From positions 1 to 64,000 of the forward strand of contig JAGRBZ010000004.1 in the NCBI GenBank assembly GCA_020433805.1: a stretch of 64,000 nucleotides of DNA, written 5' to 3'. Of this stretch, positions 1 to 64,000 are shown piece after piece. A program made the translations under genes and the position numbers. The stretch is from Anaerolineae bacterium (GTDB taxonomy: Bacteria; Chloroflexota; Anaerolineae; 4572-78; J111). Below the pieces are notes generated by a model. The model worked only from the letters and a program-made list of their open reading frames with translations, was not told where the DNA came from and made no database searches. Within the stretch, counting starts at the first letter, position 1, and every line of letters begins with the position of its first letter.

Positions 1-49
1 ATCGTTGTATTGGGTGATAGATTTGTTGCCGTAGTTGGAGGTAGCACAA

Positions 50-177
50 CATTAACCCGTGGAGAGCGGTAAAGACCCCAGGTTTTTGCCTAAATTGTAA
101 GCATGTTGCCCAATTGAGCACCTATAGACGCCTTTGCGGGTCTCATGTTCAAGAAAAACCTGGGGTCTCATGCTACC
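50..177. repeat. Nested inverted repeat upstream of the valS promoter
   Basis: Positions 73-87 and 154-168 are perfect 15-bp inverted copies (AGACCCCAGGTTTTT and its complement). An outer 7-bp pair, GGTAGCA at 50-56 and TGCTACC at 171-177, encloses them. A small hairpin at 125-142 lies inside. I see no gene in 1-237. The layout resembles a small non-autonomous mobile element or a strong bidirectional hairpin; which one is not decided. Confidence 0.55.
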
Positions 178-237
178 ACGATTGTGTGCAGAGCTACCTA
201 GTTGGAAGTCGGTAGCAAAAATTCCAAAATTTAACAC

Positions 238-266
238 TTGACATCGCTCCGGCAGTTCGATATACT
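238..266 (+). promoter_or_regulatory. Sigma-70-type promoter of the T-box/valS transcript
   Basis: TTGACA at 238-243, a 17-bp spacer, and TATACT at 261-266. This is a near-consensus housekeeping promoter. Transcription should begin near 272-274, just before the T-box leader. Confidence 0.8.
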
Positions 267-272
267 ACGATT

Positions 273-551
273 TACAATTTTATGACATCCTTTTAACAAC
301 GCCGATCAGGAGGAGTAAGCAGTTTGAGATTGCTAGAGAAGCGGGGTCACCGGCTGAAAGCCTCGCCCAATTATCGCTGCTGAAGGTCGCCTGGGAGTTG
401 AGTCGCTGAAAAATTAAAGTAGGTGGCTCCGGGTTTGCCCGTTATAGCTTAAGAGAGATCAGGATGGTGCCTCAACGGCTGTCTATCCTGATAATCAAGG
501 TGGTACCGCGAAAATCTATCCCTTTCGTCCTTGAGGTGAAAGGGATTTTTT
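273..551 (+). promoter_or_regulatory. T-box riboswitch (tRNA-Val responsive leader)
   Basis: The leader has the hallmarks of a T-box. There is a stem I region with an AGTA-type segment and an apical AGAGA-GCGGGG part, and a specifier GUC (valine) at 386-388 in the context GAAG-GTC-GCC. The conserved box AAGGTGGTACCGCG lies at 497-510. A terminator follows, with arms 518-526 and 538-546 and a T run to 551. In the box, UGGU at 501-504 would pair with ACCA, the 3' end expected for tRNA-Val. Uncharged tRNA-Val should stabilise the antiterminator and allow transcription into valS. Stem boundaries were read by eye. Confidence 0.9.
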
Positions 552-588
552 GTTGCCAGCAAACAAAGATATATGTGGAGTAAAGATT

Positions 589-3285
589 ATGACCAAAGAG
601 TTACCCATCGACCCCGACAATATGGCGAAAGCCTATGATCCCGTCCAGTTTGAAGAGCCGCTTTATGACTGGTGGGAAAGTCAAGGATATTTCAAACCCG
701 AAATCGCCGGCGAAGATGCCGAACCATTTGTGATCGCGATGCCGCCGCCGAACGTAACCGGGGCGCTGCATATCGGCCATGCCATGACGGCTGCGGCTGA
801 GGATTTGATGATTCGCTACAACCGGATGAAGGGGAAAGCCGCCTTGTGGATTCCGGGTACCGACCACGCCGGTATCGCCACTCAATTGCAGGTTGAGCGG
901 GCGCTGCGGGCCGAAGGAACCAGCCGCCAGGAAATTGGCCGCGAGCGATTCTTGGACCGCACTTGGGCCTGGAAAGAAGAGCATGGTGGTATCATCACCC
1001 GCCAGCATCGCCGATTGGGGGCTTCGTGCGATTGGGAGCGAGAACGTTTTACGCTCGATGCCGGGCTTTCACGGGCCGTCAACGAGGCGTTTGTCCGTTT
1101 GTATGAAAAAGGTCTCATTTATCGAGGCGAGTATTTGATCAACTGGTCGCCGGGGTTGCAAACGGCGGTCAGCGATCTGGAAGTTGAATATTCTGAGGAA
1201 GAAGGCAAGCTTTACTACTTCAAATATATGCTGGCCGATTCTGATGATTATGTGGCCGTGGCTACTACCCGCCCTGAGACCATTTTGGGCGATACCGCAG
1301 TGGCCGTTCATCCCGATGACGAGCGTTATCAAGATTTCATCGGTAAAATGTGTGTTGTACCGGCGTTAGGGCGAAAAATTCCGATTATTGCCGATGACTA
1401 TGTCGATATGGAATTTGGAACTGGCGCGCTCAAAATTACGCCCGGCCACGATCCCAACGACTTTGAGATCGGCAAGCGCCACAACCTGCCGGTGATTAAC
1501 ATCATGAATAAAGATGCGACGATGAATGCCAACGCTGGCCCCTACCAGGGGCTTGATCGGTCTGACTGTCGTAAGCAATTGTGGGCGGCTATGGAAGCGA
1601 AAGGCTTAACGCTTGAGGTCAAACCGCACCGGATGCAGGTGCCACGCGCTCAGCGCGGCGGCGAAATTGTGGAGCCGATGGTTTCTACGCAGTGGTTCGT
1701 TAAAATGCAGTCGCTGGCCGATGCCGGTTTGGCCGCTGTCGATGATGGTCGCATCCAGATTATTCCGGAGCGCTTTACCAAGATTTACAACAATTGGCTG
1801 GAAAACATCAAAGATTGGTGCATCAGTCGCCAACTGTGGTGGGGACATCGTATTCCGGCCTGGTATGCTCCGGACGGCACCTTTTTTGTGGCCCACAACG
1901 AAGAGGAAGCCTATGAAAAGGCCCGTGCTCAATTTGGCCCGGATGTTATCCTTGAGCAGGATGCCGATGTGCTGGATACCTGGTTTAGCTCCGGCTTGTG
2001 GCCTTTTTCGACGCTGGGTTGGCCGGACAATACGCCGGATTTGCAGCGTTATTATCCTAACTCCGTGATGGAAACCGGGTACGATATTCTCTTCTTCTGG
2101 GTGGCGCGGATGATTATGAGCGGGTTAGAGTATACAGGGCAGGCTCCCTTCCACACCGTTTATCTGCACGGCATCATCCGGGATGAAAGCGGTCGAAAAA
2201 TGAGCAAGACGACTGGGAATGTGATCGACCCGCTGGAAGTAATCGATCAGTACGGCTGCGATGCGCTGCGCTTTTCGCTGCTGACCGGTTCGACGCCCGG
2301 TAACGATATGAACCTATCCTTGGATCGGATTGCGTCCAACCGTAACTTTGGTAACAAAATTTGGAACGCAACCCGCTTTGTGGTCACTAACCAGGGGACA
2401 GCCTTTACCGGCGGCTCCGGCACGTGGAACTTGGCCGGTTTTACAATGCCGGACAAATGGATTTTAAGCCGATTGAGTCGGTTGATCGGCGAAGTCACCC
2501 GCCTCATTGATAACTATAATTTTGGCGAGGCCGGACGACAGCTTTATGACTTTTTCTGGAGCGAGTTTGCCGACTGGTACATCGAAATTGCCAAAATTCG
2601 TCTGTACGATACCGATGTTCGCGCTCAGGCTACGGCCCGACGGGTGTTGGTTCACGTGTTAGATCGCACGTTACGTATGCTGCATCCTTTCATTCCTTTT
2701 GTCACGGAGGCAGCCTGGCAGCATTTACCGCACGATGGCGAGGCGCTAATTATCGCCGACTGGCCTACGGAAAGTCTGGCCGCAATCAATGAAGAAGCCG
2801 AGGCCAATATGGCTATCCTGATCGATGTTATTCGCGCCGTTCGTAACATTCGCTCTGAGTATGACGTGGAACCGGGCAAACAAATAACGGCCTTGATCGC
2901 TGCCGGAGAGCATTATGATATGCTGGAAAAACATATCGAGATTGTTACTTCACTGGCGCGATTGGATGGAAAGACGTTAACTTTACAGAAATCATTTGCC
3001 AAAAAGCCTGATCAAACAGTAGGCCAGGTTATCAGCGGCGGTATTGAAATCTATCTGCCTTTGGCTGGAATGATTGATGTTGAAGCGGAACGTGAGCGCG
3101 TCAAGAAAGATCTGGTATTTCTTGAAAAAGGTATTGCCGGTTGCCGGGGAAAACTCAACAACAAAGGCTTTGTAGAAAAAGCGCCGGCGGAAGTGGTTGA
3201 TCGCGAGCGAGAACGATTGGCCGACCTCGAGTTACAACTGGTCAAGGTAGAGCAGCGTCTCAAAGAGCTTGAAGCAATGTCGTAA
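589..3285 (+). CDS. valS: Valine--tRNA ligase
   Basis: Cytoplasmic class I aminoacyl-tRNA synthetase that attaches valine to tRNA-Val and edits mischarged threonine. The protein is 898 aa, normal for bacterial ValRS. HIGH is at residues 61-64 after PPPNVTGAL, and the second signature appears as KMSKT at 537-541. The editing domain lies between them, followed by an anticodon-binding helical domain and a C-terminal coiled-coil arm of charged residues. The start is ATG 589, preceded by GGAG at 577-580. An in-frame TTG at 550 lies in the T-tract of the leader terminator and is unlikely. The gene is monocistronic, bounded by the T-box upstream and a hairpin terminator downstream. Confidence 0.97.
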   Translation: MTKELPIDPDNMAKAYDPVQFEEPLYDWWESQGYFKPEIAGEDAEPFVIAMPPPNVTGALHIGHAMTAAAEDLMIRYNRMKGKAALWIPGTDHAGIATQLQVERALRAEGTSRQEIGRERFLDRTWAWKEEHGGIITRQHRRLGASCDWERERFTLDAGLSRAVNEAFVRLYEKGLIYRGEYLINWSPGLQTAVSDLEVEYSEEEGKLYYFKYMLADSDDYVAVATTRPETILGDTAVAVHPDDERYQDFIGKMCVVPALGRKIPIIADDYVDMEFGTGALKITPGHDPNDFEIGKRHNLPVINIMNKDATMNANAGPYQGLDRSDCRKQLWAAMEAKGLTLEVKPHRMQVPRAQRGGEIVEPMVSTQWFVKMQSLADAGLAAVDDGRIQIIPERFTKIYNNWLENIKDWCISRQLWWGHRIPAWYAPDGTFFVAHNEEEAYEKARAQFGPDVILEQDADVLDTWFSSGLWPFSTLGWPDNTPDLQRYYPNSVMETGYDILFFWVARMIMSGLEYTGQAPFHTVYLHGIIRDESGRKMSKTTGNVIDPLEVIDQYGCDALRFSLLTGSTPGNDMNLSLDRIASNRNFGNKIWNATRFVVTNQGTAFTGGSGTWNLAGFTMPDKWILSRLSRLIGEVTRLIDNYNFGEAGRQLYDFFWSEFADWYIEIAKIRLYDTDVRAQATARRVLVHVLDRTLRMLHPFIPFVTEAAWQHLPHDGEALIIADWPTESLAAINEEAEANMAILIDVIRAVRNIRSEYDVEPGKQITALIAAGEHYDMLEKHIEIVTSLARLDGKTLTLQKSFAKKPDQTVGQVISGGIEIYLPLAGMIDVEAERERVKKDLVFLEKGIAGCRGKLNNKGFVEKAPAEVVDRERERLADLELQLVKVEQRLKELEAMS

Positions 3286-3308
3286 GTAACTTTATCAAAT
3301 CCTGAATC

Positions 3309-3342
3309 AAAAAAGCGTCTCCAATCGAGACGCTTTTTGTTT
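3309..3342. terminator. Bidirectional terminator between valS and the HtrA gene
   Basis: AAAAGCGTCTC, a five-base loop and GAGACGCTTTTT form an 11-bp stem with T runs in both directions. It serves the convergent valS (+) and protease (-) genes. Confidence 0.85.
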
Positions 3343-3355
3343 TTATAAAAGGGCT

Positions 3356-4675
3356 TTATTCAACTTCTTCTGCTGTAGCCGGTCGAGGGCCAAGCGTTAG
3401 CTCTAGCTGCTGCTCTTCACCATCACGGATAATGGTCAGGGTAACCGTATCGCCTACAGTACCGCGTCGACTCAGGAAAGAGATGAGGTCATCAAAATTG
3501 TGAACCTCTTCATCTTCGATGGCGATAATAACATCGCCGCCGATGGTTGTATCAAGACCATTATCAAACACAATTTCTCGCGTACCGCTGCGCAGGCCGG
3601 CATCGTCAGCCGGGCTACCGGAAAGAACTTCCACTACTAATGCTCCGGAAGATTGTGATAACTCCATCGCTTCAGCGATTTCCGGCGTAACCGTGTTGCC
3701 TGAAAAGCCTATCCAGGGATGATCATATTCACCATTTTCGATCAGAATGGGAACAACGCGATGGGCCAAATTAGCCGGTACTGCAAAACCGACACCTAAG
3801 AAGCTGCGTTCGCCACCTAATCTATCTTGGCGAGGTACAATAGCCGTGTTTACGCCAATAACTTCGCCTTCGGAGTTAAGTAGGGGACCACCGGAGTTGC
3901 CGGGGTTGATGGCGGCATCAGTTTGAATGATTTCGGGGATGCGGAAGGCACCATTTTCCGTGGGCAAGCTTCGACCTAAAGCACTAACGATACCACTGGT
4001 TAATGTACCATCCAGACCAAAAGGGTTCCCGATAGCAATAGCCCGCTGACCAACTTTGATTGTGTCTGAGTCTCCCCATTTTACGGGCCGGAGGCTTTCG
4101 GGGGTGGTATTAACTTTTAACACCGCCAGATCGCTGTCCGGGTCGGTGCCAACTATTTCCGCTTGAACGCTTGCTCCATCAGCAAATGTCACGTCTATCC
4201 GTTCCGCATCTTCAACTACGTGGTTGTTGGTGACGACGTGCCCATCCGTATCAAAGATAAAACCTGAGCCTTGCCCTTGGTTAGGAAACAAGTTGTTGGG
4301 GAACGAGCCGGTATCTTGACCTTCTACGGTGACCAAAATATTGACAACAGAAGGGTTGACCCGCTCGTAGATATTTGTGAGAAGAAGTTCTTCGGCATCT
4401 GCTTCAGCAATTAAGGCGGACGGTAAAGCGGTTGGTTCGGGAGCTAATGTTGGCAGAACTGTAACAGAAGAAACTTGGATTTCGTCTAATTCTTCCTTTT
4501 CTTCAACTTCTTCAGCTTCTTCAACTGGAACATTTTCTGCGGTTTGAACATCGACATTTTCGTCCGATGGTATTTCATTTTCTGATCGAGAAGAGAAAAA
4601 ATCTGAGGAAAAGTTACAAGCCGATAAGATTATGATAAAAAACGTACCTAATACTATTAAACGTGGACGAATCAA
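3356..4675 (-). CDS. HtrA/DegP-type serine protease, predicted lipoprotein
   Basis: Envelope quality-control protease of the S1C family, 439 aa from the chosen start. An N-terminal hydrophobic segment ends in the lipobox LSAC with Cys20, so the protein is probably lipid-anchored outside the membrane. A Glu-rich linker (about 45-70) follows. The trypsin-like domain has His152 (TNNHVV), Asp182 (DSDLAV) and Ser261 (GNSGGP), then one C-terminal PDZ domain (about 325-435). I chose TTG 4675 because GGGAGG at 4686-4681 sits five bases before it. An upstream GTG at 4696 would place that ribosome site inside the gene. Substrates cannot be inferred. Family assignment is firm. Confidence 0.93.
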   Translation of the reverse strand: MIRPRLIVLGTFFIIILSACNFSSDFFSSRSENEIPSDENVDVQTAENVPVEEAEEVEEKEELDEIQVSSVTVLPTLAPEPTALPSALIAEADAEELLLTNIYERVNPSVVNILVTVEGQDTGSFPNNLFPNQGQGSGFIFDTDGHVVTNNHVVEDAERIDVTFADGASVQAEIVGTDPDSDLAVLKVNTTPESLRPVKWGDSDTIKVGQRAIAIGNPFGLDGTLTSGIVSALGRSLPTENGAFRIPEIIQTDAAINPGNSGGPLLNSEGEVIGVNTAIVPRQDRLGGERSFLGVGFAVPANLAHRVVPILIENGEYDHPWIGFSGNTVTPEIAEAMELSQSSGALVVEVLSGSPADDAGLRSGTREIVFDNGLDTTIGGDVIIAIEDEEVHNFDDLISFLSRRGTVGDTVTLTIIRDGEEQQLELTLGPRPATAEEVE

Positions 4676-4775
4676 AATTACCTCCCACACAACCACTAAA
4701 AAATTTTTCGCCTAACTTAAATGTGTATCAAAGCATAATTAAATCCATATGAAAAGAAGCCTTAAAAGCAAAGTA

Positions 4776-4804
4776 CTAGACCTCTGAGATTCTCAGAGGT
4801 CTAG
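4776..4804 (-). terminator. Perfect 14-bp palindrome after the zinc peptidase gene
   Basis: CTAGACCTCTGAGA at 4776-4789 is mirrored exactly at 4791-4804. It lies just downstream of the minus-strand peptidase gene and upstream of the protease gene. The following T tract is poor, so termination is plausible but not certain; an operator is the alternative. Confidence 0.55.
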
Positions 4805-4833
4805 ACAAGGGTACTAAGTGTCTTGGTTATCAA

Positions 4834-5547
4834 TTAGTCGCGTTGAAGACCGACTAATCGAAAGACCCAGTAAGCTAATTGCATAATGGCCGCTAAAGCT
4901 GCCACCACGTAGGTCCACGCCGCAGCGTTGAGCACGCTCGTTACGCCTTCAAGCTCGCGCTTATCGACGATCATGCTGCTGTAGAGCAGTTTCTTTGCTC
5001 GAGAACTGGCATCTAACTCAACCGGTAGGGTGACGATAGCAAATAAGGCTACCATAGCATAGGCAGCTACACCAACCCAGGCAATGGTGAGGCCTAGCCC
5101 ACTCATAGCTTGAGACATAAGCGCTAAGAAAATACCGCCCATAATAATCCAGGGAGCCAGGTTGCTGCCAAATTGAACTGCCGGAACCATAAAGCTGCGA
5201 AGTTGAAGCGGCACATAGCCTTTCGCATGTTGCAACGCGTGACCCGCTTCGTGAGCGGCTACCCCAACAGCGGCAATCGACGGCTGGCGGGCTACCTGAG
5301 GCGACAGTCGCAATGTGCGGCTGCTGGGATCATAGTGATCACTTAGGAAACCCTGCGTTTCCTCAACAACAACATCGTACAGGCCGTTTTCGTCCAAGAT
5401 CTGGCGGGCTACTTGAGCACCCGTTAGACCCCGAGCGGTACGGACTTGGGAATATTTCTGGAATCTGTTTTTTACAGCGGCCTGTGCTATAAACCCCAAC
5501 ACCATAGAAGGTATCAGAAAACAGATAAATAATGGATCGAAAAACAT
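4834..5547 (-). CDS. Neutral zinc metallopeptidase, YugP family
   Basis: Membrane-bound zinc peptidase of the YugP type (peptidase family with an HExxH site), 237 aa. The N-terminus is a hydrophobic helix (about 4-24). The zinc motif HEAGH occurs near residue 100 in the context GVAAHEAGHALQHA. Three or more hydrophobic segments follow (about 125-170 and 210-230), so the active site is held close to the membrane. AGGAG in the leader precedes ATG 5547. The neighbours HtrA and SppA are also envelope proteases on the same strand, but each has its own intergenic gap, so co-transcription is uncertain. The physiological substrate of the family is not well defined. Confidence 0.88.
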   Translation of the reverse strand: MFFDPLFICFLIPSMVLGFIAQAAVKNRFQKYSQVRTARGLTGAQVARQILDENGLYDVVVEETQGFLSDHYDPSSRTLRLSPQVARQPSIAAVGVAAHEAGHALQHAKGYVPLQLRSFMVPAVQFGSNLAPWIIMGGIFLALMSQAMSGLGLTIAWVGVAAYAMVALFAIVTLPVELDASSRAKKLLYSSMIVDKRELEGVTSVLNAAAWTYVVAALAAIMQLAYWVFRLVGLQRD

Positions 5548-5735
5548 AAAATTTAGCTCTCCTCTATCGAAATTCGTCTTAACGTGAGCGATTCCGTTTT
5601 ATTTCGTAGTGTACGTTTTGTTTGCATGGTTAAGAAGAGTATAGCAAAAAATTATTAGAAAACCGTTATTTTTTAGGACAATTATACACAAAACTGCGCT
5701 TAAATATCAAGAAAATAGAATCTCTTCTCTGAATT

Positions 5736-6695
5736 TTATTGTCCTATGTATAAATACATAAGCGGTGACCCGGCATTAAAGTGAAGCACTTCGCGCAACT
5801 CTTCTATAGGGCTGGGCCGGTACAATGTTGATGCTAGCGATTCAAAAAAACTGCCATCGTAGCTATATTCAATGACTCGTGGTTCTCCTTCTATATCGCC
5901 CAACTCTGCCGCACGCTCAATGACATCGGGTAGGTAGCCTAAATTGTCTACCAACTGTAGTTCCTGAGCCTGCTTACCGCTGCAAATTCGGCCATCGGCA
6001 ATTTCGCGTACTTCCTCTACAGTCATGTCACGGCCTTCAGCAACAATGTTGACAAAACCATCGTAAGCTTCGTCCACAAGCGACTGGAGAATGGCCCGGT
6101 CGGCTTCGTTTACCTCTCGGAAAGGATTGCCGATATCTTTAAATTGTCCGCTTTTAATGACCACTGCGGTAATACCGTATTCTTTAGCAAATTCTTCAAC
6201 GTTGACCATTTGCATGATAACGCCAATTGAACAAGTGAATGTGTGTGGGCTGGCCCATATTTCATCGGTTGGAGCAGAGACATAATAGCCACCTGAAGCA
6301 GCTAAACTCCCCATCGATGTGATGATAGGCTTTTCCATTTTGGCGATCTGTAAATAAATTTCATCGGAAGCAAAAACACTGCCGCCGGGGCTATCGACAA
6401 AGAGAACAACGGCTTTAACATTGTCATTCTCATTAGCTCTTTCCAGTTGGTCGATAATGGTTTGGCTGTAAGCTTCACCGGCATTCGCGCTGAATAAATT
6501 TGGGGGTGGGGCTTCACCAGGCACGATAACCCCTTCCACGCGAATAAGGGCTATTGCATCGCCAAAGCCAATACCCATTGTGCCGTCATCACCAAAGGTG
6601 TTGGCTGCCCATAAACCTAAGCCAATAAAACCTCCGCAGGCCAACAAGATAACAAGACTGACACCGATAATCCAAAACCAGGCCGTTTTTTTCAT
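5736..6695 (-). CDS. sppA: Signal peptide peptidase SppA (S49 family)
   Basis: Membrane serine protease that degrades cleaved signal peptides and some membrane proteins. The protein is 319 aa, the short Gram-positive-like form. An N-terminal transmembrane helix spans about 6-30. The S49 domain follows with VDSPGG near 100-105, catalytic Ser134 in LAASGGYY and Lys186 in GQFKDIGNPF. Their separation of 52 residues equals that of the Ser147/Lys199 dyad known from the Bacillus subtilis enzyme. AAGGAAG precedes ATG 6695. About 190 bp separate it from the downstream peptidase gene, and a divergent UbiB-like gene begins upstream. Confidence 0.93.
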   Translation of the reverse strand: MKKTAWFWIIGVSLVILLACGGFIGLGLWAANTFGDDGTMGIGFGDAIALIRVEGVIVPGEAPPPNLFSANAGEAYSQTIIDQLERANENDNVKAVVLFVDSPGGSVFASDEIYLQIAKMEKPIITSMGSLAASGGYYVSAPTDEIWASPHTFTCSIGVIMQMVNVEEFAKEYGITAVVIKSGQFKDIGNPFREVNEADRAILQSLVDEAYDGFVNIVAEGRDMTVEEVREIADGRICSGKQAQELQLVDNLGYLPDVIERAAELGDIEGEPRVIEYSYDGSFFESLASTLYRPSPIEELREVLHFNAGSPLMYLYIGQ

Positions 6696-6810
6696 GAATA
6701 TTCTTCCTTAAACTGGAATTTATGGTTAGTATAGATTATAACATAATTTTTGGGACATTTATCAATATTATTATAATGGTTACAGCTTTAAATGAAAGTG
6801 AAATTATCTT

Positions 6811-8610
6811 TTGACTGATTATCAACAGCGTACCCCAGAACAGATACAACAAGATGCTCACCGACGTATTAGCCAAACCTTAAGCGACTCTTTCAAAAAA
6901 CCTGATTCTAGCAAAATAGATTTTAAGCGTTATCGTAAAATTCGCTGGTTTTTTGCAAAAGCATTTTTCCATGTGATCTGGTGGGATATTATCCTTAACC
7001 GGCCCATATTGGAATGGTTCCGAACGCCGCCCCTGCCACGTTGGCAAAACATTGCAAGCCGCTATCGCGTTTTAGCTATTGAGATGGGAGGCGTTCTTAT
7101 CAAGCTGGGGCAGTTTTTGAGTTTGCGGGTCGATATTCTTCCCCCGGAAGTAACCGGTGAATTAGCCGGACTCCAAGATGAAATTCCTGCGGAACCATTA
7201 GCTTCAGTTATTGCTCAGGTTGAAGAGGATTTTGGACGACCTTATCAGGAGGTGTTTGCTTGGTTTTCTCCTGAACCGTTGGGGGCTGCTTCTCTAGCCC
7301 AGGCGCATCTGGCTCATCTTGAAAACGGGCAAGAGGTTGTAGTTAAGATTTTGCGGCCCGGTATCGATGTATTAGTTGAAACTGACCTGGCGGCCATAGC
7401 CTTAGCCATGCAGTGGCTCAAGTTTTACAAGCGTATCAGTACGCGGGTCGATCTCGATTGGTTAACCCGCGAATTTACTGAAATCACTTTTCTAGAACTT
7501 GACTTTAGGGCCGAAGGTAAAAATGCCGAGCAGTTTGCTGAAGATTTTGCCGATGATCCGGGTGTCTATATTCCCAAAGTATACTGGGACTTCTCTGCTG
7601 CCCGAACGTTGACCTTAGAAAACGTAGGCTACATTAAAATTGGTGATCTGCAAGGCATTGAGGCTGCCGGTATCGATCGAGCCAAAGTGGCCAGGAAATT
7701 TTATCAGGTGGTTATGGAGCAGGTTTTTGTTACCAATCATGTCCATGCCGATCCTCATCCCGGCAATGTTTTTGTTAAACCTCTCCGTCATGAAGATGAA
7801 CCGGAGCATACCACTTTTGCACCCCATCAACCTGTCCCCTACAAACCAGATCGGCCTTTTCAAATCGTGTTTGTTGATTTTGGGATGGTAGCTACCATTC
7901 CGGAACGACGCCGTGCTGCCCTGCGCGAATATGTTATTGGCGTAGGTACGCGTGATGCATATAGAGTGGTCAAATCATATCAGGATGCCGGTGTATTGTT
8001 GCCTAGTGCTGACGTCAAGCGTATCGAAGAGGCCACCGCCGATATGTTTCAACGAACCTGGGGTATTCGGATGGGACAAATGCGTGATATGGCGGCGGCT
8101 GAGATGGATTACTTTTTTCGGGAGTATCGTGATTTGGTCTATGAAGTTCCGTTTCAGTTTCCGGCCGATTTGCTGTTTGTGATGCGAACTGTCGGTCTTT
8201 TAAGCGGTATGTCCACAAATTTAGACCCTAACTTCGATCCTTGGGCCGAGACCGTACCTATGGGCGAACGGCTAGCCAAAGAAGAATTAAAAAACAATTG
8301 GCAAGGTTGGTGGCAAGAGGCTGTTGTCTGGGGACAAACGGTTTTTAAGCTGCCGGTCCAGTTGGAGCGGATTTTTACAGATATTGAACGTGGTAACGTA
8401 CTTGTGCAAACCGCGCTGGCTCCCAATGCCCGTAAAGCTGTGGAAAATCTGGAAAAAGCAGTCAATTGGTTGGGCTATATGGTCTTGGCCGTGGGCTTAC
8501 TCATTGCTGGTGCAAATTTAAGTTCAAGGGCGGAAGAGAACACATTAGGCTCTTGGTTGATGGGTGCCGCTCTGATAGTTGTTGTATGGGGTTTTCTAAG
8601 AAGCCGGTAA
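6811..8610 (+). CDS. ABC1/UbiB (AarF) family kinase-like protein
   Basis: Atypical protein-kinase-like ATPase of the UbiB/ADCK family, linked elsewhere to ubiquinone or isoprenoid-lipid metabolism; 599 aa. The family KxGQ motif is at 98-101 (IKLGQF). The Ala-rich loop GAASLAQAH spans 158-166, the nucleotide-binding Lys is 179, the catalytic segment HADPHPGN covers 312-319, and DFG is 356-358. About 30 extra residues rich in Pro and His lie between the catalytic segment and DFG. Two C-terminal transmembrane helices (about 550-598) anchor it. The start is TTG 6811; no strong ribosome site is visible, so the exact start is uncertain. The quinone or lipid it serves cannot be told from here. Confidence 0.92.
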   Translation: MTDYQQRTPEQIQQDAHRRISQTLSDSFKKPDSSKIDFKRYRKIRWFFAKAFFHVIWWDIILNRPILEWFRTPPLPRWQNIASRYRVLAIEMGGVLIKLGQFLSLRVDILPPEVTGELAGLQDEIPAEPLASVIAQVEEDFGRPYQEVFAWFSPEPLGAASLAQAHLAHLENGQEVVVKILRPGIDVLVETDLAAIALAMQWLKFYKRISTRVDLDWLTREFTEITFLELDFRAEGKNAEQFAEDFADDPGVYIPKVYWDFSAARTLTLENVGYIKIGDLQGIEAAGIDRAKVARKFYQVVMEQVFVTNHVHADPHPGNVFVKPLRHEDEPEHTTFAPHQPVPYKPDRPFQIVFVDFGMVATIPERRRAALREYVIGVGTRDAYRVVKSYQDAGVLLPSADVKRIEEATADMFQRTWGIRMGQMRDMAAAEMDYFFREYRDLVYEVPFQFPADLLFVMRTVGLLSGMSTNLDPNFDPWAETVPMGERLAKEELKNNWQGWWQEAVVWGQTVFKLPVQLERIFTDIERGNVLVQTALAPNARKAVENLEKAVNWLGYMVLAVGLLIAGANLSSRAEENTLGSWLMGAALIVVVWGFLRSR

Positions 8611-8621
8611 ACGAAGAGCAA

Positions 8622-8657
8622 AAAAAATCAGCGGAAAATTTTCTCCGCTGATTTTTT
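8622..8657. terminator. Bidirectional terminator between ubiB-like gene and aapP
   Basis: AAAAAATCAGCGGA and TCCGCTGATTTTTT form a long stem around AAATTTTC, with T runs on both strands. It serves the convergent kinase-like gene and the transporter ATPase gene. Confidence 0.88.
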
Positions 8658-8707
8658 ATATCTTTGTAGGGAAACTGCTCTACACAGCCATACTGCATGG
8701 ATTTCGT

Positions 8708-9454
8708 TTAATGATGTAAAATTTGGCTTAAGAAGAGCCGAGTGCGTTCTTCTTCAGGGTTCGCAAAGAATTCTGTGGGTGGTTTTTCTTCAACAATATT
8801 GCCCCGATCAAAGAAAATAACGCGGTTGGCTACACTGCGGGCAAAACCCATTTCGTGGGTGACGGCCATAATAGTCATCCCCGACTCGGCCAGTTCTTGC
8901 ATAGCGTCCAGCACTTCTTTAATCATTTCAGGGTCAAGCGCCGAGGTTGGCTCATCGAAGAGCATAATTTTCGGCTGCATAGCCAGCGCTCGCGCGATAG
9001 CAACCCGCTGCTGCTGTCCCCCGGAAAGTTGGCCCGGATATTTGTTGGCTTGTTCAGGAATTTTTACCTTTTCCAACTGCTCCATCGCGACTTCTTCGGC
9101 CCGCTCACGCGACCATTTTCTGACGTGAATGGGTGCCAGGGTAATATTTTGTAAAACGGTCAGGTGCGGAAAAAGGTTGAACTGCTGAAAAACCATACCA
9201 ACCTCGCGCCGAATTTCCTGAATATTGCGCAAGTCGTTGTTGAGTTCGGTGCCATCGACAATGATTTGCCCCTGTTGGTGTTCTTCCAGGCGGTTAATTG
9301 TGCGAATCCAGGTCGATTTGCCGGAGCCGGACGGCCCAATGATAACCACCACTTCACCTTCTTTAACGGTTGTTGTTACGCCTTGCAGTACGTGAAAATC
9401 GCCGTACCATTTGTGAACATCGTTGCAGATAATAACGTCTTTGCCAAGGGCCAT
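8708..9454 (-). CDS. aapP: Amino-acid ABC transporter ATP-binding protein (AapP-like)
   Basis: Cytoplasmic ATPase that powers uptake of L-amino acids, 248 aa, family of AapP/GlnQ. Walker [10 protein letters not shown] is at 40-48, the Q-loop near 90, the signature LSGGQ at 143-147, and Walker B IMLFDEP ends at Glu168. The switch histidine is in AVTHEMG (about 200). It starts 18 bp after the permease AapM, so the two are co-transcribed. The AapP name rests on the company of AapJ, AapQ and AapM homologues; polar amino-acid ATPases are otherwise hard to tell apart. The AapJ and AapQ genes lie about 15 kb away on the same strand instead of directly upstream. Confidence 0.92.
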
Positions 9455-9472
9455 CTTTTTTTCTTCTCCTCT

Positions 9473-11107
9473 TTAGTATTTTCCGACGCCTAGGTTTTTC
9501 TCTATTCTTTGGCTGGCTCTGGACATTGAAAAAGCGAACACCCAGTAAACCAGAGCTACAAAAGCAAACGTTTCGCGCTGAAGGCCCAGCCACTCTTGCT
9601 GAGCTACTACAGTTTGGGCAATTTTAAGCAGATCAAATAGCCCCACAATAGCCACCAGCGATGTATCTTTGAACAAGCTAATACATTGTCCAACCAAGGC
9701 CGGAATAACCAAACGCAACGCCTGAGGCAAAATAATGAGCCGGGTTGTTTGTGCCCCATTCAGCCCCACAGCCACCGCGGCTTCGTATTGGCCTTTCGGA
9801 ATGGCCTGTAAGCCCCCACGCACGTTTTCAGCCAAATAGGCCGCGCTAAATAAAATAACACCAACGACCACCCGTAGTAAGTTGTCAATTTCAATCTCTT
9901 TGGGTAAGAAAATCGGCAGCATAATTTGGGCCATAAATAAAACGGTAATAAGAGGAACCCCACGAATAACCTCGATATAGACAATCGAGAAGGTTTTTAT
10001 CATATTACCCTGTAAATAATGCCCTACGGCCCAGAATATTCCAACAACAACCACAATTTGAAATATAGCATAGGAGATTGGTGATAGCGTAAACGTCCAA
10101 ACCGGTGGGTCGCGGAATATCAGTGGGATATTAAATGTCGTAGGTTCCGAGGGAAAACCAAACAGTCCCCAGAAAATCAACAGCAAGCCGGCTCCCCAAG
10201 CCCACGTGTAGGGCACCCCTCGTGTTGTGCTGCGACGGCCAAGCGCCATCAAAACCCCAATGGGAAATGAAACCACAATGCCGATAACGGAGATGACAAT
10301 CGTTAAAAGAAGTCCACCCCACAAGGTTGTCGGTACTAAGCCGAACGCAGATGTTTCAGGGCCAAATCCGCGCAGGATAAAGAGTATGGCAGGAATAGAA
10401 GCAAGCCAACTCCAAACTAATATTTGACGATATTTTTTAAGCGGCGAACCAAAATTCCAGGCAAAAACGCTGGCTGCTCCTAAGGCCAGTACAATTCCAA
10501 GAGATAACCAAACCCGCCACAGAAATTCAAAAGGATAGCGTCCCACGGCGAAGAGTTTTTTGTTGGCTCCAACAATACCCCAAATGGCGCCTGGTGTAAC
10601 CGGTCGAAGTAACGCGACACTTTCCGCATCCGTTCGGAACTCAGCACCAAAAACGGCCCAGGATAAAATGCCCCGGACCGCAAATACGATTAACAAGGAT
10701 ATAAGTAGGGTGGTTAAGGCTCCAAAAGGGCCCGTGTAAAGACTGTCTTTTAACCACTGAGACGGGCCAATCCAACGGCGTGTGGCGACACCGTAGGTAA
10801 CCAATGTAGCGCCAATAATCCACAAAAGCAAAATAATAGAGGTAAGTAAGGCTCCGTTCGTGATGGTCAGCACGAAATTCCCGAGCCCGGTGGGCACCCC
10901 GTTTGGAGCAAGGTTATACGACAGGCCGACCGGGTCGAGATTAAAACCTGTACGAATAACTATGATATTGAGAACGATGAGTACTATAAAAAATATAGTG
11001 TTTCCGAGACTGCTAAATACTGTGGTTCTCAACCATTGGGAGATGTTTAGCTGAAACCTTGGCCCACTTAGCGAGGTCGATTCCTTTGATTGAGTGATCG
11101 TTGCCAT
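9473..11107 (-). CDS. aapM: Amino-acid ABC transporter permease (AapM-like)
   Basis: Inner-membrane permease of the general L-amino-acid transporter; about 544 aa, clearly longer than the roughly 380 aa typical of proteobacterial AapM. There are several N-terminal hydrophobic helices. The C-terminal third is the classic HisMQ-type permease domain with the EAA loop GQYEAAVAVGLNG, which docks on the ATPase. I prefer ATG 11107, preceded by GGAG at 11118-11115. GTG 11119 is also possible, but AGGAGG at 11126-11121 lies only one base from it. No obvious promoter was found upstream, although the other half of the transporter is 15 kb away and ends in a terminator. Confidence 0.88.
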   Translation of the reverse strand: MATITQSKESTSLSGPRFQLNISQWLRTTVFSSLGNTIFFIVLIVLNIIVIRTGFNLDPVGLSYNLAPNGVPTGLGNFVLTITNGALLTSIILLLWIIGATLVTYGVATRRWIGPSQWLKDSLYTGPFGALTTLLISLLIVFAVRGILSWAVFGAEFRTDAESVALLRPVTPGAIWGIVGANKKLFAVGRYPFEFLWRVWLSLGIVLALGAASVFAWNFGSPLKKYRQILVWSWLASIPAILFILRGFGPETSAFGLVPTTLWGGLLLTIVISVIGIVVSFPIGVLMALGRRSTTRGVPYTWAWGAGLLLIFWGLFGFPSEPTTFNIPLIFRDPPVWTFTLSPISYAIFQIVVVVGIFWAVGHYLQGNMIKTFSIVYIEVIRGVPLITVLFMAQIMLPIFLPKEIEIDNLLRVVVGVILFSAAYLAENVRGGLQAIPKGQYEAAVAVGLNGAQTTRLIILPQALRLVIPALVGQCISLFKDTSLVAIVGLFDLLKIAQTVVAQQEWLGLQRETFAFVALVYWVFAFSMSRASQRIEKNLGVGKY

Positions 11108-11162
11108 CTTGTTCTCCACTCCTCCTATACTGTTTTTTATTATTTTTACCTGGAATAAAGCC

Positions 11163-11249
11163 GTGTTTCTTGAAGGTATCGCCCTACGAGCCGTTCACGT
11201 TCTTTGTGAAGAAAGACAACTCATCATTGATGATGATTTAAAGAAGTGA
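11163..11249 (+). CDS. Possible 28-aa small protein or gene remnant
   Basis: An open frame GTG 11163 to TGA 11249 encodes a protein-like, mixed hydrophobic and charged sequence ending IIDDDLKK. GGA at 11152-11154 is a weak ribosome site. Its stop overlaps the GTG start of the next small frame (GTGA), the arrangement of translationally coupled genes. It also lies at the edge of the block that splits the aap transporter, so it may be the tail of a truncated gene. I do not recognise it; existence as a gene is uncertain. Confidence 0.25.
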   Translation: MFLEGIALRAVHVLCEERQLIIDDDLKK

Positions 11250-11386
11250 CCCGCCAGAAGATAGGCCGAATTTTACAGGATATTTGCGATATACACAAGT
11301 ATTTGTGGATGCAAAGGTTATATATCCAAATTAAGCAAACTTTGGAAGCTAAATTGCGCGAAATTGAAAGCTCTCGCAAAATATAA
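11246..11386 (+). CDS. Possible 46-aa helical small protein
   Basis: GTG 11246 to TAA 11386 encodes 46 residues, lysine/arginine-rich and probably alpha-helical, with a central aromatic patch (HKYLWMQRLY). The start overlaps the preceding stop as GTGA. A regulator gene begins 49 bp downstream. No family is recognised. Codon choice looks protein-like but the frame is too short to be convincing by itself. Confidence 0.3.
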   Translation: MTRQKIGRILQDICDIHKYLWMQRLYIQIKQTLEAKLREIESSRKI

Positions 11387-11435
11387 AAGAACTTTTGTAA
11401 AAAGCTTTTTAATTAAAGAAATGGGAGTTTATAAG

Positions 11436-12113
11436 ATGTACGCGCTTTTAGTAGCGGAAGATGCTGATGACATTGCTATTCTCTCCACAGTTTTACAAAG
11501 AGCGGGGTTAGCTGTAACCACTGCTAAAAATCTAAAACGAGCTATGCGTAGCTGGACAGAACGCCCTGCGGATCTTGTTTTGGTTTCACTGCCCGGCGAT
11601 GATCTTTTTGAAGAGGTTCGTCATGTTCGAGCAGAAACAATTGTGCCTCTTATCTTGATCGCCCCCAGAATTGATGAATCTTATCATTACGAACTCTTAA
11701 AGCAGGGAGCCGATTTAGTTGTGACATCGCCCTTTAGCGCCAAGATACTCATCGCGCAGATAGGGGTTTTAATGCGTCGCTCGGTTAACGTGCCGGCTCT
11801 AGCGCTGCCGAATTTGTCGACCTCTGAATTTACGTTAAATCCGGAGTCTCGAACGGTCGAAGTCGAAGGCCGGTCTCCGCAAAGGTTGACGCATTTAGAA
11901 TTTCGGTTGTTGTATACCCTTATGATGAATCGAGGACAAATTATTCCCACTGAAACGATTGTAGAGCGGGTATGGGGATACACCGGCCAAGGTGATCGCG
12001 ATTTAATACGCGGCTTGGTCAGTCGGCTGCGAGCCAAAGTAGAAGTTGATCCTCGTAACCCTCAATACGTTTTAACAAGTCCTGGAATTGGTTATTCATT
12101 CAAAGGTGAATAA
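11436..12113 (+). CDS. OmpR/PhoB-type regulator with degenerate receiver domain
   Basis: DNA-binding regulator, 225 aa. The N-terminal half has the receiver fold (about 1-115), but the position of the phospho-acceptor aspartate reads ADLVLVSLPG, with Ser instead of Asp. The conserved Lys near the end of the fold is also replaced (VTSPF instead of KPF). Phosphorylation at the usual site is therefore not expected. The C-terminal winged helix (about 130-225) is intact, with the typical end PGIGYSFKG. ATG 11436 has GGGAG at 11423-11427, a better start than the upstream in-frame codons at 11364 and 11421. It heads the signalling cluster. Constitutive or ligand-controlled DNA binding is inferred. 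Confidence 0.88.
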   Translation: MYALLVAEDADDIAILSTVLQRAGLAVTTAKNLKRAMRSWTERPADLVLVSLPGDDLFEEVRHVRAETIVPLILIAPRIDESYHYELLKQGADLVVTSPFSAKILIAQIGVLMRRSVNVPALALPNLSTSEFTLNPESRTVEVEGRSPQRLTHLEFRLLYTLMMNRGQIIPTETIVERVWGYTGQGDRDLIRGLVSRLRAKVEVDPRNPQYVLTSPGIGYSFKGE

Positions 12114-12116
12114 CGG

Positions 12117-12544
12117 TTACAACTTCTCACCAACTATTTGCCTCTCAAAAGTACCTATATTCAATAAAATTTGATCGACCTTTGACTTTTTCCTCTTAAT
12201 TATTGTCTCCGTTGGCTAAATCTTACGTAATTCTACACTTTTTATATAAAACCAATACAAAACCTACATTTACAAACTATTCATCCCGACACTCTTTTCT
12301 GTTATATTTTTTGTGCAGCCTGTTTGTAAACTTGTAAGTAGGCTATTACCACAATCGACAGAGCACCGCACATAGGTACAGCCCCACAACGAAAGGTTGT
12401 GGCTAGAAAAGTAAAAATACCCCATAGGCTTTGATAAGCAAATGGAAAACCTCAGACCGAGTATTACAAGTTTTGTGCTTTTTGAATACCTCGATTTACA
12501 CAAATTAACATACGAGAGCACTCTGGAAAGCTGAGACAGTTATC
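12117..12544. other. 428-bp AT-rich intergenic region before the ethylene-receptor-like kinase
   Basis: No gene is seen. A short hairpin CCACAAC-GAAAG-GTTGTGG lies around 12383-12402. I compared the stretch 12300-12500 with riboswitch patterns I know and could not match it. The region probably holds the promoter and leader of the kinase gene. Confidence 0.5.
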
Positions 12545-13702
12545 ATGCAAGAACTCATTCCTCCCGATTTCCTTCCCCACGGCTATTGTCTGGTTTGGCA
12601 ACCTAATTTGGTGATGACTCATGTCATCTCCGATGCCATTATAACCTTGTCTTACTATTCAATCCCGGTAGCGTTAGCCTATTTTATCGCAGAAAGAAGA
12701 GATTTAGCTTATAAGTGGGTTTTTGGTCTATTCATCGCGTTTATTTTTGCTTGTGGTACTACGCATCTTATGGCTATTATCACTCTGTGGGAGCCACTTT
12801 ACTGGATAGATGGTTGGTTGAAAGCGGGTACCGCCGGTGTTTCGGTTGTTACCGCAGTGCTATTGTGGCCATTAATGCCCAAGGTGCTGGCTCTCCCTAG
12901 TCCAGCTCAGCTACGGGTCGCCAATCATAATCTCCACGTACAAATTGCAGAACGACAGCGGGCCGAAGGGGAAGTTCGTCGTTTGAATAGTGAGCTTGAA
13001 AAACGTGTCGTAGAACGTACGGCTCAATTTGAAGAAGCCAATAGTGAGCTAGAGTCCTTTGCTTATACGGTTTCTCACGACCTTCGTGCTCCCTTGCGAG
13101 CGATTAATGGTTTCTCCAATATCCTTTTGAAAGACTTTTCAGCCGAACTTACGGAGTCGGCTCAGCGCTATCTTACGTTGGTAAGCGAAAATGCTCAGCA
13201 GATGGGGAATTTAATTGACGATCTGCTCGCCTTCTCACGATTGGGTCGGCAGGAACTCAAGAAGAAAACGGTAGATATGACGGCTTTAGTTCAAAGCGTT
13301 ATAAAAAATTTGCATTATAAGCACGAGAATAGACAAATTGCGATAAAGGTAGGTGAACTGCCTCTATGTAACGGGGATGCAACATTACTCAAGCAAGTTT
13401 TTATTAACCTTTTAACCAACGCTATTAAATTTACCCGAGAATGTGACGTCGCTCGTATAGAGATAGGGGTTAAAAAGATTGATGGTGAAGTTGTTTACTT
13501 CGTTAAAGATAACGGTGTAGGTTTTAATATGGAATATGCCCATAAACTGTTTGGTGTTTTCCAACGGTTGCATAGAGCTGAAGATTATGAAGGCACAGGC
13601 GTTGGGCTAGCCATTGTTTTCCGGATCATACAACGCCACGGCGGCGAAATTTGGGCTGAGTCCCAAGAAGGTATGGGTGCAACATTTTACTTCACCCTAT
13701 AA
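12545..13702 (+). CDS. Sensor histidine kinase with ethylene-receptor-like membrane domain
   Basis: 385 aa membrane kinase. The first 110 residues form three hydrophobic helices that match the ethylene-binding domain of plant ETR1. Asp30, Tyr37, Pro41, Cys70 and His74 line up with ETR1 Asp25, Tyr32, Pro36, Cys65 and His69 at a constant offset of five. In ETR1, Cys65 and His69 are the copper ligands. A coiled coil (about 125-170) leads to HisKA with His178 (VSHDLRAPL), then HATPase with the N box NLLTNAIKFT and the G boxes DNGVGF and GTGVGLAI. There is no GAF domain, unlike ETR1. ATG 12545 has only weak ribosome-site signals. A single-domain receiver follows 38 bp later and is the likely partner. 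Copper and ethylene binding are inferred from the residues. Confidence 0.92.
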   Translation: MQELIPPDFLPHGYCLVWQPNLVMTHVISDAIITLSYYSIPVALAYFIAERRDLAYKWVFGLFIAFIFACGTTHLMAIITLWEPLYWIDGWLKAGTAGVSVVTAVLLWPLMPKVLALPSPAQLRVANHNLHVQIAERQRAEGEVRRLNSELEKRVVERTAQFEEANSELESFAYTVSHDLRAPLRAINGFSNILLKDFSAELTESAQRYLTLVSENAQQMGNLIDDLLAFSRLGRQELKKKTVDMTALVQSVIKNLHYKHENRQIAIKVGELPLCNGDATLLKQVFINLLTNAIKFTRECDVARIEIGVKKIDGEVVYFVKDNGVGFNMEYAHKLFGVFQRLHRAEDYEGTGVGLAIVFRIIQRHGGEIWAESQEGMGATFYFTL

Positions 13703-13740
13703 GTAAAAAATAGATCATTGTATAACAGGATGAGAAAGCC

Positions 13741-14178
13741 ATGTCAAATCAAGTAGAAATTCTTCTGGTTGAAGACAACCCAAGCGATCTGGAACTCGCT
13801 ATGCATGCCTTACAAAAATATAACTTGGCTAATAATATTGAGATCAAACGTGATGGAGCAGAAGCCTTAGATTTTTTGTTTTGCCAAGGGCGATACTCCA
13901 ACCGGGATATCGAACGCGGGCCAAAAATTGTGTTGCTCGATCTCAAGCTTCCCAAGGTTGATGGTTTGGAAGTTCTTAAGAAAATAAAAGCACACGCAAA
14001 AACACGGAATATTCCAGTTGTAGTGATGACTTCCTCTAATCAAGAGCGTGATATCGTAGAAAGTTACGAATTGGGAGTAAACAGTTATATTGTCAAACCT
14101 GTAGATTTTGAACAGTTTGCTGACGCCGTACGAAATATAGGGTTCTATTGGCTTATTCTTAACGAGCCGCCCTATTGA
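13741..14178 (+). CDS. Single-domain response regulator, Rcp1-like
   Basis: 145 aa cytoplasmic receiver with no output domain, of the type that pairs with bacteriophytochrome-like kinases (Rcp1). Acidic pocket ED at 11-12, phospho-acceptor Asp67 in [12 protein letters not shown], the switch residues MTSS near 96-99, and conserved Lys119 in YIVKPVDF are all present. The characteristic insert with [11 protein letters not shown] precedes the acceptor strand. AGGA lies a short distance before ATG 13741. It directly follows the ethylene-receptor-like kinase, so it probably receives or relays its phosphoryl group to the kinases downstream. Confidence 0.93.
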
Positions 14179-14251
14179 TTTCAGTGGACGTAAATTCTCT
14201 ATTCATCGTACTTTTAACCATGCCTATTCTTATTAAGGATTGTTGAGCACT

Positions 14252-17200
14252 GTGTTAATACCTCTAAACGTTTTGTTGCTTGAAGATCGGCCAAGCGATG
14301 CTGAATTGGTTATTTACGAACTTCGCCAGGCCGGATTTGAGCCAAACTGGATGTGTGTTGAAACCGAAGCAGATTACCTTGTCAATTTAACTCCGGAAGT
14401 AGATTTGATTTTGTCTGACTACACGCTGCCTGCTTTTGACGCGCTTCATGCCTTGCACGGATTGCAAAAACGCGGTCTCGATATCCCCTTTATTGTGGTA
14501 ACCGGTACCATCAGCGAAGAAGCGGCCGTAGCTTGTATGAAAGATGGCGCAGACGATTATCTCTTAAAAGATCGTTTAGCCCGGCTTGGAACGGCTGTGA
14601 GACAGGCGCTCGATCAAAAAGCGCTTCGACAAGAAAAGAAACAGGCCCAAACGGCCTTGCGTAAAAGTGAGGCACGTTTCCGGCTGTTAGCTGAAAATAC
14701 TTCGGATATTGTCTGCTTGCATGCTCCTAATGGACGCTATATTTACATAAGCCCTTCATTTAAGCAGGTCCTAGGTTACGAAATTGACTGGATATATGGG
14801 CAGGACCCTTTTGCGCTTTTTCATCCGGAAGACGCCGAGTTTGTCCGCGAGAAGATTGAACAGGTCATACGACGTGATCAGCCTATATCGAAAATTAGTT
14901 ACCGGATGCGCTGTCAATCAGGTGACTATATTTGGCTTGAAACCGCTATTCAACCGGTTTACGACGAGTCAGGACAGGTCAGCCATCTTGTTACCTCATC
15001 GCGCGATATTACAGAGCGTAAAAAAGCAGAAGAAAAATTAGAACAACGTGCTGCTCAACTGGCGCTTATTAACGAAATTGGTGGTCAAATTACTGCTGTT
15101 TTGGAGCTAGATACGCTCTTGACCCGAGCCGCCCGTTTGGTACAGGAGTCATTTGATTATCATCATGTTGCTCTGTTTTTAATTGAGGGCAATATCCTTC
15201 GTTTGAAGGCGCTCGCCGGCTCATATGATAAATATTTTATGGATGATCATACTCAACCTTTGTCCAAAGGGATTAATGGTTGGGTGGCTCGTAACGGCGA
15301 AAAGCTTGTCGCCAACAATGTCGATAACGAGCCTCATTATACGTCGCTTATTGCTGAACACAGTGTTACCCAGGCTGAACTATGCTTGCCCATTAAGGTC
15401 GCCGGTCAAACGGTAGGCGTGCTCGATATTCAAAGCCCACGGCGCAATGCGTTTGGAAAAAATGATATTATCGCGATGGAAGCTTTAACGAATCAGATTG
15501 CTGCTGCCATCAAAAATGCCCATTTATATGAACAGGCGCAGCAAGAAATTATTGAACACCGCGAAACAGAAATAGCCTTGCGGGAAAGTGAAGAACGCTT
15601 TAGACAAGTTATTACCTCTATAAGCCATCACGTTTACATGACAGAGGTCACAGCCGAGCAAATTATTGTGAATCGGTATCTGTCACCCAATGTGGAAAAC
15701 TTAACAGGCTATCCGCATTCTGAATTTTTAGCCAATGGTGGATTTTGGTCATCAAAAGTCATTCACCCTGATGATCACGGTTTAGAGGTGTCTCATTTGG
15801 CACGTTTGGCGCGTGGCAAAAATAATCAAATAGAGTACCGTCTTGTTAAAGCCAATGGAGAAATAATCTGGGTACTTGACAACGCCCGTGTAGAAAGATG
15901 CGGCACGTCTCAAATAATTTACGGCGTCGTAAGCGATATTACAGAGCGCAAACAAGCCGAGGAGGAAATTGTCCGGCTTTACCAAGCCGAGCGAGCACGC
16001 TATCAAGAAACCGAGACATTGCGCCAAGCCGCACTAGCCTTGGCCTCAATTGTCGATATGGATCAGGTCATCGAGAGTGTGCTAACGCACTTGCAAAAAG
16101 TGGTTGGTTATGATGGTGCTTCTTTACTGCTGTTACAAGGCGATGTGCTAAAAGTAATTGGGACACAGGGCGTTTCGCAACCCAATAAACCGGTTGGTCA
16201 TACGATATCGGTGAGCGACAACCCCGATGTCGTCGCTATATTAGAGGCTACAGAACCCCGCATTATAAATGCAACAATGGAAGAAATTTTTGATGCTGAC
16301 TTAGCTGATAAGATGGTAGACAGACTTTTTAGTTGGCTAGGCGTTCCCTTACGCATGGGTGAGCAAACTATTGGCGTTTTGTGTCTTAACAAACAGAAGC
16401 CTTATTTTTACACGGAGACCCATGCCCGTTTAGCCAGTGCCTACGCTGCACAGGCAGTTATTGCTATTGAAAATGCCCGGCTGCACACTGAAACTAACCA
16501 GCGAGCACACCAACTGGCCGTTATCCACGAGCTTGATCACGCCATCACTGCCAGTTTACGAATTGATGACGTCTATCAGGTTTTTGCCCGTCATACAAAA
16601 CGGCTTATCTCCTATCACTCTATGTCTATCACATTGCGTGATGACCATCTTGTACGCGTAGCTTTTGGAGCAGGTGTTAACAGCCTGCCGGTAGGGAAAA
16701 CAATATCTTTAAAGAATTCGGCTATCGGCCTGGTTATTACGCAGGGCCAGCCTATGATCCGCAATAACATCCTCGCCGATATACGTTTTTCTGAGGATGA
16801 AGAGATTATCGGCCACGGTAATCACTCAGAGATGATCATTCCTCTTCGTGTTAAACGTTTGGTTATCGGCACATGGAACATTGGGCATCAACAAATTGGG
16901 GCTTACAACCCAGACGATTTGGGTGTTGTACAATCTATGGCTGATCAGCTTGCTCTAGCAATAGAAAATGCACAACTGTTTGAACAAGCTCAACAAGAGA
17001 TTGCTGATCGCAAACAAGCTCAAGAAGAGTTGGAAGCGGAGCGTGCTTCATTAGCTTACCGCATCGAGGAGCGAACCTCTGAACTGAAAGTAGCTAATAG
17101 TGAGTTAGCTCGCGCCTCCCGGCTAAAAGATGAGTTTTTGGCCAGCATGAGCCATGAACTGCGAACCCCGCTCAATGCTATTTTGGGTATGGCCGAGATT

Positions 17201-18280
17201 TTGCTGGATGAAGTGTACGGTCCCGTTACCGAGAATCAAGTAAAGTCGATACGTACTGTTGAACAGAGTGGTCGGCACCTGCTTTCGCTTATCAATGATA
17301 TTCTTGATCTCTCCAAAATTGGTGCAGGCAAGTTATCGTTAAACCCTAATCCCGTTATCGTCAAAAATGTGTGCGAGGCCAGCCTGCAGTTTGTCAAACA
17401 AATGGCCCATAAAAACAAAATAAAGCTGCAGGCCAATTATGACGACGCCGTTCAAACGATATTGGCGGATGAACTGCGATTGAAACAAATTTTAGTGAAT
17501 TTGTTGAGCAACGCCGTGAAATTTACACCAGAAAGCGGATGTGTGGGGTTAGATGTTATTGGAGATCCAGCCAGACAGATGGCTAAGTTCACGGTTTGGG
17601 ATACCGGTATCGGCATTGCTCAAGAAGACACGGGTAAACTCTTTCAACCCTTTATTCAGCTCGACAGCCGTTTGGCGCGAGAGTTTTCAGGCACGGGATT
17701 AGGACTTTCTTTGGTATATCGCTTCACTGAAATGCATGGCGGAAGTGTATCGGTGGAAAGCGAAGTTGGTCAGGGGAGCTGTTTTACCGTCACGCTGCCT
17801 TGGCAGCCACCTTCTAAAGAAAAATCGGATTCTTACGACAACTCCGTTTCTCACAATGGGAATGCATTGGTCAAAAAAGATGTTAACCGAAAATTCTCCC
17901 CTGTTGTCTTGTTGGCTGAAGATAACGAAGCCAATATCGAGACCCTTTTTGATTATTTAACAGCCACCAATCACCAAGTTCTTATCGCGCGTAATGGTAT
18001 TGAGGCGACCCAACAGGCAAAAGAGCGGCGTCCAGATATTATTTTGATGGATATTCAAATGCCAGATATGGACGGTTTAGAAGCTATCCGACATCTACGC
18101 GGCGATCCGGAGCTTATGTGTATTCCTGTAATCGCACTAACAGCGCTGGCTATGCCCGGCGATAGAGAACGTTGTCTAGCAGCCGGAGCGAGTGATTATC
18201 TCAGCAAGCCGGTTAGCTTGAAACAACTTGTTGATGTGATTAACGTGCAATTAGAAGATAAAGATGCGCAAACAGTTTAA
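14252..18280 (+). CDS. Large hybrid histidine kinase (REC-PAS-GAF-PAS-GAF-GAF-HK-REC)
   Basis: About 1342 aa, no transmembrane helices, so cytoplasmic. In order: receiver (about 10-125, acceptor in LILSDYTLPAFD), PAS (about 150-270), GAF (about 285-435), PAS (about 455-575), two more GAF domains (about 600-745 and 760-910), and a coiled coil. Then come HisKA with His968 (MSHELRTPLN), HATPase with NLLSNAVKFT and DTGIGI, and a C-terminal receiver with LMDIQMPDMDG. The three GAF and two PAS domains could bind small ligands, but no chromophore cysteine motif was recognised. GTG 14252 is chosen with AAGGA at 14235-14239; TTG codons at 14240 and 14243 are alternatives. A phosphorelay role is inferred. 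Confidence 0.92.
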   Translation: MLIPLNVLLLEDRPSDAELVIYELRQAGFEPNWMCVETEADYLVNLTPEVDLILSDYTLPAFDALHALHGLQKRGLDIPFIVVTGTISEEAAVACMKDGADDYLLKDRLARLGTAVRQALDQKALRQEKKQAQTALRKSEARFRLLAENTSDIVCLHAPNGRYIYISPSFKQVLGYEIDWIYGQDPFALFHPEDAEFVREKIEQVIRRDQPISKISYRMRCQSGDYIWLETAIQPVYDESGQVSHLVTSSRDITERKKAEEKLEQRAAQLALINEIGGQITAVLELDTLLTRAARLVQESFDYHHVALFLIEGNILRLKALAGSYDKYFMDDHTQPLSKGINGWVARNGEKLVANNVDNEPHYTSLIAEHSVTQAELCLPIKVAGQTVGVLDIQSPRRNAFGKNDIIAMEALTNQIAAAIKNAHLYEQAQQEIIEHRETEIALRESEERFRQVITSISHHVYMTEVTAEQIIVNRYLSPNVENLTGYPHSEFLANGGFWSSKVIHPDDHGLEVSHLARLARGKNNQIEYRLVKANGEIIWVLDNARVERCGTSQIIYGVVSDITERKQAEEEIVRLYQAERARYQETETLRQAALALASIVDMDQVIESVLTHLQKVVGYDGASLLLLQGDVLKVIGTQGVSQPNKPVGHTISVSDNPDVVAILEATEPRIINATMEEIFDADLADKMVDRLFSWLGVPLRMGEQTIGVLCLNKQKPYFYTETHARLASAYAAQAVIAIENARLHTETNQRAHQLAVIHELDHAITASLRIDDVYQVFARHTKRLISYHSMSITLRDDHLVRVAFGAGVNSLPVGKTISLKNSAIGLVITQGQPMIRNNILADIRFSEDEEIIGHGNHSEMIIPLRVKRLVIGTWNIGHQQIGAYNPDDLGVVQSMADQLALAIENAQLFEQAQQEIADRKQAQEELEAERASLAYRIEERTSELKVANSELARASRLKDEFLASMSHELRTPLNAILGMAEILLDEVYGPVTENQVKSIRTVEQSGRHLLSLINDILDLSKIGAGKLSLNPNPVIVKNVCEASLQFVKQMAHKNKIKLQANYDDAVQTILADELRLKQILVNLLSNAVKFTPESGCVGLDVIGDPARQMAKFTVWDTGIGIAQEDTGKLFQPFIQLDSRLAREFSGTGLGLSLVYRFTEMHGGSVSVESEVGQGSCFTVTLPWQPPSKEKSDSYDNSVSHNGNALVKKDVNRKFSPVVLLAEDNEANIETLFDYLTATNHQVLIARNGIEATQQAKERRPDIILMDIQMPDMDGLEAIRHLRGDPELMCIPVIALTALAMPGDRERCLAAGASDYLSKPVSLKQLVDVINVQLEDKDAQTV

Positions 18281-18366
18281 GATTTTGATAACCAGACTTT
18301 TTGATTCTTATTTTAGTAAGATGCTCAATCAGTATCAGTTCTGCTCTATGAGCTAAAGGTAAATGT

Positions 18367-19824
18367 ATGCAGCAAAATAGCACTATTTTGATCGTCGATG
18401 ACGAACAATTTGGACGAGATACCTTAGAAGGTCTTCTCCACAACCAAGGATACAAGCTGGTTTTTGCCAGAAGCGGCCCCGAAGCATTATCTAAGGCAGA
18501 AATGGTTACTCCGGATGTAATTTTACTCGATGTTATGATGCCAGAGATGGACGGTTTTGAAGTATGTCTAAGAATCCGAGCTAATCCGCGGCTGGCCGAA
18601 ATTCCGATTATCTTACTGACTGCTCTTGGCGACTACAATTCGCGCTTAACCGGCATCAAATCCGGTGCCGATGATTTTATCACCAAACCGTTCGATGCCA
18701 TTGAATTGCGGGCCAGAATTCATACCACCACCCGCCTCAACCGTTATCGACGATTGAAAGAGCAGCGCGCAAGATTTGAATGGGTTGTTGAACAATCAGA
18801 TGATGGCTATCTGGTTATCAACGAACGCGATATGATTTTATATTGTAACGCAAAAGCTCAGGTTTACTTAGAGTTACCTGATGATGATAAAAAGGAAGTT
18901 GGTTGTTCTTTTATAGAGGCCATCCAACATCAGCACTACGAACCTCATCCGTTTGAAGCTTGGACAACCTGGCCCAAAATTCCCTATGACGATTTATCTG
19001 TGCCTCGCTATTTGGTTCGGCCTGAAACATCGACAGCCGAAGCTTTCTGGCTGCAGGTACATGTTTTCGAAGGGCCGGCCCGGGCTGAGGCCGGACGGAT
19101 TATTCGATTACGGGATGTTACGCAACAAATGACTTTGCAGCGAGATATGCGAGGTTTTCATGCAGCGGTGCTGCATAAACTGCGAACTCCGCTCACCATT
19201 GCTACCAGTAGTTTGCAACTGCTTGTTGAACATGCTCACCAGTTACCTGTCGACGAAATAATTGGCTTCTCAAAAACGGCCTATCTTGGTGTTAAGCGGT
19301 TGGGAAACGTGGTCAATGACGTTTTGCAATATGTGCACGTTCCCACTCTGGTTAAACCTGAAGAAGGGTTTAAGATCCTTCAACTGGAAGAAGTTTTATC
19401 CCAACTTTGCGCGTCTTTAGGGTTAAAGAATGTTACGGTCGCCAACTTAAATCATCTAAAAGATACACAGTTAAAACTATCAAGGCATGCCGTTGAACTC
19501 ATATTGATTGAAATTTTAGAGAATGCCAAGAAATTTCATCCAAATCAAAACCCTTCTATAGATGTGTCTGTGAGTTGTGTTGGTAGTGAAAAGATCGTTC
19601 TAAAGATAAGTGACAATGGAGTTACGCTTTCACCGGATCAGTTGCGTAAAGCATGGACACCCTATTACCAGGGTGAAAAATATTTTACCGGCGAAGTGGA
19701 TGGTATTGGATTGGGATTATCGATGGTGTCCTCTTTGGTCTGGGGGGTAGGAGGCAGATGTTCCATTTACAACTGTAGTCCAGGCCCCGGTGTTACCATA
19801 GAACTTGTACTTCCGTTAGCATAA
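18367..19824 (+). CDS. Receiver-PAS-histidine kinase (divergent G box)
   Basis: 485 aa, soluble. An N-terminal receiver (about 5-120) has the acceptor Asp in VILLDVMMPEMDG and Lys in ITKPFD. A PAS-like segment (about 130-255) follows. The dimerisation/phosphoacceptor helix reads VLHKLRTPLT and the catalytic domain has ILENAKKF. The first G box is DNGVTLS in place of the usual DNGPGI, while the second, GIGLGLSMV, is normal, so ATP handling may be altered. ATG 18367 follows AAAGGT. It is the first of a run of kinases that carry a receiver at the front instead of a sensor domain. Confidence 0.88.
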   Translation: MQQNSTILIVDDEQFGRDTLEGLLHNQGYKLVFARSGPEALSKAEMVTPDVILLDVMMPEMDGFEVCLRIRANPRLAEIPIILLTALGDYNSRLTGIKSGADDFITKPFDAIELRARIHTTTRLNRYRRLKEQRARFEWVVEQSDDGYLVINERDMILYCNAKAQVYLELPDDDKKEVGCSFIEAIQHQHYEPHPFEAWTTWPKIPYDDLSVPRYLVRPETSTAEAFWLQVHVFEGPARAEAGRIIRLRDVTQQMTLQRDMRGFHAAVLHKLRTPLTIATSSLQLLVEHAHQLPVDEIIGFSKTAYLGVKRLGNVVNDVLQYVHVPTLVKPEEGFKILQLEEVLSQLCASLGLKNVTVANLNHLKDTQLKLSRHAVELILIEILENAKKFHPNQNPSIDVSVSCVGSEKIVLKISDNGVTLSPDQLRKAWTPYYQGEKYFTGEVDGIGLGLSMVSSLVWGVGGRCSIYNCSPGPGVTIELVLPLA

Positions 19825-19848
19825 ACAAAGCACTACCTGGAGAGATAG

Positions 19849-20934
19849 ATGCGAGAACAACCCCACATCCTTATTGTTGACGATGAACCGACTTCTCGAG
19901 ACACAATGGAGGGTTTGCTTTATAAAGAAGATTACCATTTAACCTTTGCCCCTAACGTCTCTGCTGCCTTAGATCAACTTAGTCAAATTGAGCCGGATGT
20001 TATTCTTATGGACGTTATGATGCCCGTTATCGACGGTTTTGAAGCTTGTCGTCGTATTAAAAACAACAAACAGTGGCAGCATATTCCTCTGATTTTGGTT
20101 ACGGCGCTCAACAGTAAAGAGGATATTGTTCGTGGCCTTGATGCAGGAGCGGATGAGTTCTTGTCTAAACCTGTCAACGGGCTTGAACTACGGGCCAGGG
20201 TACGCTCTATGCTACGTATTAAAAGACAGTATGATGAGTTAGCTAAAATGTTACGGCTTCGCGAAGATATGGCCAGTATGATTGTTCATGATTTAAGAGT
20301 GCCACTAACTTCTATATTGGGCTTTAGCGAACTACTTCTGATTGAAAAAAATTTTGATGACCAGCAACGTTCCGATCTCGAACGAATTCATCAGCAGTCC
20401 CAGCGAATGCACAGTTTTGTCAATGATTTGTTGATTTTAGCCAAGGCTGAATGCGATCAGTTTATTCTCAATCGCTCCACAGTCGATATAACGCAACTTG
20501 TTCAAGACATCGAGCAAGATCATCGCATTATCGCCCAATCTAAAAAGGTGAAACTGGTTGTTCAAGTACCAAACCAACCTCAAGAAGTAGCACTCGATAA
20601 AAATTTATTTCACCGAGTGCTTGATAATCTCGTTTCAAATGCTTTGAAATTTTCTCCGTCCCATAGCAAGGTTACAGTGCGACTAGAGCCAGGCCCGTCA
20701 AATGGTTCTGGTAATCATGTGCGCATTAAAATTTTAGATGAAGGGCCGGGCGTTCCGCCTGAACATCGCCATCGTATTTTTAATAAATTTGAAGTTGTGA
20801 CCTTAAAGCAACAAACGGTATCACAAATTGGTCTGGGATTGGCTTTCTGCAAGATGGTTATGGAGGCTCACGGAGGGGAAATTTGGGTAGAAGATAACAT
20901 CCCTACGGGATCTGCCTTTATTTTGCAGCTATAG
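19849..20934 (+). CDS. Receiver-histidine kinase
   Basis: 361 aa, soluble, the minimal receiver-HisKA-HATPase arrangement. The receiver has the acceptor Asp in ILMDVMMPVIDG and Lys in LSKPVN. HisKA has its His in MIVHDLRVPLTS. The catalytic domain shows NLVSNALKFS, DEGPGVP and GLGLAFCK. GGAGAG sits four bases before ATG 19849. The gene starts 24 bp after the previous kinase, so they share a transcript. With no sensor region of its own, it presumably takes its input as phosphate on the receiver from another kinase in the cluster. Confidence 0.92.
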   Translation: MREQPHILIVDDEPTSRDTMEGLLYKEDYHLTFAPNVSAALDQLSQIEPDVILMDVMMPVIDGFEACRRIKNNKQWQHIPLILVTALNSKEDIVRGLDAGADEFLSKPVNGLELRARVRSMLRIKRQYDELAKMLRLREDMASMIVHDLRVPLTSILGFSELLLIEKNFDDQQRSDLERIHQQSQRMHSFVNDLLILAKAECDQFILNRSTVDITQLVQDIEQDHRIIAQSKKVKLVVQVPNQPQEVALDKNLFHRVLDNLVSNALKFSPSHSKVTVRLEPGPSNGSGNHVRIKILDEGPGVPPEHRHRIFNKFEVVTLKQQTVSQIGLGLAFCKMVMEAHGGEIWVEDNIPTGSAFILQL

Positions 20935-21073
20935 GCGCTTGTTGTGGAGCCATATTGAGTCATCTTCAGCGATTTTACCCGATGTTACATCGCGATACCC
21001 GCATGCTTATTGTGCTACTCTGCATAACCTACCCATTTAAATCAGCGGTAATCACAACTTTTAGGAAAAACAT

Positions 21074-23254
21074 ATGTCAATGCTTAACCTGAGCAGTACC
21101 GTACTCATTGTCGATGACGAAGAGTCAGGTCGCGATATATTAAAAGGTTTGTTGTTGAAACAGGGCTATCACCTGGATTTTGCCAGTAACGGCTCCGAAG
21201 CGTTGGCGAAGGCCTCGCAACTAACTCCAGATTTGATTTTGCTTGATGTCATGATGCCTGAGATGGATGGTTTTGAAGTCTGTCAACATATTCGGAATGA
21301 CCCCCATCTTGGTGAAATTCCAATTTTGCTGATTACGGCTTTAGATGATCAGGCCTCGCGGATGCAAGGTATTGAAGCTGGAGCTGATGATTTTATTTCC
21401 AAGCCATTTAACGGGGCTGAGTTAAAGACGCGAGTAAGAACTATTACTCGGCTTAACCGTTATCGGCGCTTGCTGGTTGAACGCATGTACCGGCAAGAAG
21501 CCGAGCAAGAAGTTTACCGTCGTAATAAGGAACTCACGTTACTTAACAACGTTATTACCACCGTTGCTTCAACGTTTGATGCCAAAGAAATTGTGCATAT
21601 TGCCTGTGATGCAATGACCCAGATTTTCGAAGGGTTCTCATCGGCAACAGCCGTGCTGTTCAACCAAAAATCCAAGCAAAGTGATACGGTTATCGAATAC
21701 AATTCTGCAGAATTTAGCTTAAAGCAGCCACATAGTAATATAGCGGCTATGAGCCATTCGGAAACAATATCTCTGGTTTCGCATCTTTCATACCAAGAAA
21801 TTAAGGCGTGTACTGCTCCGCAGGTATTTGTTCGAGGACAATATGGCCGTCAACTACCACATATTGATCGCCTTATGAATGATTATGACATTAACACTCT
21901 GATACTGATTCCCCTTCTGGCCCACGACGAAACTATCGGTTTTATTGAGCTAAAAAGCAATAAACCGTTTCATGCGCATGAGAGAACCCTTCATTTAGCT
22001 CAAAGTCTTGCGGCTGCTGTAAGTCAATCTCTGGAAGCTTCCAAACTCTACGGAGATTTACAGCAGTATGTTGAAAACCTAAAAGGTATTGTCGCCGAAC
22101 AAACTTTTGAACTAAGGATGGAGCGCGACCGCACGAAAGCTATTCTCGATGCTCTGGGCGAGGCCGTTGTAGTTACCGATGTTTCCGGCGTTGTTGAGTA
22201 TGTCAACCCTGCGGTGGAACAGTTGACCGGTTACAAAAATGAGACGATCGTTGGCCAAAAATGGAACTTCTTAAATCGCACCGATGCAGAGATGCATTTA
22301 TCTGAGAAGATTGGCCCAACAGTACGATCAGGGCTGATCTGGCGTGGCGAAGTTTACCAAAATCGCCAAGATAACTCATTTTACGATGCGGCTCTAACCG
22401 TTGCCCCTTTGTTCGATCCCCACCTCCCAGATCACGTAATTGGTTTTGTTAGTGTCCAACGCGATATTTCCCCTATCAAAGATGCCGAGCGACTTAAAGA
22501 TAAATTTGTAGCTAATGTAACCCATGAACTAAGTACGCCCCTTTCTATTGCTACTTTACTCGCCGACAACTTAGGCTTACTTTATGAGCATATTGAAGAT
22601 GAAAAGCGCCGCAAAATGATTCAAAATATTCAGAAACATATGCGGGTTTTGAACAATTTGGTTGATAATGTGTTGGAGATTTCGCATCTTGATAATAAGA
22701 ATACAGGTATAACAAAACAGCCAATCAATTTAGCCGCTCTTTTGTCTGAGGGTATTGAAGAACAACGTCCGTTAGCTCAATCAAAGCAACAAACTTTAAA
22801 GTTTGAGGGTTGTTCTCAGTTGATAGTAAGCGGAGATGAAGGACAGCTTCAGCAGGTTGTTCGAAATTTAATTAGCAATGCCATAAAGTATACACCAGAT
22901 CAAGGCTATATTACCTGTAAGTGTGTGCCTTTATCAAAAAGTTCTAGCAAAAACGAGGGTAAACACGAAGAATGGCCTGGATTTGCCGACCTACCGTCCC
23001 AAGATTGGGCGGCTCTACAGATTGTCGATACGGGCATTGGTATTAGTCACAGTGATTTACCCTATTTATTTGAACGATTTTTTCGCGTAAAAGATCAAGA
23101 AAATATTCGTGGTACCGGCCTAGGCCTCTCTATTGTTAAAGAATTAGTCAAACGTCACGCTGGACACGTGGCAGTCAATTCAACACCTAACGAAGGCAGT
23201 GTTTTTGCTGTTTATTTACCTCTACAACCTTTACTAAAGGAAAATGTCTTATGA
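21074..23254 (+). CDS. Receiver-GAF-PAS-histidine kinase
   Basis: 726 aa, soluble. In order: receiver (about 8-125, acceptor in LLDVMMPEMDG, Lys in ISKPFN), GAF-like domain (about 160-330), coiled coil, PAS (about 360-480, starting LDALGEAVVVTD), HisKA with NVTHELSTPLS, and HATPase with NLISNAIKYT, DTGIGI and GTGLGLSIV. AGGA precedes ATG 21074 by eight bases. Its stop overlaps the next regulator's start as ATGA, so the two are translationally coupled and are the clearest kinase/regulator pair in the cluster. A 139-bp gap upstream could hold a separate promoter. Confidence 0.93.
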   Translation: MSMLNLSSTVLIVDDEESGRDILKGLLLKQGYHLDFASNGSEALAKASQLTPDLILLDVMMPEMDGFEVCQHIRNDPHLGEIPILLITALDDQASRMQGIEAGADDFISKPFNGAELKTRVRTITRLNRYRRLLVERMYRQEAEQEVYRRNKELTLLNNVITTVASTFDAKEIVHIACDAMTQIFEGFSSATAVLFNQKSKQSDTVIEYNSAEFSLKQPHSNIAAMSHSETISLVSHLSYQEIKACTAPQVFVRGQYGRQLPHIDRLMNDYDINTLILIPLLAHDETIGFIELKSNKPFHAHERTLHLAQSLAAAVSQSLEASKLYGDLQQYVENLKGIVAEQTFELRMERDRTKAILDALGEAVVVTDVSGVVEYVNPAVEQLTGYKNETIVGQKWNFLNRTDAEMHLSEKIGPTVRSGLIWRGEVYQNRQDNSFYDAALTVAPLFDPHLPDHVIGFVSVQRDISPIKDAERLKDKFVANVTHELSTPLSIATLLADNLGLLYEHIEDEKRRKMIQNIQKHMRVLNNLVDNVLEISHLDNKNTGITKQPINLAALLSEGIEEQRPLAQSKQQTLKFEGCSQLIVSGDEGQLQQVVRNLISNAIKYTPDQGYITCKCVPLSKSSSKNEGKHEEWPGFADLPSQDWAALQIVDTGIGISHSDLPYLFERFFRVKDQENIRGTGLGLSIVKELVKRHAGHVAVNSTPNEGSVFAVYLPLQPLLKENVL

Positions 23255-23982
23255 GCCAAAATATTTCCATCCTTCTTGTAGACGATGAAGCTGAACTGTT
23301 AGAAAATATCGCCATGACTCTTGAAGCAGCCGATTTCTATGTAGAAAAGGCAAATAATGGACAAGAAGCCCTAAACGCGCTCAAAGCCCAATCATTCAAT
23401 CTCATCTTGGCCGATATTGCAATGCCGGACATGAACGGTTATCAATTGCTAGATCGTATTCGCGAAAATCAACGGTGGGCCTCAGTACCATTTGTATTTT
23501 TAACCGCTCGAAAGCTTGATAGTGATATACGGTACGGTAAGTCACTCGGTGTAGATGATTATTTGACAAAACCCATTAATGCCGAGGATCTCCTGGCAGT
23601 AGTTCAGGGCAAACTACGCCGGGCAAAATATCTTCAATCGCAACCTCAACCTCAACCAAAGATTGATTTTATTGCGACCACGCATAATGTTGAGGTTGGT
23701 CCGCTAAAAATGGATATAGAACGGCACCAAGTGCGTCTACGCAATCGGAATATTAAATTATCGGCCAGAGAGTTTGCTTTGTTAGAAGTTTTTGCGCGTA
23801 ATCCTAACAAGGTGTTTTCTACACGCCAACTTATTACCGTCACCCACGAAAACCTAAAAGATCACGGTTCCAATACCGACGCCCTGGTTCGCTCGATTAT
23901 TCATTCCTTACGTCGAAAAATGGGTAACTATATAGAAAATGTTCGTGGTCTAGGTTATCGGCTTGTATTGCCGGAAGCCTAA
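23251..23982 (+). CDS. OmpR/PhoB-type response regulator
   Basis: 243 aa transcription factor. The receiver (1-120) keeps the acidic pocket DDE, the acceptor Asp in LILADIAMPDMNG, Thr in LTAR and Lys in LTKPIN, so phosphorylation is expected. The winged helix (about 145-243) has the family ending VRGLGYRLV. A short Gln-Pro linker (QPQPQPK) joins the two. The start overlaps the preceding kinase stop by four bases. It is the only regulator in the cluster with both an intact acceptor and a DNA-binding domain, and the secreted calcium-binding protein gene downstream is a candidate target. Confidence 0.94.
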   Translation: MSQNISILLVDDEAELLENIAMTLEAADFYVEKANNGQEALNALKAQSFNLILADIAMPDMNGYQLLDRIRENQRWASVPFVFLTARKLDSDIRYGKSLGVDDYLTKPINAEDLLAVVQGKLRRAKYLQSQPQPQPKIDFIATTHNVEVGPLKMDIERHQVRLRNRNIKLSAREFALLEVFARNPNKVFSTRQLITVTHENLKDHGSNTDALVRSIIHSLRRKMGNYIENVRGLGYRLVLPEA

Positions 23983-24020
23983 CCCGTTCAATGCCTTGCG
24001 CATTTGAATATTCTCCCCGT

Positions 24021-24050
24021 AATGCACCCTTGATTAGAGGGTGCATTTTT
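24021..24050 (+). terminator. Terminator of the signalling cluster
   Basis: AATGCACCCT at 24021-24030 pairs with AGGGTGCATT at 24038-24047, followed by TTT. It closes the run of kinase and regulator genes. Confidence 0.85.
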
Positions 24051-24051
24051 A

Positions 24052-24086
24052 TTTCTACACTTTTCTACGTTTTCTACACTTTCTAC
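24052..24086. promoter_or_regulatory. Four TTTCTAC direct repeats at one-turn spacing
   Basis: TTTCTAC starts at 24052, 24062, 24071 and 24080, so it recurs every 9-10 bp, about one helical turn. It lies between the OmpR-type regulator and the secreted protein gene, about 190 bp before the latter. Direct repeats of this spacing are typical of OmpR-family binding sites. Function as an operator is inferred. Confidence 0.4.
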
Positions 24087-24270
24087 AAAATTCATTATAC
24101 AAACCATCTTTAACATTAACTACTTCAAACTAGATTCTGCATACAAATCGACCTTAACAATAACTGATTCAGACTCAGAATTTAGTTATTATAAAACTAC
24201 ACCCTTTTACTAAATCTAAATGTAAATAAACTTCGAAATCCGCTGTATTTATGTAAGGAGATTATAAAGT

Positions 24271-26103
24271 ATGGTAAAAAACACTTATGAACATTTTCTG
24301 AGCGCGAAAGCCAAACGCAAAGGGCTTCAACTATCTTTTGTTTTCTTAGCGGCTTGTGTTGCATTTTTTTGTTTGACCCAGTTCGCCTTGGCCGATCCCC
24401 CCGTCGATGCCTATGCCGACTCCGTCGCCGGGAGTAGTGGCAGTGTTACAAGTGGTAATGATGCCACGGGCGCTCCTGACAATTCTCCGGCCTTGATTGT
24501 TGCTACTTTGATTTCCACGAGTGGTTTAACATTAGATATGGGCGAAGGTGAAGAAGGAACCGGTGATTTGATTGTTTACTACATTGGCGGTTCAGTCGGT
24601 TTGAACCCCGATGTTTCTTTCCTTGATAAAAATAAACAGGTAATAGCTACGGTTGGCAACTTTCCCATTCAGATAGGCCTTGGGCAGTTTTTAACCTCCA
24701 CTGTGGTTTATACAGGTTTTCCAACACGCTATCGTTATGTTCGTTTTGAAACAGAAAGTTTAGCTCTCTTCAGTGTGGATGCCGTTGAGGCCACCACCTA
24801 CAGCCCCGATGATGACGGCGACGGCATTCTCAACAGCGATGAAGATCGCAACCGAGATGGCAACCTAGATAACGACGATACTGACAATGATGGCATCCCT
24901 AACTATCAGGACACTGATGATGATGGCGATGGCACAGCTACAGTGACAGAGTGCCCTAGTGATCCCTGCACCGATAGTGATGGTGACACCGTCCCTGATT
25001 ACCTTGAGCCAAATAATGTTGACACCGACACGGACAGCGCCATGAACCACGCCGATAACGACGATGACGGTGATACCGTTCCTACTGCCGATGAAGATAT
25101 TAACGGTAACGGCGATCCCACTGACGATGATTTGGATGGTGACGGCACCCCCAACTATCTCGACGAAGATGACGATGGCGACGGCACCAACACAATTGAT
25201 GAAGGTACAGGGGATACGGATGGTGATGGTATTCCTGATTATCTCGATCCCGATGATAATCCTAATAGTGACAGCGATGGTGATGGAATTATTGATAGTG
25301 AAGAAGATCCCGACGGCGATGGTAATCCGCTTAATGATGATACCGATGGTGACGGCACCCCTAACTATCTCGACGAAGATGACGATGATGACGGCACTAA
25401 CACGATTGATGAAGGTGCGGGTGATACGGACGGCGATAATATTCCTAATTATCTTGATCGTGATGACGGCGGCCCTGGAGCAGGCGATAGTGATGGAGAT
25501 GGGCTAGATGATAATGAAGAAGATCCCGACGGCGATGGTAATCCGCTCAACGATGATACCGATGATGATGGTACGCCAAACTATATGGACAGTGATGATG
25601 ATGGTGATGGCATCCCCACCGCAAGCGAAGATTTCGATGGTGATGGCAATTTGACAGATGATGATATCGATGATGACGGAATACCCCACTATCTGGATAA
25701 TGACGAGGATGGCGATGGCGAGACCACGCCACTGGAAGATAGCAACAGCGACGGCGACGGCAATCCTAGCACCAATCCCGATGACACTGATGGCGACAAC
25801 ATTCCCGATTATTTAGATGCCGATGACGATGGCCCCGGAGCCGGTGACAGTGATAACGATACGGTCGATGATGACGAAGAGGATATAGATGGCGATGGTA
25901 ATCCCCTCAATGATGATACCGACAACGACGGAATTCCGAACTATATGGATACAGATGATGATGGCGATGGTATTCCTACCGCCGATGAAGACAATAACCA
26001 CGATGGGGATCTGTGGAACGATGATAAGGATAACGATGGAACTTCTGATTTCCTTGATCCAACTACGAAAATAGAAATTTTTATGCCTCTAATCCTTCGC
26101 TAA
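24271..26103 (+). CDS. Secreted Asp-rich calcium-binding protein (thrombospondin type 3-like repeats)
   Basis: 610 aa. The signal peptide covers about 20-42 (ends FALADPP). A beta-rich region (about 43-170) may be a small adhesion or carbohydrate-binding-like domain. From about 175 to 598 there are more than twenty DxDxDG-type units such as DTDGDGIPDYLD and EDPDGDGNPLNDD, as in thrombospondin type 3 repeats, each expected to bind calcium. The protein ends IEIFMPLILR. A short hydrophobic PLxLR-like tail is, to my knowledge, common in exported Chloroflexota proteins and may be a sorting signal. GGAG precedes ATG 24271. The many overlapping frames here are by-products of the GAT/GAC repeats. Likely surface or matrix role, inferred. 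Confidence 0.92.
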   Translation: MVKNTYEHFLSAKAKRKGLQLSFVFLAACVAFFCLTQFALADPPVDAYADSVAGSSGSVTSGNDATGAPDNSPALIVATLISTSGLTLDMGEGEEGTGDLIVYYIGGSVGLNPDVSFLDKNKQVIATVGNFPIQIGLGQFLTSTVVYTGFPTRYRYVRFETESLALFSVDAVEATTYSPDDDGDGILNSDEDRNRDGNLDNDDTDNDGIPNYQDTDDDGDGTATVTECPSDPCTDSDGDTVPDYLEPNNVDTDTDSAMNHADNDDDGDTVPTADEDINGNGDPTDDDLDGDGTPNYLDEDDDGDGTNTIDEGTGDTDGDGIPDYLDPDDNPNSDSDGDGIIDSEEDPDGDGNPLNDDTDGDGTPNYLDEDDDDDGTNTIDEGAGDTDGDNIPNYLDRDDGGPGAGDSDGDGLDDNEEDPDGDGNPLNDDTDDDGTPNYMDSDDDGDGIPTASEDFDGDGNLTDDDIDDDGIPHYLDNDEDGDGETTPLEDSNSDGDGNPSTNPDDTDGDNIPDYLDADDDGPGAGDSDNDTVDDDEEDIDGDGNPLNDDTDNDGIPNYMDTDDDGDGIPTADEDNNHDGDLWNDDKDNDGTSDFLDPTTKIEIFMPLILR

Positions 26104-26138
26104 AGTAATACCCTTTAAAGGTAAACTAGCTTCTCAAT

Positions 26139-26176
26139 AAAAAAGCCACCCGAGGCAACCGGGTGGCTTTTTTTTA
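26139..26176. terminator. Bidirectional terminator between the Asp-rich protein gene and aapQ
   Basis: AAAAAAGCCACCC and GGGTGGCTTTTTT form a 13-bp stem with a nine-base loop and T runs on both strands. It ends the plus-strand cluster and, on the minus strand, the aapJ-aapQ transcript. Confidence 0.9.
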
Positions 26177-26205
26177 TAACTAGTTTTTTATAACTAGTAT
26201 AGAAA

Positions 26206-27876
26206 TTAACGCTCTACAAGAGCTACCTTCTGATTGTACCAATTCAAAAATGTTGAGATAGACAGGCTGATTGTCAGATAAGCAACCATAAAAATAATGA
26301 TTACCTGTACCGCAAAGCCCGACTGGTTAAGCACCGTATTACCGACCCCCACCAAATCCGGATAGCCGATAGCAACCGCCAAACTGGAGTTTTTCGTTAG
26401 GTTTAGGTATTGGCTGGTCATTGGTGGAATGATAACGCGCATAGCCTGGGGTAGAACAATCAAGCGCAAGCGCTGAGTGTCATTCAAACCCAATGCACGA
26501 GCTGCTTCGGTTTGGCCTTTAGAAACGGCCAAAATACCGGCCCTTACAATTTCGGCTGCGTAGGAGCCAGTGTAAATGACCAGACCAATCAACAGCGCTG
26601 CAAATTCCGGAGTTAACTTCACCCCGCCTTGAATATTAAACCCGGCCGGAGCGGGTGTGTTGAGTACAAGCGGTGGGGCGTTGGTAGCAATAAGTTCGTG
26701 AGCATCTGGAGCTTCCAGAATAGCGCGTTCGGAGGCCAGTTCGGCCTGAGTACCGGCCAAAATATCACAGTCTCCGGCGGCATAGGCACTTCCGGCTTGG
26801 CTCACGCTGTCTACGCCGTTAACATCAACCGGAATGTTGCGCCGGCGAAGTTGACTGGCGGCATTAATCTCGGAGGCACTATTTTCTACCGCACAAAGCG
26901 TAACCGCACCGTCGTTGAGTACGTCCAAACGACCCTCTACTAACTCAGCTTCTTCGGGAGATAGCGTGCCTGACTCAAGCTGGTCTGTTAACTCGGCTCG
27001 ATATTCGGCAACATCAAGAATCGTTGTGAGATTTCGTTCGCTTCCTAATTCTGCTAAAGCATCGTCATCAATACTGGCGACATAAATGCTTTCAAAGTCA
27101 TCGAAATCGCTGATGTTTTTGGAGGCGCTGACCATAATCGCCTGATCGCTGGCAAAGGCGCTGGTCACGATCCAACCAATGAACGCAACGATAAGAAAAG
27201 CAAAGACAGCGTTTCCGAACTTATTTATAGACTCACCGGTTTGCTCTTCCTTCCGGCTTTGAATGGTCCACAGAACCATTGCCAAAATAACGCCCAAAAT
27301 AATAAAGGCCAACCAAATAGGAAAGGCGGATGTAGCCGACAAGCCGGGTACAGCAATGCCGCGATTGTTGAGATAGATAGGCAATCCAAAGAGTTGAGCG
27401 CTATCGCTCACTGCGGGCAGTTTTAGAATGACAGCAAAGTAGATAAAAAACAGCAGTACTAGTAGAGGAATGTTCCGTACAATTTCTATATAAACCGTGG
27501 CCACGCGGCTAATCAACCAGTTATTAGAAAGGCGGGCAATACCAACTACAATCCCCAGCAGCGTGGTTAGAACTATACCGATTAATGAGACTCGTAATGT
27601 ATTAACCACCCCAACCCATAATGCTCGACCAAAGGTGTCAGTAGCCTCGTATTCAATCCCTTCAGCGATATCGAAAGAGGCGGTGCTGTTAAGGAAATCA
27701 AAGCCTATTTCTAAACCTTGGTTTTCGGCATTGGTGATAAAGTTGTTGACGAGCCAGGCAAAGAAAATAATCACCAATATTGTGAAAATAATTTGCGCGA
27801 TTATGCCTAAAACACGAACGTCTCGCCAAAAAGGAATGGATGCTTCTTGTTTTATGTTTGGTGAAGTTGATGCCAT
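26206..27876 (-). CDS. aapQ: Amino-acid ABC transporter permease (AapQ-like) with an embedded substrate-binding-like segment
   Basis: Inner-membrane permease of 556 aa; proteobacterial AapQ is about 400. Helices lie at about 21-45, 85-115, 130-155, 185-205, 222-243, 422-445 and 510-545. The EAA loop is GQTEAARALGLND (about 455-467). Residues 242-415 are an extra loop, presumably on the outer face. Within it, 322-397 resembles the second lobe of the binding protein AapJ. Both have GAxxxC near the start, YAxGxCD with the two cysteines exactly 42 residues apart (328/370 here, 215/257 in AapJ), and a matching segment that ends in (D/S)xHxI. AGGAG precedes ATG 27876. It is co-transcribed with aapJ across an attenuator-like hairpin. 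Confidence 0.92.
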   Translation of the reverse strand: MASTSPNIKQEASIPFWRDVRVLGIIAQIIFTILVIIFFAWLVNNFITNAENQGLEIGFDFLNSTASFDIAEGIEYEATDTFGRALWVGVVNTLRVSLIGIVLTTLLGIVVGIARLSNNWLISRVATVYIEIVRNIPLLVLLFFIYFAVILKLPAVSDSAQLFGLPIYLNNRGIAVPGLSATSAFPIWLAFIILGVILAMVLWTIQSRKEEQTGESINKFGNAVFAFLIVAFIGWIVTSAFASDQAIMVSASKNISDFDDFESIYVASIDDDALAELGSERNLTTILDVAEYRAELTDQLESGTLSPEEAELVEGRLDVLNDGAVTLCAVENSASEINAASQLRRRNIPVDVNGVDSVSQAGSAYAAGDCDILAGTQAELASERAILEAPDAHELIATNAPPLVLNTPAPAGFNIQGGVKLTPEFAALLIGLVIYTGSYAAEIVRAGILAVSKGQTEAARALGLNDTQRLRLIVLPQAMRVIIPPMTSQYLNLTKNSSLAVAIGYPDLVGVGNTVLNQSGFAVQVIIIFMVAYLTISLSISTFLNWYNQKVALVER

Positions 27877-27902
27877 CTATCTCCTCATCCTATGAATAAC
27901 TT

Positions 27903-27938
27903 AAAAAGACAGCCCGGCGATACATCCACCGGGCTGTC
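27903..27938 (-). terminator. Attenuator-like hairpin between aapJ and aapQ
   Basis: On the minus strand GACAGCCCGG (27938-27929) pairs with CCGGGCTGTC (27917-27908), followed by five Ts. It lies after the aapJ stop and before the aapQ ribosome site. Partial termination here would give more binding protein than permease, a common design in ABC transporter operons. Confidence 0.8.
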
Positions 27939-27951
27939 CTTAGCCTAAATT

Positions 27952-29172
27952 TTAACGGAACGGGGGCGAGTACATGAGGCCGCCTTCGGTATATTCGGAA
28001 TTAAGACCGCGCGGCAGATTGAAGACCGTGTCGGGACCAAGGTGACGATCATAAATTTCACCGTAGTTACCAACTTGGCTGATAACCGTGACCATGAAGT
28101 CGTTGTCAAGGCCTATCCCTTGACCCAAATCACCTTCAGCTCCAAGGAAGTTGCGAACGACCGGATCTTCGCTGGTCGCGGCCATTTCTTCAACATTGTC
28201 GGAAGTGATGCCAAGTTCTTCGGCTTGCATCAGGCCGTAGGTGACCCACTTAACAATATCAAACCACTGATCATCTCCGTGGCGAACCGCGGGTGCAAGT
28301 GGCTCTTTCGACATGGTTTCATCTAAGATGATGTGTTCACTTGGATCAGAAAGTTGTGTTTGAGAGGATACCAGACCGGATTTATCGGTCGTGAAGCCGT
28401 CACAACGACCTTCTGCATAAGCGGCTAAGGTCGCAGGCTGGTCGGCCAAAACAACCGGCTCGTAGCTAATGTCTAAAGCACGCATCACGTCGGCTAAGTT
28501 CTTCTCGGTTGTCGTACCCTGCTGGACACAGACGGTGGCACCTTCTAAATCAGCCAAACTTTCAACGCCAGAGTCAACACGAACCATCATCCCCTGACCA
28601 TCGTAGAAGTTGGTGGGGGCAAAGTTGAAGCCAAGGGACGTATCCCGGCTGATAGTCCAGGTGGTGTTACGAACCAGAACGTCAACTTCACCGGCTTGCA
28701 GTACGGGGAAGCGGTCGGTACCGGTGGTGGCTCGAACTTCAACCGCTTCAGCATCGCCCAAAACGGCGGCAGCGATAGCTTTACAGAAATCGATATCAAA
28801 ACCGGCGAATTCGTTGGTGTCGGGATCAAGGAAACCAAAGCCGGGAACGTTGGCATTCCCACCGCAGTTTAGTACACCGCGATCTTGGACAATACCCAAG
28901 GTAGCGCCTTCTTGAGCAGCCGGAGCGGCTGTCTCTTCGGTGGTTTCTTCAGCAACCGTTTCTTCGGTAGCTTCAGCAACGGCTTCTTCTTCAGCAACGG
29001 CTTCTTCTTCTACTTCAGAGGCAACGGTAACTTCTTTGTCTACTTCAACGGTAACAACTTTTTCAACTTCAACGGTAACAACTTTTTCAACTACCGGGCT
29101 GCCCCCGCAAGCAGTTACAAACAGACCGATTGCGATAAGCGAAATAGCGGAAAATAAAGTGCTCTTTTTCAT
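27952..29172 (-). CDS. aapJ: Amino-acid-binding lipoprotein of ABC transporter (AapJ-like)
   Basis: Extracytoplasmic receptor of the general L-amino-acid transporter, 406 aa. The signal peptide ends in the lipobox VTAC with Cys22, so it is tethered to the membrane. A repetitive Val/Glu/Lys linker (about 28-50) and a Glu/Ala/Thr-rich spacer (50-85) precede the family 3 binding domain (about 90-406). This domain opens with VQDRGVLNCGGN and includes FDIDFCKAIAAA and RNTTWTISRD, both typical of AapJ. Cys215 and Cys257 are probably a disulfide pair. GGAGAAG lies upstream of ATG 29172. It is the first gene of a transcript from the promoter at 29436-29408 and is followed by aapQ. Substrate range is inferred from the family. 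Confidence 0.94.
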   Translation of the reverse strand: MKKSTLFSAISLIAIGLFVTACGGSPVVEKVVTVEVEKVVTVEVDKEVTVASEVEEEAVAEEEAVAEATEETVAEETTEETAAPAAQEGATLGIVQDRGVLNCGGNANVPGFGFLDPDTNEFAGFDIDFCKAIAAAVLGDAEAVEVRATTGTDRFPVLQAGEVDVLVRNTTWTISRDTSLGFNFAPTNFYDGQGMMVRVDSGVESLADLEGATVCVQQGTTTEKNLADVMRALDISYEPVVLADQPATLAAYAEGRCDGFTTDKSGLVSSQTQLSDPSEHIILDETMSKEPLAPAVRHGDDQWFDIVKWVTYGLMQAEELGITSDNVEEMAATSEDPVVRNFLGAEGDLGQGIGLDNDFMVTVISQVGNYGEIYDRHLGPDTVFNLPRGLNSEYTEGGLMYSPPFR

Positions 29173-29401
29173 ATTTGACTAACTTCTCCTCAATATTTTT
29201 GTATTTATGAGACACAATAAAAAACTTACTTAAAGGATGCTTCGTATTAAAAGCAAATCAAAGGTAAAGTAGATTTATGTTAATCTCCTCCTTCCATAAA
29301 CTCTGAGGCGGCATCACTTCCTTGTGAAGGATTGTCTGCTTTGAGACGTGGAAAATACTGCTGGCGAAACCAGGAGGGTTTAGATGTATAAACCGAAAGT
29401 T
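29173..29401 (-). promoter_or_regulatory. Long 5' leader of aapJ
   Basis: About 229 nt separate the predicted start of transcription from the aapJ ATG. The leader has a strong purine tract (GGAAGGAGGAGA, 29295-29284) with no usable start codon after it. An ATG just before that tract opens only a five-codon frame. I could not match a known riboswitch. Regulation through leader structure is possible but unproven. Confidence 0.4.
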
Positions 29402-29407
29402 TGGCGG

Positions 29408-29436
29408 ATTATAACAGTAAAGTGTGATTTGGTCAA
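29408..29436 (-). promoter_or_regulatory. Sigma-70-type promoter of aapJ-aapQ
   Basis: On the minus strand TTGACC (29436-29431), a 17-bp spacer and a perfect TATAAT (29413-29408). Transcription should start near 29401. Confidence 0.8.
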
Positions 29437-29501
29437 CTGATCGCTAGACGCCTCATTTCATTTTAATGTTTGGGCTAATGTCAGATTGGGAAAATTTGAA
29501 G

Positions 29502-29531
29502 TTGTATCCCTATTGCGCCGTGTGATATAAT
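29502..29531 (+). promoter_or_regulatory. Promoter of the Clp-like ATPase operon
   Basis: TTGTAT at 29502-29507, an 18-bp spacer, and a perfect TATAAT at 29526-29531. Transcription should begin near 29538, giving a short leader of about 28 nt. It lies about 65 bp upstream of the divergent aapJ promoter. No CIRCE or CtsR-like operator was noticed. Confidence 0.65.
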
Positions 29532-29565
29532 ATTTTGAGTATTGCACCTATCGAGGAGAAATTTT

Positions 29566-31776
29566 TTGGCTCAAAAACGTGGAACACTGGCAAAACGCAT
29601 TCCATCTAATCAACTTGTTCTCGCTTTTAACCAAGCGGCTGCCCTTATGCGCAGCAAGCGTGCTACGGTAATGACAGCGGAAATGCTGTTAAGTGCTTTT
29701 CTGACGGTCCCATCAACCGAAGCGTACCAGCTTTTGCAAAAATTCAGCCGCGAACGCGGCTTCGATTGGGATACATTGGTTTATGATGTCAATCGCGCCG
29801 CCACCGAGCGGCAGGCGCGCGATGAACGGTTTGATTTTGTGGCTGAAAAAGGTGAGCGCGTCCCCCTTAGCGATGAAATTTTAACCGTGATTGACGAAGG
29901 GTTAACGCTGGCCGAGTCGCAAGGCCGCAAGCAGTGCAACACGGCGCACGCCTTGGCCATCATGTCCAATATTAAGGTTGGCACCCATTGGCTGCTTAAC
30001 AAACGGGGCATTACGTATAAAGCGGTTCTTGATGCGATGGCTAGCCCTTCGGTTACCGTTGATGGCACTAACACCGTCAATTTAATTACGCTGGCAAAAC
30101 AAGGCAAGCTAGACTCAGTCTACCTCCGAACAAATTTGCTGAACAATCTGACGAATTTGTTATCGATGACCGTTAATCGCCATATTATGCTGGTTGGCCC
30201 TTCGGGTGTAGGAAAACGCTCGTTGGTGTTGGGGTTAGCCCAAATGCGTGCTCAAAATCAAGGCCCAAACAGCGTGGAGTCGATCATTCAGCTTAATGAA
30301 CAAGCTTTAGTCGATGACGATTATACGGTCTTACAGGATGGACTGACTGCCGCCCGAGGTGGTATTCTCTTCTTGCCCGATATTATCCGCTTTTTTAACG
30401 GCGGATCGCAGCTTGCCTTTAACGAACTGCAAAAAGCCTTGCTTGGCAATGGAGTGGCAATTATCGGCACCGCCACCGATGACCAATACAGCAAATTATC
30501 AAAATTAAATTTGGTTACGGATCGAACTCAGCAATTTAAGGTCCCTCCCACCACCGTTGCCGAAACAACAGAGATCCTCAAAGCGCAGAAATCTACGTTT
30601 GAAAACGATTACAAGATTGCAATCACACCTGAAAGTCTCGATGAAACCGCCCGGCTGGCCGGTCGTTACTATACAATCGAACCGTTGCCCGGCGCAGCCC
30701 TTCATTTGCTGCATCGCGCTTGTGCCCAATTTAAGGTCGATCTTGAAGCCGATACAGGCAGCACCGTAGCCAACGATGGCCGGCTTGATGTCGAAGATGT
30801 GATGAATGTCGCCAGCATGGTAACCGGTATTCCCATTGCCAGTATGCAGGCCGACGAGCGAGAGCGCTACAAAAATATGGCCGATCACATCCACAAGCGT
30901 ATCATCGGCCAAAACGAAGCAGTTGAAGCCCTCAGTCGAGCCGTAAAAATGGCCCGTGTCGGACTGAAAGATGCAAAGCGGCCTATCGGCTCTTTTATGT
31001 TTTTGGGGCCAACCGGCGTAGGTAAAACTGAGTTGGCCAAAGCACTGGCCGAGTTTATGTTCGGCACTGAAGATGCGCTCATTACCCTGGATATGAGCGA
31101 GTATATGGAGTCTTCCTCCGTCAACCGGCTTATTGGATCACCGCCGGGGTATGTGGGCCACGAAGCCGGCGGGCAATTAACGGACGCTGTACGTGAGCGC
31201 CCCTACAGTGTGGTGCTTTTTGATGAAATAGAAAAGGCCGATGTCAAAGTCTTCGACGTGCTGTTACAAGTACTAGATGAAGGGCGCTTAACCGACGGCA
31301 AAGGCGCAACGGTGAGTTTTAGCGAATCGGTTATTTTGATGACCAGCAATATCGGCGGACGCTTTCTGGCCGATCCGGGTTTGGATGAATCGGTGGCTCG
31401 GGAAGCGGCTGAGGAAGCCGTAAAAGAGCATTTCCGGCCCGAGTTTTTAAACCGGCTGGACGACATTATCTTCTTTCATCTACTCACCAATGAGAATTTG
31501 CGCGATATTCTGGATCTGCTGCTCAAAAAAGAAAAACGACTCGTGGCGGAACGCGACCTCACCTTAGAAATTTCCGAAACAGCCAAAACATGGCTGTTAG
31601 ACCAGAACGATCATCCCGAATGGGGCGCACGGCCCCTACGCCGAATTATTCAGAAGCATTTACGTGAACCGCTGGCAGATTTTCTTTTGGATGAGAATCC
31701 CGCGCCGGGTACAATCTTAAAAGTGCAAAAGCAAAAAAATGGGGGCTTAAAATTTGTTCAAGCCCGATCTAAATAA
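29566..31776 (+). CDS. Clp/Hsp100 family ATPase with degenerate first AAA domain
   Basis: 736 aa, ClpA/ClpC-like. N-terminal Clp repeat domain (about 1-145). The first AAA module (about 165-410) has GPSGVGKRS, where the Thr/Ser after the Walker Lys is Arg. Its Walker B reads ILFLPDI in place of ILFIDEI, so it probably does not hydrolyse ATP. No coiled-coil middle domain is present between the modules. The second AAA module is intact: GPTGVGKTE, VVLFDEIEKA and MTSNIGG. The region where ClpA/ClpC carry the (I/L/V)GF/L ClpP-docking tripeptide is short and lacks it. TTG 29566 follows GGAG at 29555-29558; an upstream TTG at 29542 would place the ribosome site inside the gene. It heads a probable three-gene operon. 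Confidence 0.9.
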   Translation: MAQKRGTLAKRIPSNQLVLAFNQAAALMRSKRATVMTAEMLLSAFLTVPSTEAYQLLQKFSRERGFDWDTLVYDVNRAATERQARDERFDFVAEKGERVPLSDEILTVIDEGLTLAESQGRKQCNTAHALAIMSNIKVGTHWLLNKRGITYKAVLDAMASPSVTVDGTNTVNLITLAKQGKLDSVYLRTNLLNNLTNLLSMTVNRHIMLVGPSGVGKRSLVLGLAQMRAQNQGPNSVESIIQLNEQALVDDDYTVLQDGLTAARGGILFLPDIIRFFNGGSQLAFNELQKALLGNGVAIIGTATDDQYSKLSKLNLVTDRTQQFKVPPTTVAETTEILKAQKSTFENDYKIAITPESLDETARLAGRYYTIEPLPGAALHLLHRACAQFKVDLEADTGSTVANDGRLDVEDVMNVASMVTGIPIASMQADERERYKNMADHIHKRIIGQNEAVEALSRAVKMARVGLKDAKRPIGSFMFLGPTGVGKTELAKALAEFMFGTEDALITLDMSEYMESSSVNRLIGSPPGYVGHEAGGQLTDAVRERPYSVVLFDEIEKADVKVFDVLLQVLDEGRLTDGKGATVSFSESVILMTSNIGGRFLADPGLDESVAREAAEEAVKEHFRPEFLNRLDDIIFFHLLTNENLRDILDLLLKKEKRLVAERDLTLEISETAKTWLLDQNDHPEWGARPLRRIIQKHLREPLADFLLDENPAPGTILKVQKQKNGGLKFVQARSK

Positions 31777-31865
31777 ATAGGGAGAGGAGAGATTAGGAGC
31801 CAGGAAAATTAAGAACCCATTCTCTTCATCATCTACCAATCTTCTCAAAATCAAGGAGTTAGACA

Positions 31866-32789
31866 ATGGAGTCTATCAATATCGATGCCGAAACGTTAGC
31901 CTATATTAAAAGCGAGTCAGAATTTAGCCAGGCTCGACTCAAAGGTTTTTTAGAAATTGTCATGGGTCTCATCACCGGGCATCAACGGCACTTGCTCAGT
32001 TTTGATGAGATAGTGAGCAAACTGAGGCTTAAGCAGTCCATTTATAAAGGCTTGCAAGATGTCCCTCTCGATCATATCATTGGCAGCACCGGGCGCTATG
32101 AAGATTTTACGCGCCACTTTCTGCCCCGCACCGGCGATAAGCGCGATAAGGAGCGCTGGCGAAATATTTACACCCTTGCTGTCACCGGCAAAGGCTTCCC
32201 CCCTATTGATCTGTATAAGATTGATGAAGTCTACTTTGTTAAAGACGGCAATCATCGCGTTTCCGTCGCCCGTAAGTTAGAATGGCCGACTATTCAAGCC
32301 AATGTTACCGAACTGCCGTGTTCTATTTCCTTAAATCCGGATGTTGACACAAAAGATTTGCTTATAAAGGAAGAATGTGCTTACTTTCTGGAAAAGACCC
32401 GGCTCGATCAGTCGAGACCTGACTCGAAATATCATATTGATTTTACGGAACCGGGTGGTTACAGAAATTTGCTCGATGACATCGAACTGCATCGCTATCT
32501 CTTGACCCTGAGTCAATCGCGATACACCGATGAAAGCAAACCGGTCTCCGTACCTGAGGCGGCGGCCGATTGGTACGATAATGTGTATCAGCTTATTATC
32601 AAGACAGTACGAGACCTGGATGTCATTAAACATTTTCCTAACCGTTCGGAAATGGATTTGTATGTGTGGCTCATTGTACATCAGCCTGAACTTCGCGATC
32701 GGCATAATTTAGAAGATTTACGTCTGTCGAATGGCGTTCAAGAATTTTTAGACTACTTGTATTGGGAGAGTAAGACGAATAAAGAATGA
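31866..32789 (+). CDS. ParB-fold-like protein of unknown function
   Basis: 307 aa, soluble. A central segment (about 95-150) reads GFPPIDLYKIDEVYFVKDGNHRVSVAR in pieces, with the GNHRxxxA signature of the ParB/sulfiredoxin fold, which in relatives binds nucleotide or acts as a nuclease-like domain. The flanking regions are helical and I do not recognise them. GGAG precedes ATG 31866. It lies 90 bp after the Clp-like gene, and its stop overlaps the start of the next gene as ATGA, so it is co-translated with the propeller protein. There is no helix-turn-helix that I can see, so a role in chromosome partition is not claimed. Confidence 0.75.
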   Translation: MESINIDAETLAYIKSESEFSQARLKGFLEIVMGLITGHQRHLLSFDEIVSKLRLKQSIYKGLQDVPLDHIIGSTGRYEDFTRHFLPRTGDKRDKERWRNIYTLAVTGKGFPPIDLYKIDEVYFVKDGNHRVSVARKLEWPTIQANVTELPCSISLNPDVDTKDLLIKEECAYFLEKTRLDQSRPDSKYHIDFTEPGGYRNLLDDIELHRYLLTLSQSRYTDESKPVSVPEAAADWYDNVYQLIIKTVRDLDVIKHFPNRSEMDLYVWLIVHQPELRDRHNLEDLRLSNGVQEFLDYLYWESKTNKE

Positions 32790-34051
32790 CATCGCTTGTC
32801 GATTTTTTAATGACCTCGCAATGGAAAGGTGTTCTGTTCTGGGTCAGTGCTATTGTTATTATTATCTTAGCAACCGTGTTTTATCAACCTGCTGCGGCTA
32901 AGACAGGATCGCTCTTGGTATGGACACGTGATCGTGTTTATATCATGGATATTGATACGCTTAATTTAGAGCGTGTTGGGCCGGCGACGGCGCAAGAAAC
33001 AATAACGCCGTCGCCCGGTTGCTCTGAACAGACCACAGTGCCTTGCTGGGTGGTGGTTAGCGACCGGATATACAAAGTTGATATAGGTACCGATCAGATC
33101 GAACAGACCCGTTTGCCTGTTGATGATGGCTATCGTTGGATTAACAGTGCCGTGAGCTGGTCGCCGGATGGGTTGCACATAGCGTACAGCGTTCAAAATA
33201 ATGAGAGCAGCGAGGCTGAATTACGGATTTACGATGCCTCTAGCCGCCAGGTAAAGATAAAAGCCGCCAATGTTGATCCGGCGGTGGCTGTGGCTTGGAC
33301 ATCCGATTGTGCTGCGGGTTTAGAGGCATCCAATTGCGAGATAGGCTATAAGCAACTGCCTAATCGCGGTGAACAGGAAGTTTTTCCGTGGTTAGTGGGC
33401 TTTAACCCGGCTACGGAATCGGTGCAGAAGTGGGCGTTATCGCCGGAAGAAATTTTTGAATTGAACTGGACAGCCCAAAATACGCTGCTCTACAGCCGCC
33501 CCAAACGTTTTTTTCGAAGCAGTGAAGACCATACAGAAGCCTATCACATTCCGCCGGGTAGCCAATTAGCCAACATGTCGCCGGATGGCCGCTATACGGT
33601 CTATTATCAGCCGTTCAAGCTAAAAGATTGTCCTCCCGATGATCCGGAGGGTGACTGCGTTCAACTTGGTGTATGGCTAACGTCTAACGAAGAGATCGAT
33701 CCGGAAAAAAAGTTGATTTATAACACCGCATTATCCGTACAAAATGAGGGGTTAAATTTTATTCCTATCTGGTCTCTCAATGGAGATGAATTTGTTTTTT
33801 TTCTTGAGGGAAAACTGATATATTACAATTTGCTTGAAGAAGAAACGACCATCTGGTATCGGTCGATTAATGGCAAACTGCGGTCTATTCCAGTCTTTTC
33901 GCCGAACGAAGAAGCTGTTGCTTTTGTTGATGATCAGGGGCAGGGCTATTCCGAATATCGGCTTGTAATAGCCAATCCAAAACTCCAGCCCGTTGAACAT
34001 ATCATCGAGACAGACAGCGGTTTCAAAATTTTAGCCTGGTTGCCCAATTAG
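32786..34051 (+). CDS. Membrane-anchored beta-propeller (TolB/WD-like) protein
   Basis: 421 aa. A single N-terminal transmembrane helix (about 15-33) anchors a large outer domain made of propeller-type blades with motifs such as AVSWSPDGLHIAYS, NMSPDGRYTVYY and PVFSPNEEAVAFVD. This resembles TolB-like WD40 repeats. Four cysteines at C(x)nC spacing around 79-87 and 172-179 may form disulfides outside the cell. The start overlaps the preceding stop by four bases. A scaffold or binding role is likely; no enzyme motif is visible. Confidence 0.78.
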   Translation: MTSLVDFLMTSQWKGVLFWVSAIVIIILATVFYQPAAAKTGSLLVWTRDRVYIMDIDTLNLERVGPATAQETITPSPGCSEQTTVPCWVVVSDRIYKVDIGTDQIEQTRLPVDDGYRWINSAVSWSPDGLHIAYSVQNNESSEAELRIYDASSRQVKIKAANVDPAVAVAWTSDCAAGLEASNCEIGYKQLPNRGEQEVFPWLVGFNPATESVQKWALSPEEIFELNWTAQNTLLYSRPKRFFRSSEDHTEAYHIPPGSQLANMSPDGRYTVYYQPFKLKDCPPDDPEGDCVQLGVWLTSNEEIDPEKKLIYNTALSVQNEGLNFIPIWSLNGDEFVFFLEGKLIYYNLLEEETTIWYRSINGKLRSIPVFSPNEEAVAFVDDQGQGYSEYRLVIANPKLQPVEHIIETDSGFKILAWLPN

Positions 34052-34100
34052 CCAACCCATATGGCTGCTAACGAAACTATCTAACCAATCCTCAACGACT

Positions 34101-34382
34101 TTAAGAAGATTCCTTTAAGGCCGCTTCCTCATCCCAGGTATCATCGAGTTCTTTGGCTACGGCAGAGGCGACTTCAGCAGCCGTACCTTCACGTTCAAAC
34201 TCATCACCCCATTTGAACATGGATGTGTATTGAGCCGCACTTTTATGACCGGCTTTGGATGATGCGTTTTCAACAGCTTTTTGGAAGCGAGGCGGTAGGT
34301 TTTCTCGAACAGTACCGTTTATGTCTGTGGCCTTTACACCCAACGGAATATGTTCCCAATACAAAATTTGATATCTTGCCAC
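34101..34382 (-). CDS. Small conserved protein, virulence-factor-like (PF13769-type)
   Basis: 93 aa, soluble. It opens ARYQILYWEHIPLGVKA and has a WGDEFEREG-type centre followed by an acidic helical tail (about 65-93). This pattern recalls a family of 80-95 aa proteins labelled virulence factor (Virulence_fact), whose function is unknown. GTG 34382 has AAGGAGAG eight bases upstream. It is convergent with the propeller gene and is not linked to any operon here. The family match is from memory and not certain. Confidence 0.7.
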   Translation of the reverse strand: MARYQILYWEHIPLGVKATDINGTVRENLPPRFQKAVENASSKAGHKSAAQYTSMFKWGDEFEREGTAAEVASAVAKELDDTWDEEAALKESS

Positions 34383-34556
34383 TACGTAATCTCTCCTTAC
34401 GATGTGATCAACACCGGAGTAATTGTTATAGCCTAAAGTCGTGTTGAATTTATTTCTATTATATAACGATGTTAGGATTTTTCAAGGAAATGCCATAGCA
34501 TATTTGACCTATTTACGGTGGCAACATAAGAGTTTGATGAGAAAATGTCAAATTTC

Positions 34557-34585
34557 TTGAAAAATAACGGTTTATTGACTACAAT
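34557..34585 (+). promoter_or_regulatory. Promoter of the moxR-bat operon
   Basis: TTGAAA at 34557-34562, a 17-bp spacer and TACAAT at 34580-34585. The transcript would start near 34592 and carry a leader of about 93 nt before moxR. Confidence 0.7.
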
Positions 34586-34684
34586 TAAATTGATTCTCAG
34601 GGATTAGTTGCGTGTTCGTGACTGCGGCTAATCTATTTTTTTGGAAAAAGACAAATCTACCGTCTGGAGGTCCGGCTACTTAGC

Positions 34685-35677
34685 ATGGAAATGACAGCAA
34701 TCCGCGAACTTAATGAGGCCGTTGAACGAGAAGCCCTCTTTCTGCAAGGTCTCATCTCAGAAGTGAATAAGGTTATTGTTGGCCAGGAAAAATTGATCGA
34801 GCGCTTGCTTATCGGTTTGTTGGCCGATGGCCACGTTTTATTGGAAGGTGTGCCGGGGCTGGCAAAAACACTGGCGGTTAACACGCTGGCTCAAGCCGTT
34901 CAAGGCCAATTTCAACGCATTCAGTTTACCCCTGATTTGCTCCCCGCCGACTTAATTGGTACTGAAATTTATAATCCCCGTACAAACGAATTTACACCGC
35001 ACCTTGGCCCCATTTTTGCCAACTTTATTTTGGCCGATGAGATCAACCGTGCTCCGGCCAAAGTGCAGAGCGCCCTGTTGGAAGCTATGCAAGAGCGACA
35101 GGTGACCATCAGCAACCAAACTTATCTCCTGCAAGAGCCTTTTCTTGTACTGGCTACCCAAAACCCCATTGAGCAAGAAGGAACCTATCCGCTGCCCGAA
35201 GCTCAGGTTGACCGTTTTATGCTGAAAGTCGTCGTTGGCTATCCAACGCGGGCGGAAGAACGGATTATTATGGATCGGATGACGGGCGCAGAGCTGCCGA
35301 CCGTGCAGCCTATTACCACTCCGGAAGAACTGCTGCGCGCGCGAGATGTTGTACGCCAAATTTATGTTGATGAGAAGATTAAGGATTATGTTCTCGATTT
35401 GATTTTTGCCACGCGCTATCCGACCCAAAGTGGCTTATCCGATCTACAGCCGTTGATGAGCTTTGGTGCTTCACCACGGGCAACTATCTACCTTATTATG
35501 GCTGCCAGAGCCCATGCTTTCTTAAAGGGGCGCGGTTTTGTTACTCCGGAAGATATCAAGCAAATCGCTCCTGACATCTTGCGCCATCGTATTGTAATTA
35601 GCTATGAAGCTGAGGCGGAAGAGATAACCAGCGCGGATATTGTACAGCGTATTTTAGACCAAATCGAAGTCCCCTAA
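34685..35677 (+). CDS. MoxR family AAA+ ATPase
   Basis: 330 aa cytoplasmic ATPase of the MoxR class, which acts as a chaperone for von Willebrand A domain proteins. It has Walker A-like GVPGLAKT (about 59-66), the family stretch FTPDLLPADLIG (about 82-93), Walker B ILADEINRAPAKVQSALLEAMQE in pieces (about 117-140), and sensor 1 ATQNPIEQEGTYPLPEAQ. GGAGG lies 14 bases before ATG 34685, a rather long spacing. It is the first gene of the operon that continues with DUF58 and BatA/BatB, its probable clients. Confidence 0.95.
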   Translation: MEMTAIRELNEAVEREALFLQGLISEVNKVIVGQEKLIERLLIGLLADGHVLLEGVPGLAKTLAVNTLAQAVQGQFQRIQFTPDLLPADLIGTEIYNPRTNEFTPHLGPIFANFILADEINRAPAKVQSALLEAMQERQVTISNQTYLLQEPFLVLATQNPIEQEGTYPLPEAQVDRFMLKVVVGYPTRAEERIIMDRMTGAELPTVQPITTPEELLRARDVVRQIYVDEKIKDYVLDLIFATRYPTQSGLSDLQPLMSFGASPRATIYLIMAARAHAFLKGRGFVTPEDIKQIAPDILRHRIVISYEAEAEEITSADIVQRILDQIEVP

Positions 35678-35767
35678 TAAATGCTAAACGACGACAGGCA
35701 AAGGATACCGCATTAAAGTGGGTCGCCCTGAACCTTTTTTTTCGACGTTTATCTGAGAAGATCTGAC

Positions 35768-36655
35768 ATGTTAAGCCAAGAACTGATTAAAAAGATCCGT
35801 CGCATCGAAATTAGAACGCGCCGGCTGGTAAACACCAGTTTTGCCGGAGAGTATCACGCTATTTTTAAGGGGCGCGGTATCGAGTTTGACGAAGTACGGC
35901 CCTACCGTCCGGGTGATGAAGTGCGCACAATCGATTGGAACGTTACCGCGCGAACCGGTGAATTGTTTGTTAAGCGCTATATTGAAGAGCGTGAACTGAC
36001 GGTTATGCTTTTGGTCGATGCCAGTGCGTCAGGCCAGTTTGGAACCTTTAATCGTTTCAAGCGTGAAATCGCAGCAGAGTTGGCGGCTGTTTTGGCATTT
36101 TCAGCCATTTCTAATAATGATAAAGTAGGATTATTAATATTTACAGACCAAATAGAGCTGTTTATTGCGCCCCGTAAGGGGAAACGGCACGTTTTGCGCC
36201 TGATACGAGATTTGCTGGCGTTTGAACCACAAGGTCGCCGCACAAACCTGAAATTGGGGTTAGACACATTGAATCATATGCTTAAGCGGCACAGCATTAT
36301 CTTTCTCATATCAGACTTTTTAGCCCCGCCCGATACCTACCGCTCTATTTTGCAGGTGAGCAATCGTCGTCATGACGTGATTGCCGTGACCTTAACCGAC
36401 CCGCGTGAGCAGGGCTTTCCGGATGTAGGGCTAGTTGCTATCGAAGATGCTGAAACCGGCGAAGTGCAGTGGATCGATACCAGCAACCGCAAGTGGCGAG
36501 AAGAATTCACGGAACGCGTGAACGAGCTACATACAGCCCGTGAACGTGTTTTTCGAAAAGCCAAAGTTGACCGTATCGAGGTAACAACCGACAGCGACTA
36601 TGTTGTCCCGCTCACCAATTTCTTCGAGCAGCGTGCCAGACGCATACGGCGATAA
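35768..36655 (+). CDS. DUF58 domain protein (von Willebrand A-like)
   Basis: 295 aa, soluble. The DUF58 signature RGxEFDEVRPYRPGDEVRTIDWN lies at about 37-60. A von Willebrand A-like domain follows, with the metal-site motif DASAS (about 85-89), later VGLLIFTD, and FLISDFL. In relatives this protein works with MoxR. It starts 90 bp after the moxR stop, and the next gene begins 9 bp after its end, so it sits in the middle of the operon. No membrane segment is seen. Confidence 0.93.
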   Translation: MLSQELIKKIRRIEIRTRRLVNTSFAGEYHAIFKGRGIEFDEVRPYRPGDEVRTIDWNVTARTGELFVKRYIEERELTVMLLVDASASGQFGTFNRFKREIAAELAAVLAFSAISNNDKVGLLIFTDQIELFIAPRKGKRHVLRLIRDLLAFEPQGRRTNLKLGLDTLNHMLKRHSIIFLISDFLAPPDTYRSILQVSNRRHDVIAVTLTDPREQGFPDVGLVAIEDAETGEVQWIDTSNRKWREEFTERVNELHTARERVFRKAKVDRIEVTTDSDYVVPLTNFFEQRARRIRR

Positions 36656-36663
36656 GTCAACCC

Positions 36664-37710
36664 ATGACGATGTCAAAATCCATTTCTTTAAGATTAATAG
36701 CTCTGATTAGTATTTTTGCGATAGGCTGGGCATTGTCCCTAACCCTCGCAGCCGCTCAATCTTTCGATGCGAAAGTGAGCTTTTTTTATGTGCCTTCTTC
36801 CGAAGACGAAGCGTATCACGTTGGTGATCGCATAACGCTGCGGCTAGAAGTTCGTCACCCCGCCGACTCGCAAGTCGATTTGCCCAGCTTGCCGGAAGGC
36901 GAGCCGTGGGGCGATTTTGAAGTTGTGTCCCAAACCATTGCTGAGACGGCTCGACGTGGCGATAACGTTGCAATTACCCACAAAGATATTGTTGTGACGG
37001 TTTTTGAGCCGGGCCAATATCAAACCCCCCGCTTGTTAGTTACCCATCTCTTAGCCGATGGCTCGACAGAGGAGTTGGCTGCTCCGGTTATTCAATTGGA
37101 TGTGGCAACTATTCTGGTCGAAGGCGACTCCGAATTGCGCGATATCAAAGAACAGGCCTCACTGCCCGTACCGCCTATTTGGCCCTGGGTGCTGTTATCA
37201 ATTTTGGTGGCGCTGCCGGTGGCCGGATTGATTGCGGCGGGTGGTTTTTGGCTGTACCATCGCTTTAGACGTCGTGGCGAAGTCATCGATATGCCTATTC
37301 CGGTGCCGGTTGATAATCGCCCGCCGGAAGTTATCGCTTATGCCGAGCTGGATAGAATTGAGGCTTTGAATTTGCCGGCCAAAGAACAATATAAAGAGCA
37401 TTATACGCTCGTAACCGAGTGTCTGCGACGCTACGTTGAAGGGCGCTATCAGATTCCCGCTTTGGAGCGAACAACCGATGAACTCCGTCGTACGTTGGTG
37501 CCGACATCGGCTATAAAAGATGAACGGCGCAGATTCATAGAGATTTTCTCTGAGAGCGATCTTGTCAAGTTTGCCCGTTTCCGGCCCACACTTAATGACG
37601 CGTACGAAATTGTCAGTAAGGCCCGTCGGTTGGTGTATACGACCACCCCAATTCCCGAACCGCCTGATAATACAAAGCCCCAAAAAGAAACAGAGGAGAT
37701 GGCTGCATGA
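36664..37710 (+). CDS. Membrane protein of the MoxR-Bat operon, unknown function
   Basis: 348 aa. A signal-like hydrophobic helix (about 10-32) is followed by an outer beta-rich domain (about 35-165), a second transmembrane helix (about 175-198) and a cytoplasmic helical domain (about 200-330). The position, between DUF58 and BatA, is where many Bat operons carry a DUF4381-like membrane protein; the outer domain here makes it larger. No ribosome site is evident before ATG 36664. Its stop overlaps the batA start by four bases. The exact family is not recognised. Confidence 0.85.
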   Translation: MTMSKSISLRLIALISIFAIGWALSLTLAAAQSFDAKVSFFYVPSSEDEAYHVGDRITLRLEVRHPADSQVDLPSLPEGEPWGDFEVVSQTIAETARRGDNVAITHKDIVVTVFEPGQYQTPRLLVTHLLADGSTEELAAPVIQLDVATILVEGDSELRDIKEQASLPVPPIWPWVLLSILVALPVAGLIAAGGFWLYHRFRRRGEVIDMPIPVPVDNRPPEVIAYAELDRIEALNLPAKEQYKEHYTLVTECLRRYVEGRYQIPALERTTDELRRTLVPTSAIKDERRRFIEIFSESDLVKFARFRPTLNDAYEIVSKARRLVYTTTPIPEPPDNTKPQKETEEMAA

Positions 37711-38699
37711 TCTTTCGCTTTGCCTCACCTTGGTTACTTTTGCTGCTTCTTGTTCCGCTGGGGATTGTCATTCAATACATCAGAAATCGGTCTCAGATTA
37801 CGGTTTCAACGCTACAATATTCTGATTTGCGGCTGACAACTCACTTGGCTCCCTCTATTCGCCAGCGTCTTCGCTTTATTTTGCCCGTTTTACGACTTAT
37901 TGCCCTGATCCTGTTGATTATGGCCCTGGCTCGGCCGCAATCGGGCAGTGCCCGCGAGCTTATCTCGGGTGAAGGGGTCGATATTGGCATTGTGCTCGAT
38001 ATTTCCGGCAGTATGGCTGCGCTCGACTTTGATCCTAATCGTCTTGGCGCGGCGAAGAGCGTTATTCACGATTTTATCGAAAATCGCCAATATGATCGGA
38101 TCGGGTTGGTGATTTTTGCGACCGAGGCTTTTAGTCAGGTGCCACCTACACTTGACTATGATGTTCTCAAGCGCATTCTTGACCAAACGCAAGTGTCGTG
38201 GGATATTGGGCTAGATAGTGGAACGGCTATCGGTTTAGGTTTAGCGAATGGAGCCAATATGCTGCGCGACTCCGAAGCTGAAAGCCGGGTGATTATTCTG
38301 CTTACCGACGGAGCCAATAATTCGGGGCAGATCGATCCCCTGACAGCAGCTGAAATCGCCAAAGCGCTGGATATTCGTGTTTATACGATTGGTGCGGCCC
38401 GTCCTGGTCCGGCAGCGCTCCCATTTCCGGATGGTCGTATTGAGTATCGCGACTCGGAAATCGATGAAGAAACGTTAAAGGAGATCGCCGATATTACCGG
38501 CGGCCTTTATTTCAGAGCTGAAGATGAAGTTGGACTCCAAGAAATTTATGATACGATTAATGAATTAGAGCGATCGCACGTGGAAATAAGAACCTTCACC
38601 CGCTACAACGAACTGGCGATCTGGTTTATTATTCCAGCGGCATTTCTCCTAATCTTTGAAGCGCTTTTGCGCCGAACTTTACTCCGTAAGATACCGTAA
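37707..38699 (+). CDS. batA: BatA-like von Willebrand A domain membrane protein
   Basis: 330 aa. The N-terminal BatA region has two transmembrane helices (about 5-20 and 55-75). The von Willebrand A domain (about 90-295) has an intact metal site: VLDISGSMAA, a Thr in the DSGTAIGLGL stretch, and ILLTDGANN. A C-terminal helix (about 305-325) returns to the membrane. It overlaps the previous stop as ATGA and is followed within 2 bp by batB, so the pair is tightly co-translated. In other bacteria Bat proteins have been tied to stress or oxygen tolerance; that role is not shown here. Confidence 0.93.
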   Translation: MIFRFASPWLLLLLLVPLGIVIQYIRNRSQITVSTLQYSDLRLTTHLAPSIRQRLRFILPVLRLIALILLIMALARPQSGSARELISGEGVDIGIVLDISGSMAALDFDPNRLGAAKSVIHDFIENRQYDRIGLVIFATEAFSQVPPTLDYDVLKRILDQTQVSWDIGLDSGTAIGLGLANGANMLRDSEAESRVIILLTDGANNSGQIDPLTAAEIAKALDIRVYTIGAARPGPAALPFPDGRIEYRDSEIDEETLKEIADITGGLYFRAEDEVGLQEIYDTINELERSHVEIRTFTRYNELAIWFIIPAAFLLIFEALLRRTLLRKIP

Positions 38700-38701
38700 C
38701 C

Positions 38702-39766
38702 ATGCTAAGAATTTTTGCTGAACCCTTATACTTTTGGTGCTTTATCCCGTTGTTACTGTTGGGTGGGTTGCTCTACTTATTGACAAAACGCCATGAACGA
38801 TCTTTAACTCGGCTGGGTACTCCGGAATTAATTAAAAAACTCAGTGCCAGCGTCAACTGGAAAGGTCGTCGTTGGCAGAACCGGCTATGGTTTATTGCCC
38901 TTATATTTCTGGTGCTGGCCTTGGCTCGACCGCGCTGGGGCAGCCAGGTTGAATACGTCGAGCGACGCGGTGTTGAAATTATGGTGGCTCTGGATGTATC
39001 GGAAAGTATGATTGCCGAAGATTTTAAGCCTAACCGTTTGGCTCGGGCCAAGTTGGAGATTTCAGAACTAATGGATCGCCTCGACGGCAATGAGTTAGGG
39101 TTGGTCCTCTTTTCAGGAGCCGCTTTTGTACAATTTCCCTTAACTTCTGATTTCGCCACGGCTCGCACATTTCTCGAGTCGGCTTATCCTGGCATCATCT
39201 CCAGACCCGGTACGGATATTGCTGAGGCTGTTCAGGTTGCTATGAGCGGTTTCAATGAAGAGCGGGCCACACAAAAAGTTATCATCATGCTAACGGATGG
39301 CGAAAACCATCGTACCGATGTTTTAGGGGCGGCTCAGGAGGCTGCCGACCAAGGGGTTATTATCTTTACCGTTGGTTTTGGCTCTCCCGACGGCGAGCCG
39401 ATCCCGCAGTATGATCATCTCGGTAACTTGATCGAGTATAAAAAGGATAACAGCGGCCAAACGGTTTTGTCTCGCCTGGATGAAACAACCTTACAAGAAA
39501 TAGCCGCTATCACTGCGGGAGCTTATTTTAGGGCGGCTCCGGATGGTCGTGAGGTCGGTTTACTGGCCGATGCGATTAATCGGCTGCAAACCAGCGAATT
39601 AGAAAGTCGGTTTGAGACGCGCGGCATCGAGCGGTTTCAATGGTTTTTAGGTGTTGCGGTGATGGCGCTCATTATCTACGAACTGATTCCGGATCGGATG
39701 CGGCCCAAAAGAGCGCGGGCTAATGTGAAAGGATTGTCGGATAGTCCGGCCAAGCAGCCGACATAA
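38702..39766 (+). CDS. batB: BatB-like von Willebrand A domain membrane protein
   Basis: 354 aa, paralogue of the preceding gene. Helices at about 8-25 and 60-78, then a von Willebrand A domain with the metal site ALDVSESMIAED, where the usual Gly between the serines is Glu but the DxSxS ligands remain. PGTDIAEAV and IIMLTDGENHRTD follow. A C-terminal membrane helix lies at about 312-332. The last base of its stop is also the first base of a possible start of the next gene. Confidence 0.93.
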   Translation: MLRIFAEPLYFWCFIPLLLLGGLLYLLTKRHERSLTRLGTPELIKKLSASVNWKGRRWQNRLWFIALIFLVLALARPRWGSQVEYVERRGVEIMVALDVSESMIAEDFKPNRLARAKLEISELMDRLDGNELGLVLFSGAAFVQFPLTSDFATARTFLESAYPGIISRPGTDIAEAVQVAMSGFNEERATQKVIIMLTDGENHRTDVLGAAQEAADQGVIIFTVGFGSPDGEPIPQYDHLGNLIEYKKDNSGQTVLSRLDETTLQEIAAITAGAYFRAAPDGREVGLLADAINRLQTSELESRFETRGIERFQWFLGVAVMALIIYELIPDRMRPKRARANVKGLSDSPAKQPT

Positions 39767-39801
39767 TGGATTATGACGTATACACGCATAAGGCACGAGC
39801 G

Positions 39802-40593
39802 ATGAGATCAAAACTTTATATGACCATGTTTATACTCTGTTCGATGGCGTTAACAGCTTGCGGTTCGTCAGCAGCCCGCTATAATAACGATGGTAATGAT
39901 GCCTTTGATGAAAATAACTATACCGAAGCGCTAGAAAACTATACCGCCGCAAAACAAGAGGATCCCGATTTAGCTGAACCCTATTACAATTCGGGTAATA
40001 CATATTATCGACAAGGGCAATACGACTCGGCCGAAATGCAGACCAAACAGTCGCTTCGCTCAACCGAAGATAGCGAGAGTCAAGAGCTTGCTCAAAACTC
40101 TTATTACAATTTAGGCAACAGTTTTTTTCAAACACAACGATGGGATGAAGCTATCGATGCTTATAAAGAAGCGTTACGCTTGAACCCTAATGATGAAGAT
40201 GCTAAATATAATCTTGAGTTGGCCTTGAAAAATCAAGAGGAAGAGCAGCAGCAACAGCAGCAAAGCGGGGGCGGCGGTCAACCTCCACCCCCGCAAGGTG
40301 GTGAGCAGCCGCAAGACAATCAGGGCGACCAAGAAGGTGAACAACCCAACCAAGGACAAAATGGTGATCAGGAACAGGATGGCGGCGGTGGTCAGCCCGA
40401 ACAAGATGAAGATGGCGAGTCGGGTTCCCAGCCGGATGAGCAGCAAAATAATGATGGCGGCGGTCAGCGAGGGTTAACCCCTGAAGAAGCCGAACAACTC
40501 CTTGACGCTTTGGGACAAGATAGTCAAACCTTACAGGAACGGTTGCAAGAAGGCTTTTTTGCGCCCGGTTTGCCACCTACCGAAGATTGGTAA
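39802..40593 (+). CDS. TPR lipoprotein (BatC-like)
   Basis: 263 aa from the chosen start. The signal peptide ends in the lipobox LTAC (Cys20), so the protein is membrane-tethered on the outside. Three or more TPR motifs (about 25-150) read like YYNSGNTYYRQGQYDSAE and YYNLGNSFFQTQRWDEAI. The C-terminal half is low complexity, rich in Gln, Gly, Pro, Glu and Asp (about 155-225). I chose ATG 39802, which gives a normal-length signal peptide. ATG 39766, overlapping the batB stop, is the alternative and adds 12 residues. A scaffold for the Bat complex is the likely role. Confidence 0.9.
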   Translation: MRSKLYMTMFILCSMALTACGSSAARYNNDGNDAFDENNYTEALENYTAAKQEDPDLAEPYYNSGNTYYRQGQYDSAEMQTKQSLRSTEDSESQELAQNSYYNLGNSFFQTQRWDEAIDAYKEALRLNPNDEDAKYNLELALKNQEEEQQQQQQSGGGGQPPPPQGGEQPQDNQGDQEGEQPNQGQNGDQEQDGGGGQPEQDEDGESGSQPDEQQNNDGGGQRGLTPEEAEQLLDALGQDSQTLQERLQEGFFAPGLPPTEDW

Positions 40594-40642
40594 CGCATTT
40601 ATAAAAGTACTGTGATCTAAGGACAAAAAAGCAAGCCCTTTC

Positions 40643-42457
40643 ATGAACTATCGCCTATTTTACCATTCTAATACTTGTAGAAAATCGACTACGGTTGCAC
40701 TGATCGCATTCTTTTCAATTTTATTGTCTGTTAGCTTTGTACCTTCGCTCGTTAAGGCGCAATCTCCAATTACGGCTCGCGTCGACCGAAATACAATAAC
40801 TATCGACGAGCAAGTGGTTCTCAATGTCACTATTACCGGTGACTTTCTCAAAATTCCACAGCCGGACTTAAACGACATCGGCCCCTTTATCGTGGTGAGC
40901 AGCAGTACCTCAACCCAGGTAAGCATTGTCAATGGGGAAATGACTTCGCAAAGTGTTTTTATTTATCACTTACAGCCGTTACAAGAAGGTGAGTTGGAAA
41001 TAGGGGCGATAGGGGTCAACATCGACGGGATGCTTTATCAAACTGATCCCATTCAGTTGGAAGTCTTTGCCAGTGGCAGCCCGCTTGTACCGCAGAGCCA
41101 AAACAGCCCCGACTCTGATACGCCACCTGTTCGACCCGGTGAGGAGTTTTTTGTAATAGCCGATGTCGACAACCCTAACCCTTATTTGGGCCAACAGATT
41201 ATTTACACATTTCGCATTTACCAGGCATTGGGCTTTCCACCCGGCCAACCCGACTACACCCCTCCCTCATTTACCGATTTTTGGAGTCAAGAAATTGTGG
41301 CCCCGAGTCACTATACGACCGAACTGAACGGTATCGGATATACGGTTACGGAAATTATAACGGCTCTCTTTCCTGCCAACCTGGGATCGATTACCATTGA
41401 GCCGGCCAGCTTGGTTATTCCCGGCGGCTTGCTCAGCCCTGATATTCGTTTGGAGGCCGAGCCGGTTCAGGTTGAAGTGAAACCGCTGCCCGAGCAGGGT
41501 AAACCCGAAAACTTTAGTGGAGCCGTTGGCCATTATACGATTGATGCCATGTTGAGCGAGTCGGAAGTCGTTGTTAATAATCCGGTAACCTTGCTGGTCG
41601 AAATTAAAGGCACAGGCAATATTGAAACATTAGCTGAACCAGCTTTGCCGGAAATGGAAGCTTGGCGGCTCTTTGAGAGTAAATCTTTCTCGAATTTCGA
41701 TACAGAAAATGGCAAAGTGGGTGGCACCCGGTCTTTTGAGCGCTTGGTTGTTCCTGGCCAGGCTGGAGAGTTGACTTTTGAACCTATTCGCTTCAGCTAC
41801 TACGACCCTGAAGCACAAGCCTACCAGACTATCAGTACCGACCCTATTGTCATTACCGTTTTACCAGACGACTCGCAGCCGGCCCTGCCAACTGTAGTCA
41901 GTTTCAACAATAATGAAGAGGAATCGGTTAATTTGATAACGTCCGACATCCGGCATATTAAACCGGTGCCTGCTACTTTAAGCGTGGGGGCGACGTTGTC
42001 GGTCGTGTGGCAGACCGTGTATTGGGTGGCATGGATTTTACCATTGTTTGCTGTGGTGGCTATCCAAATTTGGCAGCAGCGTCACCAGAGGCTTAAAACC
42101 GATCCTGCCTTCGCCCGCGATCAAAGAGCTAAACGACAAGCGTTAAACACGCTTAACGAAGTTCAATCGGCTAGCTCAAAAGAGCGGGCTTCGGCCGCAG
42201 GGCGAGCTTTGTTAGGCTATCTCTCCGATAAACTCAATAAGCCGACAAGTGGTTTGACCACCGCCGGACTACTACAATTGCTGCGTGAGTCGCGCCTGCA
42301 AACCCAGCAAATCGAACGCATTGAGGCGTTGCTGAATCAAATCGATATCGGGCGCTTTGCTCCCATTTCAGCCGGTGATGCGGAGTCGATTACCGAGGAA
42401 ACGCGCAGTTTAATCGACGATCTTGAGAAATCATTCAACCGGCGTCGTAAAAGGTAA
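40643..42457 (+). CDS. batD: BatD-like membrane protein
   Basis: 604 aa. Signal peptide (about 15-38, ending VKAQS), then a long outer region of beta-sandwich repeats (about 40-435) that matches the BatD pattern: ITARVDRNTITIDEQVVLNVTI at the start in pieces and VNNPVTLLVEIKGTGN in the second repeat. One transmembrane helix (about 452-475) is followed by a cytoplasmic helical tail (about 480-604). It sits between two TPR protein genes in the operon, the usual Bat order. A binding or scaffold role outside the membrane is inferred. Confidence 0.92.
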   Translation: MNYRLFYHSNTCRKSTTVALIAFFSILLSVSFVPSLVKAQSPITARVDRNTITIDEQVVLNVTITGDFLKIPQPDLNDIGPFIVVSSSTSTQVSIVNGEMTSQSVFIYHLQPLQEGELEIGAIGVNIDGMLYQTDPIQLEVFASGSPLVPQSQNSPDSDTPPVRPGEEFFVIADVDNPNPYLGQQIIYTFRIYQALGFPPGQPDYTPPSFTDFWSQEIVAPSHYTTELNGIGYTVTEIITALFPANLGSITIEPASLVIPGGLLSPDIRLEAEPVQVEVKPLPEQGKPENFSGAVGHYTIDAMLSESEVVVNNPVTLLVEIKGTGNIETLAEPALPEMEAWRLFESKSFSNFDTENGKVGGTRSFERLVVPGQAGELTFEPIRFSYYDPEAQAYQTISTDPIVITVLPDDSQPALPTVVSFNNNEEESVNLITSDIRHIKPVPATLSVGATLSVVWQTVYWVAWILPLFAVVAIQIWQQRHQRLKTDPAFARDQRAKRQALNTLNEVQSASSKERASAAGRALLGYLSDKLNKPTSGLTTAGLLQLLRESRLQTQQIERIEALLNQIDIGRFAPISAGDAESITEETRSLIDDLEKSFNRRRKR

Positions 42458-42468
42458 ATCCTAATCCT

Positions 42469-43275
42469 ATGCTGCAAAAGCCTATTTCACCCCGCCTTTG
42501 GTTTGTCACGTTAATCGTAACGCTTAGCCTCATTTTGATGGTGACCACTACGTTAGCTCAAGCTGTCAGCCCGACCGAAGCTATGGCCGCCGCCAATCAA
42601 AATTATGAGGCCGGGAATTATATTCAGGCTATCGAGATTTACGAACGAATTATCGAGGCCGGTGTTGAAGATAGCGCCTTGTATTACAATTTAGGCAACG
42701 CTTACTTCAAAGAAGGGGATTTGGGACGCGCTATTCTCAATTACCGGCGGGCCGATCAGCTTGATCCCCGTGACATCGATATCTCAGCCAATTTAAGATT
42801 GGCTCGAAGCCAAAGCTTAGACAAATTGGACTCGACCAATGACGAAGGTTCGATTAACTTTGTCAGGGTCGTTGAAAATTGGCTTACGATTGGGGAGGCA
42901 TCGGTTTTAGCGCTGCTATTGTGGCTTTTACTGTGTGCTCTGGCCATTATCGCCATTGTTTCGCGTAAATTTCGCCAGACGAGTTTGTGGGGAATGGCTA
43001 TCGTGGGCGTCTTTTTGCTGGCTGGTCTAATATCTATCGGCAATCGTCTGTATAACGCGCACTATTACCCTCCTGCGGTTATTGTCGCGGAGAAGGTCGA
43101 TGTGATGAGTGGCCCAGGCGGTGCCGACAACTACGTGGTCGAATTTGAACTGCACTCTGGAGCCGAAGTGACCCAGTTGGAAAGTCGCGACAATTGGCGA
43201 CGTGTTTCGCTGCCGGGTAATGATTTTCAAGGCTGGATTTCGGCAAGTTCTATAGAGCCGGTTACCCCTAACTAA
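42469..43275 (+). CDS. TPR-SH3 membrane protein (BatE-like)
   Basis: 268 aa. Signal-like helix (about 8-30), two or three TPR motifs (about 35-110, for example YYNLGNAYFKEGDLGRAI), two transmembrane helices (about 142-165 and 172-192), and a C-terminal bacterial SH3-like domain (about 200-265, VDVMSGPG and WRRVSLPGNDFQGWI). It begins 12 bp after batD and is the last gene of the operon. A nested inverted-repeat element follows immediately and may end transcription. Confidence 0.9.
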   Translation: MLQKPISPRLWFVTLIVTLSLILMVTTTLAQAVSPTEAMAAANQNYEAGNYIQAIEIYERIIEAGVEDSALYYNLGNAYFKEGDLGRAILNYRRADQLDPRDIDISANLRLARSQSLDKLDSTNDEGSINFVRVVENWLTIGEASVLALLLWLLLCALAIIAIVSRKFRQTSLWGMAIVGVFLLAGLISIGNRLYNAHYYPPAVIVAEKVDVMSGPGGADNYVVEFELHSGAEVTQLESRDNWRRVSLPGNDFQGWISASSIEPVTPN

Positions 43276-43280
43276 ATTTT

Positions 43281-43480
43281 GGACGCAGATTAACGCTGAT
43301 AAACACTGATTTTTTATTTTTTGGCTCTTTTGGAATTTAGGGTGTTGACAGGATTGTAAAACGAAAAACGAAAAACGTAATTTCTTTTTACGCATCACGT
43401 TTTACGTTTTATCGTGTCAACCCCACGAAATCCTGTTGAGCCTATTTTTTATCTGAGAAAATCAGCGTTAATCTGCGTCC
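43281..43480. repeat. Nested inverted-repeat element between the Bat operon and aspS
   Basis: Perfect 20-bp terminal inverted repeats: GGACGCAGATTAACGCTGAT at 43281-43300 and its complement at 43461-43480. Inside is a second imperfect pair (GGTGTTGACAGGATT around 43340 and AATCCTG near 43430), and inside that a pair of A/C-rich ACGAAAAACG and CGTTTTACG tracts. There is no coding sequence. This looks like a non-autonomous mobile element or dispersed palindrome. Confidence 0.75.
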
Positions 43481-43521
43481 AAATCCTCATTATCGGTTTG
43501 AGGCGGAGCTTCGTTAGATAG

Positions 43522-45294
43522 TTACCTCAATTTGATATGGAGTTCCTTAAGCTGCTGCTCGGTCACCTCTGTGGGCGCACCGGCCATAAGATCGGCTGCG
43601 GATTGGCTTTTGGGGAAAGCGATTACTTCGCGAATATTCGGCTCGCCGGCTAACAGCATTACCAGCCGGTCGATGCCGGAGGCGATGCCGCCGTGGGGTG
43701 GTGTGCCAAATTCAAATGCTTCCAGCATATGGCCGAATTGCTTTTTAGCATGCTCTAGCTCCAAACCGATCAAACCGAATACTTTTTCCTGTAGCTCACG
43801 CTGGTGAATCCTGACGCTACCGCCGGCGATTTCATTACCGTTGAGCACCAAGTCGTGCTGCTTGCCGCGAGCTTGGCCGGGGTCAGAGTCCAATAAGGGG
43901 ATATCTTCATCAACAGGTGCGGTGAAGAGGTGATGGCTTGGATCCCAGCGCTTTTCATCTTCGTTCCACATCAGGAAGGGGAAATCGATCACCCAACAGA
44001 AGGCCAAGATGTTGTCATCGCGCAACCCCAGCCGATCGCCCAACTCTAACCGCAGCCGGCCCATCGACTCGTTGGCTACAGCCGGTTTGTCGGCTACAAA
44101 CAGCAGCAGGTCGCCCGGCTCTCCTTCTAGCTGGTCAATAATACTGGCCACTTCATCCGTAGACAGGAACTTGGCAAACGACGAGCGTCCGGCCACCGGG
44201 CCTTCATCGCTCTCATCGACCACTAACCACGCCAGCCCTTTTGCCCCGAAAACTTTAACGTAATCCGTTAATTCGTCAAGCTGTTTGCGGCTGTAACCAC
44301 CCAAACCCTTGGCCTTAATCCCTTTAACCAGGCCGCCGCTGCTGACGGTGCCGCTAAAGACCTTGAAGTCGCTGTTGGCTACGAGAGCGCTGATATCACT
44401 TAATTCCATCCCAAAGCGAATATCCGGGTTGTCTCGTCCATAACGATCCATAACGTCGTTGTAGCTGAGGCGAGGGAATGGCTTGTGCATAATCTGGGCC
44501 TCGCTCATGGTTTCGACCAGGCCGATCATCAGCCGCTCTGTGATGTCGAGGATGTCCGTTTGATCGACAAAACTCATTTCAACATCAAGCTGCGTGAACT
44601 CCGGCTGGCGATCGCCGCGCTGATCTTCATCGCGAAAACAGCGGGCAATTTGAAAGTAACGATCGTAGCCGGCGACCATCAAAAGCTGTTTCAACTGCTG
44701 CGGGCTTTGCGGCAGCGCATAAAACTGGCCGGCGTGAACGCGGCTGGGAACCAGATAGTCGCGCGCGCCCTCTGGCGTAGTCTTAAACAGAATAGGTGTT
44801 TCGACCTCAACAAAATCAACATCAGACAGGAAGTTGCGAATATAGCGGACAACCTCGTGGCGCAGGACAATATTGCGCTGCATTCGCTCTCGGCGCAGGT
44901 CTAAATACCGATATTTCAGCCGGATCATCTCATCAACCGGCGTTTCTTTATTAATATCAAAGGGCGGTGTATTGGCTTTATTGAGAATATTCAGCGAGCG
45001 CCCCTCAATTTCAATATCGCCGGTCTCTAAGTTGGGGTTGGCCTGCCCTTCCGGCCTGGCCCGAACCAAACCCGTTACCTGAATGACATACTCATTACGC
45101 AGCGTCTGGGCAAGATTATGCATGTCGGTATTGGTATCGGGATCAAAGACGATTTGAGTCAGCCCCCACCGGTCCCGCAGATCGATAAAAACGAGACCGC
45201 CATGATCGCGGCGGCGATGAACCCAGCCGGATAGGGTGACTTCTTCTCCTACATTATCAAGGTGAAGTGCATTACAGGTGTGTGTTCTAAACAT
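43522..45294 (-). CDS. aspS: Aspartate--tRNA ligase (bacterial type)
   Basis: 590 aa cytoplasmic class II synthetase that loads aspartate on tRNA-Asp (or tRNA-Asn too, if non-discriminating; not decided). The N-terminal OB-fold anticodon domain (about 1-105) is followed by catalytic motif 2 ([16 protein letters not shown], about 218-233). The GAD insert of the bacterial form (about 285-415) and motif 3 ([15 protein letters not shown], about 540-554) follow. GAGGAAAA precedes ATG 45294. It stands alone between the repeat element and a divergent methyltransferase gene. No T-box is seen in its leader, unlike valS. Confidence 0.97.
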
Positions 45295-45621
45295 ACTGCT
45301 TTTCCTCTTGTTACAAAAAATTTGGGGAGATTGCGTTGCAACCGCCCCAATGTGTATTTAACATGTCTGCGAAATTCTAACACAAAAGCGAGAAATGTAA
45401 AAGAACGGTTTTGTGTTAGCTAAGGTGATCTTAGCACTTTCCGTGAACTGAGAAAAGGGTTGGCCTTGAAACTGTGCCGATAGCTTCTTCCTTGCCTTGT
45501 TGAAGGGCATAACGAGGGGCTTGTCGAAAGGGGCAGTTGCGATCACCTGAAACTTTACAAACGAGCCAAACAATCCTAAGATTAGGGGGCAACTTAACAG
45601 GCTATTTTGGGACACTGACCA
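45295..45621. other. Intergenic region between aspS and the DinB-methyltransferase gene
   Basis: This region must hold the promoters of the two divergent genes. A short open frame on the minus strand has no ribosome site and no protein-like features. No repeat or riboswitch was recognised. Confidence 0.4.
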
Positions 45622-46638
45622 ATGTACCGGAAACTACAGCATAACTTTGATATCATTCAGTACTTGCTAAAAGACATCTCAGCCGAGCAGTTGGCCTGGC
45701 GTAACCCGAAAGACAGTTTGACGCTGGACGAGATCATCGAACGTCTTAATCGGCTCGAGCAGTGGCATCACGCTTCACTACGATTGCATCCCATAAAAAT
45801 ACCGACCCTTTGTTTTGCAACATTCGGGGTGGATGCGATTTCTCGCAAAGTTGCTCATTGCCCGTGTAACTTTGAAACGTATGTTGACTCTCGTCGCCAT
45901 ACATTAGCCATGCTTAAGGATATCCCTGAGCCTTATTTTCAAATGCGTCACCCGCGTTTTGGCCTGCTTACTCTGGCCGACCTCATTCCCAAAATCGATG
46001 CGTATGATCAAGCCCATATACGTCAAATCGAGTCGATTATTCGTTGTATGCCGCTCAACCCGCTGCTGATCCGGGCCAAGTGCGAAATTGACTCGTATCA
46101 TCGCCGTTATCAATTCCACCTGCAACAGGCTCAATCGGTTCTGGATATTGGTGTGGGAACCGGGCTGGCGCTGAACCATATCATGCAAAACCATCCCCAA
46201 ATTCGTTTTGCAGGTGTCGATGTGCGCGATCTACGCCTGCCGGAGATAAACATACCGCTTCAGATATACAACGGTCATACGTTGCCCTTCGCCGACAATC
46301 AATTTGATGTTTCGTTACTTTTTTATGTTTTGCACCATTGTCAGAACCCGGAGCGAGTGTTAGACGAAGCGGTACGCGTTACGCGACAGAAGATCGTTCT
46401 CATAGAGGAGTTTGACCGGCCCGATGCCGATGAAATCAGCCTCGATCTCACCGAACGGCATGGTCATCGCGCCATCGGCCTGCCATCGGATATGCCTTAT
46501 CAACTCTTTAGTAAACCGGAGTTTGAAATGATGTTGTCCGCACATGGTTTGGTTCAACTCGATCAACAACGGCTGCCCTCTAGAACGACTCGTCCGGTTG
46601 AGAAGTTTTTGTACGTAACCCAACTCGCCACAACGTAA
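45622..46638 (+). CDS. DinB-like domain fused to SAM-dependent methyltransferase
   Basis: 338 aa, soluble. Residues about 1-145 are helical and end DAYDQAHIRQIESII, the pattern of the last helix of DinB four-helix-bundle proteins, where His helps bind metal. Residues about 150-335 are a class I methyltransferase with motif I VLDIGVGTGLAL, AGVDVRD, PFADNQFDVSLL and the post-motif YVLHHCQNPERVLDE. The substrate is unknown. ATG 45622 has no strong ribosome site. The 3' end overlaps the convergent YfhO-like gene by 59 bp. Confidence 0.85.
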   Translation: MYRKLQHNFDIIQYLLKDISAEQLAWRNPKDSLTLDEIIERLNRLEQWHHASLRLHPIKIPTLCFATFGVDAISRKVAHCPCNFETYVDSRRHTLAMLKDIPEPYFQMRHPRFGLLTLADLIPKIDAYDQAHIRQIESIIRCMPLNPLLIRAKCEIDSYHRRYQFHLQQAQSVLDIGVGTGLALNHIMQNHPQIRFAGVDVRDLRLPEINIPLQIYNGHTLPFADNQFDVSLLFYVLHHCQNPERVLDEAVRVTRQKIVLIEEFDRPDADEISLDLTERHGHRAIGLPSDMPYQLFSKPEFEMMLSAHGLVQLDQQRLPSRTTRPVEKFLYVTQLATT

Positions 46639-48985
46639 CGCCGATAAGGAGTGCAGCGGTCGTCCAGGCCAACCGATTACCCCATATCACACTGGCCGGT
46701 CGATAATCAAGCACGATGTCATATCGACCCGGCTCGCTTAAATAGACTCCCCGCAATAGGCCGTTTACTTTTTCTACCGGCTGCGTCGATCCATTGACTG
46801 TAGCCTGCCAGCCCGGATACCAAATTTCGCTTACCACCAGCCAGCCAGGGGTTTCTACCTCTGTCTCGATTTGGATTTGATTGCTCCCATAAGCTGTGAT
46901 CTCGGCGCTGCCGGCCGGGATGTCGTCATTACTAAGGGGAGTATCCGAGTCAACGATTGCGACATCGGCCAAATTGGATAGCGATTCAAGCTGCGCTAGC
47001 CAATCCGACTCCGGCGGGCGCGTTTGATGGGCAACCCAAGCCCGAGGCAGCGCTTCCCCATTGCGATAGATATACGTATCGTCGATCTTTTGCTCTAAGC
47101 TCAAGCCCTTCCAGTTCATCGGAAATGCGGCTGCGACATAGTCGACGTTAAGCAGCCCTAACAGCCGCAGGTTAGGTTCAACATCTTTTAACGCGGTCTC
47201 CAACGGTCCATCACCAAAGTGGGGGATCGTTACGCTAAAACCGGCATCGTCATAACCACCTGCTCTCGCCATAAATTGATCGTAGGTCGCCAGATGCACC
47301 GGCTCAACACCGTCGGCCAATTGGAGATTGAATGCGGCGGCGGTTTGCATAGAGAGGCTGTAGCTGGGCGAATAAACACGAAATGTACCGGACTGTTGAG
47401 CCAGATAGGTAGCGGCCGGGCGTCCTTCTGCCAGAGCCTCATCGAGCGGATCAAATCGCATCATCGACAAATCGAACGAAGCGAGATCAAGGTAAAGCAG
47501 CAGCCCCAGCAACAGCACCATAAATTGACTCGAAACCCGTTCGCGCATTCGGAGCAATATGACCGTCAACCCCACGGGCATAAAGAGCGCCAGCGCAAGG
47601 GGAGCGCGTCCCGCTTGTCCAAATAAAAATGTGAAGCCCAAACCTAGAATTAGCGCTGTGGCTCCGATAATTACGCTCATTCGCGTTAGCCATTGCTGCG
47701 CGTTTTCTGACCAGTGCGTTGTACGCAAGCGGTCAATACCAAAACCAACAAGCGCCGAGGTAGCTATCGCACCGACAAAAAACATACGGGCCGGCGTTCT
47801 GACCCATCGAAATCCGGGCACGAAGTCGTAAAATAAACTGTGAATCGGGGTTGATGGGCCGAGGGCGAAGAGAATCGAAAAGAGGAGTATCACCCCGTAA
47901 AACCAACTCCACGAACGGCGATGTATGCCAAAAAGCGCAATCAGCAAAGGGACAAGGCCCAAGTAAATCACCAACTCATGCCCACCTTGAGCCGAAGGTA
48001 ATAGTAGTCCAATCAGCAACTGTACCGGCGTAACCGAATATTCGGCTGCTTGAACCGGTGAAAGCGATCGATTACTATATTCTATCAGTTCTATTAAAGG
48101 CAACAGCTGACCGGCTCCCAATAATCCACCCAAACCGCACGCTATAGCCAGATAGAGCGTTGACCAGAAAAAGGATAACAAAAACGCGCCCCATTTGCCT
48201 CCGGCTTCATGAACCTGCCATGCCGCAATCAGAAAATGCCAGCTAACCATTGCAGCGATGAGATAAACCGTGTAAATCACCGGCAGTGTGTGGGTGACAA
48301 GCTGCATTCCGAGCGAAAGGGCAATGATGACGCAAGCAACCCAGGGAATGGGCGGTCGCCGTGTGGTAACAGGTTGCTCGCGATTCTGCGGTCTTAGCGA
48401 GCTGTCTGAAAAACCTGCTTGCGTTCGAAACAACATCATCACCCCGACTAATGCCCACGGCATCCAGCCAATTGCGCCGACCATACTCACGTGTCCGCCG
48501 GCTGCGTGGGCCAGCCATTTACCGTTGAGCGCAAAGGTTAATCCACCGAGCAAAGCCGCTTCACGCGACAGATTGTATTCGCGTAGTAAAAAATATATTC
48601 CAAACCCACCCAGTAGGAGATGGAAAATAAATAACAGATTGAATGTGAGTTCGAGGGGGAGGAGAAGTAAAAGCCAGGCCGGAGGATAAGCCAGCATCGC
48701 CAATTGGTTGGCAGCGAGCGGCATGCCGCTTAGAATAAGCGGTGTCCAGTAGGGTAGGCCGTCTCCGCGCTGCCAGCTTTCCGCCATCAAATGCGCCTTT
48801 GGCCAGTGGATAACCATCGTATCGGAAAAAGGGCTGAAAGTTGGATGCAAAATGAGGTCAGGGTTGCGTAAAACGGGTATGAATAATGAAAGTACGGAAA
48901 TGGTAATAACAAGGTACGGTAGAAACTTGAGTCGAAGATATTGAGACATGAGCCGATAAGTCTGTTTTATTTTATCCGGAAGCAC
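46580..48985 (-). CDS. YfhO-like polytopic membrane protein
   Basis: 801 aa. About twelve hydrophobic helices (20-560 and one at about 775-795) surround a soluble outer domain (about 565-770). The opening pattern (DTMVIHWPKAHLMAESWQRG, LPYWTPLILSGMPLAANQ) is that of YfhO/GT-C-like membrane proteins, some of which glycosylate lipoteichoic acids or transfer sugars from lipid carriers. GTG 48985 overlaps the preceding gene by 14 bp and gives an operon-like start; ATG 48949 is the alternative. It is probably co-transcribed with the small transporter and the next membrane protein upstream. Confidence 0.85.
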   Translation of the reverse strand: MLPDKIKQTYRLMSQYLRLKFLPYLVITISVLSLFIPVLRNPDLILHPTFSPFSDTMVIHWPKAHLMAESWQRGDGLPYWTPLILSGMPLAANQLAMLAYPPAWLLLLLPLELTFNLLFIFHLLLGGFGIYFLLREYNLSREAALLGGLTFALNGKWLAHAAGGHVSMVGAIGWMPWALVGVMMLFRTQAGFSDSSLRPQNREQPVTTRRPPIPWVACVIIALSLGMQLVTHTLPVIYTVYLIAAMVSWHFLIAAWQVHEAGGKWGAFLLSFFWSTLYLAIACGLGGLLGAGQLLPLIELIEYSNRSLSPVQAAEYSVTPVQLLIGLLLPSAQGGHELVIYLGLVPLLIALFGIHRRSWSWFYGVILLFSILFALGPSTPIHSLFYDFVPGFRWVRTPARMFFVGAIATSALVGFGIDRLRTTHWSENAQQWLTRMSVIIGATALILGLGFTFLFGQAGRAPLALALFMPVGLTVILLRMRERVSSQFMVLLLGLLLYLDLASFDLSMMRFDPLDEALAEGRPAATYLAQQSGTFRVYSPSYSLSMQTAAAFNLQLADGVEPVHLATYDQFMARAGGYDDAGFSVTIPHFGDGPLETALKDVEPNLRLLGLLNVDYVAAAFPMNWKGLSLEQKIDDTYIYRNGEALPRAWVAHQTRPPESDWLAQLESLSNLADVAIVDSDTPLSNDDIPAGSAEITAYGSNQIQIETEVETPGWLVVSEIWYPGWQATVNGSTQPVEKVNGLLRGVYLSEPGRYDIVLDYRPASVIWGNRLAWTTAALLIGVTLWRVGLRTKTSQPDESF

Positions 48986-49373
48986 CGCTCCGAACTAAGA
49001 AGAAAATTCCACATAAGATGAAGGCTACACCTAGCATACGTTCCCAGCCTACGGTTTCTCCAAAGAAGAAGCGGCCAATCAAAAGCGTAAAAACATAGGT
49101 TAATCCAACCATGGGGAAAGCGAGGCTAAAATCAAGCTTTGATAGAACATCAAGCCACAGAACAGCACTTAATCCGTAAAGGCCAAAACCAACAATAATC
49201 CACGGCGTTTGCAGAAGTTTGAAGATACCGCCTAATCCGTCTGATAAACTAACGCCACCAATGGCATTGAGACCAAATTTAAGCGAGGTCTGCCCGGCCG
49301 ATAAAAGCATGATGGAAAAAAGACCTAATAAGATTGTACCAACCACCTGACGATTAACCTCCGTTTTTTGCAT
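48972..49373 (-). CDS. Small DMT-superfamily (EamA/EmrE-like) membrane protein
   Basis: 133 aa with four transmembrane helices (about 10-30, 50-70, 80-100, 110-130), the single-unit size of SMR/ArnE-like transporters that work as dimers. Typical patterns are SLKFGLN after helix 1, and LDFSLAFPMVGLTYVFTLLIG and LGVAFILCGIF in pieces. AGGTGAAGCT precedes ATG 49373. Lying between two GT-C-type membrane proteins, it may flip a lipid-linked sugar, as ArnE/ArnF do; that is inference from context. Confidence 0.87.
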   Translation of the reverse strand: MQKTEVNRQVVGTILLGLFSIMLLSAGQTSLKFGLNAIGGVSLSDGLGGIFKLLQTPWIIVGFGLYGLSAVLWLDVLSKLDFSLAFPMVGLTYVFTLLIGRFFFGETVGWERMLGVAFILCGIFFLVRSGASG

Positions 49374-49420
49374 AGCTTCACCTGAGTTAAATAGTTTGTA
49401 ACGCTTATAAAAACCTTTAA

Positions 49421-51103
49421 TTAATGTTCCTGCTGACTCTTATAGATACGTACATCTCCGTTGGAGAAAACCACAGGGAGTTCCTGCAGAAGTTGAGGCT
49501 GGCCGATGGCTTGTTCTGAGAATCCGTAAAAGATATAGTCACTCTCTGGTGATGTTGATACCTGCTCGCCTTTGTAGAAAGCCTCGACTTGCGCCTTTTT
49601 GTCCTGAGCCTCAATCGTTTCAAAAGGATGCCCGTAAAACGCTCTCGCTCCGGTTTGGCCCGGTATCAACATGCCGATACGCGGCGAGGCCAGAATGATG
49701 TCGTCTGGCTCGACATTGTCCCGCAGCCATTCGAATGCAGCCGTTTCGTCATCTCGAACAAAAAGCAGCGATGCGGTCGGTGAATCGACCGGCTGTTGAG
49801 CAATAAGCAAAAGCGGTAAACCCCAAACGATTAAGGTGCCCAACAGCCCCATAACGATTACGCCTAAAACGATCATCCGTTGAAATGACTCTCTTAGTTT
49901 ACTCTGTGCCAACCAACGCAGCAATCCCATAGCCGCCAAAATTGCTAGTGGGATATGTAAGCCGGTGATAAAGCGGCGCTGCAAGGGAAACGGCACGTAG
50001 AGCAGCACTATCGAGCTTATTACCCACAAACAAAGCAGCCATTCGCCCTCAGAAGCTTCTCGCCTTCTCCACCACATAATGCTAATGGCGTTGATGAGTG
50101 CCAATCCGCCGATAATACCAAAGCCGAAGATAACGTCCGTAACGGGAGGCGTAGATGTTATATTCTGCGCATTCCAGCCGGCCAGTATGGGATTGGTTAC
50201 AGAGATCCAATACTGGTAGCCCACTACCGGCAGCGATGCACCGACCACACCTAGTGTAGGCCAAATATGAAGCCAGGGCAAACGTCCTCTGTCAATTAAA
50301 ACCTTCCGCCCAATAAAGAGCGCTGAAAGCAACCACACAATAATCAGCGCAAACGGCAGCACGAAAGCCAGCAGTACGGCCAAAAGACTGGGGGCCAGAA
50401 TCCAAGCAATGTGTTGTATCTGAGGAGGCCAAATGATATACATAAGGATAAGCAACATTAAGGTCAGGCCGAGCGGAAAATGTGGATTGGTATGCAGGCT
50501 GTAATGCACAAATGCCTCCGGTACCCAAAAGTCGATAGGGAAAGCACCAAAAGCAACTCCCAACCAACCTAAACCTGATGCGGTGCCTACCAAAAGATAG
50601 GCTAGACGCCGTTCGGCTATATTAGCCGTAATGTGAGCGTTAAATCGGTAAACTGTGAGGAGTAGGCCAAGCCCTATTATTAATCGGGCGAGGTGAAACA
50701 CGAGAACGAGAGAGGCGCTGGTCAAACGCGCGATGTGGCCTAGCCCTAGATAAAATGGAAAGAGAAATACACCATCATGCGGTTCCGGGGTGTAGGTTAA
50801 TTGAAACAGCCAGTGACCCTCTGCCCCTTGCTCTATTTTTGCCACGTATGTGTGACCGTCGAGCGGATTGACCAAGATTCCTGTAAAGTTCCAGCCGGGC
50901 GGAGTCATCGCCCAGGCGCTGAGAAAAGGGAGAGCGCTAGCAACCAAAATGAGGAGTGCCCATCCAACTGCCCAGCGCCATTCACCCGTAGTTATCAAGA
51001 CCTGATGACGTGGCGTGGCGTCTTGAGGGGCATCCATTACAGGATTTAGGCTATTACGGGCTGCGGGTTCTCGATAAGACACAATAATCTGCCGGTCGGA
51101 CAA
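49421..51103 (-). CDS. Polytopic membrane protein, GT-C glycosyltransferase-like
   Basis: 560 aa with about eleven hydrophobic helices (45-440) and a C-terminal soluble outer part (about 445-560) that includes EAFEWLRDNVEPDDIILASPRIG in pieces. This layout is seen in membrane proteins of the GT-C fold. A large first outer loop (LDGHTYVAKIEQGAEG) carries the acidic site such enzymes use. No exact family was recognised. The start is uncertain: TTG 51103 gives the longest form, but no ribosome site is clear there, nor at GTG 51082 or ATG 51037. It lies first in a three-gene minus-strand group. Confidence 0.75.
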   Translation of the reverse strand: MSDRQIIVSYREPAARNSLNPVMDAPQDATPRHQVLITTGEWRWAVGWALLILVASALPFLSAWAMTPPGWNFTGILVNPLDGHTYVAKIEQGAEGHWLFQLTYTPEPHDGVFLFPFYLGLGHIARLTSASLVLVFHLARLIIGLGLLLTVYRFNAHITANIAERRLAYLLVGTASGLGWLGVAFGAFPIDFWVPEAFVHYSLHTNPHFPLGLTLMLLILMYIIWPPQIQHIAWILAPSLLAVLLAFVLPFALIIVWLLSALFIGRKVLIDRGRLPWLHIWPTLGVVGASLPVVGYQYWISVTNPILAGWNAQNITSTPPVTDVIFGFGIIGGLALINAISIMWWRRREASEGEWLLCLWVISSIVLLYVPFPLQRRFITGLHIPLAILAAMGLLRWLAQSKLRESFQRMIVLGVIVMGLLGTLIVWGLPLLLIAQQPVDSPTASLLFVRDDETAAFEWLRDNVEPDDIILASPRIGMLIPGQTGARAFYGHPFETIEAQDKKAQVEAFYKGEQVSTSPESDYIFYGFSEQAIGQPQLLQELPVVFSNGDVRIYKSQQEH

Positions 51104-51230
51104 TGGTCATTGGAAACTACGAAGCAATACATAAAGTTCATGGTAGCCTATAGGTAGACCAATTGTCAATTTTATGAGAACAATAACCGGAATTAAAGTT
51201 TGCTTTGTTTATCAATATTGAGGAGGAACA

Positions 51231-51260
51231 AAAAAAGCGAACGTCACCCTTGACGCTCGC
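51231..51260 (-). terminator. recA terminator
   Basis: On the minus strand GCGAGCGTCA-AGGG-TGACGTTCGC (one G-U pair) followed by seven Ts. It lies about 35 bp after the recA stop. Confidence 0.85.
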
Positions 51261-51294
51261 TCCTATAGAAATTTATGGAGTTAAAAACGAAGTC

Positions 51295-52464
51295 TTAATC
51301 TAAATCGACATCAATTGGTGTATTATCCTCATCAAGTTCAAACGCTACCTGATTTTCAGTAGAGGACTTGCTTTTAGAGGTGGGCTTGGGTTTAGATTTT
51401 GTTTCAGTTGTTTTTTCTGCGTTGACCTTCTCTGCTGCGGCTGACATAATCGGATCGCTAATACGCAGCCCTTTCGCTTCCCGTACTTTGTTTTCAATCT
51501 CCATCATCATATCGAGATTGGCTTCCAAGAAGGTTTTGGCATTTTCACGACCTTGGGCCAGGCGGGTATCGCCATAGGAGTAGAACGCGCCTCGCTTGTC
51601 GACAATGTTTTCATTGACCGCATTATCGAGTACATCGCCTGAGCGAGAGATACCCTGGTTGTACATAATATCGAATTCACAAACACGGAAGGGCGGAGCT
51701 ACCTTGTTCTTTTTCACTGTAACTTTGGTTCGGTTACCAATTACCTCGCCGCTGTCTTTGATAGCCTGGGTTCGGCGAATATCAAGCCGAACAGAGGCAT
51801 AAAAGCGCAGTGCCATCCCGCCGGTAGTCGTTTCGGGGTTGCCGAACATCACGCCGATCTTTTGGCGGAGCTGGTTCGTGAAAATCAACATACAGTCACT
51901 TTGCTTAACCGTACCGGCTAACTTTCGTAGAGCTTGGCTCATCAAACGGGCTTGTAAACCCATATGCGAATCGCCCATTTCCCCTTCGATTTCCGCTCGG
52001 GGAACCAGTGCCGCTACACTATCGACCACCACGACATCAACTGCACCGGAGCGAACCAGCGCCTCGGTAATTTCCAGCGCTTGCTCGCCCGTGTCGGGCT
52101 GCGAAACATACAGATCGTCAATCATAACCCCACACTTTTCCGCATAGGTTGGGTCAAGCGCGTGCTCCACATCGACAAAGGCCGCTACACCACCTTGCTT
52201 TTGTGCTTCGGCGATGATGTGCTGACACAATGTCGTCTTGCCTGAACTTTCAGGACCGTAAATTTCGATAATCCTTCCTTTGGGCAACCCGCCGATACCC
52301 AATGCAAGGTCTAGCGACAGACAACCGGTTGGAATCGTTTCGATATTCAGCTCATTCCGGTCGCCCAGCCGCATGATTGTGCCGTCTCCAAAACGCTTCT
52401 TTAAGTCATCCAAGGCTACCGCCAGGGCTTTTTCCTTACCATTATTTTGTTGAACCTTGGCCAC
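51295..52464 (-). CDS. recA: Recombinase RecA
   Basis: 389 aa. DNA-dependent ATPase that catalyses strand exchange and triggers LexA self-cleavage. Walker A GPESSGKT (about 69-76), the [10 protein letters not shown] Walker B, the loop L1 [11 protein letters not shown], and L2 [20 protein letters not shown] in pieces are all intact. The C-terminal tail is Lys/Ser-rich then acidic (about 345-389), usual for the family. GTG 52464 has GGAGG nine bases upstream; longer in-frame readings start before that ribosome site and are rejected. Confidence 0.97.
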
Positions 52465-52497
52465 AGTGTTATACCTCCGTAATCTATTATAAAAACA

Positions 52498-52552
52498 ACA
52501 CATATGTTCTAAAGGGTTCTGGTATTTTAGCACAAACGTTCTTTTGTGTCAA
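52498..52552 (-). promoter_or_regulatory. recA promoter with candidate SOS boxes
   Basis: On the minus strand TTGACA (52552-52547), a 17-bp spacer, and TAAAAT (52529-52524). The spacer contains GAACGTTTGTGC (52541-52530), one base from the GAACnnnnGTTC pattern of Bacillus-type LexA boxes. A second near match, GAACATATGTGT on the minus strand (52509-52498), lies just after the -10. The promoter is strong; LexA binding is inferred. Confidence 0.65.
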
Positions 52553-52827
52553 TATTTTTGTGGCACTTTGAACCAAATTGTACTCAAATCGTAATAATTT
52601 TTTCACACTTTTTTCGCACTATAGCGTTATGATAGTGCCGTTGCGGAAAATCACTTTTTGCGCATAAAGGTTGAAAGCGACTATAATAAAATTTGCTCTT
52701 CTTATGATAGTTTCGTGTCCGATAATGGCGTCGAAACCGAGACTGTCCATAAAGACTGTCGACCAATCGTCATTCCCCCCTAAAAATTTGTTGTCCAATC
52801 AATAATGTCTAAATTAGAGGAGACTCC
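52553..52827. other. Intergenic region between recA and the Kelch protein gene
   Basis: AT-rich, no gene seen. It presumably carries the promoter of the gene at 52828, which has GAGGAGA a few bases before its ATG. Confidence 0.4.
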
Positions 52828-54642
52828 ATGCAATTTGCCACTATCACGCTTATTGTTGAAATCTTGTTTTACCTTACTCTTTGTGCCGGGGTTGTAGCCC
52901 AGTTAAGAGGGGCTTACAAATGGCACGATCGTTTCCAAGCCCCCGTTGTCGTTCTTAACATCTTCTTTATTCTTTTTGTTATGTTACCTACGTTTAGAGC
53001 CGTTGTGTTTGGTAGCTCCGGCAGCCTGTCCTCGGTGCCGACGCTTATCACGGCTATTCACGGTCTGTTGGGAACCATTGCCCAGGGCTTAGCCATCTAC
53101 TGTCTCTTAGCTGGCTTTAAGATTTTACCGCGCAAGATTGGCGTTTTGCGTTACTGGATGTGGGCTACCTTTGTAGCTTGGACAGCCACGGTTTTGTTTG
53201 GGGTTGGCGTCTATTTTGTTTACTATATGGGCGATTCTTCCGATGGCAGTGTTGATGGAGCGCTTGTCGCCGAGCATGATGAGACCGTCATTGATGTTGT
53301 TCCAACTGAGTCATCCGATACGCCGGTTGTGGTTGAAGAGTTGGTTGAAGAGCACGCCGAAGTGGTTGTTGAAGTACCGCCGGCCGAAGCCGAAGACCCC
53401 GTCGACCCTGCCGATCCTGCCGTGCCGACCGAAGAAGTGGTGTCTGAGCATGCCGAAGAGATCATCGAAATTGAACCGGAAGTAGACCCGGCAGCAACCG
53501 AACAGATTGTCGAGCCGATAGCCGAGCCTACCGACGTTTTGATTGATGAACATGGTGAGATTGTTGTCGAAACGCCGTCGGAAACTACAGTTTCCGGCCC
53601 CATGGTCGATGACGGTGACACCGAAATGGATGGCCTTATCTCCGAACACGCCGAAGTGGTGATCGAGGTAACCGAACCGCAATACAGTGGTGAACTTGGC
53701 GTTGTGGCCTGGCAGCAACTCAATCCGGCCAACGCCGGCCCCGGCCCGCGCTACGAGCATGCGATGGAGTACAACGCAGCCACCAACCAAATCTTTATCT
53801 TTGGTGGGCGCGACGGCAGCCAAATTTATAACGACACCTGGGCCTTTGATATGAATACCGCTAGCTGGCGACAGCTTGCGGTCAACTCCCCCACAGCGCC
53901 TCCGGCCCGATTCAGCACCGTTATGATTATCGATGAAGCCGGCCAGAACCTCTATGTCGCTACCGGACACACCCAAGGCGGCCAAAACTACAACGATGTC
54001 TGGCGCTTGAACCTGGCCTCCGAAACCTGGGAAGATGTTACGCCCGCCGGCCCTGCACCTGATCCACGCTATGGTGGTCCCGGCGGCAACTTGAGCGATG
54101 ACTTGGTGGTCACCCACGGTTTCGGCACCACCCGCTACGATGACACCTGGCGTTTCGATACTGCAACGAACCAATGGCAAAATATCACGCCGCCGGGTCA
54201 AGTACCCTTGCAGCGCTGTCTCTTTGCCGCTACAGCAGCACTTGGTAATTCGCTGGTTGTCCACGGTGGTTGTGCCACGCCATTCGGCGATTGTTTCCTT
54301 GACGATGCCTGGGTCCTCAACACCGACACCAACACATGGCGCGAGATCACCAGTGATGTCAAGCCGGTTGGTCGCCAGTATCATACCCTGGTGCCTGCTA
54401 TTTCATCACAAGGCGATCTCAGAGCGATTATGTTCGGCGGGCAAGATGCCAGCCTGGCACCCCGTAACGACGCCTGGATCTTAGATGTCGCTTCCGGCAA
54501 TTGGGTCTTAGTTGGACCGCAGGGTGCGCCGCCGGCCCGTTACAATCACGGTGCCGTCTGGATACCCGGCTACGGGATGATCCTCTACGGCGGACGCAAC
54601 GACAGCGGTGCCTTGGGCGATATGTGGTGGGGTGATTTCTAA
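52828..54642 (+). CDS. Membrane protein: DUF420-like helices, acidic repeat linker and Kelch propeller
   Basis: 604 aa. Four transmembrane helices (about 5-27, 42-60, 72-93, 108-132) resemble the DUF420 type. A Glu/Val/Pro-rich linker (about 145-290) contains five copies of a roughly 10-residue unit: AEHDETVIDV, EEHAEVVVEV, SEHAEEIIEI, DEHGEIVVET and SEHAEVVIEV. Residues about 295-604 are Kelch repeats (RYEHAMEYN, IFIFGGRDG, NDTWAFDM, RYNHGAVWIPGYGMILYGGRND in part), likely a five- or six-bladed propeller outside the cell. AGAGGAGA precedes ATG 52828. I know no family with this combination. The EHxE units could bind metal; this is inference. Confidence 0.88.
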   Translation: MQFATITLIVEILFYLTLCAGVVAQLRGAYKWHDRFQAPVVVLNIFFILFVMLPTFRAVVFGSSGSLSSVPTLITAIHGLLGTIAQGLAIYCLLAGFKILPRKIGVLRYWMWATFVAWTATVLFGVGVYFVYYMGDSSDGSVDGALVAEHDETVIDVVPTESSDTPVVVEELVEEHAEVVVEVPPAEAEDPVDPADPAVPTEEVVSEHAEEIIEIEPEVDPAATEQIVEPIAEPTDVLIDEHGEIVVETPSETTVSGPMVDDGDTEMDGLISEHAEVVIEVTEPQYSGELGVVAWQQLNPANAGPGPRYEHAMEYNAATNQIFIFGGRDGSQIYNDTWAFDMNTASWRQLAVNSPTAPPARFSTVMIIDEAGQNLYVATGHTQGGQNYNDVWRLNLASETWEDVTPAGPAPDPRYGGPGGNLSDDLVVTHGFGTTRYDDTWRFDTATNQWQNITPPGQVPLQRCLFAATAALGNSLVVHGGCATPFGDCFLDDAWVLNTDTNTWREITSDVKPVGRQYHTLVPAISSQGDLRAIMFGGQDASLAPRNDAWILDVASGNWVLVGPQGAPPARYNHGAVWIPGYGMILYGGRNDSGALGDMWWGDF

Positions 54643-54661
54643 CATCGAAATCCAACGGTTT

Positions 54662-54697
54662 TGGGCGGCGCGATCACAACGTCGATTACGCCGCCCA
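54662..54697 (+). terminator. Strong hairpin after the Kelch protein gene
   Basis: TGGGCGGCG at 54662-54670 pairs with CGCCGCCCA at 54689-54697. It lies 20 bp after the stop but is not followed by a clean T run, so rho-independent termination is only likely. Confidence 0.5.
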
Positions 54698-54734
54698 TCG
54701 CTTTCAATAGTCCGATGTACTGCCATTAAGTTAT

Positions 54735-54950
54735 TAACCTGAGTTCGATAAGTAAAGCCGCACATGTCATTTCGTAGCCAAAGGCGGAGAAATCCCTCAG
54801 ACATTTCAGATAATGAAGCGTTGGCCGGGAACAATAAGCGGTGTAGCGTTAAATGTCCCCATCGAACCGCTTTTTATCTGTATTGTCACAGGGATTTCTC
54901 CGCTGCGCTACGAAATGACATATGACGTATCTATTTCTAAGCTCAGGTTA
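54735..54950. repeat. Palindromic intergenic element, copy 1 (TGTCATTTCG family)
   Basis: ATGTCATTTCGTAGC at 54764-54778 is matched in reverse at 54907-54921. The inner arms GGCGGAGAAATCCC and GGGATTTCTCCGC extend the stem. An outer 9-bp pair TAACCTGAG/CTCAGGTTA at 54735-54743 and 54942-54950 surrounds it. Two more copies with the same inner arms lie at 57206-57316 and 61475-61604. Confidence 0.8.
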
Positions 54951-55137
54951 GTAGCATCTGGAGTAGGTCGAGTGCATCCTGAGTTTGATGAAGGGCATGC
55001 GAAACCGTATCGAGGGGTGCGGGTTGGCTCCGAAACATTGTTGTAGCCGCATCCTGCGTAGCGCACAACGGAGTGGAGCGCGTATCGAGGGGGCTTCACC
55101 GCTTAACTTCATAGCAGTGCTAGTCCGAAGACACGTG

Positions 55138-55336
55138 TGATCATATGTCGGTTTATGACGGAACATACGATCGAGCAGTCGATCATACGTCCGGTGGCGA
55201 CGGGACATACGATCGAGCAGTCAATCATACGTCCGGTGGCGACGGGACATACGATCACGCAGGCGATCATATGGCGGTTGGCGACGGACCATACGATCGA
55301 GCAGTCGATCATACGTCCGGTGGCGACGGGACATAC
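55138..55336. repeat. 42-bp tandem hairpin repeat, four full units
   Basis: Contiguous 42-bp units occupy 55157-55198, 55199-55240, 55241-55282 and 55283-55324, with partial units on both sides. Each unit contains CGATC-ATACGTCC and GGGACATAC-GATCG-type arms that can fold across the unit boundary into a hairpin with 11 of 13 pairs. As 42 is a multiple of three, every frame stays open. One frame from ATG 55145 to 55363 would encode DGTYDRAVDHTSGG repeated, but it lacks a ribosome site. I treat it as non-coding. Confidence 0.8.
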
Positions 55337-55356
55337 ACCTATCTTTGTAAATCAAC

Positions 55357-55446
55357 AAATTAATCGGGGAATCACAAAGCTAGCTTTGTGACTCCGGCAC
55401 CTACCCGATTAATTTCTAAAACCACAAGTGCTGTAGCTCCTACAGC
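55357..55446. repeat. Compound palindromes before the glycosyltransferase gene
   Basis: AAATTAATCGGG (55357-55368) pairs with its exact complement at 55404-55415. Between them TCACAAAGCTAGCTTTGTGA (55372-55391) is a perfect 20-bp palindrome. A third hairpin, GCTGTAG-CTC-CTACAGC, follows at 55430-55446. Together they fill the leader of the gene at 55459. Terminator, operator or repeat remnant are all possible. Confidence 0.55.
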
Positions 55447-55458
55447 TAGCAATTTTCT

Positions 55459-57195
55459 ATGACCAACACGACGAACGCCAAACCCCATTTCCAATATACA
55501 CATCTCCTGCTGCTCTCCTCGCTGATTTTACTGGCCTTAGTCCTGCGCGTCTATCAGCTCGATACCCACAGCCTGTGGTACGATGAACTGCTCGAACTGG
55601 ATGTTGCTCAAGGACCCTTTCTGTCCATCGGCCCGCAACTGCCGCGCCACGCCGCGATGCCGCTGGATTACTATCTCATGCACGCCTGGATCAAATTAGG
55701 GCGGCAAGAGTTTTGGGTGCGTCTTCCGGCGCTCTTCTTTGGGGTGCTGGCTATTCCGCTAACCTATGCCCTGGCCCGCCGCATGCTGAACCGGCGGGTC
55801 GGTACCCTGTCGGCTGTGCTTATGACGCTGGCCTTTTTTGCCGTTCGCTATAGCCGCGAGACGCGCCCTTATGCCATGCTGCTGGTCTTTACGCTGCTGG
55901 CCTTTTTGGGGCTGTGGCAGGTTTATCGAACCCATAAAATGCGCTACTGGCTAGTTGTCATCGTCGGTTTAAGCGGCGCGGCGCTCAGCCACTACTTTTC
56001 CATTTTTCTCCTGTTGCCGATGGGGCTGTTTGTCGCTATCCATCAGCTTTACCACCTTAAAGAGTTCACCTTCTGGCGGCATACCCTCTGTTTTGCTTTA
56101 GCCGTGCTGATAATGGCCCTTCTGTTTGCCTTAAACGGGCGCATTCTGGTCCTGTACAGCGTCAGCTATCGCTTTAGCAACGTGGTCAATCAGCCCGAAA
56201 CGCTGGTTTTGCCGGCGGAGGAAAAACCGAACCACGGCTCCGGCCCGCCTTTAGAACCCGGCTTTTTTGTCACCGATGTCCTGTCACCGCTATCGACCAC
56301 TATCCCGACGGTGCTGCTCTGGTATAGCGCCTTCTTTCTTATCGCCGTTCTGTCACTCGTGCTGCATCGCTCAGCCTCAACCAAGGCGATACTCCTGCTG
56401 CTCGGCTGGTTAATCCTGCCGATTTTGCTCATCTACGTCTTTTTACTCCATCGCGGCACGTTTTACGCCACCCGCTACATTCTGTACGTGCTGCCGGCCT
56501 ACCTGATTTTGGTTGCTTACGGCATGGACCGGCTGGCCGGTTTCATCGTGTCGGCGATGGCTAAAGGGCCGTATCGACAAGGCGTTTTAACGGTGGCACT
56601 GACAATTCTGCTCGCCCCGGCGCTCTTCGCTCAGGTTGATGATCTCCGCAGCTACTACGGGGCTGACGCCCGCGAAGATTGGCGAGCCGTCGGCCGGCTA
56701 TTGTATAACCATGCCGCTGCTGATGATGTGATTATGGCTATCAAAGCGGAGCCGGCGATCAATTGGTACTACCCGCCCGGAGCAACGCCTTTTGAGACAT
56801 ACAGCCGCAGCGATCCGGTCAATGCGGCTTTGCGTCAATACAAGCGGCGTTGGTTTGTACTGAGCAGCTACTCCTATCGGCGTGATGAGAATTTGCGCAA
56901 CTGGCTGGCTCCACGCGCCGCCAAAATTGTTATTGATCGACGGGTGGTGGTTTACCTGCAAGAAGAGGGGAAGTCTGCCGGTGATATGTTGGCCGAGGTC
57001 AAAGCCTTCAACCTGCCGCCCAACGCCATCACCTACGCCCATCTGGCCGAGCAGTTCAAACAGCAGGGCGATATTGAAACCAGTCGTGCCTTTTACCAAA
57101 AGGCGATTACCTTAGCTTCCTCATCAGGACTAAAAGCGCAATACGAGGCCCGTTTGGCGGCTCTGCCTCACTTAAGCGATACGATTTTGGAATAA
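55459..57195 (+). CDS. GT39/PMT-like membrane glycosyltransferase with C-terminal TPR
   Basis: 578 aa. An N-terminal helix is followed by the first outer loop with the family site LWYDE (about 38-42) and HAAMPLDYYLMHAW. About ten more helices reach to 395, in the manner of dolichyl-phosphate-mannose mannosyltransferase-like (GT-C) enzymes. They use polyprenyl-phosphate sugars on the outer face. The soluble tail (about 400-578) ends with a TPR-like motif (YAHLAEQFKQQGDIETSRAFYQKAI in part). ATG 55459 has no visible ribosome site. The palindromic element copy 2 separates it from the next glycosyltransferase. The acceptor is unknown. Confidence 0.87.
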   Translation: MTNTTNAKPHFQYTHLLLLSSLILLALVLRVYQLDTHSLWYDELLELDVAQGPFLSIGPQLPRHAAMPLDYYLMHAWIKLGRQEFWVRLPALFFGVLAIPLTYALARRMLNRRVGTLSAVLMTLAFFAVRYSRETRPYAMLLVFTLLAFLGLWQVYRTHKMRYWLVVIVGLSGAALSHYFSIFLLLPMGLFVAIHQLYHLKEFTFWRHTLCFALAVLIMALLFALNGRILVLYSVSYRFSNVVNQPETLVLPAEEKPNHGSGPPLEPGFFVTDVLSPLSTTIPTVLLWYSAFFLIAVLSLVLHRSASTKAILLLLGWLILPILLIYVFLLHRGTFYATRYILYVLPAYLILVAYGMDRLAGFIVSAMAKGPYRQGVLTVALTILLAPALFAQVDDLRSYYGADAREDWRAVGRLLYNHAAADDVIMAIKAEPAINWYYPPGATPFETYSRSDPVNAALRQYKRRWFVLSSYSYRRDENLRNWLAPRAAKIVIDRRVVVYLQEEGKSAGDMLAEVKAFNLPPNAITYAHLAEQFKQQGDIETSRAFYQKAITLASSSGLKAQYEARLAALPHLSDTILE

Positions 57196-57205
57196 GTGTA
57201 ACTGC

Positions 57206-57316
57206 TCAGGTATGTCATTTCGAGCGAATAGCGAGAAATCCCTAAGAACCTTCGTTTGCAACACCCATCGGGGGATTTCTCGGCAAAAAACGCCTCGAAA
57301 TGACATAGCGAGGCTC
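57206..57316. repeat. Palindromic intergenic element, copy 2, with 9-bp flanking direct repeats
   Basis: TATGTCATTTCGAG at 57211-57224 and its complement at 57294-57307 form the outer arms; GCGAGAAATCCC (57231-57242) and GGGGATTTCTCG (57271-57282) form the inner arms. The 9-mer TGTAACTGC flanks the element as direct repeats at 57197-57205 and 57317-57325, like a target-site duplication. Confidence 0.8.
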
Positions 57317-57327
57317 TGTAACTGCCT

Positions 57328-58521
57328 GTGATCAAAACACTTCGTGATGTTATAGCCTGGCCGATTGCGGCGCTCCTGCTGTTCTTTACAGCGCGGCGCT
57401 GGCTGTTTTTAATATTTGCCTTACAGTCCCGGCAAGCTCATGACGATGCCCTTGCTCCAACCGCCGCGTCGGCATCGGTTTTGCTGCTGGTACCGGTTCG
57501 TAACGAAGCAGAAACCCTGCCCGTCTTCTGTTCGGCGCTCGACCGGCTCAATTATCCGGTCGACAAGCTAACCGTGGTTTTCATCAACGACGGCTCCACC
57601 GACGCCAGCGCAGCCATATTGCAGCAGTGGACGGCTCAACGCGCTCATTGGCACACGCTTTCACTCGAACAGAATCGAGGCAAGGCGAACGCGCTCAACG
57701 TTGCGCTTACCCGCTTTACTCAGGGCGACATCATTGCCATCTACGACGCCGATGAGCAACCCGCCCCCGACGTACTCACCCATTTGGTCGCCCCCTTTGC
57801 CGAGGTGCAGGTCGGCGCAGTCAGCGGGCAGCGGGCAGTAGGCAACAGTTTGGCTAGCCCGGCGGCCAGCTACACCGCGTTCGAAACCCTGGTGCATCAG
57901 TTCATCACAATGGGGGCCAAAGATCGTCTCGATCTGGCTCCGGCGCTGCTTGGCTCCAACTGCGCCTATCGGCGTACGGCGCTGGCCCAGGTCGGCAATT
58001 TTAAGCCGGGTGCGCTGCTGGAAGACAGCGACTTAACCGTTAAACTGGCCGCTGCCGGCTGGCGAACCCGCTTTGAACCTCGCGCCGTCAGCACCCACCA
58101 CGTCCCCGAAACCATCGCCGGTTATTGGAAACAGCACACCCGCTGGGCCAGAGGCTTCGCCGACGTCGCCGAAGACCAAGCCAGCGCGTTTATTCAGCAG
58201 TCGGCCTTATCGTGGCCGCTGCGTCTCGAATTGTTGATCTTTTCGCTCGGCTACTTGGATCGGGTGGCTCTATTAATCGGAGGCGGCTTAGCGTTGTTCG
58301 GCAGCCGCCTGGCGCGTCGAGCCGTGGCTATCACCCTGCTGACGCCGCTGTTACAGGTTCTGGCAGCGCTGTACGCGGCTCAGGCTCCGGTAGCGTTATG
58401 GCGACGTATTTTCTGGCTCCCGCTCTTTTTCGGCTTGGATATCGCGATGGCCGTTAGCGGCTTTTGGGGCAAGCTGACCAAGATGCCGCAGGTGTGGGAA
58501 GAGCGACGAGCGCGGCGGTAG
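57328..58521 (+). CDS. GT2 family glycosyltransferase, membrane-bound
   Basis: 397 aa. A first transmembrane helix (about 10-30) precedes a GT-A catalytic domain with PVRNEA, FINDGSTDAS, YDADEQP (the D-x-D), EDSDLT and QHTRWARG (the QxxRW motif of processive enzymes such as cellulose or hyaluronan synthases). Further helices at about 310-385 could form the export channel. GTG 57328 is only 3 bp after the direct repeat of the element, so the insertion lies directly at its ribosome site, and no clear one remains. The sugar and product are unknown. Confidence 0.9.
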   Translation: MIKTLRDVIAWPIAALLLFFTARRWLFLIFALQSRQAHDDALAPTAASASVLLLVPVRNEAETLPVFCSALDRLNYPVDKLTVVFINDGSTDASAAILQQWTAQRAHWHTLSLEQNRGKANALNVALTRFTQGDIIAIYDADEQPAPDVLTHLVAPFAEVQVGAVSGQRAVGNSLASPAASYTAFETLVHQFITMGAKDRLDLAPALLGSNCAYRRTALAQVGNFKPGALLEDSDLTVKLAAAGWRTRFEPRAVSTHHVPETIAGYWKQHTRWARGFADVAEDQASAFIQQSALSWPLRLELLIFSLGYLDRVALLIGGGLALFGSRLARRAVAITLLTPLLQVLAALYAAQAPVALWRRIFWLPLFFGLDIAMAVSGFWGKLTKMPQVWEERRARR

Positions 58522-58526
58522 GGGGC

Positions 58527-58551
58527 AGCTGACAGCGATCAGCCGTCAGCT
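58527..58551. terminator. Hairpin after the GT2 gene
   Basis: AGCTGACAGC and GCCGTCAGCT form a 10-bp arm pair with one wobble. TTTGGTTTCT follows. It may be a terminator or a short repeated palindrome. Confidence 0.4.
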
Positions 58552-58638
58552 TTGGTTTCTAGCAGTGTAAGTGCTTGTGTCGATTAAATTATCATCGGTT
58601 TTGGGGGTTTTTGGGAGGGTGCCGGCAAAGAAAATATC

Positions 58639-59676
58639 TTAATCGTTGGTGGTATGTTCGCCTTTTGTTTCAACCTCGGCCTGCACCTTGGCCTCAAACT
58701 CGGCCAGAGAGCCAGCCTTAAAGGCAGCTTCGCTCAACCGGTCGAGTGCTGCCAGGTCGAGTACATCCCAAGCTGTGTCGAAATGGTCACGTGGAACGGC
58801 GAATCGCTCGGCCAGGAATCGCCGTAGGAGTTTTAGGGTCGCTGCTCGCTGGCCTTGCTCTAAGCCTTGCTCTAGCCCCTTCTCCAAGCCGATGGCTTCG
58901 CCTTCTTGTCGGCCTTCTTCTATCCATTGTTCTGCTAATGTTGGCATCGGATTTTCTCCTGTCTCGAAAATGGCTTGCACTACCTCAATAAACTCACGCC
59001 GCTCGATTTTCTCCGTTCCGCCGGCTACATACCTCAAGATAGTGTGTAGATACTCTAAGCCCGTCTCCTGCCGACCTAATGTTTGAAGCAGCCCCACCAT
59101 CCCCCGAAACTGCTGCTCGAACTCGTCGCGTAAGATGTATTTTAGCAGCAACATACTCACCCGTAAAATGACCTCGCCTCGAATCTCGTCATCGCTATAG
59201 CGGCTCAGATCATACAATTGATACTCGAACGTCGGTACATACTGGCTCAGAGCGTCGGGCAGTTCAAACAGCGCCGCGAAATCGAGCGGTACCGTCCACG
59301 CCTGCCGCCCGTGGTACAAGACCAGCGGCAACACAGGGCGGAAGGGCTTTCCTTGTTTGCGATCCTGCTCCCAAATTCGAACCTGATAGCGCAGCAGTTG
59401 AAAGGCTATCTCCGGTTCGGGATAGCTTTTGTGTTCGAACAGTAGGTAAATGTACATATCTCGACCCGTATGCAAGCTAACCTGATAAAGCAGGTCAGAG
59501 AAGTGCTCTTGCAGTTCCGGGTCGATGAAGCTATCTTTGTGAATTTGTAAAGAGTCTAGATCGAGCAAGCTGACAACCTCGGCGGGTAGGTAATGGCGCA
59601 AGAAATCGCGGGCGGCGGCTTGCTGCGAGAAGAGGGCTTTAAAGAAGCGGTCGTGGGGGTTACGCAAATCGGTCAT
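58639..59676 (-). CDS. Rpn family PD-(D/E)XK nuclease-like protein
   Basis: 345 aa, soluble. The N-terminal domain matches the Rpn/YhgA family (recombination-promoting nuclease, formerly labelled transposase_31): HDRFFKALFSQ, SDLLYQVSL and LFEHKSYPEPE, the last carrying the E-x-K of the PD-(D/E)XK fold. A helical middle follows. Near 262-275 there is a short slippage-prone repeat (GLEKGLEQGLEQGQ), typical of the family's variable tail. ATG 59676 is the start; no clear ribosome site. The family spreads horizontally and is often duplicated, but no terminal repeats of a transposon flank this copy. Confidence 0.9.
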   Translation of the reverse strand: MTDLRNPHDRFFKALFSQQAAARDFLRHYLPAEVVSLLDLDSLQIHKDSFIDPELQEHFSDLLYQVSLHTGRDMYIYLLFEHKSYPEPEIAFQLLRYQVRIWEQDRKQGKPFRPVLPLVLYHGRQAWTVPLDFAALFELPDALSQYVPTFEYQLYDLSRYSDDEIRGEVILRVSMLLLKYILRDEFEQQFRGMVGLLQTLGRQETGLEYLHTILRYVAGGTEKIERREFIEVVQAIFETGENPMPTLAEQWIEEGRQEGEAIGLEKGLEQGLEQGQRAATLKLLRRFLAERFAVPRDHFDTAWDVLDLAALDRLSEAAFKAGSLAEFEAKVQAEVETKGEHTTND

Positions 59677-59829
59677 ACTTGATTATAGTCGGTTTGTCGG
59701 GCAATGACCAACCGCCCGAAGCGATGGGAGCGTTCCACATTTGCTGCGAACTGACTGCTTTGATCGATGAGGCCGCTTCTGAAGTCACTGAAATCGCTGA
59801 TTTTTCAAAGCTACAAAGTGAACAAAGGT

Positions 59830-59858
59830 TTGTCTGGCGTCAAGGCGCGTGTTAAAAT
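59830..59858 (+). promoter_or_regulatory. Promoter of the small membrane protein gene
   Basis: TTGTCT at 59830-59835, a 17-bp spacer, and TAAAAT at 59853-59858, about 65 bp before the start codon at 59923. Confidence 0.65.
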
Positions 59859-59922
59859 AGCGACTCTTGGACACACGACCTCACATTAACGCACAAACTA
59901 TGGACATATACTGAAGGAGATT

Positions 59923-60366
59923 ATGGGAACCTTTTACTTTTTTCTATTTCAAGCACATTCCGGCTGGCGTTGGATCGCTCTACTGTTACTGGTTATCACA
60001 ACCGTCAAGGTGGCTATCGGTTTGGTCGCCGGCCAAAAGTGGACCAGCCTCGACCAGAAGCTGGTTACCTTTACCAATATCGCCGTTTCGATTCAGGTTT
60101 TGTTGGGGATTTTTCTGTACGTCTTGCTCTTAACTCAAGGGGGTGGGATTACGGGGCGTTCTGTCGGCTCGATTACTACAGCCCACATGATTCCGGCTTT
60201 GCTGGCGATAGGGGCTATCGGCTTTGCCTCGGCTCGCTCTAAGAAAGCAAGCACCGACCGCCAGAAGTTTATGATGGCCACAATTGGAATGGTCATTGCT
60301 GTGCTGATGGTTGTGGGGGCGCTCATGTCCGTCGGTGGCATTTTTGTGATGGCAACGGCGGGGTAA
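59923..60366 (+). CDS. Small four-helix membrane protein, possibly heme-binding
   Basis: 147 aa with four transmembrane helices (about 13-35, 48-70, 85-102, 115-140). A His near the N-terminus (QAHSGWRW, residue 12) and one in helix 3 (TAHMIPALLA, about residue 88) recall a family of small membrane proteins sometimes labelled cytochrome b-like, where two His could ligate heme. AAGGAG lies a few bases before ATG 59923. It stands alone behind its own promoter. Heme binding is a guess from the histidines. Confidence 0.8.
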   Translation: MGTFYFFLFQAHSGWRWIALLLLVITTVKVAIGLVAGQKWTSLDQKLVTFTNIAVSIQVLLGIFLYVLLLTQGGGITGRSVGSITTAHMIPALLAIGAIGFASARSKKASTDRQKFMMATIGMVIAVLMVVGALMSVGGIFVMATAG

Positions 60367-60381
60367 TAGCATTCTTAAGAT

Positions 60382-60470
60382 TTTACCACAAAGGGCACCA
60401 AGAAGGCACAAAGAGCGCAGAGAGAGCTTCTCTGTGAACACTGTGTCTACTTTGTGGCCTCTGTGGTAAA
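60382..60470. repeat. Inverted-repeat element (CCACAAAGG family)
   Basis: TTTACCACAAAGG at 60382-60394 and CCTCTGTGGTAAA at 60458-60470 pair at 12 of 13 positions. The inside has several CACAAAG/CTTTGTG-type words. No coding sequence. A further short dispersed-repeat type in this region. Confidence 0.65.
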
Positions 60471-60534
60471 GCGTTTTTTCCTCAATAATACGGTTCTTTC
60501 TTTTAGCCTTAGCCTCAGCCTTAGCCTTACTCTT

Positions 60535-61254
60535 TTAACCCTCTTCCCCCGCATTGATTTTCTGCGCCCAGACGAGATCGTAAATCGTCTCCCATATCTG
60601 AATGTCGACGTACCGCAGCGGCAGCTGCTCCAGAATGGCTTCAAGCTGCGAGCGAGACCAGGTTTTTCCAGGCATCAGTTTGGCTTCCCATCCGATGCGG
60701 TTGGTGGTGAGCAGCCAGCCGCCGTCCGGGTTTTCAGCCGAGATCGGCTTCAAAACGCGCACCATCTCGGCTATGCCGTGTTTGGGGTCGGGATAGAATT
60801 CCAACGCTTCTAACGAGCTTACGACGGGCAGACTGTTATCGGCAAAGGGGAGCGCCATGGCATCGGCTTGAATGAAGATGATCCGATCGCGGTACTGAGG
60901 TTCAAGATCGCGCCGGGCGACGGCCAGCATTTTCGACGCGCGATCCAGCCCGATGATTTTGCCGCGATAACTTGGTTGCCGGAACAGCGTCATTGCCAGA
61001 CGTCCCGTACCCGTGGCGACATCCAGCACCGTGGCGTCGGGTTGCACGTAAAGCCGGTTAGCCAAGGGGCGGCCCAGCGTAAAATCCTCTTCGAAGTCGC
61101 TAAATTCTTTGATGCCATTGTAGCGTTCGGCAGTCCAGTCGTAGAGCAGCGCTACCAGAGGCGCACCCAGATAAGCGCCCTCTGCCAAAATGAGCTGCCA
61201 GTACAGGATTAATCCAATTAGCAGGACGATAAAGATGACCAGTAACCAAATCAT
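60535..61254 (-). CDS. Membrane-anchored SAM-dependent methyltransferase
   Basis: 239 aa from ATG 61254. One N-terminal transmembrane helix (about 2-22) is followed by a class I methyltransferase domain with motif I VLDVATGTGRLAM, GLDRASKML, QADAMALPFAD and a long C-terminal part. The pattern is close to UbiE/Coq5-type enzymes that methylate quinones or lipids, which fits the membrane anchor. AGGTGA lies about 11 bases upstream of ATG 61254; GTG 61290 would add 12 residues and is less likely. The substrate is not known. Confidence 0.88.
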   Translation of the reverse strand: MIWLLVIFIVLLIGLILYWQLILAEGAYLGAPLVALLYDWTAERYNGIKEFSDFEEDFTLGRPLANRLYVQPDATVLDVATGTGRLAMTLFRQPSYRGKIIGLDRASKMLAVARRDLEPQYRDRIIFIQADAMALPFADNSLPVVSSLEALEFYPDPKHGIAEMVRVLKPISAENPDGGWLLTTNRIGWEAKLMPGKTWSRSQLEAILEQLPLRYVDIQIWETIYDLVWAQKINAGEEG

Positions 61255-61349
61255 TAAGGGGTTTTCACCTGAAAAATATCGAGTGCGCACTACGCACTAC
61301 AGATAGTTGAAGAATTAAAAGATAGACGACGTTATTAAGGATTGGAAAA

Positions 61350-61468
61350 TAAATAACTTCCGCACTACCAAAAATGGAGATAAAGAGATTAGGCGATAAG
61401 GAGATTTGTAGGGCTAATCTCCCAATCTCTAATCTCCAATCTCCTGTTTAGAGTGCTGAAGTTATTTA
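61350..61468. repeat. Inverted-repeat element with GGAGATT internal words
   Basis: TAAATAACTTC (61350-61360) pairs exactly with GAAGTTATTTA (61458-61468), and the next bases CGCACT/AGTGCT extend the arms. The middle has repeated GGAGATT/AATCTCC words. It is directly followed by copy 3 of the TGTCATTTCG element. Confidence 0.6.
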
Positions 61469-61474
61469 TAGGAG

Positions 61475-61604
61475 TTACGCATTTGACATCTGCCTATGTC
61501 ATTTCGTAGCCAAAGGCGGAGAAATCCCTATAGCATCTGTTTGCAAACAAAATTCTCAGGGATTTCTCGTCGTTCCTCCTCGAAATGACATGTCAACTGC
61601 GTAA
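61475..61604. repeat. Palindromic intergenic element, copy 3 (TGTCATTTCG family)
   Basis: The arms TTACGCATTTGACA at 61475-61488 and TGTCAACTGCGTAA at 61591-61604 pair at 13 of 14 positions. Inside, TATGTCATTTCG and CGAAATGACAT, then GGAGAAATCCCT and AGGGATTTCTC, repeat the design of copies 1 and 2. Confidence 0.8.
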
Positions 61605-61625
61605 GTCATAATTTAATGGCTGATC

Positions 61626-62531
61626 CTAAATACCTAAAACGCCCAGAGATATCCCCGCTGTGAGCATCGCGATGACCAGGTAGGGCTGCGCTTTGGTTAG
61701 CCATTGGGCCGGTTGGTCGAAATAGGTCTTTAGCATTAGAGTGACCAGCAGGCTCAGACTCACAATAGCTGCGCCCGGTAGCACGCGCAGCCCCAACAGC
61801 AGGAGAATTGCCGCTATCTGGCCCCCGAAAAAGAGCCAATCGGCCCGATGATGACCACCAAGCAGTCGTAACCCGCCCAGATAGACCGTTCCATAACAGA
61901 TCGCCAGCGCACAAGGAAATAGCGTCAAAGGCGACCACAAAGCCGCCCCCATCAGCCACGGCAAAAGCAGGTGCAAGAGGGACGGTAGGCGTCCACCGTG
62001 GTTCGATTCTAATGAGGCCGGATAGTGACCGGCAACGAGCGTCAGCCCAATCGCAACCACTACAAGCCAGAAGATAGTTGGCTTGAGTGCCAGGCCAATC
62101 AACAAAGCCAGCACTACTCCCAACCCAAAGGTTATCACCTGACCGCCGTATTCAGGCCAGTAGTACCGTTGCCACCACACCTGATAGCGGCGCACGAGCA
62201 TAACCATCTGCCCACCCATTGAATTCGGTTGGGCATAGGGTAATGAAAAACCGTGTCGGGCCGGGGCTGTCAACTGCGCTTGCGTAACCCGTCGCCACAA
62301 TCCTTGCTCTACCGCTAGCGTCCATAGCGTACCAAGAATCGGATCAACCAAAAGCCATAAGCTGATCAGTTGCAGTACCGTACCGGCAGACATGTCGGGT
62401 AGCCCGCTCGTCATTGCGCCGGCCACTGCCGCCCACCCTGCGCCCATACTCAGCCACGTTTTCGAGCGCGAGAGCCTAAATGTAAATGTTTGTCCAAAGG
62501 GGTTCTGCTTCACCGCACAACGCTCCATCAA
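61626..62531 (-). CDS. Polytopic membrane protein of unknown function
   Basis: 301 aa with seven or eight hydrophobic helices (about 30-50, 52-72, 128-150, 152-168, 185-215, 230-255, 258-270, 278-300). A stretch of aromatic and basic residues (RRYQVWWQRYYWPEYGG, about 113-130) lies in a loop. I do not recognise the family; there is some resemblance in layout to prenyltransferase-like membrane proteins, but the diagnostic Asp motifs are absent. ATG 62528 or TTG 62531 are the possible starts, and no ribosome site is seen. The repeat elements lie directly after its stop codon. Confidence 0.75.
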   Translation of the reverse strand: MMERCAVKQNPFGQTFTFRLSRSKTWLSMGAGWAAVAGAMTSGLPDMSAGTVLQLISLWLLVDPILGTLWTLAVEQGLWRRVTQAQLTAPARHGFSLPYAQPNSMGGQMVMLVRRYQVWWQRYYWPEYGGQVITFGLGVVLALLIGLALKPTIFWLVVVAIGLTLVAGHYPASLESNHGGRLPSLLHLLLPWLMGAALWSPLTLFPCALAICYGTVYLGGLRLLGGHHRADWLFFGGQIAAILLLLGLRVLPGAAIVSLSLLVTLMLKTYFDQPAQWLTKAQPYLVIAMLTAGISLGVLGI

Positions 62532-62660
62532 TCGGCATCAAATTGAGTATACCACGCCGCGATAGGTTCAGACAATCATCCATCCTTTTTGATACTTTAC
62601 AGCAATACAGTAAAATCTACAGAAATCCGTTTGAGTTTAGGAATAGAGAGTTTTATTGTG

Positions 62661-63119
62661 ATGTTTGACGAGAAATTAACCGGGACGTACGTTTTACTAT
62701 TGTTATTGCCCGAAAACCAAACCATTACCGTGGGTAAGTTAGGCACGTTCGATTTTCCGTCGGGGTGGTATACCTATATCGGGAGCGCTTTTGGGGCTGG
62801 AGGTTTGTTGGGGCGCATTAAACACCATATGCAGCCCACGCAGAAACCACATTGGCACATCGACTATCTACGCCGGGAAGCGACGCTCAAAGAAATCTGG
62901 CTTTCGCCCGATACCGAAAAGCGTGAACACGCCTGGGTTGATCTGATGATCGATGTGCCGGGCGCAGTTGCGTTGGTCGAGGGGTTCGGCGCGTCCGATT
63001 CTGTTCACGAAACGCACCTGTATTACTTCGATGTCCGTCCCTCGCTGGAGGATTTTGCAATTGGCGTGCGAACACGCTTTCCCGAAACCAAAGTTATTCG
63101 TGCTTTTGCGGATGAATAA
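62661..63119 (+). CDS. DUF123 (GIY-YIG-like) protein
   Basis: 152 aa from ATG 62661. GTYVLLLLL at the start, WYTYIGSAFGAGGLLGRIKHH (about 36-56, in pieces) and KPHWHIDYLR (about 62-71) match the DUF123 family, whose fold resembles GIY-YIG nucleases. In archaea a DUF123 domain is fused to endonuclease III. The YTYIG element is the GIY-YIG-like part. GTG 62658 directly precedes ATG 62661; the longer frame from 62589 lacks a ribosome site. Biochemical role is unknown. Confidence 0.87.
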   Translation: MFDEKLTGTYVLLLLLPENQTITVGKLGTFDFPSGWYTYIGSAFGAGGLLGRIKHHMQPTQKPHWHIDYLRREATLKEIWLSPDTEKREHAWVDLMIDVPGAVALVEGFGASDSVHETHLYYFDVRPSLEDFAIGVRTRFPETKVIRAFADE

Positions 63120-63132
63120 GGCGCAATTAAGC

Positions 63133-63660
63133 CTACAACCATCCCAAAAGCATCATCAGCGGCAGCAAATCTGATATTTCAATGACATTGAGAAAATCGG
63201 CCACAATCAGCAGGAACATAATCACAAAGATGATGCCCAAGGTTCCCCCCGCAATAAAGGCAAACCACACACGGCCTTTAACGGGTTTCGTGTCGACTTT
63301 TGCCATAGGCGGGGGAACGGCTGGAATTATTTCCTCCGGTTGCTTTTCCGCTTCCGGTTCTTTTTCCTGAAAATTGAGCCGGATTTGACCGAGTTCGATC
63401 ATATCATTGTGAAACAAATAGTAAGGTCCCTGGATAAGCCTGCCGTTAACACCGGTTCCCCCCGGCCCGCCTAAATCTTGTAGAACCCACAGATTGTTGC
63501 GCAGTTCAAGGCTTGCATGACTGGAGTCGACTTCGGGTGATTGCAAAACAAGGTTGTTATCCGGGTCAGACCCAATCAAGATACGAGTGCTTGATAACTC
63601 GAATGTTTCAAATACGCTCTCAGAATGTTCAGATTCTTCGTAAATGATTAATCTGGCCAT
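63133..63660 (-). CDS. FHA domain protein with C-terminal transmembrane helix
   Basis: 175 aa from ATG 63660, which has GAGGAGG eight bases upstream. The FHA fold (about 18-95) has IGSDPDNNLVL, SSHASLEL and GGTGVNGRLI, the residues that read phosphothreonine on partner proteins. A Pro-rich linker and one transmembrane helix (about 140-165) follow, so the FHA domain faces the cytoplasm at the membrane. It converges with the DUF123 gene, separated by 13 bp. The Ser/Thr kinase it would serve is not in this window. Confidence 0.9.
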   Translation of the reverse strand: MARLIIYEESEHSESVFETFELSSTRILIGSDPDNNLVLQSPEVDSSHASLELRNNLWVLQDLGGPGGTGVNGRLIQGPYYLFHNDMIELGQIRLNFQEKEPEAEKQPEEIIPAVPPPMAKVDTKPVKGRVWFAFIAGGTLGIIFVIMFLLIVADFLNVIEISDLLPLMMLLGWL

Positions 63661-63767
63661 GCTGATGGCCTCCTCGCATTGTATGAGCGCCGGCATACAC
63701 ACCCAGCGCTTACTCTTCCTTCTAAAAACAAGTTTCGATGTAGTTCGTTCTTAATGTCTATCGTATA

Positions 63768-64000
63768 TTATAAATCTTTTGGGGGCTGATGGGCAAAATT
63801 GGGGTCGGCCTTGATAAAAGCGACGGCTGCTTCCCTATTCTCTACCTCCCCGGCAGCCTGCGCTTCCTTTAGGTTACGCAGCAGCAAGCCAATGAGGCGA
63901 CCTTCTTGCAGGCCAAAATCATCAATGAGGTCTCGCCCGGTAAGTAGCGGCGGCGGATCGACCACCTGATCTTTTCTTTCAAAATAAGCTATTAAAAGTT
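63768..64000 (-). CDS. C-terminal end of a CCA-adding enzyme / tRNA nucleotidyltransferase (partial)
   Basis: The frame runs in from the window edge with no start in view; the visible 76 codons encode LLIAYFERKDQVVDPPPLLTGRDLIDD in pieces and then GRLIGLLLRNLKEAQAAGE. The segment PPxLTGxDLxxxxGLxxGxxxGxLLxxLxEAQxxGE with a final helix EAAVAFIK is the characteristic end of tRNA nucleotidyltransferases and related HD-domain enzymes. The stop is at 63768. Its catalytic domain lies outside the window. Confidence 0.8.
   Translation of the reverse strand, partial: LLIAYFERKDQVVDPPPLLTGRDLIDDFGLQEGRLIGLLLRNLKEAQAAGEVENREAAVAFIKADPNFAHQPPKDL

Follow-up and report, generated by a model that had tools for sequence, protein, structure and literature searches.

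The locus described here raises the question of whether a bacterium of the phylum Chloroflexota encodes a receptor for ethylene. In the window, by which we mean the whole 64,000-nt stretch of DNA analysed, a gene for a histidine kinase with an ETR1-like N terminus is followed by one for a lone receiver (Table 1). With a probability of roughly 0.78, we read the kinase as a bacterial ethylene receptor, a membrane protein gated by Cu(I) and ethylene and working with an Rcp1-like receiver, in which an alphaproteobacterial-type sensor is mounted on a bacteriophytochrome-type transmitter.

Table 1. Features of the locus, with positions in the window or residues of the kinase, strand and evidence
Feature	Position	Strand	Evidence
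Ethylene-binding-domain (EBD) histidine kinase, 385 aa	12545..13702	+	ATG start; Pfam domains, kinase motifs
PHGYCLVW motif, residues 11-18, just N-terminal of TM1	12575..12598	+	alignment
Ethylene-binding domain ETR1_N (PF25487), residues 22-117	12608..12895	+	profile search, residue table
Coiled-coil linker of EBD kinase	residues about 118-169		
HisKA of EBD kinase, H178	residues 170-234		Pfam
HATPase_c of EBD kinase	residues 277-385		Pfam
Rcp1-like single-domain response regulator, 145 aa; D67 (phospho-acceptor), T97, K119	13741..14178	+	Pfam, PDB matches
OmpR-family response regulator upstream of EBD kinase, 431-bp gap	11364..12113	+	Pfam
Hybrid kinase RR-PAS-GAF-PAS-GAF-GAF-HisKA-HATPase-RR, 61 bp after receiver gene	14240..18280	+	Pfam
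Downstream cluster: RR-HK (18367), RR-HK (19849), RR-GAF-PAS-HK (21074), OmpR-type RR (23251)	18367..23982	+	Pfam
Terminator-like hairpin, 11 pairs and T tract, after last kinase-cluster gene	24021..24047	+	consensus scan
15.1-kb stretch with whole two-component cluster	11120..26205	.	comparison with eight family relatives

The N-terminal domain belongs to the ethylene-binding family. It covers positions 2-97 of the 97-position PF25487 profile with E=5.1e-38, and its score of 129.7-133.1 bits, against a cut-off of 27 bits, compares with 132.0 bits for AzoEtr1 on the same model; a profile match this strong should be far beyond chance. The preliminary description had placed the domain in this family and had named D30, Y37, P41, C70 and H74 as its copper-site residues, and both statements stand; with I40 and I67, the equivalents of ETR1 I35 and I62, the aligned residues fill all seven ethylene-binding positions of ETR1. 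D25 and Y32 are the two residues that reportedly (Wang et al. 2006) complete the seven-residue set in ETR1. Of that set, C65 and H69 form the copper site, and I35, P36 and I62 are essential (PMC6586836). AzoEtr1 has identical residues at all seven columns, and its authors likewise describe the full set as kept (PMC11819568). The AzoEtr1 sequence in the alignment (L025) came from an Azospirillum brasilense Sp7 plasmid record; because AzoEtr1 matches at every one of the seven columns, the residue check does not depend on the ETR1 letters alone. Around TM1 and TM2, the alignment has a one-residue loop gap relative to some relatives and no gap relative to ETR1 at the key positions, and a sequence search of the PDB with the domain gave nothing meaningful. 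Identity is only 36.5% to ETR1 over residues 22-117, a point against the reading, and 57-58% to AzoEtr1, whose residues 1-130 bind 14C-ethylene saturably and whose gene disruption abolishes binding (PMC11819568). Since the seven residues are kept and the domain is close to this ethylene-binding relative in both sequence and score, ethylene binding by the window domain is likely.

The main rival explanation accepts Cu(I) binding but supposes that the natural signal is copper itself or a redox change at its binding site, which would make the kinase and its receiver a copper sensor. The retained Cys and His ligands suit such a role, and so do the several copper-type P-ATPases encoded in the host genome, which fit the ethylene receptor as well, although these enzymes are near-universal and their presence says little. 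On the other hand, the pocket positions with a bearing on ethylene and not just on copper (Y37, I40, P41 and I67) are kept as well, the two-component cluster is without any copper-handling gene, and ethylene binding is known for relatives that share the site (PMC11819568, PMC6682694). We consider the copper sensor improbable and continue with the ethylene receptor.

Just ahead of TM1, the PHGYCLVW motif takes the place of the Cys4/Cys6 region of the plant receptors; it is common to proteobacterial and cyanobacterial relatives and is not found in ETR1. A PHGxCxxW-like motif occurs at this point in 11 of the 14 bacterial domains compared (the window's, L018, L025-L030 and L032-L034), and the Cys and His of the motif might form a disulfide in the dimer or contact copper at a second point.

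The architecture around the domain is compact. Pfam recognises exactly three domains, ETR1_N, HisKA and HATPase_c, with a charged, coiled-coil-like stretch separating the sensor from the kinase core, and even with the limit relaxed to E=10 no GAF, PAS or PHY domain is found, leaving the EBD as the only recognisable input. The direct joining of sensor and kinase by a coiled coil, as first proposed from the letters of the sequence, is thus borne out. The hydropathy average, used here in place of a topology program, gives three hydrophobic stretches near the N terminus (about 22-49, 52-85 and 88-118), matching the three membrane-spanning helices expected in the family. The H, N, G1, F and G2 boxes are all intact, as in canonical HisKA histidine kinases: HDLRAPL at 178, NLLTNAIKF at 288, DNGVGF at 322, FGVFQRLH at 336 and GTGVGLAI at 350. 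Lacking the PAS-GAF-PHY chromophore module of bacteriophytochromes in the same search, the protein is not a phytochrome, and lacking a cyanobacteriochrome GAF, it is not a dual ethylene and light receptor of the SynEtr1/UirS type. A single-sequence AlphaFold model was too poor for use (mean pLDDT 48.9) and was set aside. The host had been described as non-cyanobacterial and heterotrophic-looking; its 89.6%-complete genome yields no photosynthetic reaction-centre protein (PF00124), consistent with a non-phototroph.

The receiver gene starts 38 bp downstream of the kinase and its product, with its phosphorylation residues intact, is indeed Rcp1-like, as had been proposed: phmmer gives E=1e-25 to Rcp1 (1jlk, 1i3c) and 3e-26 to RcpA, and RcpB, RcpA and Rcp1 are among its relatives named in the PDB (E=3.5e-27 to 1e-25). 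It is the probable cognate partner of the kinase. The receiver is 59% identical to the one beside a Duganella bacteriophytochrome, and the kinase core is about 51% identical to Duganella bacteriophytochromes (PAS-GAF-PHY-HK by Pfam). Core and receiver are of the bacteriophytochrome/Rcp1 type, in the same gene order as phytochrome systems; what differs is the input, a light-sensing PAS-GAF-PHY module in Duganella and an EBD here. Because the core is also near PAS kinases such as L004 of Chloroflexota (56%), the transmitter class is wider than the phytochromes. For most other EBD proteins in the comparison, identity between their kinase and that of the window is only about 26-33%; the Deinococcus kinase reaches 38%, and a scan of the genome contigs with the full-length protein returned only kinase-core relatives. 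EBD proteins clearly swap transmitters, with HWE in Blastomonas, HisKA_2 in Kovacikia and HisKA elsewhere; given this variety and the separate history of the kinase half, the window gene is a mosaic of an ethylene-type sensor with a phytochrome-type transmitter and receiver. A sub-threshold ETR1_N relative of 21-26 bits (L021, G245:C34:177959-178213), with CGLGH in the second helix and the Asp apparently absent, belongs to a PAS-HK that shares 48% identity with the window protein in the kinase core; it may be a distant relative.

With no GAF or PAS domain, a bacteriophytochrome-type kinase core and an Rcp1-like next gene, the natural reading of the two proteins is a compact two-component pair gated by ethylene and Cu(I). 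We infer copper and ethylene binding, the dimer and the course of signalling from AzoEtr1, SynEtr1 and ETR1. Cys70 and His74 of the three-helix N-terminal domain would hold Cu(I) at the dimer interface, and ethylene, or a similar small olefin, would bind at that ion and shift the transmembrane helices; the coiled coil would relay the shift to the dimerisation helices and change the rate of autophosphorylation at His178. The phosphate would then pass to Asp67 of the receiver, which, having no output domain, would act by protein contact. In origin, the sensor domain probably came from an alphaproteobacterial-type source and was joined to a bacteriophytochrome-type transmitter.

The domain is rare in Chloroflexota, a phylum assignment drawn from the Anaerolineae kinase relative and from gene content. 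PF25487 exceeds its cut-off in 4 of the 400 genomes of the phylum, the window's own included, and in the window's class in a single genome of 346, again the window's own; the orders of G343 and G123 have it in 1 of 47 and 1 of 16 genomes, both copies being already among the four. The weak Chloroflexota matches L002, L003 and L022-L024 were dropped as chance, three of them being KdpA-like and two resembling other membrane enzymes by translation. At the position equivalent to Pro36, the three other Chloroflexota copies (G343, G352 and G123; L018-L020) have Ser and a Deinococcus plasmid copy (L031) has Ala, so that among these five the full seven-residue site is present in the window copy only. 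The Ser or Ala sets the Chloroflexota (G343, G352 and G123) and Deinococcus copies apart from a Pro-bearing proteobacterial, cyanobacterial and plant group. These copies without the Pro36 equivalent indicate that an incomplete site need not mean loss of the fold, and the window domain might likewise have been kept as a membrane anchor, as a dimeriser or for another hydrophobic ligand, its ethylene binding lost; the window copy, however, keeps all seven residues, including the one that drifts in the others, and we find such a loss even less probable than the copper sensor.

A tree of the domain, which the preliminary description had put forward as a check, agrees with an origin outside the phylum. 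In 15 rows, a small sample with most comparison sequences from plasmid records, the window domain falls among alphaproteobacterial domains (support 100/99, or 92/98 with ETR1 left out), apart from the Chloroflexota/Deinococcus group. Grouping the four Chloroflexota rows in one clade is rejected (p-AU 0.02), but no longer when Deinococcus is counted in (0.13). Lateral acquisition of the EBD from an alphaproteobacterial-type source appears moderately supported. A further step would be to suppose that the input was swapped in nature, an EBD gained by lateral transfer replacing a light-sensing (or PAS) module upstream of the transmitter and its receiver. The outcome would be a phytochrome-style pathway gated by ethylene alone, in a non-photosynthetic member of Chloroflexota that is nearly the only one of its class to have it; to this we give even odds. 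EBDs occur on many plasmids, that of AzoEtr1 included: 19 plasmid records contain one, mostly from Alphaproteobacteria and cyanobacteria, and the phage records searched contain none.

Bacterial EBD kinases are already known, and a review describes EBD proteins of differing output for many Proteobacteria and cyanobacteria (PMC7700396). The novelty that the preliminary description implied for a heterotrophic form falls away, as AzoEtr1, a proven receptor, comes from a heterotroph (PMC11819568). AzoEtr1 resembles the window protein in its seven residues, in the PHGxCxxW motif and in being followed by a lone receiver gene (135 aa in Azospirillum), but is 525 aa long, has a PAS domain and has a different kinase; neither this kinase nor its receiver is among the matches listed for the window kinase core and receiver, respectively. 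The implied novelty of the compact form fares no better, as EBD-HK proteins of about 380 aa are carried by sphingomonad plasmids: those of Novosphingobium sp. ES2-1 p2 (384 aa) and Blastomonas RAC04 (381 aa) also have the EBD on a kinase core without GAF or PAS and receiver genes adjacent. They differ in kinase type (HWE in Blastomonas), and their receivers are not among the matches listed for that of the window. The Novosphingobium gene pair (L027) lies near a type II Cas9 gene, and p2 is a conjugative plasmid.

SynEtr1/UirS/PixA (slr1212) of Synechocystis shares the N-terminal EBD on a histidine kinase but has a cyanobacteriochrome photosensor between the two (PMC6682694), whereas in the window transmitter and receiver are phytochrome-type although the EBD is the only input. 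Plant ETR1 and ERS1 share the seven residues in register; the window kinase differs from them in lacking GAF. What is new, then, is the host phylum, the complete site among Chloroflexota copies and the joining of an EBD to a phytochrome-type transmitter; a literature search of incomplete coverage found no mention of ethylene receptors in Chloroflexota. The gene adds this phylum to those with a candidate ethylene sensor whose binding site is complete. As its 385-aa product has no input domain besides the EBD, it offers a clean test case for an EBD driving a kinase, free of the GAF and light-sensing modules that make SynEtr1 and ETR1 harder to interpret. The role of Pro36 could readily be tested on naturally occurring copies, some of which keep Pro at this position while others have Ser or Ala.

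The plus-strand genes 11364-26103 lie between two minus-strand amino-acid ABC permease genes, 9473-11119 and 26206-27876, which places the two-component cluster inside an amino-acid ABC operon. In eight family relatives (L036-L043) the same permeases are adjacent, their aligned ends 1-81 bp apart, and are followed by the same ATPase gene; here they are 15,086 bp apart, and the cluster is therefore at a derived position. The nearness of the EBD to alphaproteobacterial domains and the 1248-contig assembly could be taken as signs of a proteobacterial contaminant, misassembled or misbinned into the genome. We regard contamination as very improbable, since the ABC genes on both sides of the same contig, mostly 58-92% identical to those of the eight family members, and the adjoining kinases, with closest relatives in the same family at 50-53% full-length identity, tie the contig to the family; the GC shift, to 42-46%, is mild.

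The preliminary description had also drawn the receiver-rich kinase cluster into the ethylene pathway, and this is not supported. The hybrid kinase has cognates in relatives without the EBD kinase; in G003 the cognates of 18367, 19849, 21074 and 23251 lie together in the same order, and G002 and G008 have similar kinase groups; neither the EBD kinase nor its receiver accompanies them in any of the three. The ethylene pair thus seems to have been added to a cluster shared across the family, and a single phosphorelay of the pair and the downstream kinases is no more than a possibility. The hairpin behind the last kinase-cluster gene is the likely end of the transcription unit, with the reservation that in this consensus scan terminator-like hairpins overall were no more numerous than in shuffles. 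At the borders of the 15-kb stretch, we found no convincing repeats or tRNA genes. The cluster ends with a gene (24271-26103) for a secreted-looking 610-aa protein with Asp/Gly-rich repeats of the DxDGDxxxDxD type and no Pfam match; at the loci L066 and L069, 650-aa proteins that look unrelated to it adjoin the cognates of the regulator at 23251. Between this last cluster gene and the permease, at 26139-26197, a perfect 14-nt inverted repeat precedes two tandem copies of a 14-nt direct repeat, TTTTTTATAACTAG.
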